Source: Deltaproteobacteria bacterium (lineage in GTDB: Bacteria > Desulfobacterota > Binatia > UBA9968 > JAJDTQ01). From it: a DNA stretch of 38,237 nucleotides. Under the pieces are notes generated by a model. It worked only from the letters and a program-made list of their open reading frames with translations. It ran no database searches and had not been told where the DNA came from. Where the stretch lies: assembly GCA_028818775.1 (NCBI GenBank), contig JAPPNE010000121.1, positions 1-38,237 of the forward strand, given 5' to 3'. Below, one piece after another: positions 1 through 38,237 of the stretch. Numbering within the stretch: position 1 is the stretch's first letter; every line of letters starts with the position of its first letter. Made by a program: the position numbers and the translations under genes.

Positions 1-487
1 CGTAGTGGTCCGAGTGGAACGGCAGGTCCGCGTGCGGCGCCTGCCAGATGAGCGATCCCTTGAGGCCCGCCTTGGCCGCGCGTTCAAGCTCCTTCACCGC
101 GTGGTCGGTGTCGTACATGGAGATGGCGGCCACGCCCACCAGCCGGTTGGGCGCCACCGAGCAGTAATCCATGACCCAGTCGTTGTAGGCGCGGAACGAC
201 ACCTCCTGCAGCTTGGCGTCGTCCATGGCGAAGTGCGGCAGCAGATAGGTCGGGAAGAGAACCTCGGCGCTCACGCCGTCGGTCTCCATCTCGGTGATGC
301 GCTTGTTCGGATCCGATCCCCCCGGCTGCGTCTGGAAGCTCTCTCCTACCTTCAACTGGGGAAAGCGCGGCACCTGGTCCTTGTACGAAGCCGGCGCTCT
401 TTCCACCAGAGCCTCGGACGGCTCCATGACGTGGGAGTCCGAGGAAATAATGACTTCGCAGCCCTCGAGTGTTCCGTTGTCTGCCAT
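1..487 (-). CDS. Amidohydrolase-2 family protein, 3' part outside window
   Basis: About 162 N-terminal residues are visible; the gene continues beyond the left edge of the window. Near the N-terminus it reads IISSDSHVMEP, the usual opening of Amidohydro_2 (PF04909) TIM-barrel hydrolases/decarboxylases, in which D-x-H supplies metal ligands. It goes on with a family-typical ITEMETDGVSAEVLFPTY segment and NDWVMDYCSVAPNRLVGVAAI. Members of this family hydrolyse or decarboxylate small aromatic or cyclic acids using a divalent metal. The ATG at 487 has a GGGGG-rich ribosome-binding site about 10 nt upstream. It lies downstream of, and on the same strand as, the CaiB and ferritin-like genes, so it may share their operon, although 156 bp separate it from the ferritin-like stop. 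The substrate cannot be told from the sequence. Confidence 0.85.
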   Translation of the reverse strand, partial: MADNGTLEGCEVIISSDSHVMEPSEALVERAPASYKDQVPRFPQLKVGESFQTQPGGSDPNKRITEMETDGVSAEVLFPTYLLPHFAMDDAKLQEVSFRAYNDWVMDYCSVAPNRLVGVAAISMYDTDHAVKELERAAKAGLKGSLIWQAPHADLPFHSDHY

Positions 488-643
488 TTTGTTCTACCCC
501 CTTGTGGACTTTTCGCGCACGTCCGCCCTTTTGACACAGGCTCTACACCACCACCGGCCCGGCGTCAACAATGGCCCTTCGACTTCGCTCGGCAGACCTC
601 GCTACGCTCAGGACAAGCCGCTCGAAGGACACCGGTGGCGCGC
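488..643. other. Intergenic region with REP-like inverted repeat
   Basis: This is a gene-free 156 bp between two minus-strand genes. It holds a sequence bounded by CCTTCGA (576-582) and its reverse complement TCGAAGG (622-628), with GACTTCGCTCGGC and CTACGCTCAGGACAAG between them. That resembles the scattered REP-like intergenic repeats common in high-GC genomes. A TTGACA at about 532 has no convincing -10 partner. I see no ORF here with coding character. Confidence 0.35.
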
Positions 644-1291
644 TCACCACTCGGCCTCGGCCGTGGCCCACCGGTCCAGGCTCGCGAGGTACTCCCGCAT
701 CAGCACCAAGCGCATGGCCACCGCCCTGCGCGTGGCGTCCTGGCTCTCCGGCGTAACGGCGTAGCGTTCCAGGATGGCCTCGGGACCGGTGCCGTGCCCC
801 TCCTCGTCGGCCAGGATGCGCTTGTACGGAGCCTTGATCCAGTCGGGAACCGACGGCGCGGCCAGGCACTTCTCGATGAGATAGTTGGCCACCCCTTCCC
901 CGGCCATGGAGAAGCCGGCCATCCGCTGGCAGGTGTCGGGAAGGGCTTCCAGGGCGTTGAACATGGACATCTGCGCCGGCAGCGCGCGGTAGTCGAAGGG
1001 ATCGCCGCCGAGGTCCCGGATGCGCCCCATGAGAAGCCCGGCGTGCGTCATCTCCTCGTGGGCGGAGCGCGCCATCATGGTCTTGACCTCAAGCTCCGGC
1101 GTGGTCTTGAGCCAGCCGCCGAAGAGGTCCGCGGCCCGCAACTCGTTCCACAGCCGGCTCTTCATGACCCGGACGCGCTGCTCGTCGGTGGTCAACGGAA
1201 CGTAGCTGTAGGCGGGCGGGCGATCGTCGAGTGTGGCGCAGAAGGCCCTGACCTTGTCCCGCAACTCCTGAACGAATTCCTTGCTGGTCAT
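644..1291 (-). CDS. Ferritin-like diiron protein (four-helix, PaaA/MiaE-like)
   Basis: A 215-residue soluble helical protein. It carries the ligand set of a ferritin-like diiron carboxylate site in order: E50, E80-x-x-H83 (in SAHEEMTH), E132 (in MAGEG) and E163-x-x-H166 (in ADEEGH). Families with this arrangement include MiaE, PaaA-type oxygenase subunits and rubrerythrin-like proteins. The length and ligand spacing fit an oxidase or oxygenase better than an iron-storage protein, but the substrate is unknown. The start is set at the ATG at 1291, which has AGGAGG 6 nt upstream; an in-frame TTG at 1309 has less support. It begins 14 nt after the CaiB stop, so the two are probably co-transcribed and may work on the same CoA-linked or carboxylate compound. 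Confidence 0.75.
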   Translation of the reverse strand: MTSKEFVQELRDKVRAFCATLDDRPPAYSYVPLTTDEQRVRVMKSRLWNELRAADLFGGWLKTTPELEVKTMMARSAHEEMTHAGLLMGRIRDLGGDPFDYRALPAQMSMFNALEALPDTCQRMAGFSMAGEGVANYLIEKCLAAPSVPDWIKAPYKRILADEEGHGTGPEAILERYAVTPESQDATRRAVAMRLVLMREYLASLDRWATAEAEW

Positions 1292-1305
1292 GGCCTGCCT
1301 CCTGA

Positions 1306-2484
1306 TCAAGTCACTCCGCCCTCGCGCAACTCCGCCAAGGCTTCGTCATCGTATCCGAGCTCCCGCAGGATCTCGTCCGTATTCTCACCCAGCAGCGGCG
1401 CCGGCCGGTGAAAACGCATGGGAGTGTCGGACAGCCGGATGGCGTTGCCGATGAGGTTGCTCGACCCCATCTTCGGATGGCGGATCTCCTGCGGCAGCCC
1501 CATCTCCTTCACCTGCGGGTCGTCCAGCACTTCGTCGATCTTGTAGATGGGGGCGTTGGGCACGTTCACCGCGTCCAGGGCCTTGAGCCAGTGGTCCCGC
1601 GGCTGTTTCTCGAATTCCGCCTGCAGGATCGGGACGATGTCGTAGTGGTGGTGCCAGCGGTCGTTGCGGGTAGCGAAGCGGGGGTCGTCCAGCAGGTCAC
1701 GGCGGCCCACCGCGCTCACCAGCCCCTCCCAAGCCTTCTGGTGCCCCGACAAGTGGATCACCAGCGGCTTCTTGTCGCTGGGGATGAAGCAGTAGATGCG
1801 TCCGCGCGGGAAGTTTTCCCGTGTGATGGCCTCGCCGCCGTTCAGGTAGTCGGCCATGTGCGACTCGATGAACGCCATGCTGATGCGCAGGAGCGACGCG
1901 TCCACGAACTGGCCGCGGTCGGTGTGGTGGCGCGCCAGCAGCGCCGCGAGAATACCGTAGCACGCGAAAATCCCGGTGGAGTGATCGGTGACCGAGACCC
2001 CCACCACCTTGGGCTGGTCGAAGTCGGTCATGAGGCTCAGCATGCCGCTCAATGCCTGGCCGATAGTGTCGAAGCCCGGCTTGTCGCGGTAGGGCCCCTC
2101 CTGCCCGTAGCCGGTGATGGAGCAATGGATCAGCCGGGGATTCAGCTTCGAGAGCCGCTCGTAGTCAAGCCCCAGCTTCGAGCGCGTCTCCGGCCGGAAG
2201 TTCTCCAGCAGGACGTCCGCCCTTTCCAGCAGCTTGAGCAGGATTTCCTTCCCCTGGGGTTTCCGCAAGTCCAGAGTGAGGCTTCTCTTGTTGCGGTTGA
2301 GCGCCCGGAAGCTCGGACCATAGCCCTCGTACAGCGGATTCCGTCCCCGGTGCGTATCGCCTCCGTCGGGCAGCTCCACCTTGATGACGTCGCACCCGAG
2401 GTCCCCCAGCAAACTGCCGCAGAACGGCCCGGCCACGTGCCCGCTCAAATCGAGCGCCATGGTCCCCTGCAATGCCGCACTCAT
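1306..2484 (-). CDS. CaiB/BaiF family CoA-transferase (family III)
   Basis: A 392-residue family III CoA-transferase (PF02515), which moves CoA between carboxylic acids. It shows the N-terminal Rossmann-like signature (GPFCGSLLGDLGCDVIKVE), the NRNKRSLTLDLRKPQG block, and SVTDHSTG, where D167 aligns with the catalytic Asp of formyl-CoA transferase (D169). The RGQFVDASLL block follows. The length is typical. It leads a minus-strand group with the ferritin-like gene and possibly the amidohydrolase, and is divergent from the thioesterase gene; activation of an acid to its CoA ester and a divergent thioesterase make biochemical sense together. The acid cannot be named. A GGGAG lies about 14 nt before the ATG. 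Confidence 0.92.
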   Translation of the reverse strand: MSAALQGTMALDLSGHVAGPFCGSLLGDLGCDVIKVELPDGGDTHRGRNPLYEGYGPSFRALNRNKRSLTLDLRKPQGKEILLKLLERADVLLENFRPETRSKLGLDYERLSKLNPRLIHCSITGYGQEGPYRDKPGFDTIGQALSGMLSLMTDFDQPKVVGVSVTDHSTGIFACYGILAALLARHHTDRGQFVDASLLRISMAFIESHMADYLNGGEAITRENFPRGRIYCFIPSDKKPLVIHLSGHQKAWEGLVSAVGRRDLLDDPRFATRNDRWHHHYDIVPILQAEFEKQPRDHWLKALDAVNVPNAPIYKIDEVLDDPQVKEMGLPQEIRHPKMGSSNLIGNAIRLSDTPMRFHRPAPLLGENTDEILRELGYDDEALAELREGGVT

Positions 2485-2585
2485 GATTCAGGACGTCTCC
2501 CTTTCCCCGACGAGGCGAGTTTGCGAACAACCTTCTCCATTACAGCCCCATGACGGCCCCTTGGCCGCTTTGCAGTATAGCCGAT

Positions 2586-3011
2586 ATGCACCATAGTGGG
2601 GAACGGGAACGAAGACGGCAACGGAGGACTCGTGAAGACGGAATCGTGGAAGGACTCGAAGGCGAGTGGGTGATCGAAACGACGCGGGAGATGGCGGCGG
2701 CGCACATCGCCGACGAAGGTCTCCTGGTCTATTCGACGCCGGCCATGGTCGGCCACATGGAGCGCGCGTGCGTGGAAACGGTACGCCCGTACCTGGACGA
2801 CGACGAGGTGTCGCTGGGAGTGCGGGTGGAGATCTCCCACATCGCCGGGACGGGCATGGGCGAGACCGTCCGCACGAGTGCGAAGCTCATCGGGGTGGAA
2901 GGGCGCCGCCTGAGCTTCACGGTGGAGGCGCACAACGAGCGCGAGAAGATCGGCGAGGGCCGCCACCAGCGCGTGGTGGTGAAACGCGAGCGGCTGCCGT
3001 CGAAGAAGTGA
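2586..3011 (+). CDS. FlK-like hot-dog fold thioesterase
   Basis: A hot-dog fold acyl-CoA thioesterase of the fluoroacetyl-CoA thioesterase (FlK) type. Counting from this ATG, T51 (YSTPAM), E59 (GHMERACV) and H85 (EISHIAG) have exactly the 8- and 26-residue spacing of the FlK triad T42-E50-H76. G78 matches FlK G69. The FlK lid residue F36 corresponds to G45 here, so strict fluoroacetyl specificity is unlikely. The C-terminal VEGRRLSF, DEIG-like KIGEGRHQR and VKRERL blocks also match the family. The start is uncertain: the first 20 residues are arginine-rich and unlike the family, so an in-frame GTG at 2646 may be the true start; an ATG also exists at 2550. None has a clear ribosome-binding site. 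It probably releases or guards a CoA intermediate of the adjoining pathway. Confidence 0.82.
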   Translation: MHHSGERERRRQRRTREDGIVEGLEGEWVIETTREMAAAHIADEGLLVYSTPAMVGHMERACVETVRPYLDDDEVSLGVRVEISHIAGTGMGETVRTSAKLIGVEGRRLSFTVEAHNEREKIGEGRHQRVVVKRERLPSKK

Positions 3012-3041
3012 CGGCCCGCGGCCATGCGCGGCGCCGGGCCG
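3012..3041 (+). other. GC-rich hairpin directly after the thioesterase stop codon
   Basis: CGGCCCG (3012-3018) and its reverse complement CGGGCCG (3035-3041) can form a strong stem immediately after the TGA. There is no U-tract, so it is at best a terminator-like or mRNA-stabilising structure. A second hairpin built on the same CGGCCCGCG stem follows the next gene. Confidence 0.4.
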
Positions 3042-3044
3042 CGC

Positions 3045-3074
3045 TTGACAGTCCGTCGGGGCGCGTGGTGATAT
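3045..3074 (+). promoter_or_regulatory. Possible sigma70-type promoter before the HDO gene
   Basis: An exact TTGACA (3045-3050) is followed after 18 nt by TGATAT (3069-3074), a weak -10. It lies about 77 nt upstream of the HDO start codon, just after the hairpin that follows the thioesterase. The -35 is good and the -10 poor, so this is tentative. Confidence 0.35.
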
Positions 3075-3150
3075 GGGGCGCCGCGCCGGTCGGGATGCGC
3101 CGGCGGCCGCGGGAAGACCTTTCGGGCGTGCGACGGCGACGGAGCGACAC

Positions 3151-3840
3151 ATGGCAAGCACCGGTTCCCTTAGAGAGAGGCTCGAAGCCGCTGTGCTGGA
3201 GCGGCACTGCGCGAACCATCCGCTGACCGAGAAGTGGGCCGCGGGCAAGCTCAGTCGCAACGCCATGATGGGTTGGGCCATCGAGCAGTACCACTGGATC
3301 AGCAACATCTACCGCGGCGAGCTGTACAAGGCCGCCAACACACCCCTGGAGGTGCAACGGCTGCTGCTGGGCAACTACCTGGAGGAGAGCGACCCGGAAC
3401 GGCCGCACCTGGACATCATCCTGCGTTTCTGCACCGCCAACGGCGGAGACGCCGAAGCCGCCAAACGCGGCCGTGGCCTGCCCACCACCGAGGCCTGGGT
3501 GAGCTGGTTCAACCGCGTGTGCAAGGACGAGTCCTTCATCTGCAGCGTGGCCGCCACCAACGTCGGCACCGAGTCCCAGTCGCCGATGCTGTACAGCAAG
3601 GTGCTGCCCGCCCTGCGCGACGTCTATCGCTTCGACGAAGCGGCCATCGAGCACTTCTGGCTCCACGCCGACGTCGACACCGAGCACGGCGGCCGCGGCT
3701 TCGAGATCCTCGAACGGTATTGCACCACGCCCGAACTCCAGGAAATGGCCGTCCATTACGCCCGGGAGAGCGCGAAGATGCGCTGGTTCTTCTTCGACGG
3801 CATCTACATCCACTACGAGATGGGCTACGCGCTGCGCTGA
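3151..3840 (+). CDS. Heme-oxygenase-like diiron oxidase/oxygenase (HDO), CADD/PqqC fold
   Basis: A 229-residue TENA/PqqC-like helical protein. The complete six-ligand pattern of heme-oxygenase-like diiron enzymes is visible: E79-x6-H86 (LEESDPERPH), E141 (NVGTESQ) and H172-x3-D176-x2-H179 (HADVDTEH). As I recall, the ligands in Chlamydia CADD are E81, H88, E142, H174, D178 and H181, so the spacing is nearly identical. The family includes CADD, UndA and the SznF central domain, which oxidise amino acids, fatty acids or guanidines with O2. PqqC lacks the metal set, so PqqC function is unlikely. The ATG at 3151 has GGAG 7 nt upstream; an upstream in-frame extension is low complexity. The bicupin gene begins 89 bp downstream, a pairing repeated at 35.8-38.2 kb. 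The substrate is unknown. Confidence 0.85.
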   Translation: MASTGSLRERLEAAVLERHCANHPLTEKWAAGKLSRNAMMGWAIEQYHWISNIYRGELYKAANTPLEVQRLLLGNYLEESDPERPHLDIILRFCTANGGDAEAAKRGRGLPTTEAWVSWFNRVCKDESFICSVAATNVGTESQSPMLYSKVLPALRDVYRFDEAAIEHFWLHADVDTEHGGRGFEILERYCTTPELQEMAVHYARESAKMRWFFFDGIYIHYEMGYALR

Positions 3841-3843
3841 GGA

Positions 3844-3880
3844 CGGCCCGCGGCGGCGCCCGCCGAAGGGGCGCGGGCCG
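3844..3880 (+). other. GC-rich hairpin between HDO and bicupin genes
   Basis: CGGCCCGCG (3844-3852) is the exact reverse complement of CGCGGGCCG (3872-3880), giving a 9 bp stem three bases after the HDO stop codon. No U-tract follows. It shares the GACGGCCCGCGGC stem start with the hairpin after the thioesterase gene (3011 onwards). It may be a partial terminator or an mRNA stabiliser that sets HDO:bicupin stoichiometry. Confidence 0.4.
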
Positions 3881-3929
3881 GAGTCGGAGCGAAGTCGATG
3901 ATCAGCCGGGATCGGAGGAACGACACCCC

Positions 3930-4982
3930 ATGACCACCGCGACACAGGACCTGACGGAACTGGACGAGTTCCTCGCCGAGCGCTGGCTCTCGGGCTTGTG
4001 GAAGCTCGACCGCCAGGAGCGTACCCCCGACCCCAAGACCAAGGTGGTGCCGCACCTGTGGAAGTGGGACGACGTCTACCAGAGCCTGCTGCAGGCGCGC
4101 GACCGCATCGGCATCGAGAAGGGGCGCACCGAGCGCCGCACCATCCGGCTCGTGAACCCGGGCATGCGGCACATCGAAATGACCAGCCACACGATGCTGC
4201 TGGCCTGCCAGATGATCCAGCCGGGCGAGGTGGCGCCGGCGCACCGTCACAGCATGGCGGCCCTCCGCTTCATCGTGCAGGGCGAGGGCGCCTACACCGT
4301 GGTCAACGGCGAGAAGCTCATGATGGCCGAGGGAGACCTCATCCTCACGCCCCAGGGCACCTGGCACGACCACGGCCACGAGGGCAGCGCGCCCATGGTG
4401 TGGCTCGACGGCCTCGACGTGCCGCTCATCCAGTCGCTCCAGGTGATCTCCTACGAGCCCTATGCCGAGGAGAAGCAGGCCACCCACGCGAGCGCACAGG
4501 AGGCCTCCCACTTCGGCATGACCCGCCCGGTGCGGACCGGCAAACAGGCGGCGCCCGCGCCGCTCCACTACCGCTGGGAGGACACCTACCGCTCCCTGCG
4601 GGCGCTGGCGCAGACCGCGGGCGACCCTTATGACGGCGTGGCCCTCGACTACGTGAACCCGCTCACCGGCGGCAGCACCCTGCCGACGCTGGCGTGCCGC
4701 GCACAGATGCTGCGCCCGGGAGAACGCACCCGCGCGCACCGCCACAACAGCACCGGCATCTACCACGCGTTCCGCGGCAGCGGCGCCACCGTCATCAACG
4801 GCGAGACGCTGGAATGGGACAAGGGCGACAGCTTCATCGTGCCGCTGTGGAGCTGGCACGAGCACCTGAACCGTTCCGCCGGCGAGGAAGCGATCCTGTT
4901 CTGCATGCACGACGCCCCGGTGCTGGAAGCCTTCGGGCTTCACCGCCAGGAGAGCATGGAAACGTCGGGCGTGGGGATGTAG
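3930..4982 (+). CDS. Bicupin dioxygenase, gentisate 1,2-dioxygenase-like
   Basis: A 350-residue two-cupin protein of the gentisate/salicylate/1-hydroxy-2-naphthoate 1,2-dioxygenase family, whose members open aromatic rings with Fe(II) and O2. The N-terminal cupin has H105-x-H107 (PAHRHSMAALRF) and H146 (TWHDH). The 41-residue spacing matches the H119/H121/H160 iron ligands of salicylate dioxygenase. The C-terminal cupin also keeps H270-x-H272 and H310 (WSWHEH). Downstream of each cupin are PGDLI- or KGDSFIVP-type blocks. The ATG at 3930 has GGAGGA 10 nt upstream; the longer open frame upstream overlaps the HDO gene in another frame and is not coding. A paralogue starts at 37388. The true substrate could be gentisate or another hydroxylated acid. 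Confidence 0.88.
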   Translation: MTTATQDLTELDEFLAERWLSGLWKLDRQERTPDPKTKVVPHLWKWDDVYQSLLQARDRIGIEKGRTERRTIRLVNPGMRHIEMTSHTMLLACQMIQPGEVAPAHRHSMAALRFIVQGEGAYTVVNGEKLMMAEGDLILTPQGTWHDHGHEGSAPMVWLDGLDVPLIQSLQVISYEPYAEEKQATHASAQEASHFGMTRPVRTGKQAAPAPLHYRWEDTYRSLRALAQTAGDPYDGVALDYVNPLTGGSTLPTLACRAQMLRPGERTRAHRHNSTGIYHAFRGSGATVINGETLEWDKGDSFIVPLWSWHEHLNRSAGEEAILFCMHDAPVLEAFGLHRQESMETSGVGM

Positions 4983-5038
4983 GCCCGTCCACCCCCGGTC
5001 AACGCCCGCCGGACCGCGCCGACGTGGCGCGGACCGTA

Positions 5039-5067
5039 TTGACACGATCCCGCGAACCTAATAGTTT
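5039..5067 (+). promoter_or_regulatory. Sigma70-type promoter for the TTT transporter operon
   Basis: TTGACA (5039-5044), a 17 nt spacer, then TAGTTT (5062-5067), 47 bp before the binding-protein start codon. Just downstream is a short inverted repeat, TGCCT-ACGTA-AGGCA (5076-5090), which could be an operator in the leader. The ribosome-binding site AAGGAGGA follows at about 5098-5105. The spacing and an exact -35 make this one of the better promoter candidates in the window. Confidence 0.55.
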
Positions 5068-5113
5068 ACGCGGTTTGCCTACGTAAGGCAGATCGACCAA
5101 GGAGGACTCGACC

Positions 5114-6163
5114 ATGACACGCACTCGCGCCACGGCCATCGTCACGGTGCTCGCCGCCATCACACTGCTGGCGGCCGCCGCCCCGGCGGCGGACTACTAC
5201 GCAGGGAAGACCATCACCGTCCTGGTGTCGTCCAGCCCCGGCGGCGGCACGGACACCACGGCCAGGCTGGTTTCCCGCTACCTGCCCAAGTTCATCCCCG
5301 GCAATCCGGATACCATCGTACGCAACATGCCCGGCGGCGGCGGCACGGTGGCCAACAACTACTTCACGCGCCGCGCCAAGGCGGACGGACTGACCATGTC
5401 GCAGGACTCGTCGTCGGCGCTGAGCACCTACGTCCGCGGCGGTAAGCGGGTCAAGTACAACCCGCGGGAGTACAACTATATCGGCTCCATCATGCGCGGC
5501 GGCAGCATCCTCATGGTGCGCAAGGACGCGCGCAAGCGCCTCGGCGACCCCAAGGCCAAGCCTGTGGTGGTGGGCGATTCGGACGGCATCCGCACGTGGG
5601 TGGCCATGACCGTGTGGGGCGCCAAGTACCTGGACTGGAACACCCGGTGGATCTTCGGCTACGCCGGCACCGGCGAGATGGTGCTGGCCCTGCGCCAGGG
5701 CGAGATCGAGATGTGGGGCACCGGCAACGCCAAGCTCATCCGGGACCTTCAGAAGGACGGCGTGGTCGACACCCTCGTGCTGCTCACGGACAAGCGCCGC
5801 AAGGACTTCCCCGACGTCCCCACCTTCGCCGAGGTGCTCGGAGACAGGAAACCGTCCGGTGCATCCTGGCAGGCCTACAAGGTGTGGACCGGACCCTCGG
5901 ACGTGGACAAGTTCCTGCACGCCCCCAAGGGGACACCGGACAACGTCATGAACATCCTGCACACCGCCTGGGCCGAGATGGTGAAGGACCCGGGGTTCCA
6001 GGCGCAGGCCACCAATTTCTTCGGCGAAGCCTGGCGGACCCGCGACGGTGCGGCCACCACAAAGCTGGTCATGGAGGCCACCGACGCCCCGAAGGAAGTC
6101 AAGGACTTCCTCTTCAACATCCGCAAGGAGCACGGCCTGCCCACGGGCAAGAAGAAAAAGTAA
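5114..6163 (+). CDS. TTT transporter substrate-binding protein (TctC/Bug family)
   Basis: A 349-residue periplasmic binding protein. An N-terminal signal peptide (MTRTRATAIVTVLAAITLLAAAAP, cleavage likely near APAAD) precedes a Bug-family start (YYAGKTITVLVSSSPGGGTD). The NMPGGGGTVANNY ligand-loop region and the late GTPDNVMNILH block are also typical of TctC proteins. These proteins bind carboxylates, often aromatic or dicarboxylic acids, and deliver them to TctA/TctB. AAGGAGGA lies 8 nt before the ATG. tctA follows after 7 nt and tctB overlaps tctA, so the three form a complete tripartite operon. It sits directly after the HDO-bicupin pair, which suggests import of that pathway's substrate. 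Confidence 0.93.
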   Translation: MTRTRATAIVTVLAAITLLAAAAPAADYYAGKTITVLVSSSPGGGTDTTARLVSRYLPKFIPGNPDTIVRNMPGGGGTVANNYFTRRAKADGLTMSQDSSSALSTYVRGGKRVKYNPREYNYIGSIMRGGSILMVRKDARKRLGDPKAKPVVVGDSDGIRTWVAMTVWGAKYLDWNTRWIFGYAGTGEMVLALRQGEIEMWGTGNAKLIRDLQKDGVVDTLVLLTDKRRKDFPDVPTFAEVLGDRKPSGASWQAYKVWTGPSDVDKFLHAPKGTPDNVMNILHTAWAEMVKDPGFQAQATNFFGEAWRTRDGAATTKLVMEATDAPKEVKDFLFNIRKEHGLPTGKKKK

Positions 6164-6170
6164 ATAGCGG

Positions 6171-7679
6171 ATGCTCGAAGCCGCGTTTGACGGCCTGCTC
6201 GGTATCCTGACTTGGCACTCCCTGGGCATGATGGCCCTGGGAGTGCTGATCGGGAGCTTGGTGGGGTTCCTGCCGGGCATCGGCGGCCCCACCACCCTGG
6301 CCATCATGCTCCCCTTCGTGATGACCATGAAGGACCCCTATCCGGTCATCGCGCTGCTGGTGGGCATGGACGCGGTGGGCAACACCGCCAGCGCCTTCCC
6401 CTCCATACTCATCTCGGTCCCCGGAAGCTCGGGGTCCCAGGCCACTATCCTGGACGGCTACCCCCTGGCCAAGCAGGGGCAGGCCGCGCGGGCTCTGAGC
6501 GCGTCCTTCACCGCCTCGCTGCTGGGCGGGTTCGTGGGCGCCCTGGTGCTGGTGGCCTCGCTGCCGGTGCTGCGCCCGCTGGTGCTGACCTTCGGCTCGC
6601 CGGAGTTCTTCGTCCTGACCCTGTGGGGCCTCACCATGGTGGCGGTGCTGAGCGGCAACGCCCCGGTCAAGGGCATCATCGCCGGCATCATCGGCGTCCT
6701 CGTGGCCACCGTGGGCATGGACGCGAAATCCGGCATCCCCCGCTTCGACTTCGACTACGACTACCTCTGGGACGGCATCAGCCTCATCATCGTCGCCCTG
6801 GGCCTGTTCGGCATCCCGGAAATCATCGACCTGGCGAGCCGCAAGACCAGCATCGCCGAGAGCGAAGAGCTGGGCAGCGGCTTCTTCCAGGGCATCAAGG
6901 ACGTGTTCCGGCACTGGTGGCTGATGGTGCGGTCTTCGGCCATCGGCGCGTGGGTGGGCTTCCTGCCGGGCTTGGGCAGTTCCGTGGCCGACTGGTTCGC
7001 CTACGCCCACGCCGTGCAGACCGAGAAGGACACCGGGAGCTTCGGCAAGGGCGACATCCGCGGGGTCATCGCGCCGGAGGCCTCCAACAACGCCAAGGAG
7101 GGAGGCGGCTACATCCCCACCCTCGCTTTCGGCATCCCGGGCAGCACCTCCACCGCGCTGATCCTCACCGCGTTCGTAGCCGTGGGCATCAAGCCCGGGC
7201 CGGACATGCTGACCACCCAACTCGACCTCACCTTCGCGGTCATCTGGACGCTGGTCATCGGCAACGTCATCGCCGTGGTGCTGTGCGGCGTCCTCGCCAG
7301 GCCCATGGCGCGGGCCTGCTTCATGCCGTTCCACAGCATCGTGCCGCTGGTGGCCGTGTTCGTCTTCATCGGCGCCTTCTCCGCCAACTTCAGCCTCAAC
7401 GACCTGCACGCCCTGCTGGCGTTCTCGCTGCTGGGCTTCATGATGCGCCGGCACGGCTGGCCGCGCCCGCCGCTGCTCCTGGGGGTGGTGCTGGGCACCA
7501 AGATGGAAACGTATCTGTGGCTGTCCTACACGCGGTACGGACTCGAGTGGCTGCTGCGGCCGGCGGTGATCGTGCTGCTGATCCTGGTGGCCGCGTCGCT
7601 CTGCTACCCGATCTGGAAAGACCGGCGCGCCGCGCGACAGCGGGCTCGCGAGTCGAACGAGGGGGTGCCGGAGCCATGA
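6171..7679 (+). CDS. tctA: TctA-family large membrane subunit of TTT transporter
   Basis: A 502-residue integral membrane protein with roughly a dozen hydrophobic segments. It has the TctA signatures GVLIGSLVGFLPGIGGPTTL near the N-terminus and GFLPGLGSSVADWFAYAHA in the middle. The APEASNNAKEGGGYIPTLAFGIPGSTSTA block, also family-typical, comes later. It forms the solute channel of a proton- or sodium-coupled tripartite tricarboxylate transporter in the inner membrane. The start lies 7 nt after the binding-protein stop, with only a weak ribosome-binding site, so translational coupling is likely. The stop overlaps the tctB start as ATGA. Confidence 0.95.
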   Translation: MLEAAFDGLLGILTWHSLGMMALGVLIGSLVGFLPGIGGPTTLAIMLPFVMTMKDPYPVIALLVGMDAVGNTASAFPSILISVPGSSGSQATILDGYPLAKQGQAARALSASFTASLLGGFVGALVLVASLPVLRPLVLTFGSPEFFVLTLWGLTMVAVLSGNAPVKGIIAGIIGVLVATVGMDAKSGIPRFDFDYDYLWDGISLIIVALGLFGIPEIIDLASRKTSIAESEELGSGFFQGIKDVFRHWWLMVRSSAIGAWVGFLPGLGSSVADWFAYAHAVQTEKDTGSFGKGDIRGVIAPEASNNAKEGGGYIPTLAFGIPGSTSTALILTAFVAVGIKPGPDMLTTQLDLTFAVIWTLVIGNVIAVVLCGVLARPMARACFMPFHSIVPLVAVFVFIGAFSANFSLNDLHALLAFSLLGFMMRRHGWPRPPLLLGVVLGTKMETYLWLSYTRYGLEWLLRPAVIVLLILVAASLCYPIWKDRRAARQRARESNEGVPEP

Positions 7680-8170
7680 ACCGCGACCGGCGGATGCTCT
7701 ACGAGAGCGTCCTCTTCACCGTGCTCATCGGGCTGCTGCTGCTGTGGACGCTGCGCGTGGCCGACAGTTGGGACGAGCTGCGCGCCTCCATCATCGTCTT
7801 CGTGCTCGGCAGCGCCGGCGTTGTCCTGGCCGCGGTCCAGGTCATCAAGGACCTGTGGCCGCGCCGCGGCGGCGAGGAGGCCGGGGGCATTCACTTCGAC
7901 GCCCCCGCCCTGCAATCCTCGGGCCGCTGGGGCAACCTCGAGATCTGGGGCTGGATCCTGGGCTTCTACGCCGCCATCCGGATCATCGGCTTCCCCACCG
8001 CCGTGCCGCTGTTCGTCTTTGGCTACGCCAAGACCTACGGCGCGGGCTGGCTCCTGGCCTCCCTCCTGGCGGCGGCGGCCTGGGCCTTCATCTACGGCGT
8101 CTTCGAGCACATCCTCCACGTGCCCTGGCCGGAACCGTTTCTGGCGGAACTGTTCTTCAGCCCTGCCTGA
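7676..8170 (+). CDS. tctB: TctB-family small membrane subunit of TTT transporter
   Basis: A 164-residue protein with four hydrophobic segments: LYESVLFTVLIGLLLLWTL, ASIIVFVLGSAGVVLAAVQV, WGWILGFYAAIRIIGFPTAV and a C-terminal pair around LLASLLAAAAWAFIYGVFEH. The size and topology are those of TctB, the poorly conserved small subunit of TTT systems. The ATG at 7676 overlaps the tctA stop by four bases (ATGA), so translation is coupled. Its last 14 bases overlap the 3' end of the oppositely oriented dehydrogenase gene, so the two genes converge with no room for a terminator. Confidence 0.88.
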   Translation: MNRDRRMLYESVLFTVLIGLLLLWTLRVADSWDELRASIIVFVLGSAGVVLAAVQVIKDLWPRRGGEEAGGIHFDAPALQSSGRWGNLEIWGWILGFYAAIRIIGFPTAVPLFVFGYAKTYGAGWLLASLLAAAAWAFIYGVFEHILHVPWPEPFLAELFFSPA

Positions 8171-8960
8171 GGTTGATCACCGACGTGACCCCGCGGCCGG
8201 CGTCGGTGTGGATCACCTCGCCGGTCATGATGCGGGACTGGGACGAAGCCAGCAGCACGTAGGCGGCGGCGTGGTCCTCCGGCACCACGGCGACCTCGAG
8301 GAGGTTATTGGCGAGCCCCGCCGGCGGCCGGGGCGCGCCGAAGACGTCGTCGCCTCCGGCTCCCGGGGCCAGGGACGGCGCCGCGCGCAGGCCGGTGGCG
8401 GTGCCGGAGGGCGCCACACCGTTGACCCGCACCGTGGGCGCCAGCTCGTTGGCCAACTGCCGTACGAGGCCCAGCGCCGCGTGCTTGGAGGCGACGTACA
8501 AGGTCCCGCCGCTCACGTAGTAGGACGACGTGGAAAGCGTGAACACCATGTTGCCGCGGGTCTTCATCAGCTCGGGGATGGCGGCCTTGGCGCCCATGAA
8601 GTAGCCCTTGACGTTGACCCCGAGGACTTCCTCGTAGCCCTGCTCCAGCTCTTCGTCCGAAAGCTCCGCCAGCGGCCGCTTGGCGTCGTGGATGCCGGCG
8701 TTGCCGACGAAAACGGTGAGCTTGCCGAACTCCGACACCGCCGCGGCCACCGCCCGCCGGTTGTCCTCCAGGCTCCGCACGTCGCCGGACACCACGGCCA
8801 CACTGTCGCCTATCTCGTCCTTCAGCGCCGCCAGCCGTTCCCCGGACATGTCGAAGGCCACCACCTTGGCGCCCTCCTCCACGAAACGCGCCACCACCGC
8901 CTTGCCGATCCCCGACCCGGACCCGGTCACGACCGCCACCTCGTTCTCGAGCCATTGCAT
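8157..8960 (-). CDS. Short-chain dehydrogenase, BphB/HcaB-like (cis-dihydrodiol dehydrogenase type)
   Basis: A 267-residue classical SDR. The cofactor motif TGSGSGIG sits near residue 12, NAG at 87-89, a catalytic Ser around 143, and Y155/K159 in LYVASKH. The Y/K positions equal those I recall for biphenyl-dihydrodiol dehydrogenase BphB. The segments HDAKRPLAE, KGYFMGAKAAIPELMKTRGNMVFTLS, LYVASKHAALGLVRQLANELAPTVRVNGV and the GTATGLRAAPSL loop follow HcaB/BphB closely. Those enzymes rearomatise cis-dihydrodiols to catechols with NAD+. No Rieske dioxygenase that would supply a dihydrodiol is in this window, so another cyclic alcohol is possible. AGGAGGTAACGTCC precedes the ATG. It converges on tctB with 14 bp overlap. 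Confidence 0.88.
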   Translation of the reverse strand: MQWLENEVAVVTGSGSGIGKAVVARFVEEGAKVVAFDMSGERLAALKDEIGDSVAVVSGDVRSLEDNRRAVAAAVSEFGKLTVFVGNAGIHDAKRPLAELSDEELEQGYEEVLGVNVKGYFMGAKAAIPELMKTRGNMVFTLSTSSYYVSGGTLYVASKHAALGLVRQLANELAPTVRVNGVAPSGTATGLRAAPSLAPGAGGDDVFGAPRPPAGLANNLLEVAVVPEDHAAAYVLLASSQSRIMTGEVIHTDAGRGVTSVINLRQG

Positions 8961-8974
8961 GGACGTTACCTCCT

Positions 8975-9135
8975 AGTGTCGTGTTCCGTAATTTCGTGGC
9001 ACAATTTGCTGGTCTTTTTCGCCGTCGGCTGCGTTGCTCTTCCTCGCGTGGTGCCCGCCACTGCTCGTCATCGCGCCTTGCCGACAACGAAAAATCCTGC
9101 GCAACTTATGCCAGGAAATTACGGAACACGACACT
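8975..9135. repeat. 161 bp near-palindromic, MITE-like hairpin element
   Basis: The terminal arms are exact 21 bp reverse complements (8975-8995 and 9115-9135; outer bases AGTGTCGTGTTCC). The similarity continues inward with mismatches: GTGGCACAATTTGC against CTGGCATAAGTTGC, then TTTTTCGCCGTCGGC against TTTTTCGTTGTCGGC. Almost the whole element could thus fold into one long hairpin. It holds no ORF of its own with coding character. Its left end lies one base from the ribosome-binding site of the minus-strand dehydrogenase, so that gene's promoter must lie within or beyond the element. I see no clear target-site duplication. A diverged relative lies at 26434-26490. Confidence 0.8.
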
Positions 9136-9187
9136 TGATGGTGGTGTAACATACCAATCACCGGCCCGCTTCGGAACCCGGCGAACC

Positions 9188-9217
9188 TTGACACCTGCAC
9201 GGGCGCGGGGATAGATT
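9188..9217 (+). promoter_or_regulatory. Sigma70-type promoter before the NicX-like gene
   Basis: An exact TTGACA (9188-9193), an 18 nt spacer and TAGATT (9212-9217), 22 nt before the start codon of the NicX-like gene. It lies outside the palindromic element. It probably drives the NicX-like gene and the TauD gene 58 bp further on. Confidence 0.5.
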
Positions 9218-9239
9218 CGCTTGAGCGGACGGTACGTCC

Positions 9240-10277
9240 ATGACGGTACGATTTCCAACTACCGGGGCTATCGCGGGCGATCTCTACGGCATGGTGCTGC
9301 GCGAGCTGACACTGTGTCGGGCCACGTCCGACGAGACCGTCGTCATCTTCACCGACACCCGCACCAACACCAACTACGCCGCCGCATTCCTGGCCGCCGC
9401 CAAGGAAGTGGCCGCCAGCGCGTTCGAGATCAAGATTCCCCTTCTGCCCGGCACCGAGGGCAACGACACCGACGTGGCGCCGGTGGTGGAGATCCTCAAG
9501 ACCGCCCACCTGGTGGTGGACATCACCACCGGCGGCGTCCTCTACCTCTACAGCAGAACGCTTGCCGACGTGCTGTCCGGGGGCACCCGGGTGCTCCAGG
9601 TACGCGGCACCGAGGACCAGCTCCGGCGCTGCTTCCCGGACGAGGCGGTGCGGCAGCGGACCCTCAACGGCGCGCGGAAACTGGAGGAGGCCGGGGAGAT
9701 ACGCGTCACCACCGGGACCGGCACCGACCTTTCCATGCGCAAGGACGGCCGGCGCGGCGTCACGCAGTACGGTATCAGCGACGTGCCCGGACGCTGGGAC
9801 AGCTGGCCCTCGGGCTTCCTCTACTGCGCGCCGCTGGAGGACAGCGCCAACGGAACTCTGATGCTGGACCCCGGCGATCTGCTGGTGATGCTGGGCCGCT
9901 ACGTGCAGGACCCCGTGCGCATCGACGTCAGGGACGGGCGCATCACGGCCGTCGAGGGCGGGGTGGACGCCATCCTGCTCCGGGAGCACCTGGAACAGTC
10001 GGGAGATCCCCAAGCGTTCATCATCTCCCACATCGGCTGGGGCACCGACCCGCGGGCGCGCTGGGTGGAAGTGGCGCAGCGCGGCACCGAGGAAGGCGCC
10101 CGCGACGCCCGCTCCACCTACGGCAACGTGCAGATCGCCTTCGGCGCCAACTACGCCCTGGGCGGAAAGAACACCACGCTGGCCCACGAGGACCTGATCC
10201 TGCGCCGGGCCGCGTTCCACCTCGACGGGGAAATGATCGTCGACGACGGCCGGATCATCCCCGAAGACCTGCGATGA
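9240..10277 (+). CDS. NicX-like non-heme iron enzyme (2,5-dihydroxypyridine 5,6-dioxygenase / M29 peptidase fold)
   Basis: A 345-residue protein related to NicX and to M29 metallopeptidases. NicX binds Fe(II) through H265, H318 and D320 (from memory). Here H264 (in ISHIGWG), H316 and D318 (in LAHEDL) fall at almost the same positions, and the FGANYALGGKNTTLAHED block is family-typical. NicX cleaves the ring of 2,5-dihydroxypyridine in nicotinate breakdown. No other nic genes are in the window, so the substrate may be a different ring. The ATG at 9240 has only a weak GAGCGG upstream, about 16 nt after the predicted -10 site and close to the transcription start. It is followed by two Fe(II)/2-oxoglutarate oxygenases, so it probably belongs to an oxidative catabolic unit. 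Confidence 0.75.
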   Translation: MTVRFPTTGAIAGDLYGMVLRELTLCRATSDETVVIFTDTRTNTNYAAAFLAAAKEVAASAFEIKIPLLPGTEGNDTDVAPVVEILKTAHLVVDITTGGVLYLYSRTLADVLSGGTRVLQVRGTEDQLRRCFPDEAVRQRTLNGARKLEEAGEIRVTTGTGTDLSMRKDGRRGVTQYGISDVPGRWDSWPSGFLYCAPLEDSANGTLMLDPGDLLVMLGRYVQDPVRIDVRDGRITAVEGGVDAILLREHLEQSGDPQAFIISHIGWGTDPRARWVEVAQRGTEEGARDARSTYGNVQIAFGANYALGGKNTTLAHEDLILRRAAFHLDGEMIVDDGRIIPEDLR

Positions 10278-10335
10278 GGCGCCGCGGCATCGAGCCCACG
10301 CGGGTGCGCCGCCGGTACCTCGGGAGGTGAATCCC

Positions 10336-11190
10336 ATGAATCTGACCGTCAAACCCGTCTCCCCCGCCATCGGCGCGGAGATCGAGGGCATGGACCTGCG
10401 CGAGCCGCTCACCGAGGCGGACCGCGAAGCGATCCTGGACGCGTTTCACGAGCACGTCCTGCTGCTGTTCCGCGGACAGGACCTTACCGAGGACCAGCAG
10501 ACGGCGTTCGCCACCACCTTCGGCGAGCTCGGCAAGCGCACCGTGGGAGCGCGTTTCGTCAAGTCCCCGAAGGACGCTTACGCAAACCCGATCATGATGG
10601 TCACCAACCGCAGCGACGACGGACCTACGGGCAACACCGCTTCCTTCGGCGACGGCGAGATGTGGTTCCACCACGACACCTGCTTCTACCCGGTGCCCAA
10701 CATCGTCACCATGCTGTACGGCATGGAGGTCACCTCCGAGGGCGGGCTTACGCGCGTCGCCAACATGTACCGCGCCTACGACAACATCCCGCGCGAACTG
10801 CGTGACCGGCTGGAGGGACGCACCGTCTTCCAGGTGTACGACTACAACCGCTACCGCATCGACCCCAACGTGGACCTGACCGGCGCCCGCAGCGACTCGC
10901 AGCCCATCTTCGTGCGCCATCCGGTCACCGGCAAGAAGGCGCTGTACGTGAACCGCACCATGACCGCCCGAATCGAAGGCATGGATCTGGCCGAGAGCGA
11001 CGCCATCCTCGACCAGCTTTTCGACATCTCCGAGGACGACCGCATCGTCTACGACCACCGGTGGCGCGTGGGCGACCTGCTGATGTGGGACAACCGCTGC
11101 TCCATCCACGCGCGCACCGACTTCCCCGCCGAGGAGGCGCGCATCCTGCGGCGCTGCACGGTGGCGGGGAAGGAACCGGTGCACGCGTGA
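10336..11190 (+). CDS. TauD/TfdA-family Fe(II)/2-oxoglutarate dioxygenase, copy 1
   Basis: A 284-residue TauD-like hydroxylase (PF02668). Facial-triad ligands are H112-x-D114 (WFHHDTCF) and H258 (CSIHAR), with a 2-oxoglutarate-binding arginine in the following EARILRRCTVAG. The family-typical N-terminus (VKPVSPAIGAEIEGMDL) and HPVTGKKALYVN block are present. Members hydroxylate taurine, 2,4-D and related acids, coupling the reaction to succinate formation. The start is the ATG at 10336 with GGAGGTGA upstream; the in-frame GTG three codons earlier lies in that site. It follows the NicX-like gene by 58 bp and is followed by a close paralogue. The substrate is not predictable. Confidence 0.9.
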   Translation: MNLTVKPVSPAIGAEIEGMDLREPLTEADREAILDAFHEHVLLLFRGQDLTEDQQTAFATTFGELGKRTVGARFVKSPKDAYANPIMMVTNRSDDGPTGNTASFGDGEMWFHHDTCFYPVPNIVTMLYGMEVTSEGGLTRVANMYRAYDNIPRELRDRLEGRTVFQVYDYNRYRIDPNVDLTGARSDSQPIFVRHPVTGKKALYVNRTMTARIEGMDLAESDAILDQLFDISEDDRIVYDHRWRVGDLLMWDNRCSIHARTDFPAEEARILRRCTVAGKEPVHA

Positions 11191-11227
11191 GGACGGCGAG
11201 GAACGAAATGGCAACGACGCCCCTTGC

Positions 11228-11255
11228 CGTCATTCCCGCTTCCGCGGTAATGACG
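11228..11255. repeat. Small inverted repeat of the TCATTCCCGC class
   Basis: CGTCATTCCCGC (11228-11239) faces GCGGTAATGACG (11244-11255), a 12 bp stem with one mismatch and a 4 nt loop. It sits in the 155 bp gap between the two TauD genes. It looks like the widespread CGTCATTCCCGC intergenic repeats of proteobacterial genomes and could attenuate read-through or stabilise the upstream mRNA. There is no U-tract. Confidence 0.6.
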
Positions 11256-11345
11256 ATTCGGGAGGTTGGCGCTATTTCCTGTTCGAGCGGATTGTGACAC
11301 AGCCTGTTGCGCGGAGATGAAAGACTCTCATTTGGAGGCAATAAC

Positions 11346-12203
11346 ATGAGCCTGACCACAAGGCCGCTCTCACCGGCCCTGGGCGTTGAGGTGCTGGGAC
11401 TGGACGTGAGCGAACCGTTCGACGACAAAGTCCGCGACGACATCCTCGACGCGTTCTACGAAAACATCGCCCTGCTCTTCCGCGGCCAGAGCCTCACGGT
11501 GGAGCAGCAGAACCGCTTCACCACCACCTTCGGCGACATCGGCAAGCGCACCATCGGACCGCGCCTGCGGAAGTCGGCGGACGACATCTACACCACGCCG
11601 GTGATGGTGGTGAGCAACATCAGGGAGAACGGGAAGCCCCTGGCGGGCTCCTCGGCCAACGGCGACCGGGAGATGGGCTTTCACCAGGACACCGCCTTCC
11701 ACGAGATCCCCGACCACGTCACCATCCTCTACGGCATCGAGGTGTCCAGCCACGGCGGCCACACCCTGTTGACGAACCAGTACGCCGCCTACGAGAACAT
11801 CCCGGCGGACCTCAAGACGAAGCTGGAGGGATGCACGGTGCTGCAGGTCTACGACTACCAGCGGCACACGGTGGACGCCGACATCGATCTGAGCGGCGCC
11901 CGTTACTACGTGCAGCCCATCTTCATCACCCACCCGGTGACGGGCCGCAGGGCGCTCTACGTGAACCGCATGATGTCGGTGCGCATCGAGGGAATGGAGC
12001 GGGCGGAGAGCGACGCCATCCTGAGCGACCTGTTCGACATCGCCGAGGACCCAAGCTTCCGGTACGAGCACGTCTGGGAGGTGGGCGACCTCTTGATGTG
12101 GGACAACTTCTGCTCCATCCACGCGCGTACGTTCTACCCGGACGAGGAGCGCCGGCTGTTGCGGCGCACCACCGTGGCCGGCAAGGACCGGCTGCACGCG
12201 TGA
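11346..12203 (+). CDS. TauD/TfdA-family Fe(II)/2-oxoglutarate dioxygenase, copy 2
   Basis: A 285-residue paralogue of the preceding TauD gene, similar over its whole length. The two share FYENIALLFRGQSLT against FHEHVLLLFRGQDLT, IEGMERAESDAIL against IEGMDLAESDAIL, and the same VGDLLMWDN-x-CSIHAR end. Ligands are H113-x-D115 (GFHQDTAF) and H259, with the C-terminal arginine in RRLLRRTTVAGK. GGAGG lies 8 nt before the ATG. The pair probably arose by tandem duplication. The divergence in the residues before HxD (ENGKPLAGSSANGD against SDDGPTGNTASFGD) suggests different substrates. It ends 6 bp from the end of the convergent VOC gene. Confidence 0.9.
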   Translation: MSLTTRPLSPALGVEVLGLDVSEPFDDKVRDDILDAFYENIALLFRGQSLTVEQQNRFTTTFGDIGKRTIGPRLRKSADDIYTTPVMVVSNIRENGKPLAGSSANGDREMGFHQDTAFHEIPDHVTILYGIEVSSHGGHTLLTNQYAAYENIPADLKTKLEGCTVLQVYDYQRHTVDADIDLSGARYYVQPIFITHPVTGRRALYVNRMMSVRIEGMERAESDAILSDLFDIAEDPSFRYEHVWEVGDLLMWDNFCSIHARTFYPDEERRLLRRTTVAGKDRLHA

Positions 12204-12209
12204 GAGGGC

Positions 12210-12602
12210 TTAAAGTCCCGTCTTGACCTCGATCTGGTTGCCGTCGGGATCGAGGATGTACTGCGAGTCGCTTCGCCCGGTCGCGCCCGTCCGTGGCACC
12301 ACGCCGCCTTCCAACCTCACGCCCATGGCCTCGATGCGCTCCAGAATTTCCCGGAACTCCGGATCGGTGAAGGTCAGGCAGAAATGGTCCACGCCGCCGT
12401 GCTCCTCGGGGCTGCGGGCCTGGTACGATGCCTCGTGCAGCAGGAAGATGATGCTTCCGCCCACCTGCATGGCGGCGGCCTCTACGTTGCTCCTGCCGAG
12501 CATGCGGCGGTCCACCATCTCGAAGCCGAAAAGATCGCTGTAGAACCGGATGGAGCGGTCGAGGTCGGTGACCTTGACCCCGACGTGGTCGAGTAGCGGC
12601 AT
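12210..12602 (-). CDS. VOC-family protein (glyoxalase/extradiol dioxygenase superfamily)
   Basis: A 130-residue single-chain VOC protein with two beta-alpha-beta-beta-beta modules. Candidate metal ligands are H6 (LLDHVGV), H73 (GGVDHFCLTF) and E125 (DPDGNQIEV), the normal H/H/E positions; E57 is a possible fourth ligand. Functions in the family include glyoxalase I, methylmalonyl-CoA epimerase and thiol transferases. A one-domain protein of this size is too short for a typical two-domain extradiol dioxygenase. The start is the ATG at 12602 with AAGGAGGTG 5 nt upstream. It is convergent with the second TauD gene and divergent from glnS. The substrate is unknown. Confidence 0.85.
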   Translation of the reverse strand: MPLLDHVGVKVTDLDRSIRFYSDLFGFEMVDRRMLGRSNVEAAAMQVGGSIIFLLHEASYQARSPEEHGGVDHFCLTFTDPEFREILERIEAMGVRLEGGVVPRTGATGRSDSQYILDPDGNQIEVKTGL

Positions 12603-12675
12603 CACGCACCTCCTTGTCTGATACGCCATCTATAGCCCGAAGAACGCCCGATGGGTACCGGAACCCGCCACGTGC

Positions 12676-12704
12676 TTCATGAGCGGCGCGGGATCGGGTA
12701 GACT
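12676..12704 (+). promoter_or_regulatory. Possible promoter of glnS
   Basis: TTCATG (12676-12681), a 17 nt spacer and TAGACT (12699-12704), 33 nt before the glnS start codon. The -10 is reasonable and the -35 weak. No better candidate is seen in the 135 bp between the divergent VOC gene and glnS. Confidence 0.3.
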
Positions 12705-12737
12705 AGCTCTCAAACCTGGAAAGCCTTCCTCGAACCC

Positions 12738-15083
12738 ATGATCAAGACCCCCAAGACCGACGACGCCGGCAGGCGCGAGGCCCCGCTGGATTTTATCCGC
12801 GCCATCGTCCGCGACGACCTGGCCGGCGGCAAGCATCCCGGCGGGGTGGTGACGCGTTTCCCGCCCGAGCCCAACGGCTTCCTCCACATCGGCCACGCCA
12901 AGTCCATCTGCCTGAACTTCGGCGTCGCGCTGGAGTTCGGCGGGCGCTGCAACCTGCGTTTCGACGACACCGATCCGGCCAAGGAGGACACGCTTTTCGT
13001 CGAGGCCATCAAGGACAACATCCGCTGGCTGGGATTCGACTGGGGCGAGGGGCTGTACAACGCCTCCGACTACTTCGAGGAACTGTACCGCTTCGCCGTC
13101 CAGCTCATCGAGCGCGGCGGTGCCTACGTGTGCAGCCTGAGCGAGGCGGAGATCCGCGAGACCCGCGGCACGGTGACGGAGCCGGGCCGCGAGAGCCCCT
13201 ACCGCGACCGCCCGGCGGACGAGAACCTCGACCTGTTCGCGCGCATGCGCGCCGGCGAGTTCCCGGACGGCGCCCACGTGCTGCGAGCGAAGATCGACAT
13301 GGCGGCGGCCAACATGAAGATGCGCGATCCGGTGATCTACCGCATCCGTCACGTCACCCACCACCACACTGGCGACGCCTGGCCCATCTATCCCATGTAC
13401 GACTTCGCCCACCCGCTGTCGGACGCGCTGGAGGGGGTCACCCACTCGCTCTGCACGCTGGAGTTCGAGAACAACCGCGAGTTCTACGACTGGATCCTGG
13501 AGCAGGTGGACGTCCCCTCGACCCCGCGCCAGATCGAGTTCGCGCGACTCAACCTGGACTACACCGTCATGAGCAAGCGCCGGCTGTTGGAGCTGGTGGA
13601 GGAAAGGCACGTCGGGGGCTGGGACGATCCGCGCATGCCCACCCTGGCGGGGATGCGACGGCGCGGCTACACCCCCGAGGCCATCCGCGACTTCTGCCAC
13701 AGCGTGGGCATCGCCAAGAGCGACAACACCGTGGAGATGGGCCAGCTCGAATACTTTATCCGCGACGACCTGAACCAAAAGGCCCCGCGCGTGCTGGCCG
13801 TGGAGCGCCCCCTCAAGGTAGTGCTTACCAACTACGCGGAAGACCGCGTGGAGCAACTGGAGGCGCCGTACTACCCGCATGACGTACCCAGGGAAGGGTC
13901 GCGCACCGTTCCCTTTTCCCGCGAGCTCTACATCGAGCGGGAGGACTTCCTCGAAGAGCCGCCCAAAGGCTACCACCGGCTGGCGCCGGGCCGCGAGGTG
14001 CGACTGCGCTACGCCTACATCATCCGGTGCGACGAAGCGGTCAAGGACCCCGCCACGGGCGAGGTGACGGAGCTGCGCTGCTCCTACGACCCGCGGACCC
14101 GGAGCGGTTCCGACACGAGCGGCAAGAGGGTGCGGGGCACCATCCACTGGGTGTCCGCCGCCCACGCACTGGAAGCGGAGATGCGGCTCTACGACCGTCT
14201 GTTCTCCGTGCCGGACCCGCAAGGCGATCCGGAGCGGGACTACCGGGAGCTGCTGAATCCCAAGTCCCTCGAGGCCGTCAAGGGACTCGTGGAGCCGAGC
14301 CTCGGCGGCGCCCTCCCGGGTGAGCGGTTCCAGTTCGAGCGGCTGGGCTACTTCTGCGCGGATCCGGACTCCACCGCCGATGCCTTGGTGTTCAACCGCA
14401 TCGTCACGCTGCGGGACTCCTGGCTCAAGATCGTCCAGCGGGGCGAGGGCAGCGCGCCCAGGCGCTCCCGCAAGGCGCAGACCGCACCGAGGAATGTGGG
14501 GCAAGGTCCGGCCGAAAGAAAATCTCCGGCCTTCGCGGAACTGACGCCGGCGCAATGCGCCAGGATGGAGCACTACCGCGACCGGCTCGGGCTCGTGGCC
14601 GGCGACGCGTTGCTGCTGGCGTCGGACGAGGACTTGGCGGGGTTTTTCGAGGAGGCGGTGCGCGCCCACGACAACGCCAAGTCGGTGGCCAACTGGATCG
14701 TCAACGAGTTGCGCGCGCACCTCAAGGAAAACACCCTGGACTCGCTGCCATTGACCCCGGCGGCCCTGGCCGAGCTGGTGGCTCTCATCGACGGCCAGAC
14801 CATCTCCGGCAACGCCGCCAAGCAGGTCTTCGCCGAGATGGTGGCACAGGGTGGGCGCCCCGCCGACATCGTCGACCGGCTCGGGCTCCGGCAGGTGGCG
14901 GACGCGGCTCGACTGGAGCCCGTGGTGGAAGCCGTCCTCACCGCCAACCCGGACAACGTCACCCTCTACCGCCAGGGCAAGACCAATCTGTTGGGATTCT
15001 TCGTCGGCCAGGTGATGAAGTCCACCCACGGCAAGGCCAACCCCCGCTTGGTGAACGAACTGCTGCGGGCGAAGCTGGACTGA
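12738..15083 (+). CDS. glnS: Glutaminyl-tRNA synthetase with C-terminal YqeY-like domain
   Basis: A 781-residue class I aminoacyl-tRNA synthetase that charges tRNA-Gln. HIGH is at 50-53 (FLHIGHAKS) and the KMSKS-equivalent VMSKRR near 277. GlnRS-specific stretches include [20 protein letters not shown] and [10 protein letters not shown]. The anticodon-binding beta-barrels follow to about residue 590. After a linker (about 575-595), residues about 600-781 form an extra GatB/YqeY-like domain with [30 protein letters not shown] and [23 protein letters not shown]. Standard bacterial GlnRS is about 550 residues. A YqeY tail on GlnRS is known in Deinococcus and helps tRNA binding. No gat genes are in the window. 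The gene is a housekeeping island between catabolic blocks. Confidence 0.97.
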
Positions 15084-15138
15084 CGTTGCTCTCCGTCGTT
15101 TCCGCGTCCCCTCGAAACGTCATTCGACAATCGTCGCG

Positions 15139-15588
15139 TCACTTCTTCGTGCGGAAGGCCCGATGGCAGTCGGAGCAGGTCTGTTGCAGACGTTTGAAGA
15201 CGGCGCCCGGCGCCCGGTCATTGGACACTGCCGCCAGCGCGTCCGCGTACATGGCCAGTTGCCGCGCCGACTCGGCGAAGCGCTCCCAATCGGTCCATAT
15301 CGCAGGCTTGGCCCGCGTCGGGTGGTTCAAGCTCCCTTCGGGGAACAGCGCCGTCATCTTTTCGCCCGCGTGGCCGGCGATGGTCGCGGCGTGCACCCTC
15401 ACGCGTTCGGCGTCGTAGGGCTGGGCTCCGCGCATCATCGCCCGTAGCGCCTTCATGGCATCCCCCATGGCGGTCATGGCGTCCATGCGCTGCTTGACGA
15501 TGCCGGTGGCGTCGCGGTGCGCGAGCGCCGTGCCGCAAACCAGGACGAGTGCCAGGGCGGTGACCGCCAGCCGGGAGAGTCGTGTCAT
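15139..15588 (-). CDS. Cytochrome c' / c556-like four-helix cytochrome
   Basis: A 149-residue exported cytochrome (PF01322). A signal peptide (LAVTALALVLVCGTALA) is followed by the family N-terminal pattern (GIVKQRMDAMTAMGDAMKAL). A C-terminal haem site C138-S-D-C141-H142 lies in TCSDCHRAFR. Such proteins sit in the periplasm and act in electron transfer or NO handling. The met residues of the first helix could supply a sixth ligand (c556 type) or leave haem five-coordinate (c' type). It is last in the minus-strand group ferritin - cytochrome c - cytochrome c', 20 bp after the cytochrome c stop, with no clear ribosome-binding site. It converges on glnS. Confidence 0.9.
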   Translation of the reverse strand: MTRLSRLAVTALALVLVCGTALAHRDATGIVKQRMDAMTAMGDAMKALRAMMRGAQPYDAERVRVHAATIAGHAGEKMTALFPEGSLNHPTRAKPAIWTDWERFAESARQLAMYADALAAVSNDRAPGAVFKRLQQTCSDCHRAFRTKK

Positions 15589-15608
15589 GGCAAACCGTAA
15601 GGGGGACC

Positions 15609-16022
15609 TCAGAAGATCCCGTTGGCCCGTTGCAGTGCGCGCACGTAATCGATGACGGCCCTCACGTCCTTGTCCGAGAGGCCCGGAACCGGCGGCATGT
15701 TGCCGAAACGCCAGTGGTGCGCTCGAACGCCCCGTTTCACCGCCAGCAGGAACGCCAAATCGGAGTGATGGCCCGGCTCATAGTACGGGTGGACCAGCGG
15801 CGGTCCCTGGGACGAACCGGCCGCCTGCAGTCCGTGGCACACGGCGCACTTCTGATTGAATATCGTCTCGCCCGGCATTCCCGCCGTGGACGCCACCGAG
15901 GTTTCGGACACCGTCCCCGTCCTACCGACCGGCCGGTGCATACCGTGATGGCCCGGCCACAGCGCCCATGCCGCCAAGGCGGCGGCCACCGCCACGGCCG
16001 CCGCGCCGACGACGAGCCTCAC
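15609..16022 (-). CDS. Class I c-type cytochrome, membrane-anchored or secreted
   Basis: A 137-residue protein with an N-terminal hydrophobic segment (VVGAAAVAVAAALAAWALW) that could be an uncleaved anchor or a signal. A single haem site follows, C59-A-V-C62-H63, with a likely distal ligand M109 in FGNMPPVPGLSDKDV, the usual class I arrangement. The His-rich GHHGMH stretch after the anchor is unusual. The start codon is GTG at 16022, overlapping the ferritin-like stop as GTGA, so translation is coupled. With its neighbours it forms a small iron/electron-transfer operon. Confidence 0.9.
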   Translation of the reverse strand: MRLVVGAAAVAVAAALAAWALWPGHHGMHRPVGRTGTVSETSVASTAGMPGETIFNQKCAVCHGLQAAGSSQGPPLVHPYYEPGHHSDLAFLLAVKRGVRAHHWRFGNMPPVPGLSDKDVRAVIDYVRALQRANGIF

Positions 16023-16561
16023 CCACTTTTCCCCAGCGTCACCAGCAGGCTCGCCAGGTCGTCGGCGTGCTCTTCCTCCATCTTGAGGATGTCCTCGATG
16101 ATGCGGCGGGTGGTGGGGTCGTCGTTGGCGAGCCAGCGGATGATCTCGGAGTAGGTCTCGATGGCGACGCGCTCGGCCACCAGGTCCTCCTTGATCATCG
16201 CCTCCAGGGTGTCGCCTTCCTCGTACGCGGCGTGGGAGCGGGTGGCCAGCCCGTCGGGGCTGAAGTTGGGCGAGCCGCCGAGCTGGGTGATGCGCTGGGC
16301 CACCCAGTCGGCGTGCATCTGCTCCTCGTTGGCGTGCTGCAGGAACTCCGCCGCCACCGGCCCGGCGTTGATGCCGCTGGCCATGAAGTAGTGGTTCTTG
16401 TAGCGCAGGATGCAGACGATCTCGGTGGCCAGCACCTCGTTCAGCACCGCGAGCACCTGCTCCCGATCAGCCAGGTAGGCGCCGGTGATGGCGCCCTGCT
16501 CCATCTTCTCGCGAGCCCGCTTCTGGATCGCCTCGAGGTCCGTCTTGAAGGGTTCTTTCAT
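16019..16561 (-). CDS. Bacterioferritin-like / DPS-like ferritin
   Basis: A 180-residue four-helix ferritin. Diiron ferroxidase ligands are E47 (LATEIVCILRY), E80-x-x-H83 (EEQMH), E130 or E135 and E162-x-x-H165 (EEEHADD). The HADWVAQRITQLGGSP segment is characteristic of bacterioferritins, which oxidise Fe(II) and store iron as a mineral in the cytoplasm. A haem-binding methionine like Bfr M52 cannot be assigned with confidence. It is translationally coupled to a c-type cytochrome, an uncommon arrangement. Upstream is an inverted repeat (16633-16659) that may be an operator. Confidence 0.88.
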   Translation of the reverse strand: MKEPFKTDLEAIQKRAREKMEQGAITGAYLADREQVLAVLNEVLATEIVCILRYKNHYFMASGINAGPVAAEFLQHANEEQMHADWVAQRITQLGGSPNFSPDGLATRSHAAYEEGDTLEAMIKEDLVAERVAIETYSEIIRWLANDDPTTRRIIEDILKMEEEHADDLASLLVTLGKSG

Positions 16562-16632
16562 GGGTTCGTCCTCGTCCGGCGCGCCCCCGCGTCAGGGTGC
16601 CCGCCAAGCATCCGGTGCCTTGGCAAGGCCCC

Positions 16633-16659
16633 GGCAAGAATTACTCTGCACATCTTGCC
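16633..16659. promoter_or_regulatory. Inverted repeat between the toxin gene and the ferritin operon
   Basis: GGCAAGA (16633-16639) and TCTTGCC (16653-16659) are exact reverse complements 13 nt apart. They lie 72 bp before the ferritin start codon and 20 bp after the toxin stop, both on the minus strand. Without a U-tract it fits an operator or a processing hairpin better than an intrinsic terminator. Confidence 0.35.
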
Positions 16660-16678
16660 AGATACTCTACCATATGAC

Positions 16679-17101
16679 TCAGCCGGATACGCGCGACTCC
16701 AGGAAGCCCGCCGGTGTCAGGATCGGTATCCGCTGAAACGGGGACATCTCAAGTAGATCCCGATCCCCGGTAATCAGACAGTCCGCCTGGCCCAGCAACG
16801 CCGTCTCCAAGAGCTTGTCATCATCGGGATCCCGGCAGCCCAGCTTCGCGTTCGTGATCGATACCCATTCCGACACCGCCTGAACCTGGGCGATGTAAAG
16901 CGCTCTACGTTCGCGGCCGACGTAGGCATCGAACCGCGGAAGACACAGCCGGCTTCGCAACTCCTCGAAGGTCTCATCCGAGAACAGCAGCACTCCGTTG
17001 TCGGAACGAACCGCCTCCAGAACCGCCCTCGGAGACCCTTGTGGGAGCAGCACCGCGCTGATCAGGACATTCGTATCGACGACGACGCGTTCAGCTTTCA
17101 T
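16679..17101 (-). CDS. PIN-domain toxin (COG1569 type)
   Basis: A 140-residue PIN-domain nuclease. The four acidic residues of the RNase site are visible: D9 (VVVDTNVLIS), E43/E47 (SDETFEEL), an Asp in CRDPDDDKLL (about 91-95) and D113/D115 (LITGDRDLL). Toxins of this family cut tRNA, rRNA or mRNA and arrest growth until neutralised by an antitoxin. The gene begins inside the last 11 bases of the Phd-type antitoxin gene, the classic toxin-antitoxin layout. Confidence 0.9.
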   Translation of the reverse strand: MKAERVVVDTNVLISAVLLPQGSPRAVLEAVRSDNGVLLFSDETFEELRSRLCLPRFDAYVGRERRALYIAQVQAVSEWVSITNAKLGCRDPDDDKLLETALLGQADCLITGDRDLLEMSPFQRIPILTPAGFLESRVSG

Positions 17102-17342
17102 CCGCCAGGAGCGCCTCCAGCCCTGCCTCGGTCAGACCGTTGGCCGAGGCTTCCCCGCCGGCATCGTCCATGGTCACCGCCAAGCGTTCCCACGCGGCAC
17201 CGCGCAATCGCTCGAATTGCTGTACCGACATCATGACTCCCACCGCCCTGCCGTTCTTGGTCACGCGCACGGGTCCGCTCTGGACGGCGTCGATCAGGTG
17301 CCCGAAACGATTCTTGGCTTCCCTTGCCGCGATTTCCTTCAT
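17091..17342 (-). CDS. Phd/YefM-family antitoxin
   Basis: An 83-residue protein with a Phd/YefM N-terminal DNA-binding domain (IAAREAKNRFGHLIDAVQSGPVRVTKNGRAVGVMMSVQQFERL) and an acidic C-terminal tail (TEAGLEALLADES) that would bind the PIN toxin. It precedes and overlaps the toxin gene by 11 bp. A perfect palindrome lies 6 bp upstream of the ATG and overlaps the predicted promoter, consistent with the autorepression usual for this family. There is no clear ribosome-binding site, and the transcript may be leaderless. Confidence 0.93.
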   Translation of the reverse strand: MKEIAAREAKNRFGHLIDAVQSGPVRVTKNGRAVGVMMSVQQFERLRGAAWERLAVTMDDAGGEASANGLTEAGLEALLADES

Positions 17343-17348
17343 AACGTG

Positions 17349-17377
17349 AGAATAGCCAAAATGGCTATTCTGTGCAA
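17349..17377 (-). promoter_or_regulatory. Promoter with overlapping palindromic operator of the toxin-antitoxin operon
   Basis: Reading the minus strand: TTGCAC, then 17 nt, then TATTCT, a good sigma70 promoter ending 6 nt before the antitoxin ATG. The spacer and -10 contain a perfect palindrome at 17349-17371, with arms AGAATAGCCA and TGGCTATTCT around a 3 nt centre. A Phd-type antitoxin bound there would block RNA polymerase. Transcription should start at or next to the A of the ATG, giving a leaderless mRNA. Confidence 0.7.
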
Positions 17378-17387
17378 CGCATACCGC

Positions 17388-19010
17388 CTACACCTCTCCC
17401 CGGACTTCGGTGGTGATCATTTCCAGGATCTCCTGGCTGGTGATGGTGCCGACGAATGCCCGCGTTTCCCGGTCCAGCACGGGAATGGCGGTGAGGGAGT
17501 TCTCCGACATGCGCTGGAGCGCGTCTTCCACCAGCTCGTCGGTCCACGTGGTGGGCGTGGCCTCGCGCACGATCTTGGCAAGCGGCGTGTCGGACCAAGC
17601 GTGCTTGGGCAAGTAGCGCAACATGGCGAGAGAAACGATGCCGGCCAGGCCGTCACGGTCGGCGACCACATAGTCCTGCTGGCCGGGCTTGATCCATCGG
17701 TCCGCGAAGTCCCGCACCGACAGCTCGCGGCCGGGGTGGGCGTGGTTGCGGTCGATGATGTCGCCGACCCTGATGTTGTCCAGGGCGAAGCGGATCATGG
17801 AAGGCGGCAGATCCTCCGCCGGCGACACCGGCTCCCCGGCCTCGACACGGCTCACCGCGATGCCGATGAACGGCGGCGCCAGCAGGATGTAGGCGAGCAT
17901 GATGAGGACGAAGAGCGAGAAGACGTCGCTGCCGATGATGCCGTGTTCGAGGAGCACGAGCAGGACGGCGATTTCCGCGACCCCCTTGGCCATCAGGCCC
18001 GTGGCGAGGGTGACCGGCGCATCGAAACGAGCCATGGAGGCGCCGAGCCACGCCCCCGCGAACTTTCCGGCGAACGGGACGACCACCAGCGCCGCGATGG
18101 TCCAGATCGGCATCTCGGTGAACGACAGGCCCAGGTGCAGGCCCGCGGAACTGAAGAAGAGCGGCACGAAGAACCCGTCCGCCACGCTCTTCAGGCCGGG
18201 GATGATGTCGCGGTGCACCTGGTGCGGGAGGCGCGACAGGGCGACGCCCAGGAGCAGCGCGCCCAGGGACCCGTGCAGACCCATCTCCTCGGCGCCCACG
18301 ACCGCCACGAACAACAGGCCCAGAATGAGCCCGAACGACAGTTGCGGGACGCGCAGCAGCCGTTCCAGGAACTCGATCACGGGCGGGATGACCCGGCTGG
18401 CCAACACCCAGGTCACCACGATGAAAGCAGCGATCTGTCCCAGCAGGAGCAGCACCCCCGCCAGGGTCACATGCTCCGCGTGCTCGCCGATGGTAAACCC
18501 CACCAGGAGCAACACCAGCAGTTCCGCGATGAGCGCGGTGGTGAACATTTCGATACCGACCGGCTGCCGCAGGCGGTCGGCGTCGATCAGTACCTTGGCG
18601 ACCACGCCCAGGCTGGTCAGGGAAAGAACTCCGGCGAGAGCGAGGGAGCCGCTGAAGTCGAGACCCAGCCCGAAGTCGAACAGGAGATTGGACGTGACCA
18701 ACAGGGACACGACGAGCGGAATGATGACGGAAATGACCGCCGCCACGAAGAAACGGCGGTGGATGGACGCCATGAACGCCGAGACGTCGAGCTCTTCCAG
18801 GCCGATGAGGAAGAAGTAGAGAAAGATCCCGATGCTGAGCAGGATGTGCAGATAGTCGTTGAGATGGACGACACCGAAGACCGGCCCAAGGAGTATCCCC
18901 GTGGCCGTGTAGGCGACGATGGAGTTCAACCGGAAGCGTTGAAGGAGGCCTTCGGCGAGCTTGGCGACGACGATGAGCAACCCGGTGGAAAGCAGCGCAT
19001 CCTGAAGCAT
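17388..19010 (-). CDS. CPA2-family cation/proton antiporter with C-terminal CBS domains
   Basis: A 540-residue membrane protein of the KefB/NapA-type monovalent cation:proton antiporter family (PF00999). It has about 12 hydrophobic segments over the first 390 residues, including LNSIVAYTATGILLGP, LGALLLGVALSRLPHQ and ATGLMAKGVAEIAVLLVLLE, a region that usually carries family-conserved polar residues. The soluble tail (about 400-540) has a paired CBS module (VGDIIDRNH to YVVADRDGLAGIVSL, then LVEDALQRMSENSLTAIPVLDRETRAFVGTIT) that would sense a nucleotide. It regulates K+ or Na+ and pH homeostasis. The start is set at the ATG at 19010 with GGAG upstream; a longer reading to 19073 adds an Arg-rich, non-family sequence. 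Confidence 0.88.
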   Translation of the reverse strand: MLQDALLSTGLLIVVAKLAEGLLQRFRLNSIVAYTATGILLGPVFGVVHLNDYLHILLSIGIFLYFFLIGLEELDVSAFMASIHRRFFVAAVISVIIPLVVSLLVTSNLLFDFGLGLDFSGSLALAGVLSLTSLGVVAKVLIDADRLRQPVGIEMFTTALIAELLVLLLVGFTIGEHAEHVTLAGVLLLLGQIAAFIVVTWVLASRVIPPVIEFLERLLRVPQLSFGLILGLLFVAVVGAEEMGLHGSLGALLLGVALSRLPHQVHRDIIPGLKSVADGFFVPLFFSSAGLHLGLSFTEMPIWTIAALVVVPFAGKFAGAWLGASMARFDAPVTLATGLMAKGVAEIAVLLVLLEHGIIGSDVFSLFVLIMLAYILLAPPFIGIAVSRVEAGEPVSPAEDLPPSMIRFALDNIRVGDIIDRNHAHPGRELSVRDFADRWIKPGQQDYVVADRDGLAGIVSLAMLRYLPKHAWSDTPLAKIVREATPTTWTDELVEDALQRMSENSLTAIPVLDRETRAFVGTITSQEILEMITTEVRGEV

Positions 19011-19138
19011 GTCGGCTCCACGGTCGGCGGCAGTACGGGTGCGGTTCCGGAAGAAGTCGACGTTGCGCCGCACCCCGCGGCCGACCCCGATGCGACTCTA
19101 GGACGATTCCGTCGAACCGCGCAAGTCCTCCAAGGCAG

Positions 19139-19711
19139 TCAGGCCGGCCTCAGCCCCAAGCGCTCGTCGCGCCGGCGCAGCAGCACGATGAAGGGCAAGG
19201 CGAGCACCACCATCCAGGACTTGCCGATGACCTGTCCCAGCAGGAACTCGATGCTGCCGAACGCCAGGTAGAGGAACAGAATGCTGTCGACGATGAGACC
19301 GACCACGCTGCTGGCGAAAACCGCGAGCAGCAGCCGGCGTCTTTGCAGCGGCGTGTAAACCGCGAGGTCCGCCCCCTCCGAGAACAGGAACGCCGCGCCC
19401 GAAGCCATCACCAGGGCCGGCGGCGCGAACAGCGCCGAAAGACCCGCCCCCGCCACCACCGCCACGGCCGCCCATTTCACTCCGATGCGCCGCTGCACCA
19501 AGTCGCGCAGGACGAATGCCAACCCGATGGTCACCACACCGCTAGGCGCCATGATCCCTGGCGCCACCGGGATCAGGCACGGCGAATCCGGCGGACACAC
19601 CGTGCCCACGTTGCCGATGAGCCAGTTGGCGGCCGGGATGCACAACCCGAATCCGATGAGAAAAAGGACGCCTTCCGTGCGTCTTCGACGTTCAACTCCG
19701 TTGTTGGACAC
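19139..19711 (-). CDS. VUT-family putative vitamin/queuosine-precursor transporter
   Basis: A 190-residue membrane protein with about five or six hydrophobic segments. PGIMAPSGVVTIGLAFVLRDLVQRRIG and the GADLAVYTPLQRRRLLLAVFASSVVGLIVDSILFLYLAFG block are the signatures of the VUT/YhhQ family (PF02592). Its members import the queuosine precursors preQ0/preQ1 or vitamins. The start is set at a GTG at 19711 with GGGAGG 8 nt upstream; a longer frame to 19744 also begins with GTG. It stands 128 bp upstream of the antiporter on the same strand. A preQ1 riboswitch would be expected upstream in some relatives, but I do not see one. Confidence 0.82.
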   Translation of the reverse strand: MSNNGVERRRRTEGVLFLIGFGLCIPAANWLIGNVGTVCPPDSPCLIPVAPGIMAPSGVVTIGLAFVLRDLVQRRIGVKWAAVAVVAGAGLSALFAPPALVMASGAAFLFSEGADLAVYTPLQRRRLLLAVFASSVVGLIVDSILFLYLAFGSIEFLLGQVIGKSWMVVLALPFIVLLRRRDERLGLRPA

Positions 19712-19827
19712 TACCCATGCCTCCCGCTTGTGCACCTCGCACACCTTCTAGCGGGTTGGTCTCGTGGTCCGCAAGGTCGCGGCGTCGCCCGTCCGCGGAG
19801 CCGGCATGCGCGTCGCACTCGTCCAAA

Positions 19828-21579
19828 TTACCCCTGCCACATGACCACGCGCCGCCCGAGGGCGAAATAAACGACGATCAACGGCACTACCAGGACCAGC
19901 GCCACGAGCGAGACCGCGGCCGCCTGGTTCAGCTCGCCGTCTCCCCAGATGGCCCAGATGTAGACCGGCAGCGTCGTGTTGTGGCGGGTCACCAGGAGCG
20001 CCGCCATGGTCAGCTCGCTGTAGGCGAGGAGCGCCATCCAGAGCCAGGCGTAGAGCAGAGTCGGAGCGAGCAGCGGCCTCACAATGCGCCAGAACACGGT
20101 CATGGGCTCCAGCCCGGACACGGCGCCCGCCTCGTCGAGATCCTTGTGGATCTGCAACAGCGAAGAGTTGTACATCCTCGTGGCGAAGGGAATCCGGGCG
20201 ACGACGTTCACCAGGATGATGATGCCGATGGTGCCGTAGAAGGGAACGTAGGCCGGCAGCCAGAACAGGGCGATGAACAGCGCGCCCACCGCGAAGATCA
20301 TGTTGGGTATGACGTGGGGCAGGAAGGAGACGACGTCGAAGAGCCCGGAGAGCCGGTTCTTGCGCTTGACGATGTTCCAGGACAGCGCCACCCCGACGAG
20401 CGTCGCCAGGGTCGGCACCGCCAGCGTCAGCACCGCGGAGTTCCGGAGCGAGGACCAGAAGGTAGTCCACGGTATGTTCTCGAAATTGGACAAAGTCACC
20501 ATACCCAAAGCCGACCACGACGGCACCATGAGAAACGGGATCAGGGAGGCCCACACGAGCATCAACAGCGGCAACAGCAGGTTGAGCGTGACCACCGATC
20601 CGATGAAGAGCCAGCCCGCGATGCGCCACCGGCCCAACTCGATGAGCCGCGGGCGATAGGCCTTGCCCGATATCACCTGGTAGCGTTCGCCGCGCCGGAT
20701 GGTGCGCAGGTACCACCAGCTTATGAGCAGCGCCAGGGCCATCATGAAGACGCTGGTGGCGCCGACGATGCCGTAGTCCGGCGGCGCGTCGAGGGGCTGG
20801 GCGCGCACGTAGAGGAAGGTGCTCAGGGTGTAGGTGCGGTTGCTCATGCCGAGGAACGCCGGGACGTCGAAGGTCGTGATCCCCAACGCCATGACGTAGA
20901 GGCCCGCCGCCAGGATGCTGGGCCACATGAGCGGCAGCGTCACGCACCAGAGCCGGTCCCGGAAGCGCGCGCCGTGGACCTGCGCGCTCTCCTCCAGGGC
21001 CGGGTCCATGTTGCGGAAGGCGGGCGCGATCATGATGAAGGCCAGCGCCACGAAATTGAGGCCCTGAACGAAGCCCATTCCTGGCACAGCGCCGATGTTG
21101 AAGGGGGCGGCGTCGAGGGAGAAGAGATCCATCAGCCACCGGTTCACCACGCCGATGCGCGGATGGAGAAGGAACTGCCAGCCCATGGCCGGGAAGAAGG
21201 CCGGCACCGCCAAGGTCATGGTGAGCAGCGACACCACCCAGCCGCGTCCCGGCAAGTCCGTGCGCTCCGCCAGGAACGCCATGGGCACGGCCAGCGTGAG
21301 CGAAGTCACCACCACGACCAGGGTGAACCAGAACGTGTTGACGGACGCCCGGAAGGCCGAGTCATCGCGAAAGAACTCGTGGAAGTTGTCGAGTGTCCAG
21401 ACCCCGCCGGCTATCCGCCCTTCCTCGAGGAACGCCACCTGCACCACGACCGCCAACAGCAGGCCGATGACCGCGAACGCGATCAGGCTCAGGACGATGA
21501 AGGGCGGCGCGCCCATCCACAGCCGACGCCATTGCGGCCGGCGCCGGGGTGGCGGATGGTTTGTCGGCGATACGCTCAT
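19828..21579 (-). CDS. ABC transporter permease with two fused membrane domains (Fe(III)/spermidine type)
   Basis: A 583-residue inner-membrane protein made of two tandem BPD_transp_1 domains, roughly residues 70-275 and 355-565, like FbpB/AfuB/ThiP permeases. The EAA-type loops that contact an ATPase are visible: ALEESAQVHGARFRDRLWCVTLPLMWPS and DLDEAGAVSGLEPMTVFWRIVRPLLAP. The start is the ATG at 21579 by protein alignment; the frame remains open upstream but encodes non-membrane sequence, and no clear ribosome-binding site is present. It lies 74 bp after the gamma-isochorismatase gene, and the matching substrate-binding protein is at 26.5-27.6 kb. No ATP-binding subunit is found in the window. 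Confidence 0.9.
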   Translation of the reverse strand: MSVSPTNHPPPRRRPQWRRLWMGAPPFIVLSLIAFAVIGLLLAVVVQVAFLEEGRIAGGVWTLDNFHEFFRDDSAFRASVNTFWFTLVVVVTSLTLAVPMAFLAERTDLPGRGWVVSLLTMTLAVPAFFPAMGWQFLLHPRIGVVNRWLMDLFSLDAAPFNIGAVPGMGFVQGLNFVALAFIMIAPAFRNMDPALEESAQVHGARFRDRLWCVTLPLMWPSILAAGLYVMALGITTFDVPAFLGMSNRTYTLSTFLYVRAQPLDAPPDYGIVGATSVFMMALALLISWWYLRTIRRGERYQVISGKAYRPRLIELGRWRIAGWLFIGSVVTLNLLLPLLMLVWASLIPFLMVPSWSALGMVTLSNFENIPWTTFWSSLRNSAVLTLAVPTLATLVGVALSWNIVKRKNRLSGLFDVVSFLPHVIPNMIFAVGALFIALFWLPAYVPFYGTIGIIILVNVVARIPFATRMYNSSLLQIHKDLDEAGAVSGLEPMTVFWRIVRPLLAPTLLYAWLWMALLAYSELTMAALLVTRHNTTLPVYIWAIWGDGELNQAAAVSLVALVLVVPLIVVYFALGRRVVMWQG

Positions 21580-21653
21580 GGACTGACGGTACGGCGGCCC
21601 GCAGAGGATGAAGGACCGGGCCGTGTGGTACGGACCGCCGGCGGGAAACCCGC

Positions 21654-22463
21654 CTAACGGAACTCTATGGCGGCGAGCCTGGAGAACCGGAACCGGCCGG
21701 CGACCCGCGGCAGGACCGTGAACTGGTGCAACGTGTACTCCATTTCGTAGTCGGAATGGGCGTAAACGCCGTCCATTGGCACCACCACCGTGTAGCCGTG
21801 GGCGCGCGCCGCCGTGGTGGCTGTGTAGAGCAGCGCGAAGTTGGCCGCACCGCCCAGAAACACCAGCGTGTCGGTCCCCCAATCTTCCAGCAGCGCCCGC
21901 AGCTCACCGCCGAGGAACTTGTCGTAGCCGTTGGGATAGAGCACCGGCTCTACGTCTCGCCGGGCGAGGGCCTGGGCCACCGCGCCGTCCGGCGTGCCCT
22001 TCTCCCACACCACCACCGTAAACACCACCGGAACGGACGCCGCCCGGGCCTTGTCGAGAAAGGCACGAGCCGGGCGGATCAGCGACTGCGCCGGCTGGGA
22101 CGGGGATTCGGCCTTGGTGTTCAGGTCGAGCACCACCACCGCCGTGCCGCGCGCCTCCAGCACCGCGGACTCCGGCTTGACCCGGTTGGGCGCGGCGCGT
22201 GGCGTGGACCGCTCCTCGTTGATGATCACCGTGGCGTCCAGCGACACCCCGCAGCGGGGGCAATAGCGCTCCTCCAGGAGCGCCCGCCCCTCCATGATCC
22301 GGTGGAACGGCCCCATGCGCCCGGGCGGCAGCAGCCGGGTCACGCAGGCCGCGCGCCAGTCTTCGCCGGCGGCGCACAGCCGGTGGCCGCAGGCGGCGCA
22401 TTGCACCCACTCCGCGCCCCGCTGCTCCACAAGCTCGAGATTTTCCCGCAACGGCCGGCTCAC
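21654..22463 (-). CDS. Fusion: acetone-carboxylase gamma-like zinc domain + isochorismatase-like hydrolase domain
   Basis: A 269-residue protein with two parts. Residues 15-85 follow the acetone carboxylase gamma subunit (PF08882): EWVQCAACGHRLC, a DW pair, then ERYCPRCGVSLD, giving zinc ligands C22, C25, C68 and C71. Residues about 105-260 follow the isochorismatase/cysteine-hydrolase fold: D113 (VVVLDLN), the VPVVFTVVVW strand and the LVFLGGAANFALLYTATTAARAHGYTVVVPMDGV end. The usual catalytic Cys is replaced by A210 (ANFAL). The usual Lys of the triad falls on a Pro/Asn stretch (YPNGYDKF). So normal amidase chemistry is doubtful; isochorismatases such as PhzD also lack the Cys. Its ATG overlaps the HyuB stop (ATGA), so it is coupled to the HyuA/HyuB pair as gamma is in acetone carboxylase operons. 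Confidence 0.82.
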   Translation of the reverse strand: MSRPLRENLELVEQRGAEWVQCAACGHRLCAAGEDWRAACVTRLLPPGRMGPFHRIMEGRALLEERYCPRCGVSLDATVIINEERSTPRAAPNRVKPESAVLEARGTAVVVLDLNTKAESPSQPAQSLIRPARAFLDKARAASVPVVFTVVVWEKGTPDGAVAQALARRDVEPVLYPNGYDKFLGGELRALLEDWGTDTLVFLGGAANFALLYTATTAARAHGYTVVVPMDGVYAHSDYEMEYTLHQFTVLPRVAGRFRFSRLAAIEFR

Positions 22464-24304
22464 GACCCGGCTCCGCGGTTCTCCGAAAGGCGCTGTCGCC
22501 GGATCTCCTCGGTCGCCTGGAAGTCCACGGCGAGGGAATCTGGGTCTATGACCACGCCGTAGACGTCGCGCGCGGTCTCCACCGACACCAGTTCGTCTTC
22601 CACGTCCTTCAGAACCGCGCGGGGGTCACGGTCCAACGGGCTGCCGTAGCCGCCGCCCATGCCCAAGGTGTAGTAGAGGACGTCGTCGGGCCTCAGCTCG
22701 AAGCTCGCGTAGGGCAGCACCCGCGGCGTGCCTCCCAGCTCGTCGAGGTTCTGCGGCACCCTGTTGGCGTGGAGCTTCTCACCCAGCGCGGTGCCCTCCA
22801 GGTGCACGAGGATGCTCGGCGCCCCGGGGTAGCCCCCGAAGATGCCGCGGCCGCCGTTGACGAGACCGGCCACGCCGAAGGCGACGCCTTCGATCTTGCC
22901 CTCCGGCGCCTTGTGCACCGAGAACGCCATCTCCGCGCCGGTGCCTCCGCGATAGCGGCCCGCTCCCTGCTGGTCCCTGGCATGGCGCCGGAACAGGAAC
23001 AGCATCGGGCAGTTCATTTCCAGCCACTCCACGTTGGGACAGGTCATGAAGTCGAGCTTGGTGGTGTCGACCCCGTCCATGGTGGCGCGGGCTCCGCTGC
23101 CGCTGAGGGGCGACATGGCCAGGCTCGTGGAATAGAACGCGCCGTGCTGGTTCACCCCCGACGTCCGCACCCGTCGCCCGCCCCAGATCCGCACCATGAT
23201 CTCGTCGCGCCACGCCTCGCTGCCCGCCAACATGCCGTTGAGCACCGATACCACCACGTACTTGGCGGTGGCGCCGCCCGAGGTGGTGTTGAGGGAGACC
23301 GGCGCCGGATGGGTGACGTTCACCAGGGTCCCCGGCGGCGCGATGGTCTCGATGGGCCGGAACAGCCCGTGGTTGCGGGGGAAATCGTAGGCCACGGTCT
23401 CCACGATGCCTTCGAAGCAGGTGCCGAAGGTGGCGTGGTAAGGCAGGTTGACGCCGACGCTCGCCTGGGGGTCGGTGCCGGTGAAGTCGAAGACCATGCG
23501 GCTGCCCTGCTTCTTCAGGGTCAGCCGGACGGTCCACGAGCCCTCCCTGGACTCGATGGCGGCGCTGTCGCTCCACTCGCCGTCCGGGATCGCCTCCAGG
23601 CGCTTGCGCAGCGCGCGCTCGGAGTAGTCGATCATCTGGGCGGCCACGGCGTCCATGAGGTCGACGCCGTGGTGGCCGTAGAACTGCCTCATGCGCGACT
23701 TGGCCACGCTGTGGCCGGCAAGCTGGCAGTTGATGTCCAGCGCCACCATGTCGGGACGCCGGGTCATGTTGATGAGGGTGTCGAACACGTCCTTGCGCAG
23801 GTTGCCGCGGTCCACCAGCTTGATGCCGGGAATGCGCAGGCCCTCGTGACAGATCTCCTTGGCCTCGGGGGAATCGCCGCCCGGGGACATGGCGCCGATG
23901 TCCATCACGTGGACGAACGACGCGCTCCACGCGATCAGACGCCCCTCCACGTGGATGGGGGAGATGAGGTAGACATCGGATTGGTGCACCGCGGAGACGT
24001 AGGGGTCGTTCAGGAGGAACACGTCGTCCTCGTGCACGCCGTCGTATTCGGCGAAGCGCTCGATGATCCACTTCACCGTGAAGCCGGCGCAGGCCACGTG
24101 CCAGGGCATGGACTCGCCGGTGGCGAGGATCTCGCCGTCGGCCCGGTAGAGCGAGGCCATGTAGTCGTGCATCTGGGTGGTGTTGACCGTTCCGCCGACC
24201 CGCTCGATGGTGGCGCCCATCTCCTTGGCGATGCGCTGGAGCCGGTGCGAGAGGATCTCGAAGGTCACCGGATCCACGGTGCTGCCGCTATCGTTGCGCT
24301 CCAT
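22460..24304 (-). CDS. Hydantoinase B / acetone carboxylase alpha-like subunit
   Basis: A 614-residue HyuB-type protein (PF02538). Family blocks include DPVTFEILSHRLQRIAKEMGATIERV, an HDYMASLYRADGEILATG segment, LLNDPYVSAVHQSDVYLI and DFTGTDPQASVGVNLP. GAGRYRGGTGAEMAF and the LGMGGGYGSPLDRDP ending follow. In hydantoinases and acetone or acetophenone carboxylases this subunit carries out the second half-reaction: ring opening, or carboxylation of a phosphoenol-type intermediate. It is shorter than acetone carboxylase alpha (about 775 residues). It overlaps HyuA by 17 bp upstream and the gamma-isochorismatase gene by 4 bp downstream, so the three are translationally coupled and probably form one complex. 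Confidence 0.93.
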   Translation of the reverse strand: MERNDSGSTVDPVTFEILSHRLQRIAKEMGATIERVGGTVNTTQMHDYMASLYRADGEILATGESMPWHVACAGFTVKWIIERFAEYDGVHEDDVFLLNDPYVSAVHQSDVYLISPIHVEGRLIAWSASFVHVMDIGAMSPGGDSPEAKEICHEGLRIPGIKLVDRGNLRKDVFDTLINMTRRPDMVALDINCQLAGHSVAKSRMRQFYGHHGVDLMDAVAAQMIDYSERALRKRLEAIPDGEWSDSAAIESREGSWTVRLTLKKQGSRMVFDFTGTDPQASVGVNLPYHATFGTCFEGIVETVAYDFPRNHGLFRPIETIAPPGTLVNVTHPAPVSLNTTSGGATAKYVVVSVLNGMLAGSEAWRDEIMVRIWGGRRVRTSGVNQHGAFYSTSLAMSPLSGSGARATMDGVDTTKLDFMTCPNVEWLEMNCPMLFLFRRHARDQQGAGRYRGGTGAEMAFSVHKAPEGKIEGVAFGVAGLVNGGRGIFGGYPGAPSILVHLEGTALGEKLHANRVPQNLDELGGTPRVLPYASFELRPDDVLYYTLGMGGGYGSPLDRDPRAVLKDVEDELVSVETARDVYGVVIDPDSLAVDFQATEEIRRQRLSENRGAGS

Positions 24305-26435
24305 CGTCCTCCCTCCTGGAAAGGGTCGCGCGCGACCCCACCGTGATGCGGACGTTGCCCAGTTCGTCCATCACCGCCCGGTCGCCCGGGTTGATCAGGA
24401 TGGTCGTGATGGGTGTCTCGATGACACCGGGTTCGGCGATGACCATGCCCGGGCGCATCCGTGCGACATCGTAGAGCACGGTGGGCGCGAAGTCGCCGAA
24501 CTCCTCGAAATAGACCGGCCGGGTGCCCTTGCGGGCGGCCGATGCCTCGCCGCCGCCCTCCAACGCGCGCAGGGCAGGCTTGGGCAGCGCCCCCGAGCCG
24601 GTGACCCGCAACGTGACGATCTCCCGCCCGGCGGCCCGGTAGGCGGAACCCTTCCCGTAGGCGGCCTCGTAGAGACCGTCGAAGCGCGTGTACACGGCTT
24701 CGAGGTCCTCGTCGGTCAGGGGCGCCTCGCCCGGCGGGATCGGCACGTTGATCTCGTGGACCTGGTAGCGGTAGCGCATGTCCACGCTCCGCGCCAGGGT
24801 GATGTCATCATCGCCGAAACCCGCGTCCTCCAGGCTGCGGCGCACCTTGGCCAGGACCGGGGAGAATGACGCGTTCAGACGGTCCGGGGGCACCGGCACC
24901 AGGGAGCGGTCGGAGACCCCCTCCTCGTACACGACGTCCGAGGCCACCAGGCCCACGGCGCCGTGGACCGAGGCGGTCACCGGGACCACCACCTGCTCGA
25001 TGCCCAACTCGGCCGCGAACCGCCCTGCATGCACGGGGCAGGCACCGCCGAAGGCGAACATCGTGTCGCCTCGGGGGTCGTGTCCCCTCTGGATGGTGGC
25101 GTTGCGGATAAGGTCGCTCATCTGGGCGTTGACGATGCGGTGGATGGCGCCGGCCGCCTCGGTAACGCTCATGCCCAGGGGCTCGGCCACCTTCTCCGCC
25201 ACGGCCCGGCGCGCCGCCTCCACGTCGAGGGCAATCTGTCCGCCGAGGAAATACTCGGGGTTCAGGTAACCGAGGATCAGGCTCGCGTCGGTGACCGTGG
25301 GCTCGGTGCCGCCGCGGTTGTAACACACCGGCCCGGGGCTGGCGCCGGCGCCTCGCGGACCGACCTTGAGGAGGCCCGTCCCCTCCTCGATCCAGGCGAT
25401 GCTGCCACCGCCGGCGCCGATGGACTCCACCCAGATCTTGGGGGACAAGAGACGGTAGCGCAGGAAGACGGGCTGGTAGTCCCGCTCCATGACGGCGTCG
25501 CGGATGATGCCGACCTTGAAGGTGGTGCCGCCCATGTCCGCGGCCACGATGTGGTCGATGCCGGTCAAACCGCCCATGTAGCGGCACGCCGCGACCCCGG
25601 CCGCGGGGCCCGACTCGATGGTGCCCACGGCCTTGCGCACCGAATCGTCCACCCCCAGGACGCCGCCGTAAGCCTGCATGACCAACGGCTCGCGCTGAAG
25701 TCCGCGGTCGCGCAGCAGCGCGCGCAGGTCGTTCAGGTACGCGCTGATCCTCGGGCCGATGTAGGCATTGAACACCGTGGTGGCCGTGCGTTCGTACTCC
25801 CCCTGGAAGGACGCCGCCTCGCTGGAGAGCGTGACGAAGAGGTCCGGGTAGCGCTGCCGCAACAGCTTCCCGAGCAGCCGCTCATGGCAATCGTTGGCGA
25901 TGGACCAGATAAGCGACACCGCCACGGACTCGACGCCGTTGTCCACGAGCTTGCGGATGGCGTCCTCGGCCTCGGCTTCATCCAGGCCCACGAGCACGTC
26001 GCCCTCGAAGTCCACGCGCTCGTTGACCTCGGCGATGCGCCGCTTGGGCACGAGGGGGTCCGGCTTGGTCAGGGCCGCCATGTGGTGGGCCTCGGACTCG
26101 GGGAGTCCGGCCACCACGCCGCCGCGCATCATCAGGATGGTGTCGCCGAACCCGGCGGTGGCGATGAGCCCGGTGCGCGCGCCGCTGCGCGTGATCAGCG
26201 TGTTATCGCCAATGGTGCACGCGTGGTAGAAGAGCCGGGTGGCCTGCAGCAACCCGCGTTCGTCCTCCATGCCGAGGTTGCGCGCCGCGTCGCGCACGGC
26301 GTCCAGCACGCCCAGCGCAAAGTTCCGCGGCGTCGAGGACGCCTTGCCCAGGGTCATGCCCCCCTCGCCGCTCACCGCGACACAATCGGTGAACGTGCCT
26401 CCGATGTCGACGCCGACGATGTAGTTGTCGTTCAC
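24288..26435 (-). CDS. Hydantoinase A / acetone carboxylase beta-like ATPase subunit
   Basis: A 715-residue HyuA-type protein (PF05378 + PF01968). It opens with YIVGVDIGGTFTDCVAV, the acetate/sugar-kinase-like phosphate loop. It also has YRTGLIA-like RTGLIATAGFGD, SGPAAGVAACRYMGG, AADMGGTTFKVGI, SIGAGGGSIAWIEEG and the FGGACPVHAGRFAAELGIEQVVVP end blocks. This subunit activates the substrate by ATP-dependent phosphorylation for hydrolysis or carboxylation. The start is GTG at 26435; it lies within one arm of a diverged repeat element, and no good ribosome-binding site is visible. It is the second gene after the ABC binding protein. Hydantoinase, 5-oxoprolinase and ketone carboxylase activity cannot be told apart by sequence alone, but the linked gamma domain favours a carboxylase-like role. 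Confidence 0.93.
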   Translation of the reverse strand: MNDNYIVGVDIGGTFTDCVAVSGEGGMTLGKASSTPRNFALGVLDAVRDAARNLGMEDERGLLQATRLFYHACTIGDNTLITRSGARTGLIATAGFGDTILMMRGGVVAGLPESEAHHMAALTKPDPLVPKRRIAEVNERVDFEGDVLVGLDEAEAEDAIRKLVDNGVESVAVSLIWSIANDCHERLLGKLLRQRYPDLFVTLSSEAASFQGEYERTATTVFNAYIGPRISAYLNDLRALLRDRGLQREPLVMQAYGGVLGVDDSVRKAVGTIESGPAAGVAACRYMGGLTGIDHIVAADMGGTTFKVGIIRDAVMERDYQPVFLRYRLLSPKIWVESIGAGGGSIAWIEEGTGLLKVGPRGAGASPGPVCYNRGGTEPTVTDASLILGYLNPEYFLGGQIALDVEAARRAVAEKVAEPLGMSVTEAAGAIHRIVNAQMSDLIRNATIQRGHDPRGDTMFAFGGACPVHAGRFAAELGIEQVVVPVTASVHGAVGLVASDVVYEEGVSDRSLVPVPPDRLNASFSPVLAKVRRSLEDAGFGDDDITLARSVDMRYRYQVHEINVPIPPGEAPLTDEDLEAVYTRFDGLYEAAYGKGSAYRAAGREIVTLRVTGSGALPKPALRALEGGGEASAARKGTRPVYFEEFGDFAPTVLYDVARMRPGMVIAEPGVIETPITTILINPGDRAVMDELGNVRITVGSRATLSRREDDGAQR

Positions 26436-26490
26436 GCTCGTGTCCCGGCTACACGGCCGAGGGGACAGGCATTTACGGGACGCGACACTA
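26434..26490. repeat. Diverged short relative of the 161 bp palindromic element
   Basis: The arm at 26471-26490, read on the minus strand, matches the left end of the 8975-9135 element at 17 of 20 positions (TAGTGTCGCGTCCCGTAAAT against TAGTGTCGTGTTCCGTAATT). The opposite arm (26434-26447) matches at 10 of 14. The internal part is much shorter. It fills the 52 bp between the ABC binding-protein stop and hyuA and covers the hyuA GTG start. Confidence 0.5.
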
Positions 26491-27600
26491 GTTCCCGCGC
26501 AACTTCTTGGCGAGCTTGCGGGAGACCTTCTGGTAGAAGTACGCGTTCTTCACCACGTTCTGGTCGGTGCCGAAGTAGATCTTGGCACCGGCGGCGCGCT
26601 TGCTCTCCACCAGCTTGTTGAGCTGCGAACCTTCGCGGAACGGCGAATCACGCCCGATGACCTTCCAGATGGTGTCCTGTCCCTGCTTGGTCAACGTGTA
26701 AACGGCGAGGAGCTTCGCGAGATTGGGATGCGCGCTCGTCTTCGGCACGCTGACCTCGCTCGCGGTGCCCGACATGAAATCGTCCATGGTGGCGAAATCC
26801 ACCGGCCCCCCCTTGGCCTTGAGCCGGGAATAGGCCACCGGCTTGGTGTCGAAGGCGAAGATCGGGAACTCGCCCGTGGCCACGCGATTGTGCACGCCCG
26901 TGCGCGTGGTGCCGATGATGGTGCCGTTGGCTACCATGGCGTCGACGATCCGGGTGGCTTCCTCCTCACCCAAATGGATCGCCGCCTCGACCCAGCCGAC
27001 GGCAAAGACCGTGGTGCCGATCTTGCCCTTGTACTTGGGGTCGGTGAAGTCCTTGTACGACTTCGGCAGGTCCCCGGCCTTCACCAGGTTGGTGTTGTAA
27101 CCGATCACGTGGATGGCCGCGCCGTTGACCACCGCGGCGCCGTTGATGCCGATCTCCTCGTCCTTCAGGCCGGGCACGAGGTTCTTCCAGTCCACTCTCA
27201 GGAGCGCCCCGGCCTTGTCGGAAGGAATCTGCTGGCGCGAGGGGGCGAAGAAGATGTCGGTGCTGGCGGTGCGCCCGGTCTTGACCTCGTCGATCAGCCG
27301 CGGCATCAGCTTCGACGCGCTCGGTCCGGGAGTCGCCTTGAGGCGCACGTTGATGCCGTAGGTGTTGTTCAGCCCCTTTTCGAGGGCCGCCATGAGTTGC
27401 GGCGAGTGCCAATCGCCCGATCCGAAGACGTTCAACTCGCCTTCCTTTTGCGCCGCGGCGACGAGTTGCTTCAGCGCGTCGCCACCCGACTGAGCCACCG
27501 CCCCGCCGACGAATGCCAGAACCATACCGGCCGCCATGGTCACGACGGCGGCGCGCCGCCAAAAAAGACCCCGATCAAACAGCCCGGAAAGAACCTTCAT
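26488..27600 (-). CDS. ABC transporter substrate-binding protein (Fe(III)/thiamine type, PF13416-like)
   Basis: A 370-residue periplasmic binding protein. A signal sequence with an Arg-rich start (WRRAAVVTMAAGMVLAFVGGAVAQ) is followed by LVAAAQKEGELNVFGSGDWHSPQLMAALEKGLNNTYGINVRLKATPG. That is the typical opening of FutA/AfuA-like and related SBPs. No tyrosine-rich iron site is obvious, so organic substrates are as likely as iron. GGGAGGTAACGACC precedes the ATG at 27600, with a promoter about 60-80 bp upstream. It leads a minus-strand group that continues with HyuA, HyuB, the gamma-isochorismatase fusion and a two-domain permease. Uptake and processing of one compound is a reasonable inference. 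Confidence 0.9.
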   Translation of the reverse strand: MKVLSGLFDRGLFWRRAAVVTMAAGMVLAFVGGAVAQSGGDALKQLVAAAQKEGELNVFGSGDWHSPQLMAALEKGLNNTYGINVRLKATPGPSASKLMPRLIDEVKTGRTASTDIFFAPSRQQIPSDKAGALLRVDWKNLVPGLKDEEIGINGAAVVNGAAIHVIGYNTNLVKAGDLPKSYKDFTDPKYKGKIGTTVFAVGWVEAAIHLGEEEATRIVDAMVANGTIIGTTRTGVHNRVATGEFPIFAFDTKPVAYSRLKAKGGPVDFATMDDFMSGTASEVSVPKTSAHPNLAKLLAVYTLTKQGQDTIWKVIGRDSPFREGSQLNKLVESKRAAGAKIYFGTDQNVVKNAYFYQKVSRKLAKKLRGN

Positions 27601-27654
27601 GGTCGTTACCTCCCAGAGTCACTGCGGCCTTCCACGCTTCAAGAGACTGGGCTA

Positions 27655-27684
27655 TGCATATTTTGAGCGGGGACGCGTTGTCAA
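27655..27684 (-). promoter_or_regulatory. Promoter of the ABC / HyuAB operon
   Basis: On the minus strand: TTGACA (27684-27679), an 18 nt spacer and TATGCA (27660-27655), in the 154 bp gap before the binding-protein gene. A second exact TTGACA lies about 29 nt further upstream on the same strand with no clear -10. The stretch is noticeably more AT-rich than its surroundings. Confidence 0.5.
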
Positions 27685-27754
27685 CAGTGACCCTGTTGGC
27701 GGCGATGTCAACGTAGGCTGTTTCAAGATCGGATTTTGAATCAGCCTGCGCTTG

Positions 27755-28207
27755 TCACGCTCGATACGGCTTCGGCGGCTGAGGGTTGTTCGCGGGATTC
27801 GTGTCGTGCTTCGCCATGGCGGCCACCGCGGCCCCGCCCACCAAGGGCCGCAACTCCGCTTCCAGGGCGTCGGCCTTGGCCTTGGAGTAGACTTCCTCGC
27901 TGTTCACGTAGAGCGTGAAGGACTTGAGGTACTTCGCTTTCTTGATCGGGTCCTCGATGGTGGCCCTGGTCCAGGCGTAGAGAGGATACTTGTCGACGCC
28001 TTCCCGCTCGGCTTCGGCGCAATAGCCGGCGAAGGCATCGTACTGGCATTGCAGCGCCGCGTTGTGCCGGCCCAGTATGTCCCGCAGCCGATCGAGGTCC
28101 GGATGGTCGTCCCCTGCCTTGGCCGCCTCGGCGACATCGTCGGCCAGAGTGATGCGCAACTGATATTGCCACTGGCGGGTTGCCGCCCCGGAAGTATTCT
28201 CCGACAT
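27755..28207 (-). CDS. Hypothetical protein, soluble, helical
   Basis: A 150-residue protein that I do not recognise. It has no signal peptide, membrane segment or known motif. It is charged and looks alpha-helical, with a YQLRITLADDVAEAAKAGD start and an aromatic middle (YDAFAGYCAEAEREG, YPLYAWTRATIEDPIKKAKYLKSF). It ends in a proline-rich disordered tail (NPANNPQPPKPYRA). The start is the ATG at 28207, with CGGAGGAAC about 7 nt upstream. It is third in a minus-strand series after a methyltransferase and an MFS transporter, 63 bp from the latter. Codon use and base composition match the neighbours, and the clear ribosome-binding site supports a real gene. Confidence 0.75.
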   Translation of the reverse strand: MSENTSGAATRQWQYQLRITLADDVAEAAKAGDDHPDLDRLRDILGRHNAALQCQYDAFAGYCAEAEREGVDKYPLYAWTRATIEDPIKKAKYLKSFTLYVNSEEVYSKAKADALEAELRPLVGGAAVAAMAKHDTNPANNPQPPKPYRA

Positions 28208-28270
28208 GGCTCGTTCCTCCGGTTCCGAGTCTCCCATGAAGGGGCTGCCGCCTCAATCCATGCTTCGCCT

Positions 28271-29446
28271 TCAGTCCCGCCCCAGCGTCTCCCTGGCCAC
28301 GAACGCCAGCCCGGCCGCGGCAGCCAGCAGGACAGGGGCGTAGAACAGGAACGCCCTGCCGGCACTGAAGGTGTCGGCGAGCCAGCCGCCCACCAGCGGA
28401 CCCATGACCCCGCCGGACTCGCCCACGGTGCGGCGCAGGCCCTGGAGCCGGCCCCGGGCGCTCTCGGGGATCACGTCGTAGGTGGACACCGACAGCGCCC
28501 CCAGGGACATGCCCTGGGCGAGGCCGATGAGCACCATGATCGCCACCAGTTGGGGCAGGGTCGAGGCGAACGGCAAGGCCAGGAACGCGATGCCCGGGAG
28601 CGCGGTGCTGGGGACGCTGGCGTACTTGCGGCCCACGCGGTCGGTGATGAACCCGGCGGGCAGGATCATGAGCAGGACGAACAGCCCGGAGACGCCGAAC
28701 AGGCTCCCCACCCGAGCCGCGGAGAAGCCCAGCTCCACCCCGGCGAAGAGCGGCAGCATGCCCTGCAGGGTGGTGCGGTACATCTGCATGCTGAAGGTGG
28801 CGATCACCAGCACCACGAAAGTGGCGCGCAGGTGCGGCAATACGTCCGACACCTTTCCCCACCAGGCGATCTTGCCGACCTGGCCCCGGACCTCGTCGCG
28901 GCGCGCCAAGAGTCCGGTCAGGAACACCAGCGCGGCCCCGGCCGCGTACGCCAGGAACACCATGCGGAACCCCACCCACTGGGCGACGACTCCGCCGGCT
29001 ACCGGGCCGATGGCCGTACCCGCGGACTTGACCCCCATGAAGCCGCTGAGGAGACGCCCGCGCTGGTGCTGTCCCACCATCTCGACACCGGAGACTTCCC
29101 GCGCCATGCTCCAGACGCTGTCGCCGACGCCGGCCAGAAACTGCCCGAGAAAGAGCAGCACGAACCAGGGCGTGACCGCCGTGGTGAAGGCGCCGCACAG
29201 CACCAGGGCGCTTCCCGCCAGCATGGCGGCCTTGGCGCCGTAGCGGTCGATGAGCAGGCCCGCGGGAATAAGGACAATGGTGCGCCCCAGGGCATGGGCG
29301 GTCACCACCTGCACGGCAAGCCCGGCGGACACGCCGAATGATGCAGCCAGGAGCGGGATGGTCGGGAACACCATCCCGTGCCCCAGGCTCATGAGCAGGA
29401 CCGTGCCGTAGAGGAGCGCCAGACTGCCGGGCCGTGCGCCCGTCAT
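28271..29446 (-). CDS. MFS transporter
   Basis: A 391-residue major facilitator protein with about 12 hydrophobic segments. The loop 2-3 signature is in GLLIDRYGAKAAMLAGSALVL and repeated as GFITDRVGRKYASVPSTAL in the second half. Helix 4-5 contains VWSMAREVSGVEMVGQHQRGRLLSGFMGVKSAGTAIGPVAGG. It resembles drug or metabolite exporters of the multidrug type. The start is taken as the ATG at 29446, just before the first membrane helix, with GAGG about 12 nt upstream. An in-frame ATG at 29494 overlaps the end of the methyltransferase gene and is an alternative. The substrate is unknown. Confidence 0.88.
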   Translation of the reverse strand: MTGARPGSLALLYGTVLLMSLGHGMVFPTIPLLAASFGVSAGLAVQVVTAHALGRTIVLIPAGLLIDRYGAKAAMLAGSALVLCGAFTTAVTPWFVLLFLGQFLAGVGDSVWSMAREVSGVEMVGQHQRGRLLSGFMGVKSAGTAIGPVAGGVVAQWVGFRMVFLAYAAGAALVFLTGLLARRDEVRGQVGKIAWWGKVSDVLPHLRATFVVLVIATFSMQMYRTTLQGMLPLFAGVELGFSAARVGSLFGVSGLFVLLMILPAGFITDRVGRKYASVPSTALPGIAFLALPFASTLPQLVAIMVLIGLAQGMSLGALSVSTYDVIPESARGRLQGLRRTVGESGGVMGPLVGGWLADTFSAGRAFLFYAPVLLAAAAGLAFVARETLGRD

Positions 29447-29474
29447 TGGGAAAGAACCTCGGGGCCGGCGGGAC

Positions 29475-30071
29475 TCAGGGTTTGGAGCCTCCATAAAGGG
29501 AGAGGCCGGAGCTCTTCTGGTGGCACGCCACGTCCTGGAAGCCCGCGCTCCGGAACCAAGCGAGCTGATCGTCCATGGTGGCCGATCCGCGATCGAGGTT
29601 GAAGAAATGCCCGCCGGAGCGCAGCCGCCCGAAGATCTCCTGGTAGACGTCCCCGATGATCTCTCCCACCCGGACGTTGTGGATGGCGTTGCACGACACC
29701 ACGAGGTCGAACTCGCCGTCGGCCGCGCGGCTCCAGTCCTTCTTGCTGAAGTCCGAGATGACGTACTCGAACCGTCCCGCGAGGTCCTTCATGCGTTCGC
29801 TGCCGAGGTCGGCCATGGCCGCGGAGCCGTCATGGCACACCGCCGTGGCCCGGGGAAAGGATTCCAGGAGAAATTTGCTGAGCGCACCGTAGCCGCACCC
29901 GACGTCCATGAACCGGAAGGCATCCCCGCTCTCGAACGGTATCAGCTCCGCGATAAGCGCGAACTGGCGGGCCCGCAACGTTTCGTTGCGCCGCTGGCGT
30001 TGAGCCCAATCCTCGACGTATTCCGGGGAATTCCAATCATGCTGCCGGAGCGGGTCGGTGATCTGTGCCAT
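29475..30071 (-). CDS. Class I SAM-dependent methyltransferase
   Basis: A 198-residue protein with a Rossmann-like methyltransferase fold. Motif I is FRFMDVGCGYG (residues 53-62). An acidic residue follows the second strand (CHDGSAAM), FEYVISDFSK is motif II-like, and FDLVVSCNAIHNV is the post-motif strand. The LRSGGHFFNLDRG loop and a short C-terminal FRSAGFQDVACHQK end complete the fold. It methylates an unknown small molecule. The start is the ATG at 30071; a GGAGG lies 13 nt upstream, somewhat far. It heads the minus-strand series methyltransferase - MFS - hypothetical. It is divergent from the sensor kinase, so the 195 bp between them should hold promoters in both directions, but I see none that is convincing. 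Confidence 0.85.
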   Translation of the reverse strand: MAQITDPLRQHDWNSPEYVEDWAQRQRRNETLRARQFALIAELIPFESGDAFRFMDVGCGYGALSKFLLESFPRATAVCHDGSAAMADLGSERMKDLAGRFEYVISDFSKKDWSRAADGEFDLVVSCNAIHNVRVGEIIGDVYQEIFGRLRSGGHFFNLDRGSATMDDQLAWFRSAGFQDVACHQKSSGLSLYGGSKP

Positions 30072-30265
30072 GAATGCTTCTCGACCTCCTCTCGAAGGGT
30101 CCTTCAACGTAGCGAAACGGGACGGAGGACCCGCGTTGATCAGAGTTTGCTTAGACCATATGTCCGCGGATGTCCAGGTTGACAGCCGGACCCGGCGGGC
30201 TTATAGATTGCGACGGTGAAGGGATGCCCTGGGGCTCTTCCATCCCTCCGTTGCTCCGCCCTACC

Positions 30266-33232
30266 ATGATCAACGCCAGGATACTGATCGTCCAGGACCA
30301 CGCCTCGGACGCCGCGGCCCTCGAAGCGTGCCTGCAGGAGCTGGGCCATACGGTCTGCGCCACCGTTTCGTCCGTGGAGCAGGCCCTTGAGAAAGCCGCG
30401 GAAACGCACCCCGACCTTGCGCTGATCGACCTCGGGCCCGAAGACGGCCTGGACGGCGTCGAGGTCGCTCAACGCATCGGAAGTCCGCTGGACATTCCGG
30501 TGGTCTATCTCACCGGCGAGGTCGACGAGGCCCGGTGGCAGCGGGCCCAGGCCGCCCGTCCCTTCGGCTACGTGCTGAAGCCGTTCGAGAAACCGCAACT
30601 GCACCTGAACATCCGGACGGCCCTTTCCCTGCACGAGAGGGAACGGGCACAGCGAGAGGCCCGAGGCGGACTGGACCGGACCATCGACGAACTGAGAAGC
30701 CGGGCCCGCCTCCTGGAGGCGGTCCTCGACAGCATCGACGACGGAGTCATCGCCGCCGACGAGAACGGCGAAACCCTGGTGTTCAACGCCGGCGCCGGAC
30801 GCATGTTCGGTTCCGTCGGGCCGGATGCGGCAAAGGACCAACGGTCCGGCACATTCGGCGCCTTCCTGCCGGATCGCGTCACGCCGTTTCCGCACGCCGA
30901 CTTTCCGCTCACGCGAGCCGTCGCCGGCCAGTCCACGGACGACGTCGAGATGTTCGTGCGCGATCCGGATACGTCGGCCGGGCGCCTCGTCCGCGTCAGC
31001 GGACGGCCCATCCATGGCGGCGAGCACGCGGGAGGGGTCATCGTGTGCCGCGACGTCACCCGTGACAGGGAGGCCTCGGCCCGCCTGGAGCAGGCGGTGG
31101 AAGAGATGCGCCTCCGGGGCGAGACCATGACGACCGTGCTGGACAAACTCGGCGACGGCATCGTCATCTCCGACGCCACCGAGCGCAGCACCTTTCTGAA
31201 CGCGGCCGCCAAGCGGCTTCTCGGCACCGGGGTTCTCGACGCGCCCTTCAGCGAACATTCCCGTACGTACGGCATCTTCCATCCCGACAAGGAAACGCAC
31301 GTTTCCACCGAGGAGCTTCCGCTGGTGCGCGCCGTCAACGGCCATGACACCGACGACATGCCGCTGTTCATCCGCAACGAGGACAATCCGGACGGAATGG
31401 TCGTCATGGCCCGGGGCCGGTCCGTGGAGAGCACGGCTACCGGCAAGGTCGCGGCCGGCATGGCCATCCTTCGACCCGCCGCCGATCACGGCGGTACGAG
31501 AGCCGGCCTGGACGATATCGTCGGCAATCTGCGGCGCAAGAACGAGATGCTGGAATCCATCTGCGACAACATCAGCGACGGCATCATCGTGGCGGACGCC
31601 ACAGGCCAGGTATTGTTCGTCAACTCGACGACGTTGAAGATCTTCGGCGAGTGGTTTACCGAACCAGCGGTGGCGGACTGGTCCGCGACATACGGCATTT
31701 TTTATCCCGACATCAAGACACCCGTCCCCACCGAACAGCTTCCGGTGGTGCGCGCGCTCCAGGGTGAGGAAACCGGTGAGATGGAGCTGTTCATACGCAA
31801 CGAGAGCAATCGGGAGGGGACCTACATCATCAGCCGGGCATCACCCATCTTCAACGGCGACCGGACCGCGGTCGTCGCCGCCATGTGCACCTTTCGCGAC
31901 ATCACCCGGGAAAAGGAGGCCGAAGACAGACTGGAAAGCACCGGCAGCGATCTGCGCAGCCAGACCCAGCTCCTGGAAACCGTCTTCAACAGCATGAGCG
32001 AAGGCATCGTGGTCGCGGACGCGACCGGGAAGTTTCTGTACGTAAACCCATCCGCCCAAGAAATCGTCGGCATGGGCCCGGTGGATGAGCCTCCCGAAGA
32101 ATGGGCTCAAGTGTACGGCACCTACTATCCCGACCGGCAAACCCCCATCAAGTCCGAGGACCTGCCGCTCCAGCGCGCCATACTCAAGGGCGAGTCCGTC
32201 GACGAGGAGGACGTGTTCATCCGCAACCAGAACAGGCCGGACGGCATCTACATCAGAGTGAGCGCGCGGCCGCTACTCCACGATGTCGCCGGCGTCCGAG
32301 GGGGTGTGATCATCTTCCGCGACGTCACCGAGCAGGTGAACGCACAGGAAGCGCTGGCCCGGGCGTTCGCCCAGGGCCGGTTGGAGATCGTCGAGACCAT
32401 CCTCCACAACATCGGCAATGCGATCAACAGCGTCACCGTCGGCATCGAGACCGTGCGCCATACGCTGGCCGCCGATCCGCTCGCGCGACGTCTCCGCGCC
32501 CTCGCCGATGCCCTCAAGGACCATCAGGCCGATTGGATCGATTACATCTCCAAAGATCCACAGGGCCGGAAGGCCCTGCCGTTCGTCATCGCCATCGCGG
32601 ACGATTTCGCCAAGCGGAACGAAGCGTTGGCGAGGACCGTCGAACGGGTCGAGCGCAGGGCGAATCACATCGCGGATATCGTCCGCACCCAGAAGGCGAT
32701 CGGCGGCCCGAGCATGAGCTGGAAAGACATCAACCTGAAGGATGCGCTCACGGAGGCCGCCAGGGTCTTGCAGGATTCGCTCGATCGAAGAGGGATCCGC
32801 ATCGAGATCGACTGCGAGGACGCGCCCAGGGAGATCCGTATCCAGGAGAGTCCGTTTCACCAGACGATCGTCAATCTGATCAAGAACTCGCTCGAAGCCA
32901 TCGACGCTCTCGCCGCATCGGGTGGACTCGAGGAAGCGCCTCGCATCCACATCCGCGCCCACGTCGAGGACGACTTTTTCCTCCTCGACGTCACCGATAA
33001 CGGCATCGGCATTGACATGAAACGCCATAAGCTGATCTTCGCCGCCGGCTACACCACGAAAGAGTCGGGCTCCGGCCTCGGCCTCTATTCGAGCGCCAGC
33101 TTTGTCACCGGATCGGGCGGGCAGATCTACCCCATGAGCGACGGCATCGGCTCGGGAACCACCATGCGCATCCGGCTGAGGCGTTCCTCCATCACTCCTC
33201 CAGCCGCCGTGCGCTCGGAGATGGAGCCATGA
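30266..33232 (+). CDS. Sensor histidine kinase with N-terminal REC and four tandem PAS domains
   Basis: A 988-residue cytoplasmic signalling protein without membrane segments. An N-terminal receiver domain (1-125) has D11, phosphoacceptor D55 (LALIDLG), a Thr in VVYLTG and K in GYVLKPF. Four similar PAS modules follow, roughly at DNA 30712, 31120, 31540 and 31970. At least three share YG[IT][FY][HY]PD, then a PL-x-RA stretch and a [VI]RN pattern. A phosphoacceptor-like helix has H714 (ILHNIGNAINSV). The ATPase domain has NLIKNSLEAID, DNGIGI and the GSGLGLYS G-box. The start is uncertain; the ATG at 30266 begins the receiver fold, and another in-frame ATG lies at 30224. Its stop overlaps the UbiD start (ATGA). 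It may sense redox or a small ligand and control neighbouring catabolism; no partner regulator is nearby. Confidence 0.9.
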   Translation: MINARILIVQDHASDAAALEACLQELGHTVCATVSSVEQALEKAAETHPDLALIDLGPEDGLDGVEVAQRIGSPLDIPVVYLTGEVDEARWQRAQAARPFGYVLKPFEKPQLHLNIRTALSLHERERAQREARGGLDRTIDELRSRARLLEAVLDSIDDGVIAADENGETLVFNAGAGRMFGSVGPDAAKDQRSGTFGAFLPDRVTPFPHADFPLTRAVAGQSTDDVEMFVRDPDTSAGRLVRVSGRPIHGGEHAGGVIVCRDVTRDREASARLEQAVEEMRLRGETMTTVLDKLGDGIVISDATERSTFLNAAAKRLLGTGVLDAPFSEHSRTYGIFHPDKETHVSTEELPLVRAVNGHDTDDMPLFIRNEDNPDGMVVMARGRSVESTATGKVAAGMAILRPAADHGGTRAGLDDIVGNLRRKNEMLESICDNISDGIIVADATGQVLFVNSTTLKIFGEWFTEPAVADWSATYGIFYPDIKTPVPTEQLPVVRALQGEETGEMELFIRNESNREGTYIISRASPIFNGDRTAVVAAMCTFRDITREKEAEDRLESTGSDLRSQTQLLETVFNSMSEGIVVADATGKFLYVNPSAQEIVGMGPVDEPPEEWAQVYGTYYPDRQTPIKSEDLPLQRAILKGESVDEEDVFIRNQNRPDGIYIRVSARPLLHDVAGVRGGVIIFRDVTEQVNAQEALARAFAQGRLEIVETILHNIGNAINSVTVGIETVRHTLAADPLARRLRALADALKDHQADWIDYISKDPQGRKALPFVIAIADDFAKRNEALARTVERVERRANHIADIVRTQKAIGGPSMSWKDINLKDALTEAARVLQDSLDRRGIRIEIDCEDAPREIRIQESPFHQTIVNLIKNSLEAIDALAASGGLEEAPRIHIRAHVEDDFFLLDVTDNGIGIDMKRHKLIFAAGYTTKESGSGLGLYSSASFVTGSGGQIYPMSDGIGSGTTMRIRLRRSSITPPAAVRSEMEP

Positions 33233-34677
33233 CGAAAGAGCAAAGGGACGTCGAAGCGGCCCTGGATCTGCGGGCTTTTACGGAACGGCTCGAGCAGGCC
33301 GGGAAGCTCAAGGAGATCAGGGGCGCCCACTGGGACCTGGAGATCGGCGCACTCACCGAGATCGCGGCGGAATCCGGCGAGGGCTCGGCGCTGCTCTTCG
33401 ACGCCATCCCGGATCATCCGGAAGGGTACCGCGTGCTGAGCAACGTCCTCCGGTCCCCGGAATCCGACGCCCTGGCCCTGGGCATGCCGCCGGATGTCCG
33501 CGGCCTGGATGTGGTCCAGGCCGTAAAGGGACGGCTCCAGGACCTGAAGCCCGTTCCTCCTGCCGAAATCGGTGAATCGCCTCTGCTGGAGAACGTCGCC
33601 CTCGACGGCGACGTCAACGTGCTCAAGTTCCCCACTCCCAAGTGGCACGCCGACGACGGCGGCCGCTACATCGGCACGTTTACCGCCACGGTCTGCCGCG
33701 ATCCCGATACCGGCTACGTCAACGTCGGCACGTACCGCGTCCAGGTCCACGACGAGAACACGGTGGGAGTGTGGATGATTCCCGGGAAGCACGGGGACCT
33801 CATCACCCGGAAGTACTGGGCGCGCGGCGAGAGCTGTCCGGTGGCCGTCGTGTGCGGCCTACCCCCGGGCATGATGACCGCGAGCGCCGTGGGCATTCCC
33901 TGGAACATGAGCGAGTACGACTTCCTGGGGGGCCTCCTGGAAACCCCCGTGCCGGTCATCAAGGGGCAGAAAACCGGGCTGCCGATACCCGCTTTCGCGG
34001 ACATCGTGCTTGAAGGACACATCCCGCCCCCCGAACAGGAGACCCACGAGGAGGGGCCGTTCGGGGAGTGGCCCGGATACTACGCCTCGGGGTCCCGGCA
34101 GGCTCCGGTGGTAAAGGTGGAGGCCGTCTATCATCGCGACAACCCCATCATCACCGGCGACCCGCCGCTCCGGACTTTCCTCAACAGCGAGACCCACAAG
34201 TACATCCGCTCGGCCAACATCTGGTCGTCGCTGGAGCGCGCCGGCATCCCCGAGGTGCAAGGAGTGTGGTTTCCGCGGCAGGGCCGCTTCGTGGTCACCG
34301 TGGCCATAAAGCAGCGCTACTCGGGCCACGCCAAGCAGGCGGGATACGGCGTCCTCGCCACCCGCGACGGCGGGCGCGACGTGCGCATGGTCGTCGTGGT
34401 GGACGAGGACGTGGACATCACCAACATGGGCGAGGTGCTCTGGGCCATGTCCACCCGCTGGGACCCCCGGACCGACTCCGAGATCCTCGACGTGGCCGCC
34501 AGCATCCTCAACCCGCGGCTTTCGCCCCAGGACAAGCAGCGCCGGGAGCTGACCACCTCCTGCATGGTGGTGGACGCCTGCCGGCCCTACAGTTGGAAGG
34601 ACGAGTTTCCGAAGATCTCGACCGTGAGCGACGAATACAAAGCCCAAGTCCGCAAGAAGTGGGCGGACCGGCTGTGA
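33229..34677 (+). CDS. UbiD-family decarboxylase (prenyl-FMN dependent)
   Basis: A 482-residue UbiD-type (de)carboxylase. Family features include DLRAFTERLEQAGKLKEI at the start, NVGTYRVQVHDENTVGVWM and ARGESCPVAVVCGLPPGMMTAS. EGPFGEWPGYYA carries the catalytic acidic loop, and AMSTRWDPRTD and the C-terminal blocks follow. These enzymes reversibly decarboxylate alpha,beta-unsaturated or aromatic acids using prenylated FMN, which requires UbiX; no ubiX is in the window. The ATG overlaps the sensor-kinase stop (ATGA), a rare coupling. The TTT binding protein starts 47 bp downstream with its own strong ribosome-binding site. An aromatic acid imported, decarboxylated and then oxidised by HDO and bicupin enzymes would fit the order of genes, but that is inference. 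Confidence 0.93.
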   Translation: MTKEQRDVEAALDLRAFTERLEQAGKLKEIRGAHWDLEIGALTEIAAESGEGSALLFDAIPDHPEGYRVLSNVLRSPESDALALGMPPDVRGLDVVQAVKGRLQDLKPVPPAEIGESPLLENVALDGDVNVLKFPTPKWHADDGGRYIGTFTATVCRDPDTGYVNVGTYRVQVHDENTVGVWMIPGKHGDLITRKYWARGESCPVAVVCGLPPGMMTASAVGIPWNMSEYDFLGGLLETPVPVIKGQKTGLPIPAFADIVLEGHIPPPEQETHEEGPFGEWPGYYASGSRQAPVVKVEAVYHRDNPIITGDPPLRTFLNSETHKYIRSANIWSSLERAGIPEVQGVWFPRQGRFVVTVAIKQRYSGHAKQAGYGVLATRDGGRDVRMVVVVDEDVDITNMGEVLWAMSTRWDPRTDSEILDVAASILNPRLSPQDKQRRELTTSCMVVDACRPYSWKDEFPKISTVSDEYKAQVRKKWADRL

Positions 34678-34724
34678 CACGGACGACGGGCACCGCGCCC
34701 GTTTCACCGACAGGAGGATTTCCC

Positions 34725-35759
34725 ATGCGACACCCATTCCGATCGGCGGCGATCCTCTCGTTGCTCCTGTGCGTGAGCTTCACGGCCACGGCAGGCGCCG
34801 ACGTGGCGGAGTTCTACAAGGGCAAGACCCTGCGATTCATCCTGGGCTCGTCTCCGGGAGGAGGCTTCGACACCTACGCCCGCACCATCGCCCGCACCCT
34901 CACCAAGCACATTCCGGGCACGCCGAAGATCATTGTCCAGAACATGCCCGGCGCCGGCTTTGCCATCGCCATGAACTACCTCTACAACGTCGCCAAGCGT
35001 GACGGCTCGGTGATCGGGGCGACCAACAGCGGGCTGGTGATGAAGCAGGTGCTCGGCGAGAAGGGCATCCGGTTCGACAATGCCAAGTTCGGCTGGCTGG
35101 GCAGCGCCGGCAAGGCCACGCCCACGTGCATGGTGATGTCGCGCACCGGGGCGACCGACCTCGAGGGGATCCTGAACGCTCCGAAGCCCATCAACTTCGG
35201 ATCCGCGGGCACCCTCACCCGCGACACCCCGCTGATCCTGCGGGATTTCGTGGGCGGCAAGATCAACGTCGTCAGGGGGTACAACGGCACGGCGCAGATT
35301 CGCGCGGCGGTGGGGCGCAAGGAGGTGGACGGGTACTGCTCTTCGTGGGAATCGGTGCGGATACAGGCCACGGAAATGCTCAAGGGCAAGGAAGGCGATC
35401 GGCTGATTCCCTTCCTCACCAGCGGCGACAAGGAAGAGCCGGTGCTCAAGGACCTGCCGCTGTTCGCCGATCACATCAAGAACGCCGACGAGCGCGCGGC
35501 CTACGAAGCGTGGCTGGCGCCGTACAAGCTCTTCCGCGCCTACGTGACTCCGCCCGGCATTCCCGAAGAACGGCTGAAGGCGCTGCAGACCGCGTTCAGG
35601 AACACCCTCGACGACCCGGAGTTCATAGAAGCGTCCAGGAAGATCGGCATCGAGATCTCTTATCTGTCCGGGGCCGAGATCCAGTCCCTGGTGAAACAGG
35701 TCTTCTCCATCGGGCCCGGGGCCGAAGCGCGGCTGAAGCAGTTGGTCGGGGCGAAATAG
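34725..35759 (+). CDS. TTT transporter substrate-binding protein (Bug family), orphan
   Basis: A 344-residue periplasmic binding protein. A signal peptide (AAILSLLLCVSFTATAGA) is followed by VAEFYKGKTLRFILGSSPGGGFD, closely parallel to the 5114 protein (YYAGKTITVLVSSSPGGGTD). NMPGAGFAIAMNYLYN and FGSAGTLTRDTPLILRDFVGGKINVVRGYNG are typical Bug segments. CAGGAGGA precedes the ATG at 34725. The family normally works with TctA/TctB, but none follow here, so it may use the TctAB encoded at 6.2-8.2 kb or act as a sensor ligand receptor. Residues C-M-V-M in place of the usual binding loop, and an internal Cys pair (C118/C205 region), are peculiarities I cannot interpret. Confidence 0.9.
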   Translation: MRHPFRSAAILSLLLCVSFTATAGADVAEFYKGKTLRFILGSSPGGGFDTYARTIARTLTKHIPGTPKIIVQNMPGAGFAIAMNYLYNVAKRDGSVIGATNSGLVMKQVLGEKGIRFDNAKFGWLGSAGKATPTCMVMSRTGATDLEGILNAPKPINFGSAGTLTRDTPLILRDFVGGKINVVRGYNGTAQIRAAVGRKEVDGYCSSWESVRIQATEMLKGKEGDRLIPFLTSGDKEEPVLKDLPLFADHIKNADERAAYEAWLAPYKLFRAYVTPPGIPEERLKALQTAFRNTLDDPEFIEASRKIGIEISYLSGAEIQSLVKQVFSIGPGAEARLKQLVGAK

Positions 35760-35826
35760 GACCGGGGGACGGGACACGAGCGGGCGCTCGAAGCTACAGG
35801 ACACCGGGAGGCTCGAGGGAGAGCGT

Positions 35827-36555
35827 ATGGAAACGCATATCGCCGAAAGCAACGGCGTGGAGGGCGTCTGGCACGAGTTGGTGGAACTGGTGAACCGGCA
35901 GTTCGAGACTCCGCCCTTCCGGCGGCTGCTGGACCTGCGATTCAACCAGGCGCGCGCCCAAGCCCTGTCCATCCAGATGAAGCACTACGTGGCCAACCGG
36001 CGTGACTGCTGGGGGTTCGTGGCCGGAGCGGCGCCGCTGAGCGTCAAGCGGCTCATCTGGGAGCACGAGGGCGAGGAACTCATGGGCGACAAGGCCGCGG
36101 GCAAGGTCGACCACATTACGCTCGCGGTGCAGGAGGGCAGGATCTTCGGCCTCTCCCCCGAGGACTACGAGCGCGTGCGCCCGCTGGACGCGGCCGTGGC
36201 GTGCTTCTACGCGTGGATCCACCTGGCGAAGGACCGCCCCTGGCGCGAGGCGGTGGCGGCGTCGGCGGTGCTGGAGATGCGCAATTCCGACGAACTGGTG
36301 CGCGACGGATCGCTGTCCTACCGCGTCGGCAAGAACCTGGAACGCGACCTGGGGATTCCGCTGAAGCGCCAGATCAACAACGCCGAGCACGTGACCGCGG
36401 ACATAGAGCACGGCCAGCTCCTGCTGGCGGTGGCGCGGGAACACTGTCATACGGAGGAAGACCAACAGGCGCTCCTGCGGGGCGCACGGGAATCCCTCGT
36501 GATCGACCGCGCCTACCGGGAGCAGCTCGTCAACATGATGGAGGCGCTGGACTAG
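35827..36555 (+). CDS. Heme-oxygenase-like diiron protein (HDO), tandem copy A
   Basis: A 242-residue TENA/PqqC/CADD-type helical protein. Candidate metal ligands are E84 (HEGEEL), H96 (KVDHITL), E150 (AVLEMRN), H188-x3-D192-x2-H195 (HVTADIEH). The first Glu-to-His spacing is 12 residues, against 7 in the HDO at 3151; the H-x3-D-x2-H part is identical. It belongs to a second HDO subgroup with the next gene, sharing NRRDCWGFVAGAAPL against NRRDCWAYVQAAAPL, and VIDRAYREQLV at the end. Enzymes of this fold oxidise or cleave amino or carboxylate substrates with O2. The ATG at 35827 has GGGAGA about 6 nt upstream. It lies between an orphan TTT binding protein and its paralogue, with a bicupin after that. 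Confidence 0.8.
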   Translation: METHIAESNGVEGVWHELVELVNRQFETPPFRRLLDLRFNQARAQALSIQMKHYVANRRDCWGFVAGAAPLSVKRLIWEHEGEELMGDKAAGKVDHITLAVQEGRIFGLSPEDYERVRPLDAAVACFYAWIHLAKDRPWREAVAASAVLEMRNSDELVRDGSLSYRVGKNLERDLGIPLKRQINNAEHVTADIEHGQLLLAVAREHCHTEEDQQALLRGARESLVIDRAYREQLVNMMEALD

Positions 36556-36610
36556 GCCGCGGGAACGCGGACCAGTACCCGACAACTTTTGACAATCCGA
36601 GTCATTCCAC

Positions 36611-36637
36611 GGCGCGGGCTCTCGCGAGCCCCGTGCC
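36611..36637 (+). other. Intergenic hairpin before HDO copy B
   Basis: GGCGCGGGCTC (36611-36621) and GAGCCCCGTGCC (36626-36637) form an imperfect stem with a 4 nt loop. It lies just ahead of the GGAGACGGAG ribosome-binding region of the next gene. A TTGACA at 36589-36594 is too far from any good -10 hexamer to call a promoter. The structure may affect translation of copy B. Confidence 0.35.
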
Positions 36638-36653
36638 ACAGGAGACGGAGACC

Positions 36654-37361
36654 ATGCCCGATATCGCCAAGCTCAAGAGCACGCTGAACGAGATGTGCAA
36701 CCGCCAGTACGGGACCGACGAGTTCCAGGACCTGCTGACGCTGCCCTGGACCATGGAGCGGGGACGCTACTACGTGGTGCAGAACGCCATCTACACGAAG
36801 AACCGCCGGGACTGCTGGGCCTACGTCCAGGCCGCCGCGCCGCTCGACGTGAAGTCCCTGGTGTGGCAGCACGAGAGCGACGAGCTGATCAACGACCCGC
36901 GCTGCGACATGGACCATTACACGCTGACGGTCAAGCAGGGTGAGGTCATCGGCCTGACCCGGGAGGACTTCGACAACGCGGAGCTGCCGCCCATGGCCCA
37001 GGCGGCCTTCATGGCGTGGCACCTCATCGCCATCAAGGGTCCGTGGCTCGCCTCGTTCACGTCTTCCCAGATGCTCGAGCGGCGCAACAACCCCGAGATC
37101 GTCACCGACGGCGGCATGTCCTACCGCATCGGCAAGAAGTTCGAGAACGAGCTGGGCATCAGCCTCAAGCGGATGATCTCGCTCAACGTCCACTCCACCG
37201 CCGACACCGAACACTCGGACATGATGGACGGCGTCTACGACCGGCACGTGCGCACCCAGGAGGACTACGACACGGTGCTGCGCGCCGCGAAGCAGTGCAT
37301 GGCCATCGACCGCGCCTACCGCGGCGGCCTGGCCTACGTCATGCAGCGCATCGAGGGTTGA
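36654..37361 (+). CDS. Heme-oxygenase-like diiron protein (HDO), tandem copy B
   Basis: A 235-residue paralogue of the preceding gene. Ligand candidates are E77 (HESDEL), H88 (DMDHYTL), E142 (QMLERRN), H180-x3-D184-x2-H187 (HSTADTEH). Both tandem copies retain all six positions, so neither is an obviously dead pseudoenzyme. The close similarity extends across WQHESDEL/WEHEGEEL, PLDVKSLVW/PLSVKRLIW and YRIGKKFENELGISLKR/YRVGKNLERDLGIPLKR. GGAGACGGAGACC precedes the ATG. The two might form a heterodimer, as this fold is usually dimeric. The bicupin gene follows after 26 bp, so the three are very likely co-transcribed. Confidence 0.82.
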   Translation: MPDIAKLKSTLNEMCNRQYGTDEFQDLLTLPWTMERGRYYVVQNAIYTKNRRDCWAYVQAAAPLDVKSLVWQHESDELINDPRCDMDHYTLTVKQGEVIGLTREDFDNAELPPMAQAAFMAWHLIAIKGPWLASFTSSQMLERRNNPEIVTDGGMSYRIGKKFENELGISLKRMISLNVHSTADTEHSDMMDGVYDRHVRTQEDYDTVLRAAKQCMAIDRAYRGGLAYVMQRIEG

Positions 37362-37387
37362 GCGAGTTGGAGAGGAGTGCAACGACC

Positions 37388-38237
37388 ATGAGCCTCGAAG
37401 ACCTGAACAAGGATCTGGCCACGAAGCAGTTGGCGGGTTTCTGGGCTTCCAACATCACCGACAACGACGGCGAGGTGCTGGAGCCGCGCACCACCGTGGT
37501 CCCCTACCTGTGGAAGTGGGACGACATCTACGACGGGCTGCTGCAGGCCGGCGAACTGGTCAGCCTGGAACAATCGGAGCGGCGCACCATCCGGCTCCTG
37601 AACCCCGGCGTGCCCGGCACCACCGGCGCCACCAACACGGTGCACACCTCCATCCAGCTCGTGAAACCGGGGGAGATCGCCAAGGCCCACCGCCATACCC
37701 TCACCGCGCTGCGCTTCGTACTCAAGGGCGGCGGCGCCTTCACCACCGTGGAGGGCGAGCGCTTCACCATGCACCCCGGCGACCTGATCCTCACGCCGCA
37801 GTGGACCTGGCACGACCACTACAACGGCACCGGCGAGAACATCGTATGGCTCGACGGCCACGACGGCCCGCTGCTCAAGGCGCTGGAAGTGATGGCGGTG
37901 GAGCCCTTCAGCCAGAAGCAGCAGCCGGTGGAGGCCATGCCCAACTTCAGCCTGCACCAGTTCGGCTGGGCACGTCCGCCCGAGCAGCTCTCCGAGTTCC
38001 CCGACCCGCCCTTCCGCTATCCGTGGGAGACCACCTACGAATCGCTGAAGGCACTGGCGTCGACTCCGGGGGACGACTGCGACGGCGTGCTGCTGCGTTA
38101 CGTCAACCCGCGCAACGGCGGCTTCACGCTGCGCACCATCGGCTGCGAGATCCAGATGATCCGGCCGGGCGAGACGACGCGCTCGCACCGCCACACCAGC
38201 ACGACCATCTACCACGTGTTCCGCGGCAGCGGCGCCA
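37388..38237 (+). CDS. Bicupin dioxygenase, gentisate 1,2-dioxygenase-like, second copy (cut by right edge)
   Basis: 283 codons of a bicupin are visible before the window ends. It is paralogous to the gene at 3930 (PYLWKWDDIYDGLLQA against PHLWKWDDVYQSLLQA; ERRTIRLLNPG against ERRTIRLVNPG). The first cupin has H101-x-H103 (AHRHTLTALRF) and H142 (TWHDH), with the same 41-residue spacing. The second cupin begins with an SHRHTSTTIYHVFRGSG block, which keeps the HxH of copy 1; its third His lies beyond the edge. GGAGAGGAG upstream supports the ATG at 37388. It follows two HDO genes, repeating the HDO-bicupin order seen at 3.1-5.0 kb. Confidence 0.87.
   Translation, partial: MSLEDLNKDLATKQLAGFWASNITDNDGEVLEPRTTVVPYLWKWDDIYDGLLQAGELVSLEQSERRTIRLLNPGVPGTTGATNTVHTSIQLVKPGEIAKAHRHTLTALRFVLKGGGAFTTVEGERFTMHPGDLILTPQWTWHDHYNGTGENIVWLDGHDGPLLKALEVMAVEPFSQKQQPVEAMPNFSLHQFGWARPPEQLSEFPDPPFRYPWETTYESLKALASTPGDDCDGVLLRYVNPRNGGFTLRTIGCEIQMIRPGETTRSHRHTSTTIYHVFRGSGA

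Follow-up and report, generated by a model that had tools for sequence, protein, structure and literature searches.

Recurrent association of heme-oxygenase-like dimetal oxidases with gentisate-dioxygenase-like bicupins in Candidatus Binatia

Genes from two known enzyme families, the heme-oxygenase-like dimetal oxidases (HDOs) and the gentisate-dioxygenase-like bicupins, are associated with each other in one uncultured lineage, Candidatus Binatia, and this association is real, recurrent, and apparently undescribed. A gene for a UbiD-family decarboxylase often belongs to the same clusters. We analyzed a stretch of 38,237 bases (the window), which is a complete contig (C121) from a Candidatus Binatia (Binatota) metagenome-assembled genome of 4.1 Mb that is 97.5% complete. 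The features of its two HDO-bicupin loci are listed in Table 1.

Table 1. Features at the two HDO-bicupin loci of the window (TTT, tripartite tricarboxylate transporter).
Feature	Coordinates	Strand	Evidence
Ferritin-like diiron protein, start uncertain	644..1309	-	Weak Pfam Ferritin match; EExxH-type motifs by inspection
Family III CoA-transferase, divergent neighbor of copy 1	1306..2484	-	PF02515 E 2e-106
FlK-like hotdog thioesterase, upstream of HDO1	2550..3011	+	PF22636 E 8e-34
HDO1, CADD-like heme-oxygenase-like dimetal oxidase	3151..3840	+	Pfam Haem_oxygenas_2 E 3.5e-21
Bicupin1, gentisate/5-aminosalicylate-dioxygenase-like	3930..4982	+	Cupin_2 in two stretches; TIGR02272 gentisate_1_2, 267 bits
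TTT binding protein	5114..6163	+	PF03401 E 1.4e-12
TTT large membrane subunit (TctA-like)	6171..7679	+	Place and sequence after binding protein; same order in relatives
TTT small membrane subunit (TctB-like), inferred	7676..8170	+	Position and length
UbiD-family (hydroxyarylic acid type) decarboxylase	33229..34677	+	TIGR00148 271.7 bits; PDB 7pda E 7e-128
TTT binding protein between UbiD and HDO2	34725..35759	+	PF03401
HDO2, first of ancient tandem HDO pair	35827..36555	+	PF14518 E 1.1e-13
HDO3, second of tandem pair	36654..37361	+	Haem_oxygenas_2 E 3.6e-10
Bicupin2, cut at contig end	37388..38237	+	TIGR02272, 245 bits

An initial annotation of the window had reported an HDO gene followed by a bicupin gene (3151-4982), two HDO genes followed by a second bicupin (35827 to the contig end), and a TTT binding protein with each copy. 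Matches to Pfam and TIGR02272 bear out these genes and coordinates. Copy 1 has the order FlK-like thioesterase, HDO1, bicupin1, and a three-gene TTT transporter, while copy 2 runs UbiD, TTT binding protein, HDO2, HDO3, bicupin2. The UbiD gene, which lies two genes upstream of HDO2 and recurs with the pair elsewhere, had been overlooked. Because the window is the complete contig, bicupin2 is truncated by the assembly; its orthologs are intact proteins of 339 amino acids with both cupins present. In near relatives, a further bicupin gene (bicupin3, 371 amino acids) comes after bicupin2; it represents a second subfamily whose first cupin is degenerate. The two loci had been described as copies with paralogous bicupins. 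Both pairs are real, but the identity between HDO1 and HDO3 (13-15%) excludes the duplication of a single module; bicupin1 and bicupin2 are 50% identical. The pairing does occur twice in the window, as had been noted, but it is not limited to these two places. A third pair in the same genome is part of an HDO-bicupin-UbiD cluster that is cut off by the end of contig C48. At a fourth locus, which is split over contigs C9 and C23, HDO4 and bicupin4 are separated by a flavin monooxygenase gene; this locus is intact in two related genomes (G115 and G116).

To ask how often such adjacency arises by chance, we used G115, a relative with a complete single-contig genome that encodes 10 gentisate-type bicupins and about 15 HDOs. 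Three of the 10 bicupins lie directly behind a same-strand HDO (0.009 expected if genes were placed at random) and four lie within 1.5 kb behind an HDO (0.027 expected). None of 200,000 random placements reached the observed adjacency, although this null ignores the clustering of catabolic genes, so the size of the effect should not be over-read. Both families are abundant in these genomes, which would favor chance neighbors, but given the placement result and the recurrence over two taxonomic families, we reject a chance neighborhood as the explanation.

We then searched 148 Binatia genomes for HDO2/3-type genes (E of 1e-10 or better). They were found in 57 genomes, and strong matches were confined to three families (f1 to f3) of one order. 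We extracted about 80 stretches around these matches, used a G+C-frame script to predict the genes in them, and sorted the proteins into groups by BLAST. With the window and the other loci of its genome, this gave 138 HDO genes at 83 loci in 84 clusters, of which 69 had enough downstream sequence to be informative; genomes from the same genus are near-copies and do not represent independent observations. A bicupin directly follows the HDO genes in 37 of the 69 informative clusters and lies within four genes downstream in 40, and none lies within that distance in 29. The gap between HDO and bicupin has a median of 40 bp, with three overlaps. The HDOs that are followed by a bicupin come from two families of one order and fall into 11 groups at 80% identity and five groups at 50% identity. 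The genes that flank the clusters differ between families, so the recurrence is not plain synteny. Furthermore, UbiD is encoded within six genes in 25 of the 40 bicupin-positive clusters, as compared to 3 of the 29 bicupin-negative clusters. Thus, the recurrent unit is not a bare enzyme pair but one or more HDOs and a bicupin together with UbiD and a solute-binding protein. A limited genome scan for HDO2/3-type relatives beyond Binatia gave ten loci, all from Binatia or from Deltaproteobacteria metagenome-assembled genomes, and a similarly limited search of plasmids gave none.

Two other arrangements were seen around HDO2/3-type genes. In family f3, a EutA-like ATPase (PF06277, E 2e-112) is encoded directly upstream of the HDO-HDO-bicupin genes (L091:1824-3278; also in L098, L103, L110, L127, L131, and L138), and the bicupin behind the HDO2/HDO3 pair belongs to the subfamily with the degenerate first cupin. 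We do not take this protein as a sign of ethanolamine use because EutB was absent from the seven genomes tested; perhaps it is a reactivase or chaperone that has been put to another use. At L025:14502-18297 and in L133, several HDO2/3-type genes are found with a gamma-glutamyltranspeptidase, a glyoxalase, and binding proteins and lack a bicupin, which may reflect a different role for the subfamily.

An HDO and a bicupin could also share a cluster and act on different substrates, since catabolic islands shuffle oxygenase genes beside shared transporters. The many paralogs (as in G115) would fit this, and so would the variety of bicupin partners, which include an HDO, a flavin monooxygenase, or an amidohydrolase. 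Also, the HDO and bicupin trees agree only modestly (r = 0.47, or 0.31 over eight dereplicated pairs). Nevertheless, the layout of an HDO gene followed about 40 bp later by a same-strand bicupin gene is kept across HDO groups that are less than 50% identical to each other, and we consider it doubtful that the two enzymes act on separate substrates. As for the partners themselves, a bicupin gene on contig C169 is preceded by one for a luciferase-type flavin monooxygenase, and genes for molybdenum hydroxylases lie downstream; this suggests that the slot before the bicupin is open to oxygenases of several kinds. Luciferase-type monooxygenases are encoded directly upstream of gentisate-like bicupins at L032:7185-9429 and L190:8300-11197; one of these loci has molybdenum hydroxylase genes behind it and the other has an HDO in front.

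The initial annotation had suggested looking for consistent co-occurrence across lineages. Within Binatia, this is what we found for the HDO2/3 and C48 types (37 of 69 clusters, two families, and five groups), but not for HDO1. The HDO1-bicupin1 pair is confined to one genus, where each of the five further congeners with HDO1 has bicupin1 alongside it. Elsewhere in the class, a bicupin is missing from the roughly 1.5 kb around 11 homologs of HDO1 (30-37% identity), and none of the homologs from Burkholderiaceae is accompanied by one. Judging from the sequences, the distant relatives of HDO1 adjoin thiamine-diphosphate enzymes, amidohydrolases, and binding proteins. Relatives with 32-34% identity at L205:8774-14869 (Caballeronia pSBC2-4) and in L204 are found with 2Fe-2S proteins and an aldehyde dehydrogenase; this arrangement is common to Caballeronia and Cupriavidus, and the 2Fe-2S proteins are possibly dedicated electron donors.

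The congener G116 differs at both loci. At the place of copy 1, it keeps the genes for the CoA-transferase, bicupin1 (86% identity), the TTT transporter, and the NicX-like and TauD proteins, and it lacks HDO1 and the FlK-like and ferritin-like genes. Just before bicupin1, there is a 13-codon remnant of HDO1, which we identified by its position because the match has an E value of just 0.04. At copy 2, G116 retains UbiD, the TTT gene, HDO2, HDO3, and bicupin3 and has lost bicupin2. Therefore, neither pair in the window is obligate, and these losses contradict the strict two-enzyme module that had been proposed. The persistence of bicupin1 after the loss of HDO1 suggests that it can draw on a different supply of substrate.

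In the window, the region beyond the copy 1 transporter encodes a NicX-like 2,5-dihydroxypyridine dioxygenase (9240-10277; 7cn3, E 1e-53) and, behind it, two TauD-family dioxygenases (10327-12203), and these genes may point to pyridine carboxylates. The ferritin-like diiron protein recurs beside TTT binding proteins near HDO or bicupin loci (644-1309 of the window, L190:6274-6921, and L028:1815-2462); for example, near the HDO4/bicupin4 locus, a TTT binding protein has as its neighbor a relative with 53% identity to the window's protein.

As had been noted for all three HDOs of the window, the six metal ligands are kept. HDO1 has the complete set (E79-x6-H86, E141, and H172-x3-D176-x2-H179), and in the HDO2/3 family all 132 sequences have the same six ligands (E77, H88, E142, H180, D184, and H187 in HDO3 numbering). 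D81 is less likely than E77 to be the first ligand because it is kept in just 123 of the 132. R52, W55, W122, and W131 are also identical in all 132 sequences and form a signature of this family; HDO2 and HDO3, unlike CADD/PabS, do not match TIGR04305. A predicted model of HDO3 (pLDDT 90.7) has the HDO fold; its best match is CADD (TM 0.78), and UndA, BesC, and HrmI were also matched. In the tree, the HDO2 and HDO3 types fall into two distinct clades (support of 1.0 and 0.98), each of which holds members of pairs as well as unpaired or contig-end genes. That HDO2 and HDO3 have remained together as distinct clades makes it probable that they either form a heteromeric oxidase or catalyze two successive steps.

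CADD/PabS are the closest solved relatives of HDO1 (9pj4, E 3e-19), along with PqqC, and CADD/PabS have the fold and the six-ligand dimetal motif in common with the HDOs. The closeness to these proteins raises the alternative that the HDOs are indirect accessories, which make or modify a cofactor, as CADD and PqqC do, or detoxify a by-product, and can be dropped. Consistent with this, HDO1 was lost along with the FlK-like and ferritin-like genes in G116 while bicupin1, the TTT genes, and the CoA-transferase stayed. However, HDO1 scores 84.4 bits against TIGR04305 (the cutoff is 200), and it has Thr at the position that aligns with an active-site Tyr of CADD, which we take to be the residue that CADD sacrifices. 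With that Tyr missing, HDO1 is not supported as a self-sacrificing 4-aminobenzoate synthase. Also, three distinct types of HDO are paired with bicupins, which favors a step in a pathway over the supply of one cofactor. We therefore view an accessory role for the HDOs as unlikely.

By sequence, the bicupins are relatives of the dioxygenases that act on gentisate, salicylate, and 5-aminosalicylate, but they fall below every equivalog cutoff. For TIGR02272, the cutoff is 442 bits, which neither bicupin1 (267) nor bicupin2 (245) nor any other bicupin in three genomes passes. In the gentisate and salicylate dioxygenases, Arg83 and Arg127 (numbered as in the salicylate enzyme) bind the substrate's carboxylate. 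The HDO-linked gentisate-like bicupins have equivalents of both, along with the His triad of the first cupin, so that they retain the metal and substrate positions; both carboxylate-binding Arg positions are present in bicupin1. They also share the two-cupin architecture and metal His triad of the solved gentisate and salicylate 1,2-dioxygenases (3bu7, 2d40, and 2phd) but differ among themselves at pocket positions 104 and 106. The HxH...H motif is kept in both cupins of bicupin1 and in what is visible of bicupin2, as the initial annotation stated.

The best-scoring model for bicupin1 is not the gentisate model but MabB (NF049978; 340.7 versus 267.4 bits), and the same holds for most of the linked bicupins. 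MabB is the 5-aminosalicylate 1,2-dioxygenase of the mab cluster for 3-aminobenzoate degradation (PMC9584955). The bicupins might thus be 5-aminosalicylate-type dioxygenases, with the HDO as an N-oxygenase of an aryl amine or a side chain, and N-oxygenation is an established HDO reaction (PMC13108848). But all of the MabB scores are far under the cutoff of 650 bits (about half of it for bicupin1), and no aminotransferase or deaminase recurs among the annotated genes, which makes N-oxygenation improbable. Another system in which an HDO works with a cupin is SznF, but SznF is a single fused protein with a C-terminal cupin that acts in natural-product biosynthesis, while the loci described here encode a separate gentisate-type bicupin.

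The UbiD protein of copy 2 is above the general family cutoff (TIGR00148, 244.85 bits) and retains R170 and the EGPFGE motif (275-280), and the best matches of the UbiD proteins are to models of hydroxyarylic acid decarboxylases and phenylphosphate carboxylase. It resembles the hydroxyarylic acid decarboxylases (VdcC, PpcB, and PDB 7pda) in these respects and in having a UbiX, but it scores below every specific equivalog. Because UbiX is encoded in the genome, UbiD can be active.

From the gene arrangement, the conserved ligands, the fold, and the family assignments, the most likely role of the HDOs is to oxygenate an imported hydroxyaromatic acid so that it can be decarboxylated and its ring cleaved. 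The recurring genes are most simply read as follows: a TTT or NMT1-type binding protein would help to import an aromatic or heteroaromatic acid; the HDO would activate O2 at its predicted dimetal site and oxidize the acid, by hydroxylation or by oxidation of a substituent; UbiD would take off one carboxylate, either before or after the HDO acts; and the bicupin would open the ring of the resulting ortho-hydroxy-carboxylate between C1 and C2. We put forward this full series of steps in putatively catabolic clusters tentatively, as a serious candidate that falls a little short of being probable. Within it, it is plausible that the HDO produces the substrate of the bicupin. A bolder version, in which HDO2, HDO3, and the C48-type HDO hydroxylate the ring for a gentisate-type bicupin, with the UbiD step in the same pathway, would make them the first degradative HDOs, in place of flavin or Rieske hydroxylases; we think that this is rather unlikely. 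The loci do not encode a complete gentisate pathway, as there is no local pair of maleylpyruvate isomerase and fumarylpyruvate hydrolase. No fumarylpyruvate hydrolase is encoded beside the HDO-bicupin pairs (four FAA_hydrolase genes sit on other contigs), and the C48 cluster has just a GST (88 bits for the maiA model, which has a cutoff of 171 bits).

A 2026 review of HDOs covers about a dozen characterized enzymes, most of them with fatty acids or amino acids as substrates, and it includes no aromatic ring hydroxylation and no degradative role with aromatics (PMC13108848). The words aromatic, gentisate, and benzoate appear nowhere in a 2021 survey of the Binatia phylum (PMC8262859). In the open-access literature, we found no described HDO-bicupin-UbiD pathway and no work that ties HDOs to gentisate, UbiD, or aromatic breakdown, which is weak evidence of absence. 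Overall, the gene set suggests an undescribed route for the breakdown of aromatic acids in Binatia, and the genomic link to ring cleavage and decarboxylation provides a concrete candidate class of substrates for a large and distinct subfamily of HDOs.

Follow-up and report, generated by a model that had tools for sequence, protein, structure and literature searches.

Why should the gamma domain of an acetone carboxylase be joined in one polypeptide to a domain of the isochorismatase fold, and what might such a protein do beside the genes of a HyuA/HyuB pair? The question is raised by a gene in a 38,237-nucleotide stretch of DNA, here called the window (contig JAPPNE010000121.1 of assembly GCA_028818775.1, from a Deltaproteobacteria bacterium), which encodes a protein of 269 aa on the minus strand (21654..22463, with a GTG start at 22463 and the stop at 21654). 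It comprises an N-terminal gamma-like zinc domain of the acetone-carboxylase type (residues 4-77, 22233..22454), a linker (residues 84-105, 22149..22214) and a C-terminal isochorismatase-fold domain (residues 107-247, 21723..22145), all read from the minus strand, and with this two-domain protein the hydantoinase/ketone-carboxylase family gains a new domain architecture. Literature searches, with most subscription journals outside their reach, found no description of the fusion and no paper bringing together the terms 'acetone carboxylase gamma' and 'isochorismatase'.

The gene lies in an apparent operon, also on the minus strand, whose first gene encodes an ABC-transporter solute-binding protein (26488..27600, PF13343), followed by a HyuA-like ATP-binding subunit of 715 aa (24288..26435; PF05378, PF01968 and PF19278), a HyuB-like subunit of 614 aa (22460..24304, PF02538), the fusion, and an ABC-transporter permease of 583 aa (19828..21579, probable start 21579, PF00528). 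The sequence-only reading had described an ATGA coupling between the fusion and HyuB. The coupling itself was confirmed, since the fusion start overlaps the HyuB stop by 4 nt, but the motif in the window is GTGA, and ATGA was seen only in an alphaproteobacterial relative (L026); the HyuB gene in turn overlaps that of HyuA. The permease adjoins the fusion in all five of the loci L021-L025, and the solute-binding protein has the same place in L021, L022, L023 and L025 and was not found in L024. ABC-transporter genes flank the fused operons and several of those in which the two domains are separate genes, in L041 together with the ATPase, and the neighbors of one split operon include an amidohydrolase-2 protein besides an ABC ATPase. 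The gene that comes directly after the permease in the window codes not for an ABC ATPase but for a Vut_1 family transporter (PF02592, 19139-19744, minus strand), and this gene is also present in L021. The transporter genes beside these operons suggest an imported small substrate, as a candidate only.

Both domain identities proposed from the sequence alone proved sound, with Pfam matches above the cut-offs and with profile and fold in agreement. The N-terminal match to PF08882, on which the first assignment had been staked, covers residues 4-77 (E 1.6e-4) and exceeds the Pfam cut-off of 21 bits by a narrow margin, at 22.3 bits; therefore, this half was tested by profile and fold as well. In the PDB, a profile built from seven gamma parts matched best two acetone carboxylase gamma chains, 5svb_C (1.9e-5) and 5m45_C (2.6e-5), with 5l9w_C (0.01), from acetophenone carboxylase (Apc) gamma, in third place. 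The gamma part was also predicted and searched alone (85 residues, AlphaFold pLDDT 79.2), the VIA-align list for the full-length protein being filled by isochorismatase-fold chains. A Foldseek search of the PDB with this model returned four matches below 0.001 (5m45_C, 5svb_C, 5svb_F and 5svc_C), all acetone carboxylase gamma and with TM by query of 0.73-0.74, followed by 5l9w_C (0.0064, TM 0.72) and a sixth match at E 0.78. Thus, Pfam, profile and fold confirmed the gamma half. Cys22, Cys25, Cys68 and Cys71 stand where they had been reported, are conserved in all 28 gamma rows of the alignment, whether split or fused, and correspond to Cys22, 25, 75 and 78 of the Apc gamma subunit as given in the sections of PMC5214803 drawn on here. 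According to the same sections, the beta subunit of Apc holds gamma with its C-terminal arm, which fits both natural fusions, the one in which gamma is attached to the HyuB C-terminus and the one in which it is attached to the enzyme domain that follows.

The C-terminal half matched PF00857 on residues 107-247 (E 3e-16, 60.4 bits against a cut-off of 27). The full-length AlphaFold model has a pLDDT of 66.4, with values below 50 at 114-129, 152-172, 206-208 and 235-250, which are active-site loops, and low values at 83-94 near the start of the linker. Its residues 95-269 matched isochorismatase-fold structures in Foldseek, and VIA-align to isochorismatase-fold chains gave, among the matches listed, Z of 12-14 and rmsd of 3.0-4.7 over 143-170 residues. 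The assignments of Ala210 to the nucleophile place and of a retained Asp113 were both right, and the Cys nucleophile is lost. The further remark that there is no obvious Lys holds for the canonical Lys column, which is Pro177, and fails for the domain as a whole, which has an invariant Lys182 within the motif DKF (residues 181-183). Residues were counted in 32 rows, the window and its relatives, of which 22 lie next to HyuAB and 10 do not; L027, L059 and L060 were left out as partial. Asp113 and Lys182 are present in 32 of 32, Ala210 in 31 (Ser in L026) and Pro177 in 29; Asp113, DKF, Tyr213, Thr214, Arg220, Asp231-Gly232 and Tyr239 are invariant in all 22 HyuAB-associated rows.

Twenty more distant rows followed the same pattern, with Ala in 10 of 10 that carry DKF, and Cys (9/10) or Gly (1/10) in those that carry the canonical Lys. 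An isochorismatase tree of 54 rows separates 42 DKF rows from 12 canonical rows by a 100/99 branch. Therefore, the loss of the Cys and the shift of the Lys are coupled and predate the fusion, and, judged from these alignments, the isochorismatase half is a separate subfamily with exchanged catalytic residues and not a product of decay. The literature searches made found no description of a DKF subfamily of the isochorismatase fold. Both domains of the fusion are under purifying selection, which is least on the linker: NG86 estimates of dN/dS were 0.147 for gamma and 0.218 for the isochorismatase domain (six fusions, 15 pairs), 0.356 for the linker as the fastest-evolving part (14 usable pairs among the six fusions), and 0.106 for HyuB (five sequences, L024 left out).

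Members of the DKF subfamily also occur away from HyuAB, some of them with signal-peptide-like N-termini. Stand-alone proteins of the latter kind are encoded in L035 (7516-8142, plus strand), L040 (8409-9029, minus), L045 (8063-8710, plus) and L057 (1341-2015, minus), and are possibly exported, to judge from these N-termini; no HyuAB match was found near these four genes on the stretches examined.

Is the domain an enzyme at all? With the Cys and the canonical Lys both replaced, it could be a pseudoenzyme scaffold that only oligomerizes or shapes the HyuAB complex, comparable to the epsilon subunit of acetophenone carboxylase, which is essential and whose role is described as unclear in the excerpts of PMC5214803 available to us. 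We consider this explanation unlikely, however, given that the residues invariant throughout the HyuAB-associated rows look more like a rebuilt than a lost active site and that DKF proteins exist that stand alone.

The HyuA and HyuB partners bear on what kind of reaction might be involved. The ATP/phosphate motifs of HyuA are intact (DIGGTFTD, DMGGT and PGP), as are the HyuB metal ligands Asp47, His107, Asp110 and His132, which align to Asp41, His99, Asp102 and His124 of caprolactamase (PMC8453981, in the part consulted). The best PDB matches were caprolactamase 6yra_A for HyuA and acetophenone carboxylase 5l9w_A for HyuB (by phmmer), with small margins in these rankings. Both subunits score below every curated NCBIfam equivalog cut-off; for the caprolactamase and acetophenone carboxylase equivalogs the values were 553.6 and 232.4 against 1000, and 379.3 and 203.7 against 1500. 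A 100/100 branch parts the window HyuB from the caprolactamase and N-methylhydantoinase references. ApcD falls on the same side as the window HyuB in a 68-row tree, where it forms a long branch, and grouping it with the hydantoinase rows cost 1.1 log units (AU p 0.38) in a 32-row tree whose rows were selected from the 68. An assignment of the window HyuB to a 'ketone carboxylase' branch, as the 68-row tree had suggested, was dropped, since the AU test does not reject ApcD with the hydantoinases. Given the low equivalog scores and this result for ApcD, the description of HyuA and HyuB as a 'carboxylase-like pair' in the sequence-only reading is to be taken as tentative.

Published criteria, as stated in the parts of PMC5214803 used here, describe hydantoinases/oxoprolinases (Hyd) as encoded by two genes with no gamma, and ketone carboxylases as having gamma. 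The window has a gamma domain, at odds with the Hyd pattern of only two genes. Its order HyuA-HyuB-gamma corresponds to the alpha-beta-gamma order of acetone carboxylases (Acx), but its gamma of ~85 aa and its HyuB of 614 aa differ from an Acx gamma with ~50 extra N-terminal residues and a beta subunit of ~720 aa. By gene order, presence of gamma and lengths, this HyuAB fits the typical form neither of a hydantoinase nor of an acetone carboxylase.

These observations also bear on a creatinine-type pathway, in which HyuAB would act like N-methylhydantoinase and the second domain would hydrolyze the N-carbamoyl product, as N-carbamoylsarcosine amidase does. Such a sequence, N-methylhydantoinase and then N-carbamoylsarcosine breakdown, was reported in sponge microbiomes in the portion of PMC6742649 consulted, and the N-carbamoylsarcosine amidase 3eef is among our sequence and fold matches. 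However, 3eef has Lys and Cys at the columns where both are replaced in the window, the HyuB branch just described separates the window from the N-methylhydantoinase reference, and hydantoinases are described as lacking gamma in the text of PMC5214803 cited above; we therefore regard this pathway as quite improbable.

The sequence-only reading had instead compared the domain with Cys-less isochorismatases that cleave vinyl ethers, and in favor of a hydrolase like EntB or PhzD are the missing Cys, the retained Asp and the presence of several vinyl-ether isochorismatases among the best fold matches, where amidase matches score equally. The comparison did not hold at the level of residues. In the passages of PMC12210187 available, EntB, PhzD and VibB have retained the Lys of the canonical column (Lys123) and rely on the amide of Gly156, and the window subfamily has neither that Lys nor that Gly, its invariant Lys having moved to DKF. 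Therefore, these enzymes are not the model for the window domain, and a vinyl-ether hydrolase of their type seems very unlikely here.

We examined related operons for the arrangement of the same domains. Gamma and isochorismatase occur as separate genes near HyuAB in L031, L033, L037 and L041-L044, and the junctions between the two genes overlap in the six split operons read (L031, L033, L037, L041, L042 and L043). Other relatives have HyuAB with isochorismatase and no gamma, with gamma and no isochorismatase, or with gamma on the HyuB C-terminus. In the 68-row HyuB tree the window falls in a clade of 31, made up of 7 fusions, 7 split, 6 isochorismatase only, 5 gamma only, 5 HyuB-gamma and 1 with neither, counts that are not frequencies, because a match to gamma or isochorismatase was what brought a locus into the set; the labels of L021-L026, L056, L085, L105-L129 and L130 were set by hand. 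In each tree one branch sets the fusions apart from all other rows, supported at 100/100 for HyuB and at 100/99 for the isochorismatases, so that on these trees the fusion has a single origin. L033 and L037, with their split genes, form the sister of the isochorismatase-only group in either tree, and such common groups fit joint inheritance of HyuB and isochorismatase. Thus, the claim that the fusion is made with the HyuAB pair gained support from the separate coupled genes of relatives and from the main groups that the two trees share.

Several loci have features of their own. L130 (5995-8163, plus strand, NZ_CP095490.1), on a haloarchaeal plasmid, has gamma at the HyuB C-terminus (PF08882, 31.8 bits) and is annotated only as hydantoinase B. 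The window's own genome has a paralogous HyuA-HyuB-isochorismatase operon without gamma (L028, 3130-11655), which faces a gamma-less hydantoinase-type HyuA-HyuB pair, and the same convergent pair is found in the genus mates L030, L032, L034 and L038. L043 (26-12020) has HyuAB, HyuAB, gamma, isochorismatase, solute-binding protein and permease in tandem, i.e., two HyuAB pairs in one run.

Of the 148 genomes of the class, 7 contain the full-length fusion, each belonging to the same genus as the window; in an eighth, G008, there is a fragment where a contig ends, and G006, which is 76% complete, lacks the fusion. In a phylum sample of 297 genomes, the only full-length copy was the window's own, and among 337 genomes of the class to which L026's genome belongs, the only one was in that genome; besides G345, this class gave only weak matches, and a few of its genomes have gamma and no isochorismatase. 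A close-relative scan of 84,980 species genomes yielded seven loci, six fusions and one fragment, the fusions being titled Candidatus Binatia or uncultured Candidatus Binatia (four), Deltaproteobacteria (one) and Alphaproteobacteria (one, L026), and a plasmid collection gave no match to the fusion (tblastn, E 0.001). So narrow a spread would suit a chance fusion of neighboring genes in one genus with no functional tie to HyuAB, but this is highly improbable in view of the same partnership between separate genes in other genera, the reading frame kept and the constraint on both domains, and the 53% identical fusion and 77% identical HyuB in the alphaproteobacterial MAG. Transfer or mis-binning is possible for the latter (L026, a MAG contig of 5.2 kb).

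The coupling of the genes, the homology, conservation and constraint of the domains and the one fusion event are results of this analysis, and docking, tethering, chemistry and substrate are inferences; we lean slightly toward the fusion being a third subunit of an ATP-dependent HyuA/HyuB complex. The kinase-like HyuA would phosphorylate a small substrate at a carbonyl, after an uptake that the ABC transporter encoded alongside probably provides; HyuB, with its intact metal site, would complete the ATP-driven step. Gamma, held together by one Cys4 zinc site, would dock on HyuB by analogy to acetone and acetophenone carboxylase, and so may tether the isochorismatase-fold domain to HyuAB. This domain would most likely carry out a non-covalent acid/base step via Asp113 and Lys182 on the HyuAB product or an activated intermediate; a reach of Lys182 to Asp113 is hypothetical, as the full-length model is weak around the active site (pLDDT below 50 there). 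The text of PMC5214803 cited above speaks against a part of gamma in this chemistry, since it locates Apc gamma far from the active sites and regards its metal as structural. Against a complex of this kind also stands the related branch of six HyuB rows that keeps isochorismatase without gamma; therefore, gamma is not indispensable for the HyuAB-isochorismatase partnership. Likewise, DKF members occur away from HyuAB, and therefore DKF function need not depend on it. That DKF marks a catalytic class not described before for the isochorismatase fold (Asp and a relocated Lys, no Cys), which gives HyuAB-gamma another catalytic module and so completes a new ATP-dependent reaction, is a tentative suggestion that we put at rather less than even chances; if true, the fusion makes the modularity of HyuAB-gamma complexes visible.

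These operons blur the rule, published in the sections of PMC5214803 referred to above, that parts two-subunit hydantoinases from ketone carboxylases in some measure by whether gamma is present, and in them gamma is a mobile module that either HyuB or a second enzyme domain can bear. The same operons point to an isochorismatase-fold subfamily with coordinated replacement of catalytic residues, such that naming by fold alone as 'cysteine hydrolase' would mis-name its proteins. Finally, the natural HyuB-gamma and gamma-isochorismatase fusions are ready constructs for studying the role of gamma, a matter left open in those sections.

Among known systems, acetone carboxylase gamma (AcxC; PF08882; 5svb_C and 5m45_C) shares with the window its fold, the four Cys and the place directly 3' of the beta-subunit gene, whereas the window gamma is shorter (~85 aa, where AcxC has 168), is without the N-terminal extension and bears a C-terminal enzyme domain. 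The acetophenone carboxylase core complex (5l9w) has the gamma Cys spacing and the HyuA/HyuB homologs in common with the window; however, no alpha-prime gene was seen beside our operon, the gene order differs, and the window has an isochorismatase domain, none being described for Apc in the consulted parts of PMC5214803. CapAB (6yra) and N-methylhydantoinase (7hk5) have a two-gene HyuA-HyuB core of similar length, but this type is described there as two-subunit and without gamma, which the window has. EntB and PhzD share the fold, the Asp and the absence of Cys, and differ from the window in having the canonical Lys and Gly where it has Pro177 and Ala210. Cysteine hydrolases (5ha8, RutB, biuret hydrolase, YecD and N-carbamoylsarcosine amidase) have the fold and the catalytic Asp in common with the window but keep the canonical Lys and Cys, whereas the window domain departs from the Asp-Lys-Cys triad at Pro177 and Ala210 and has the invariant DKF instead.
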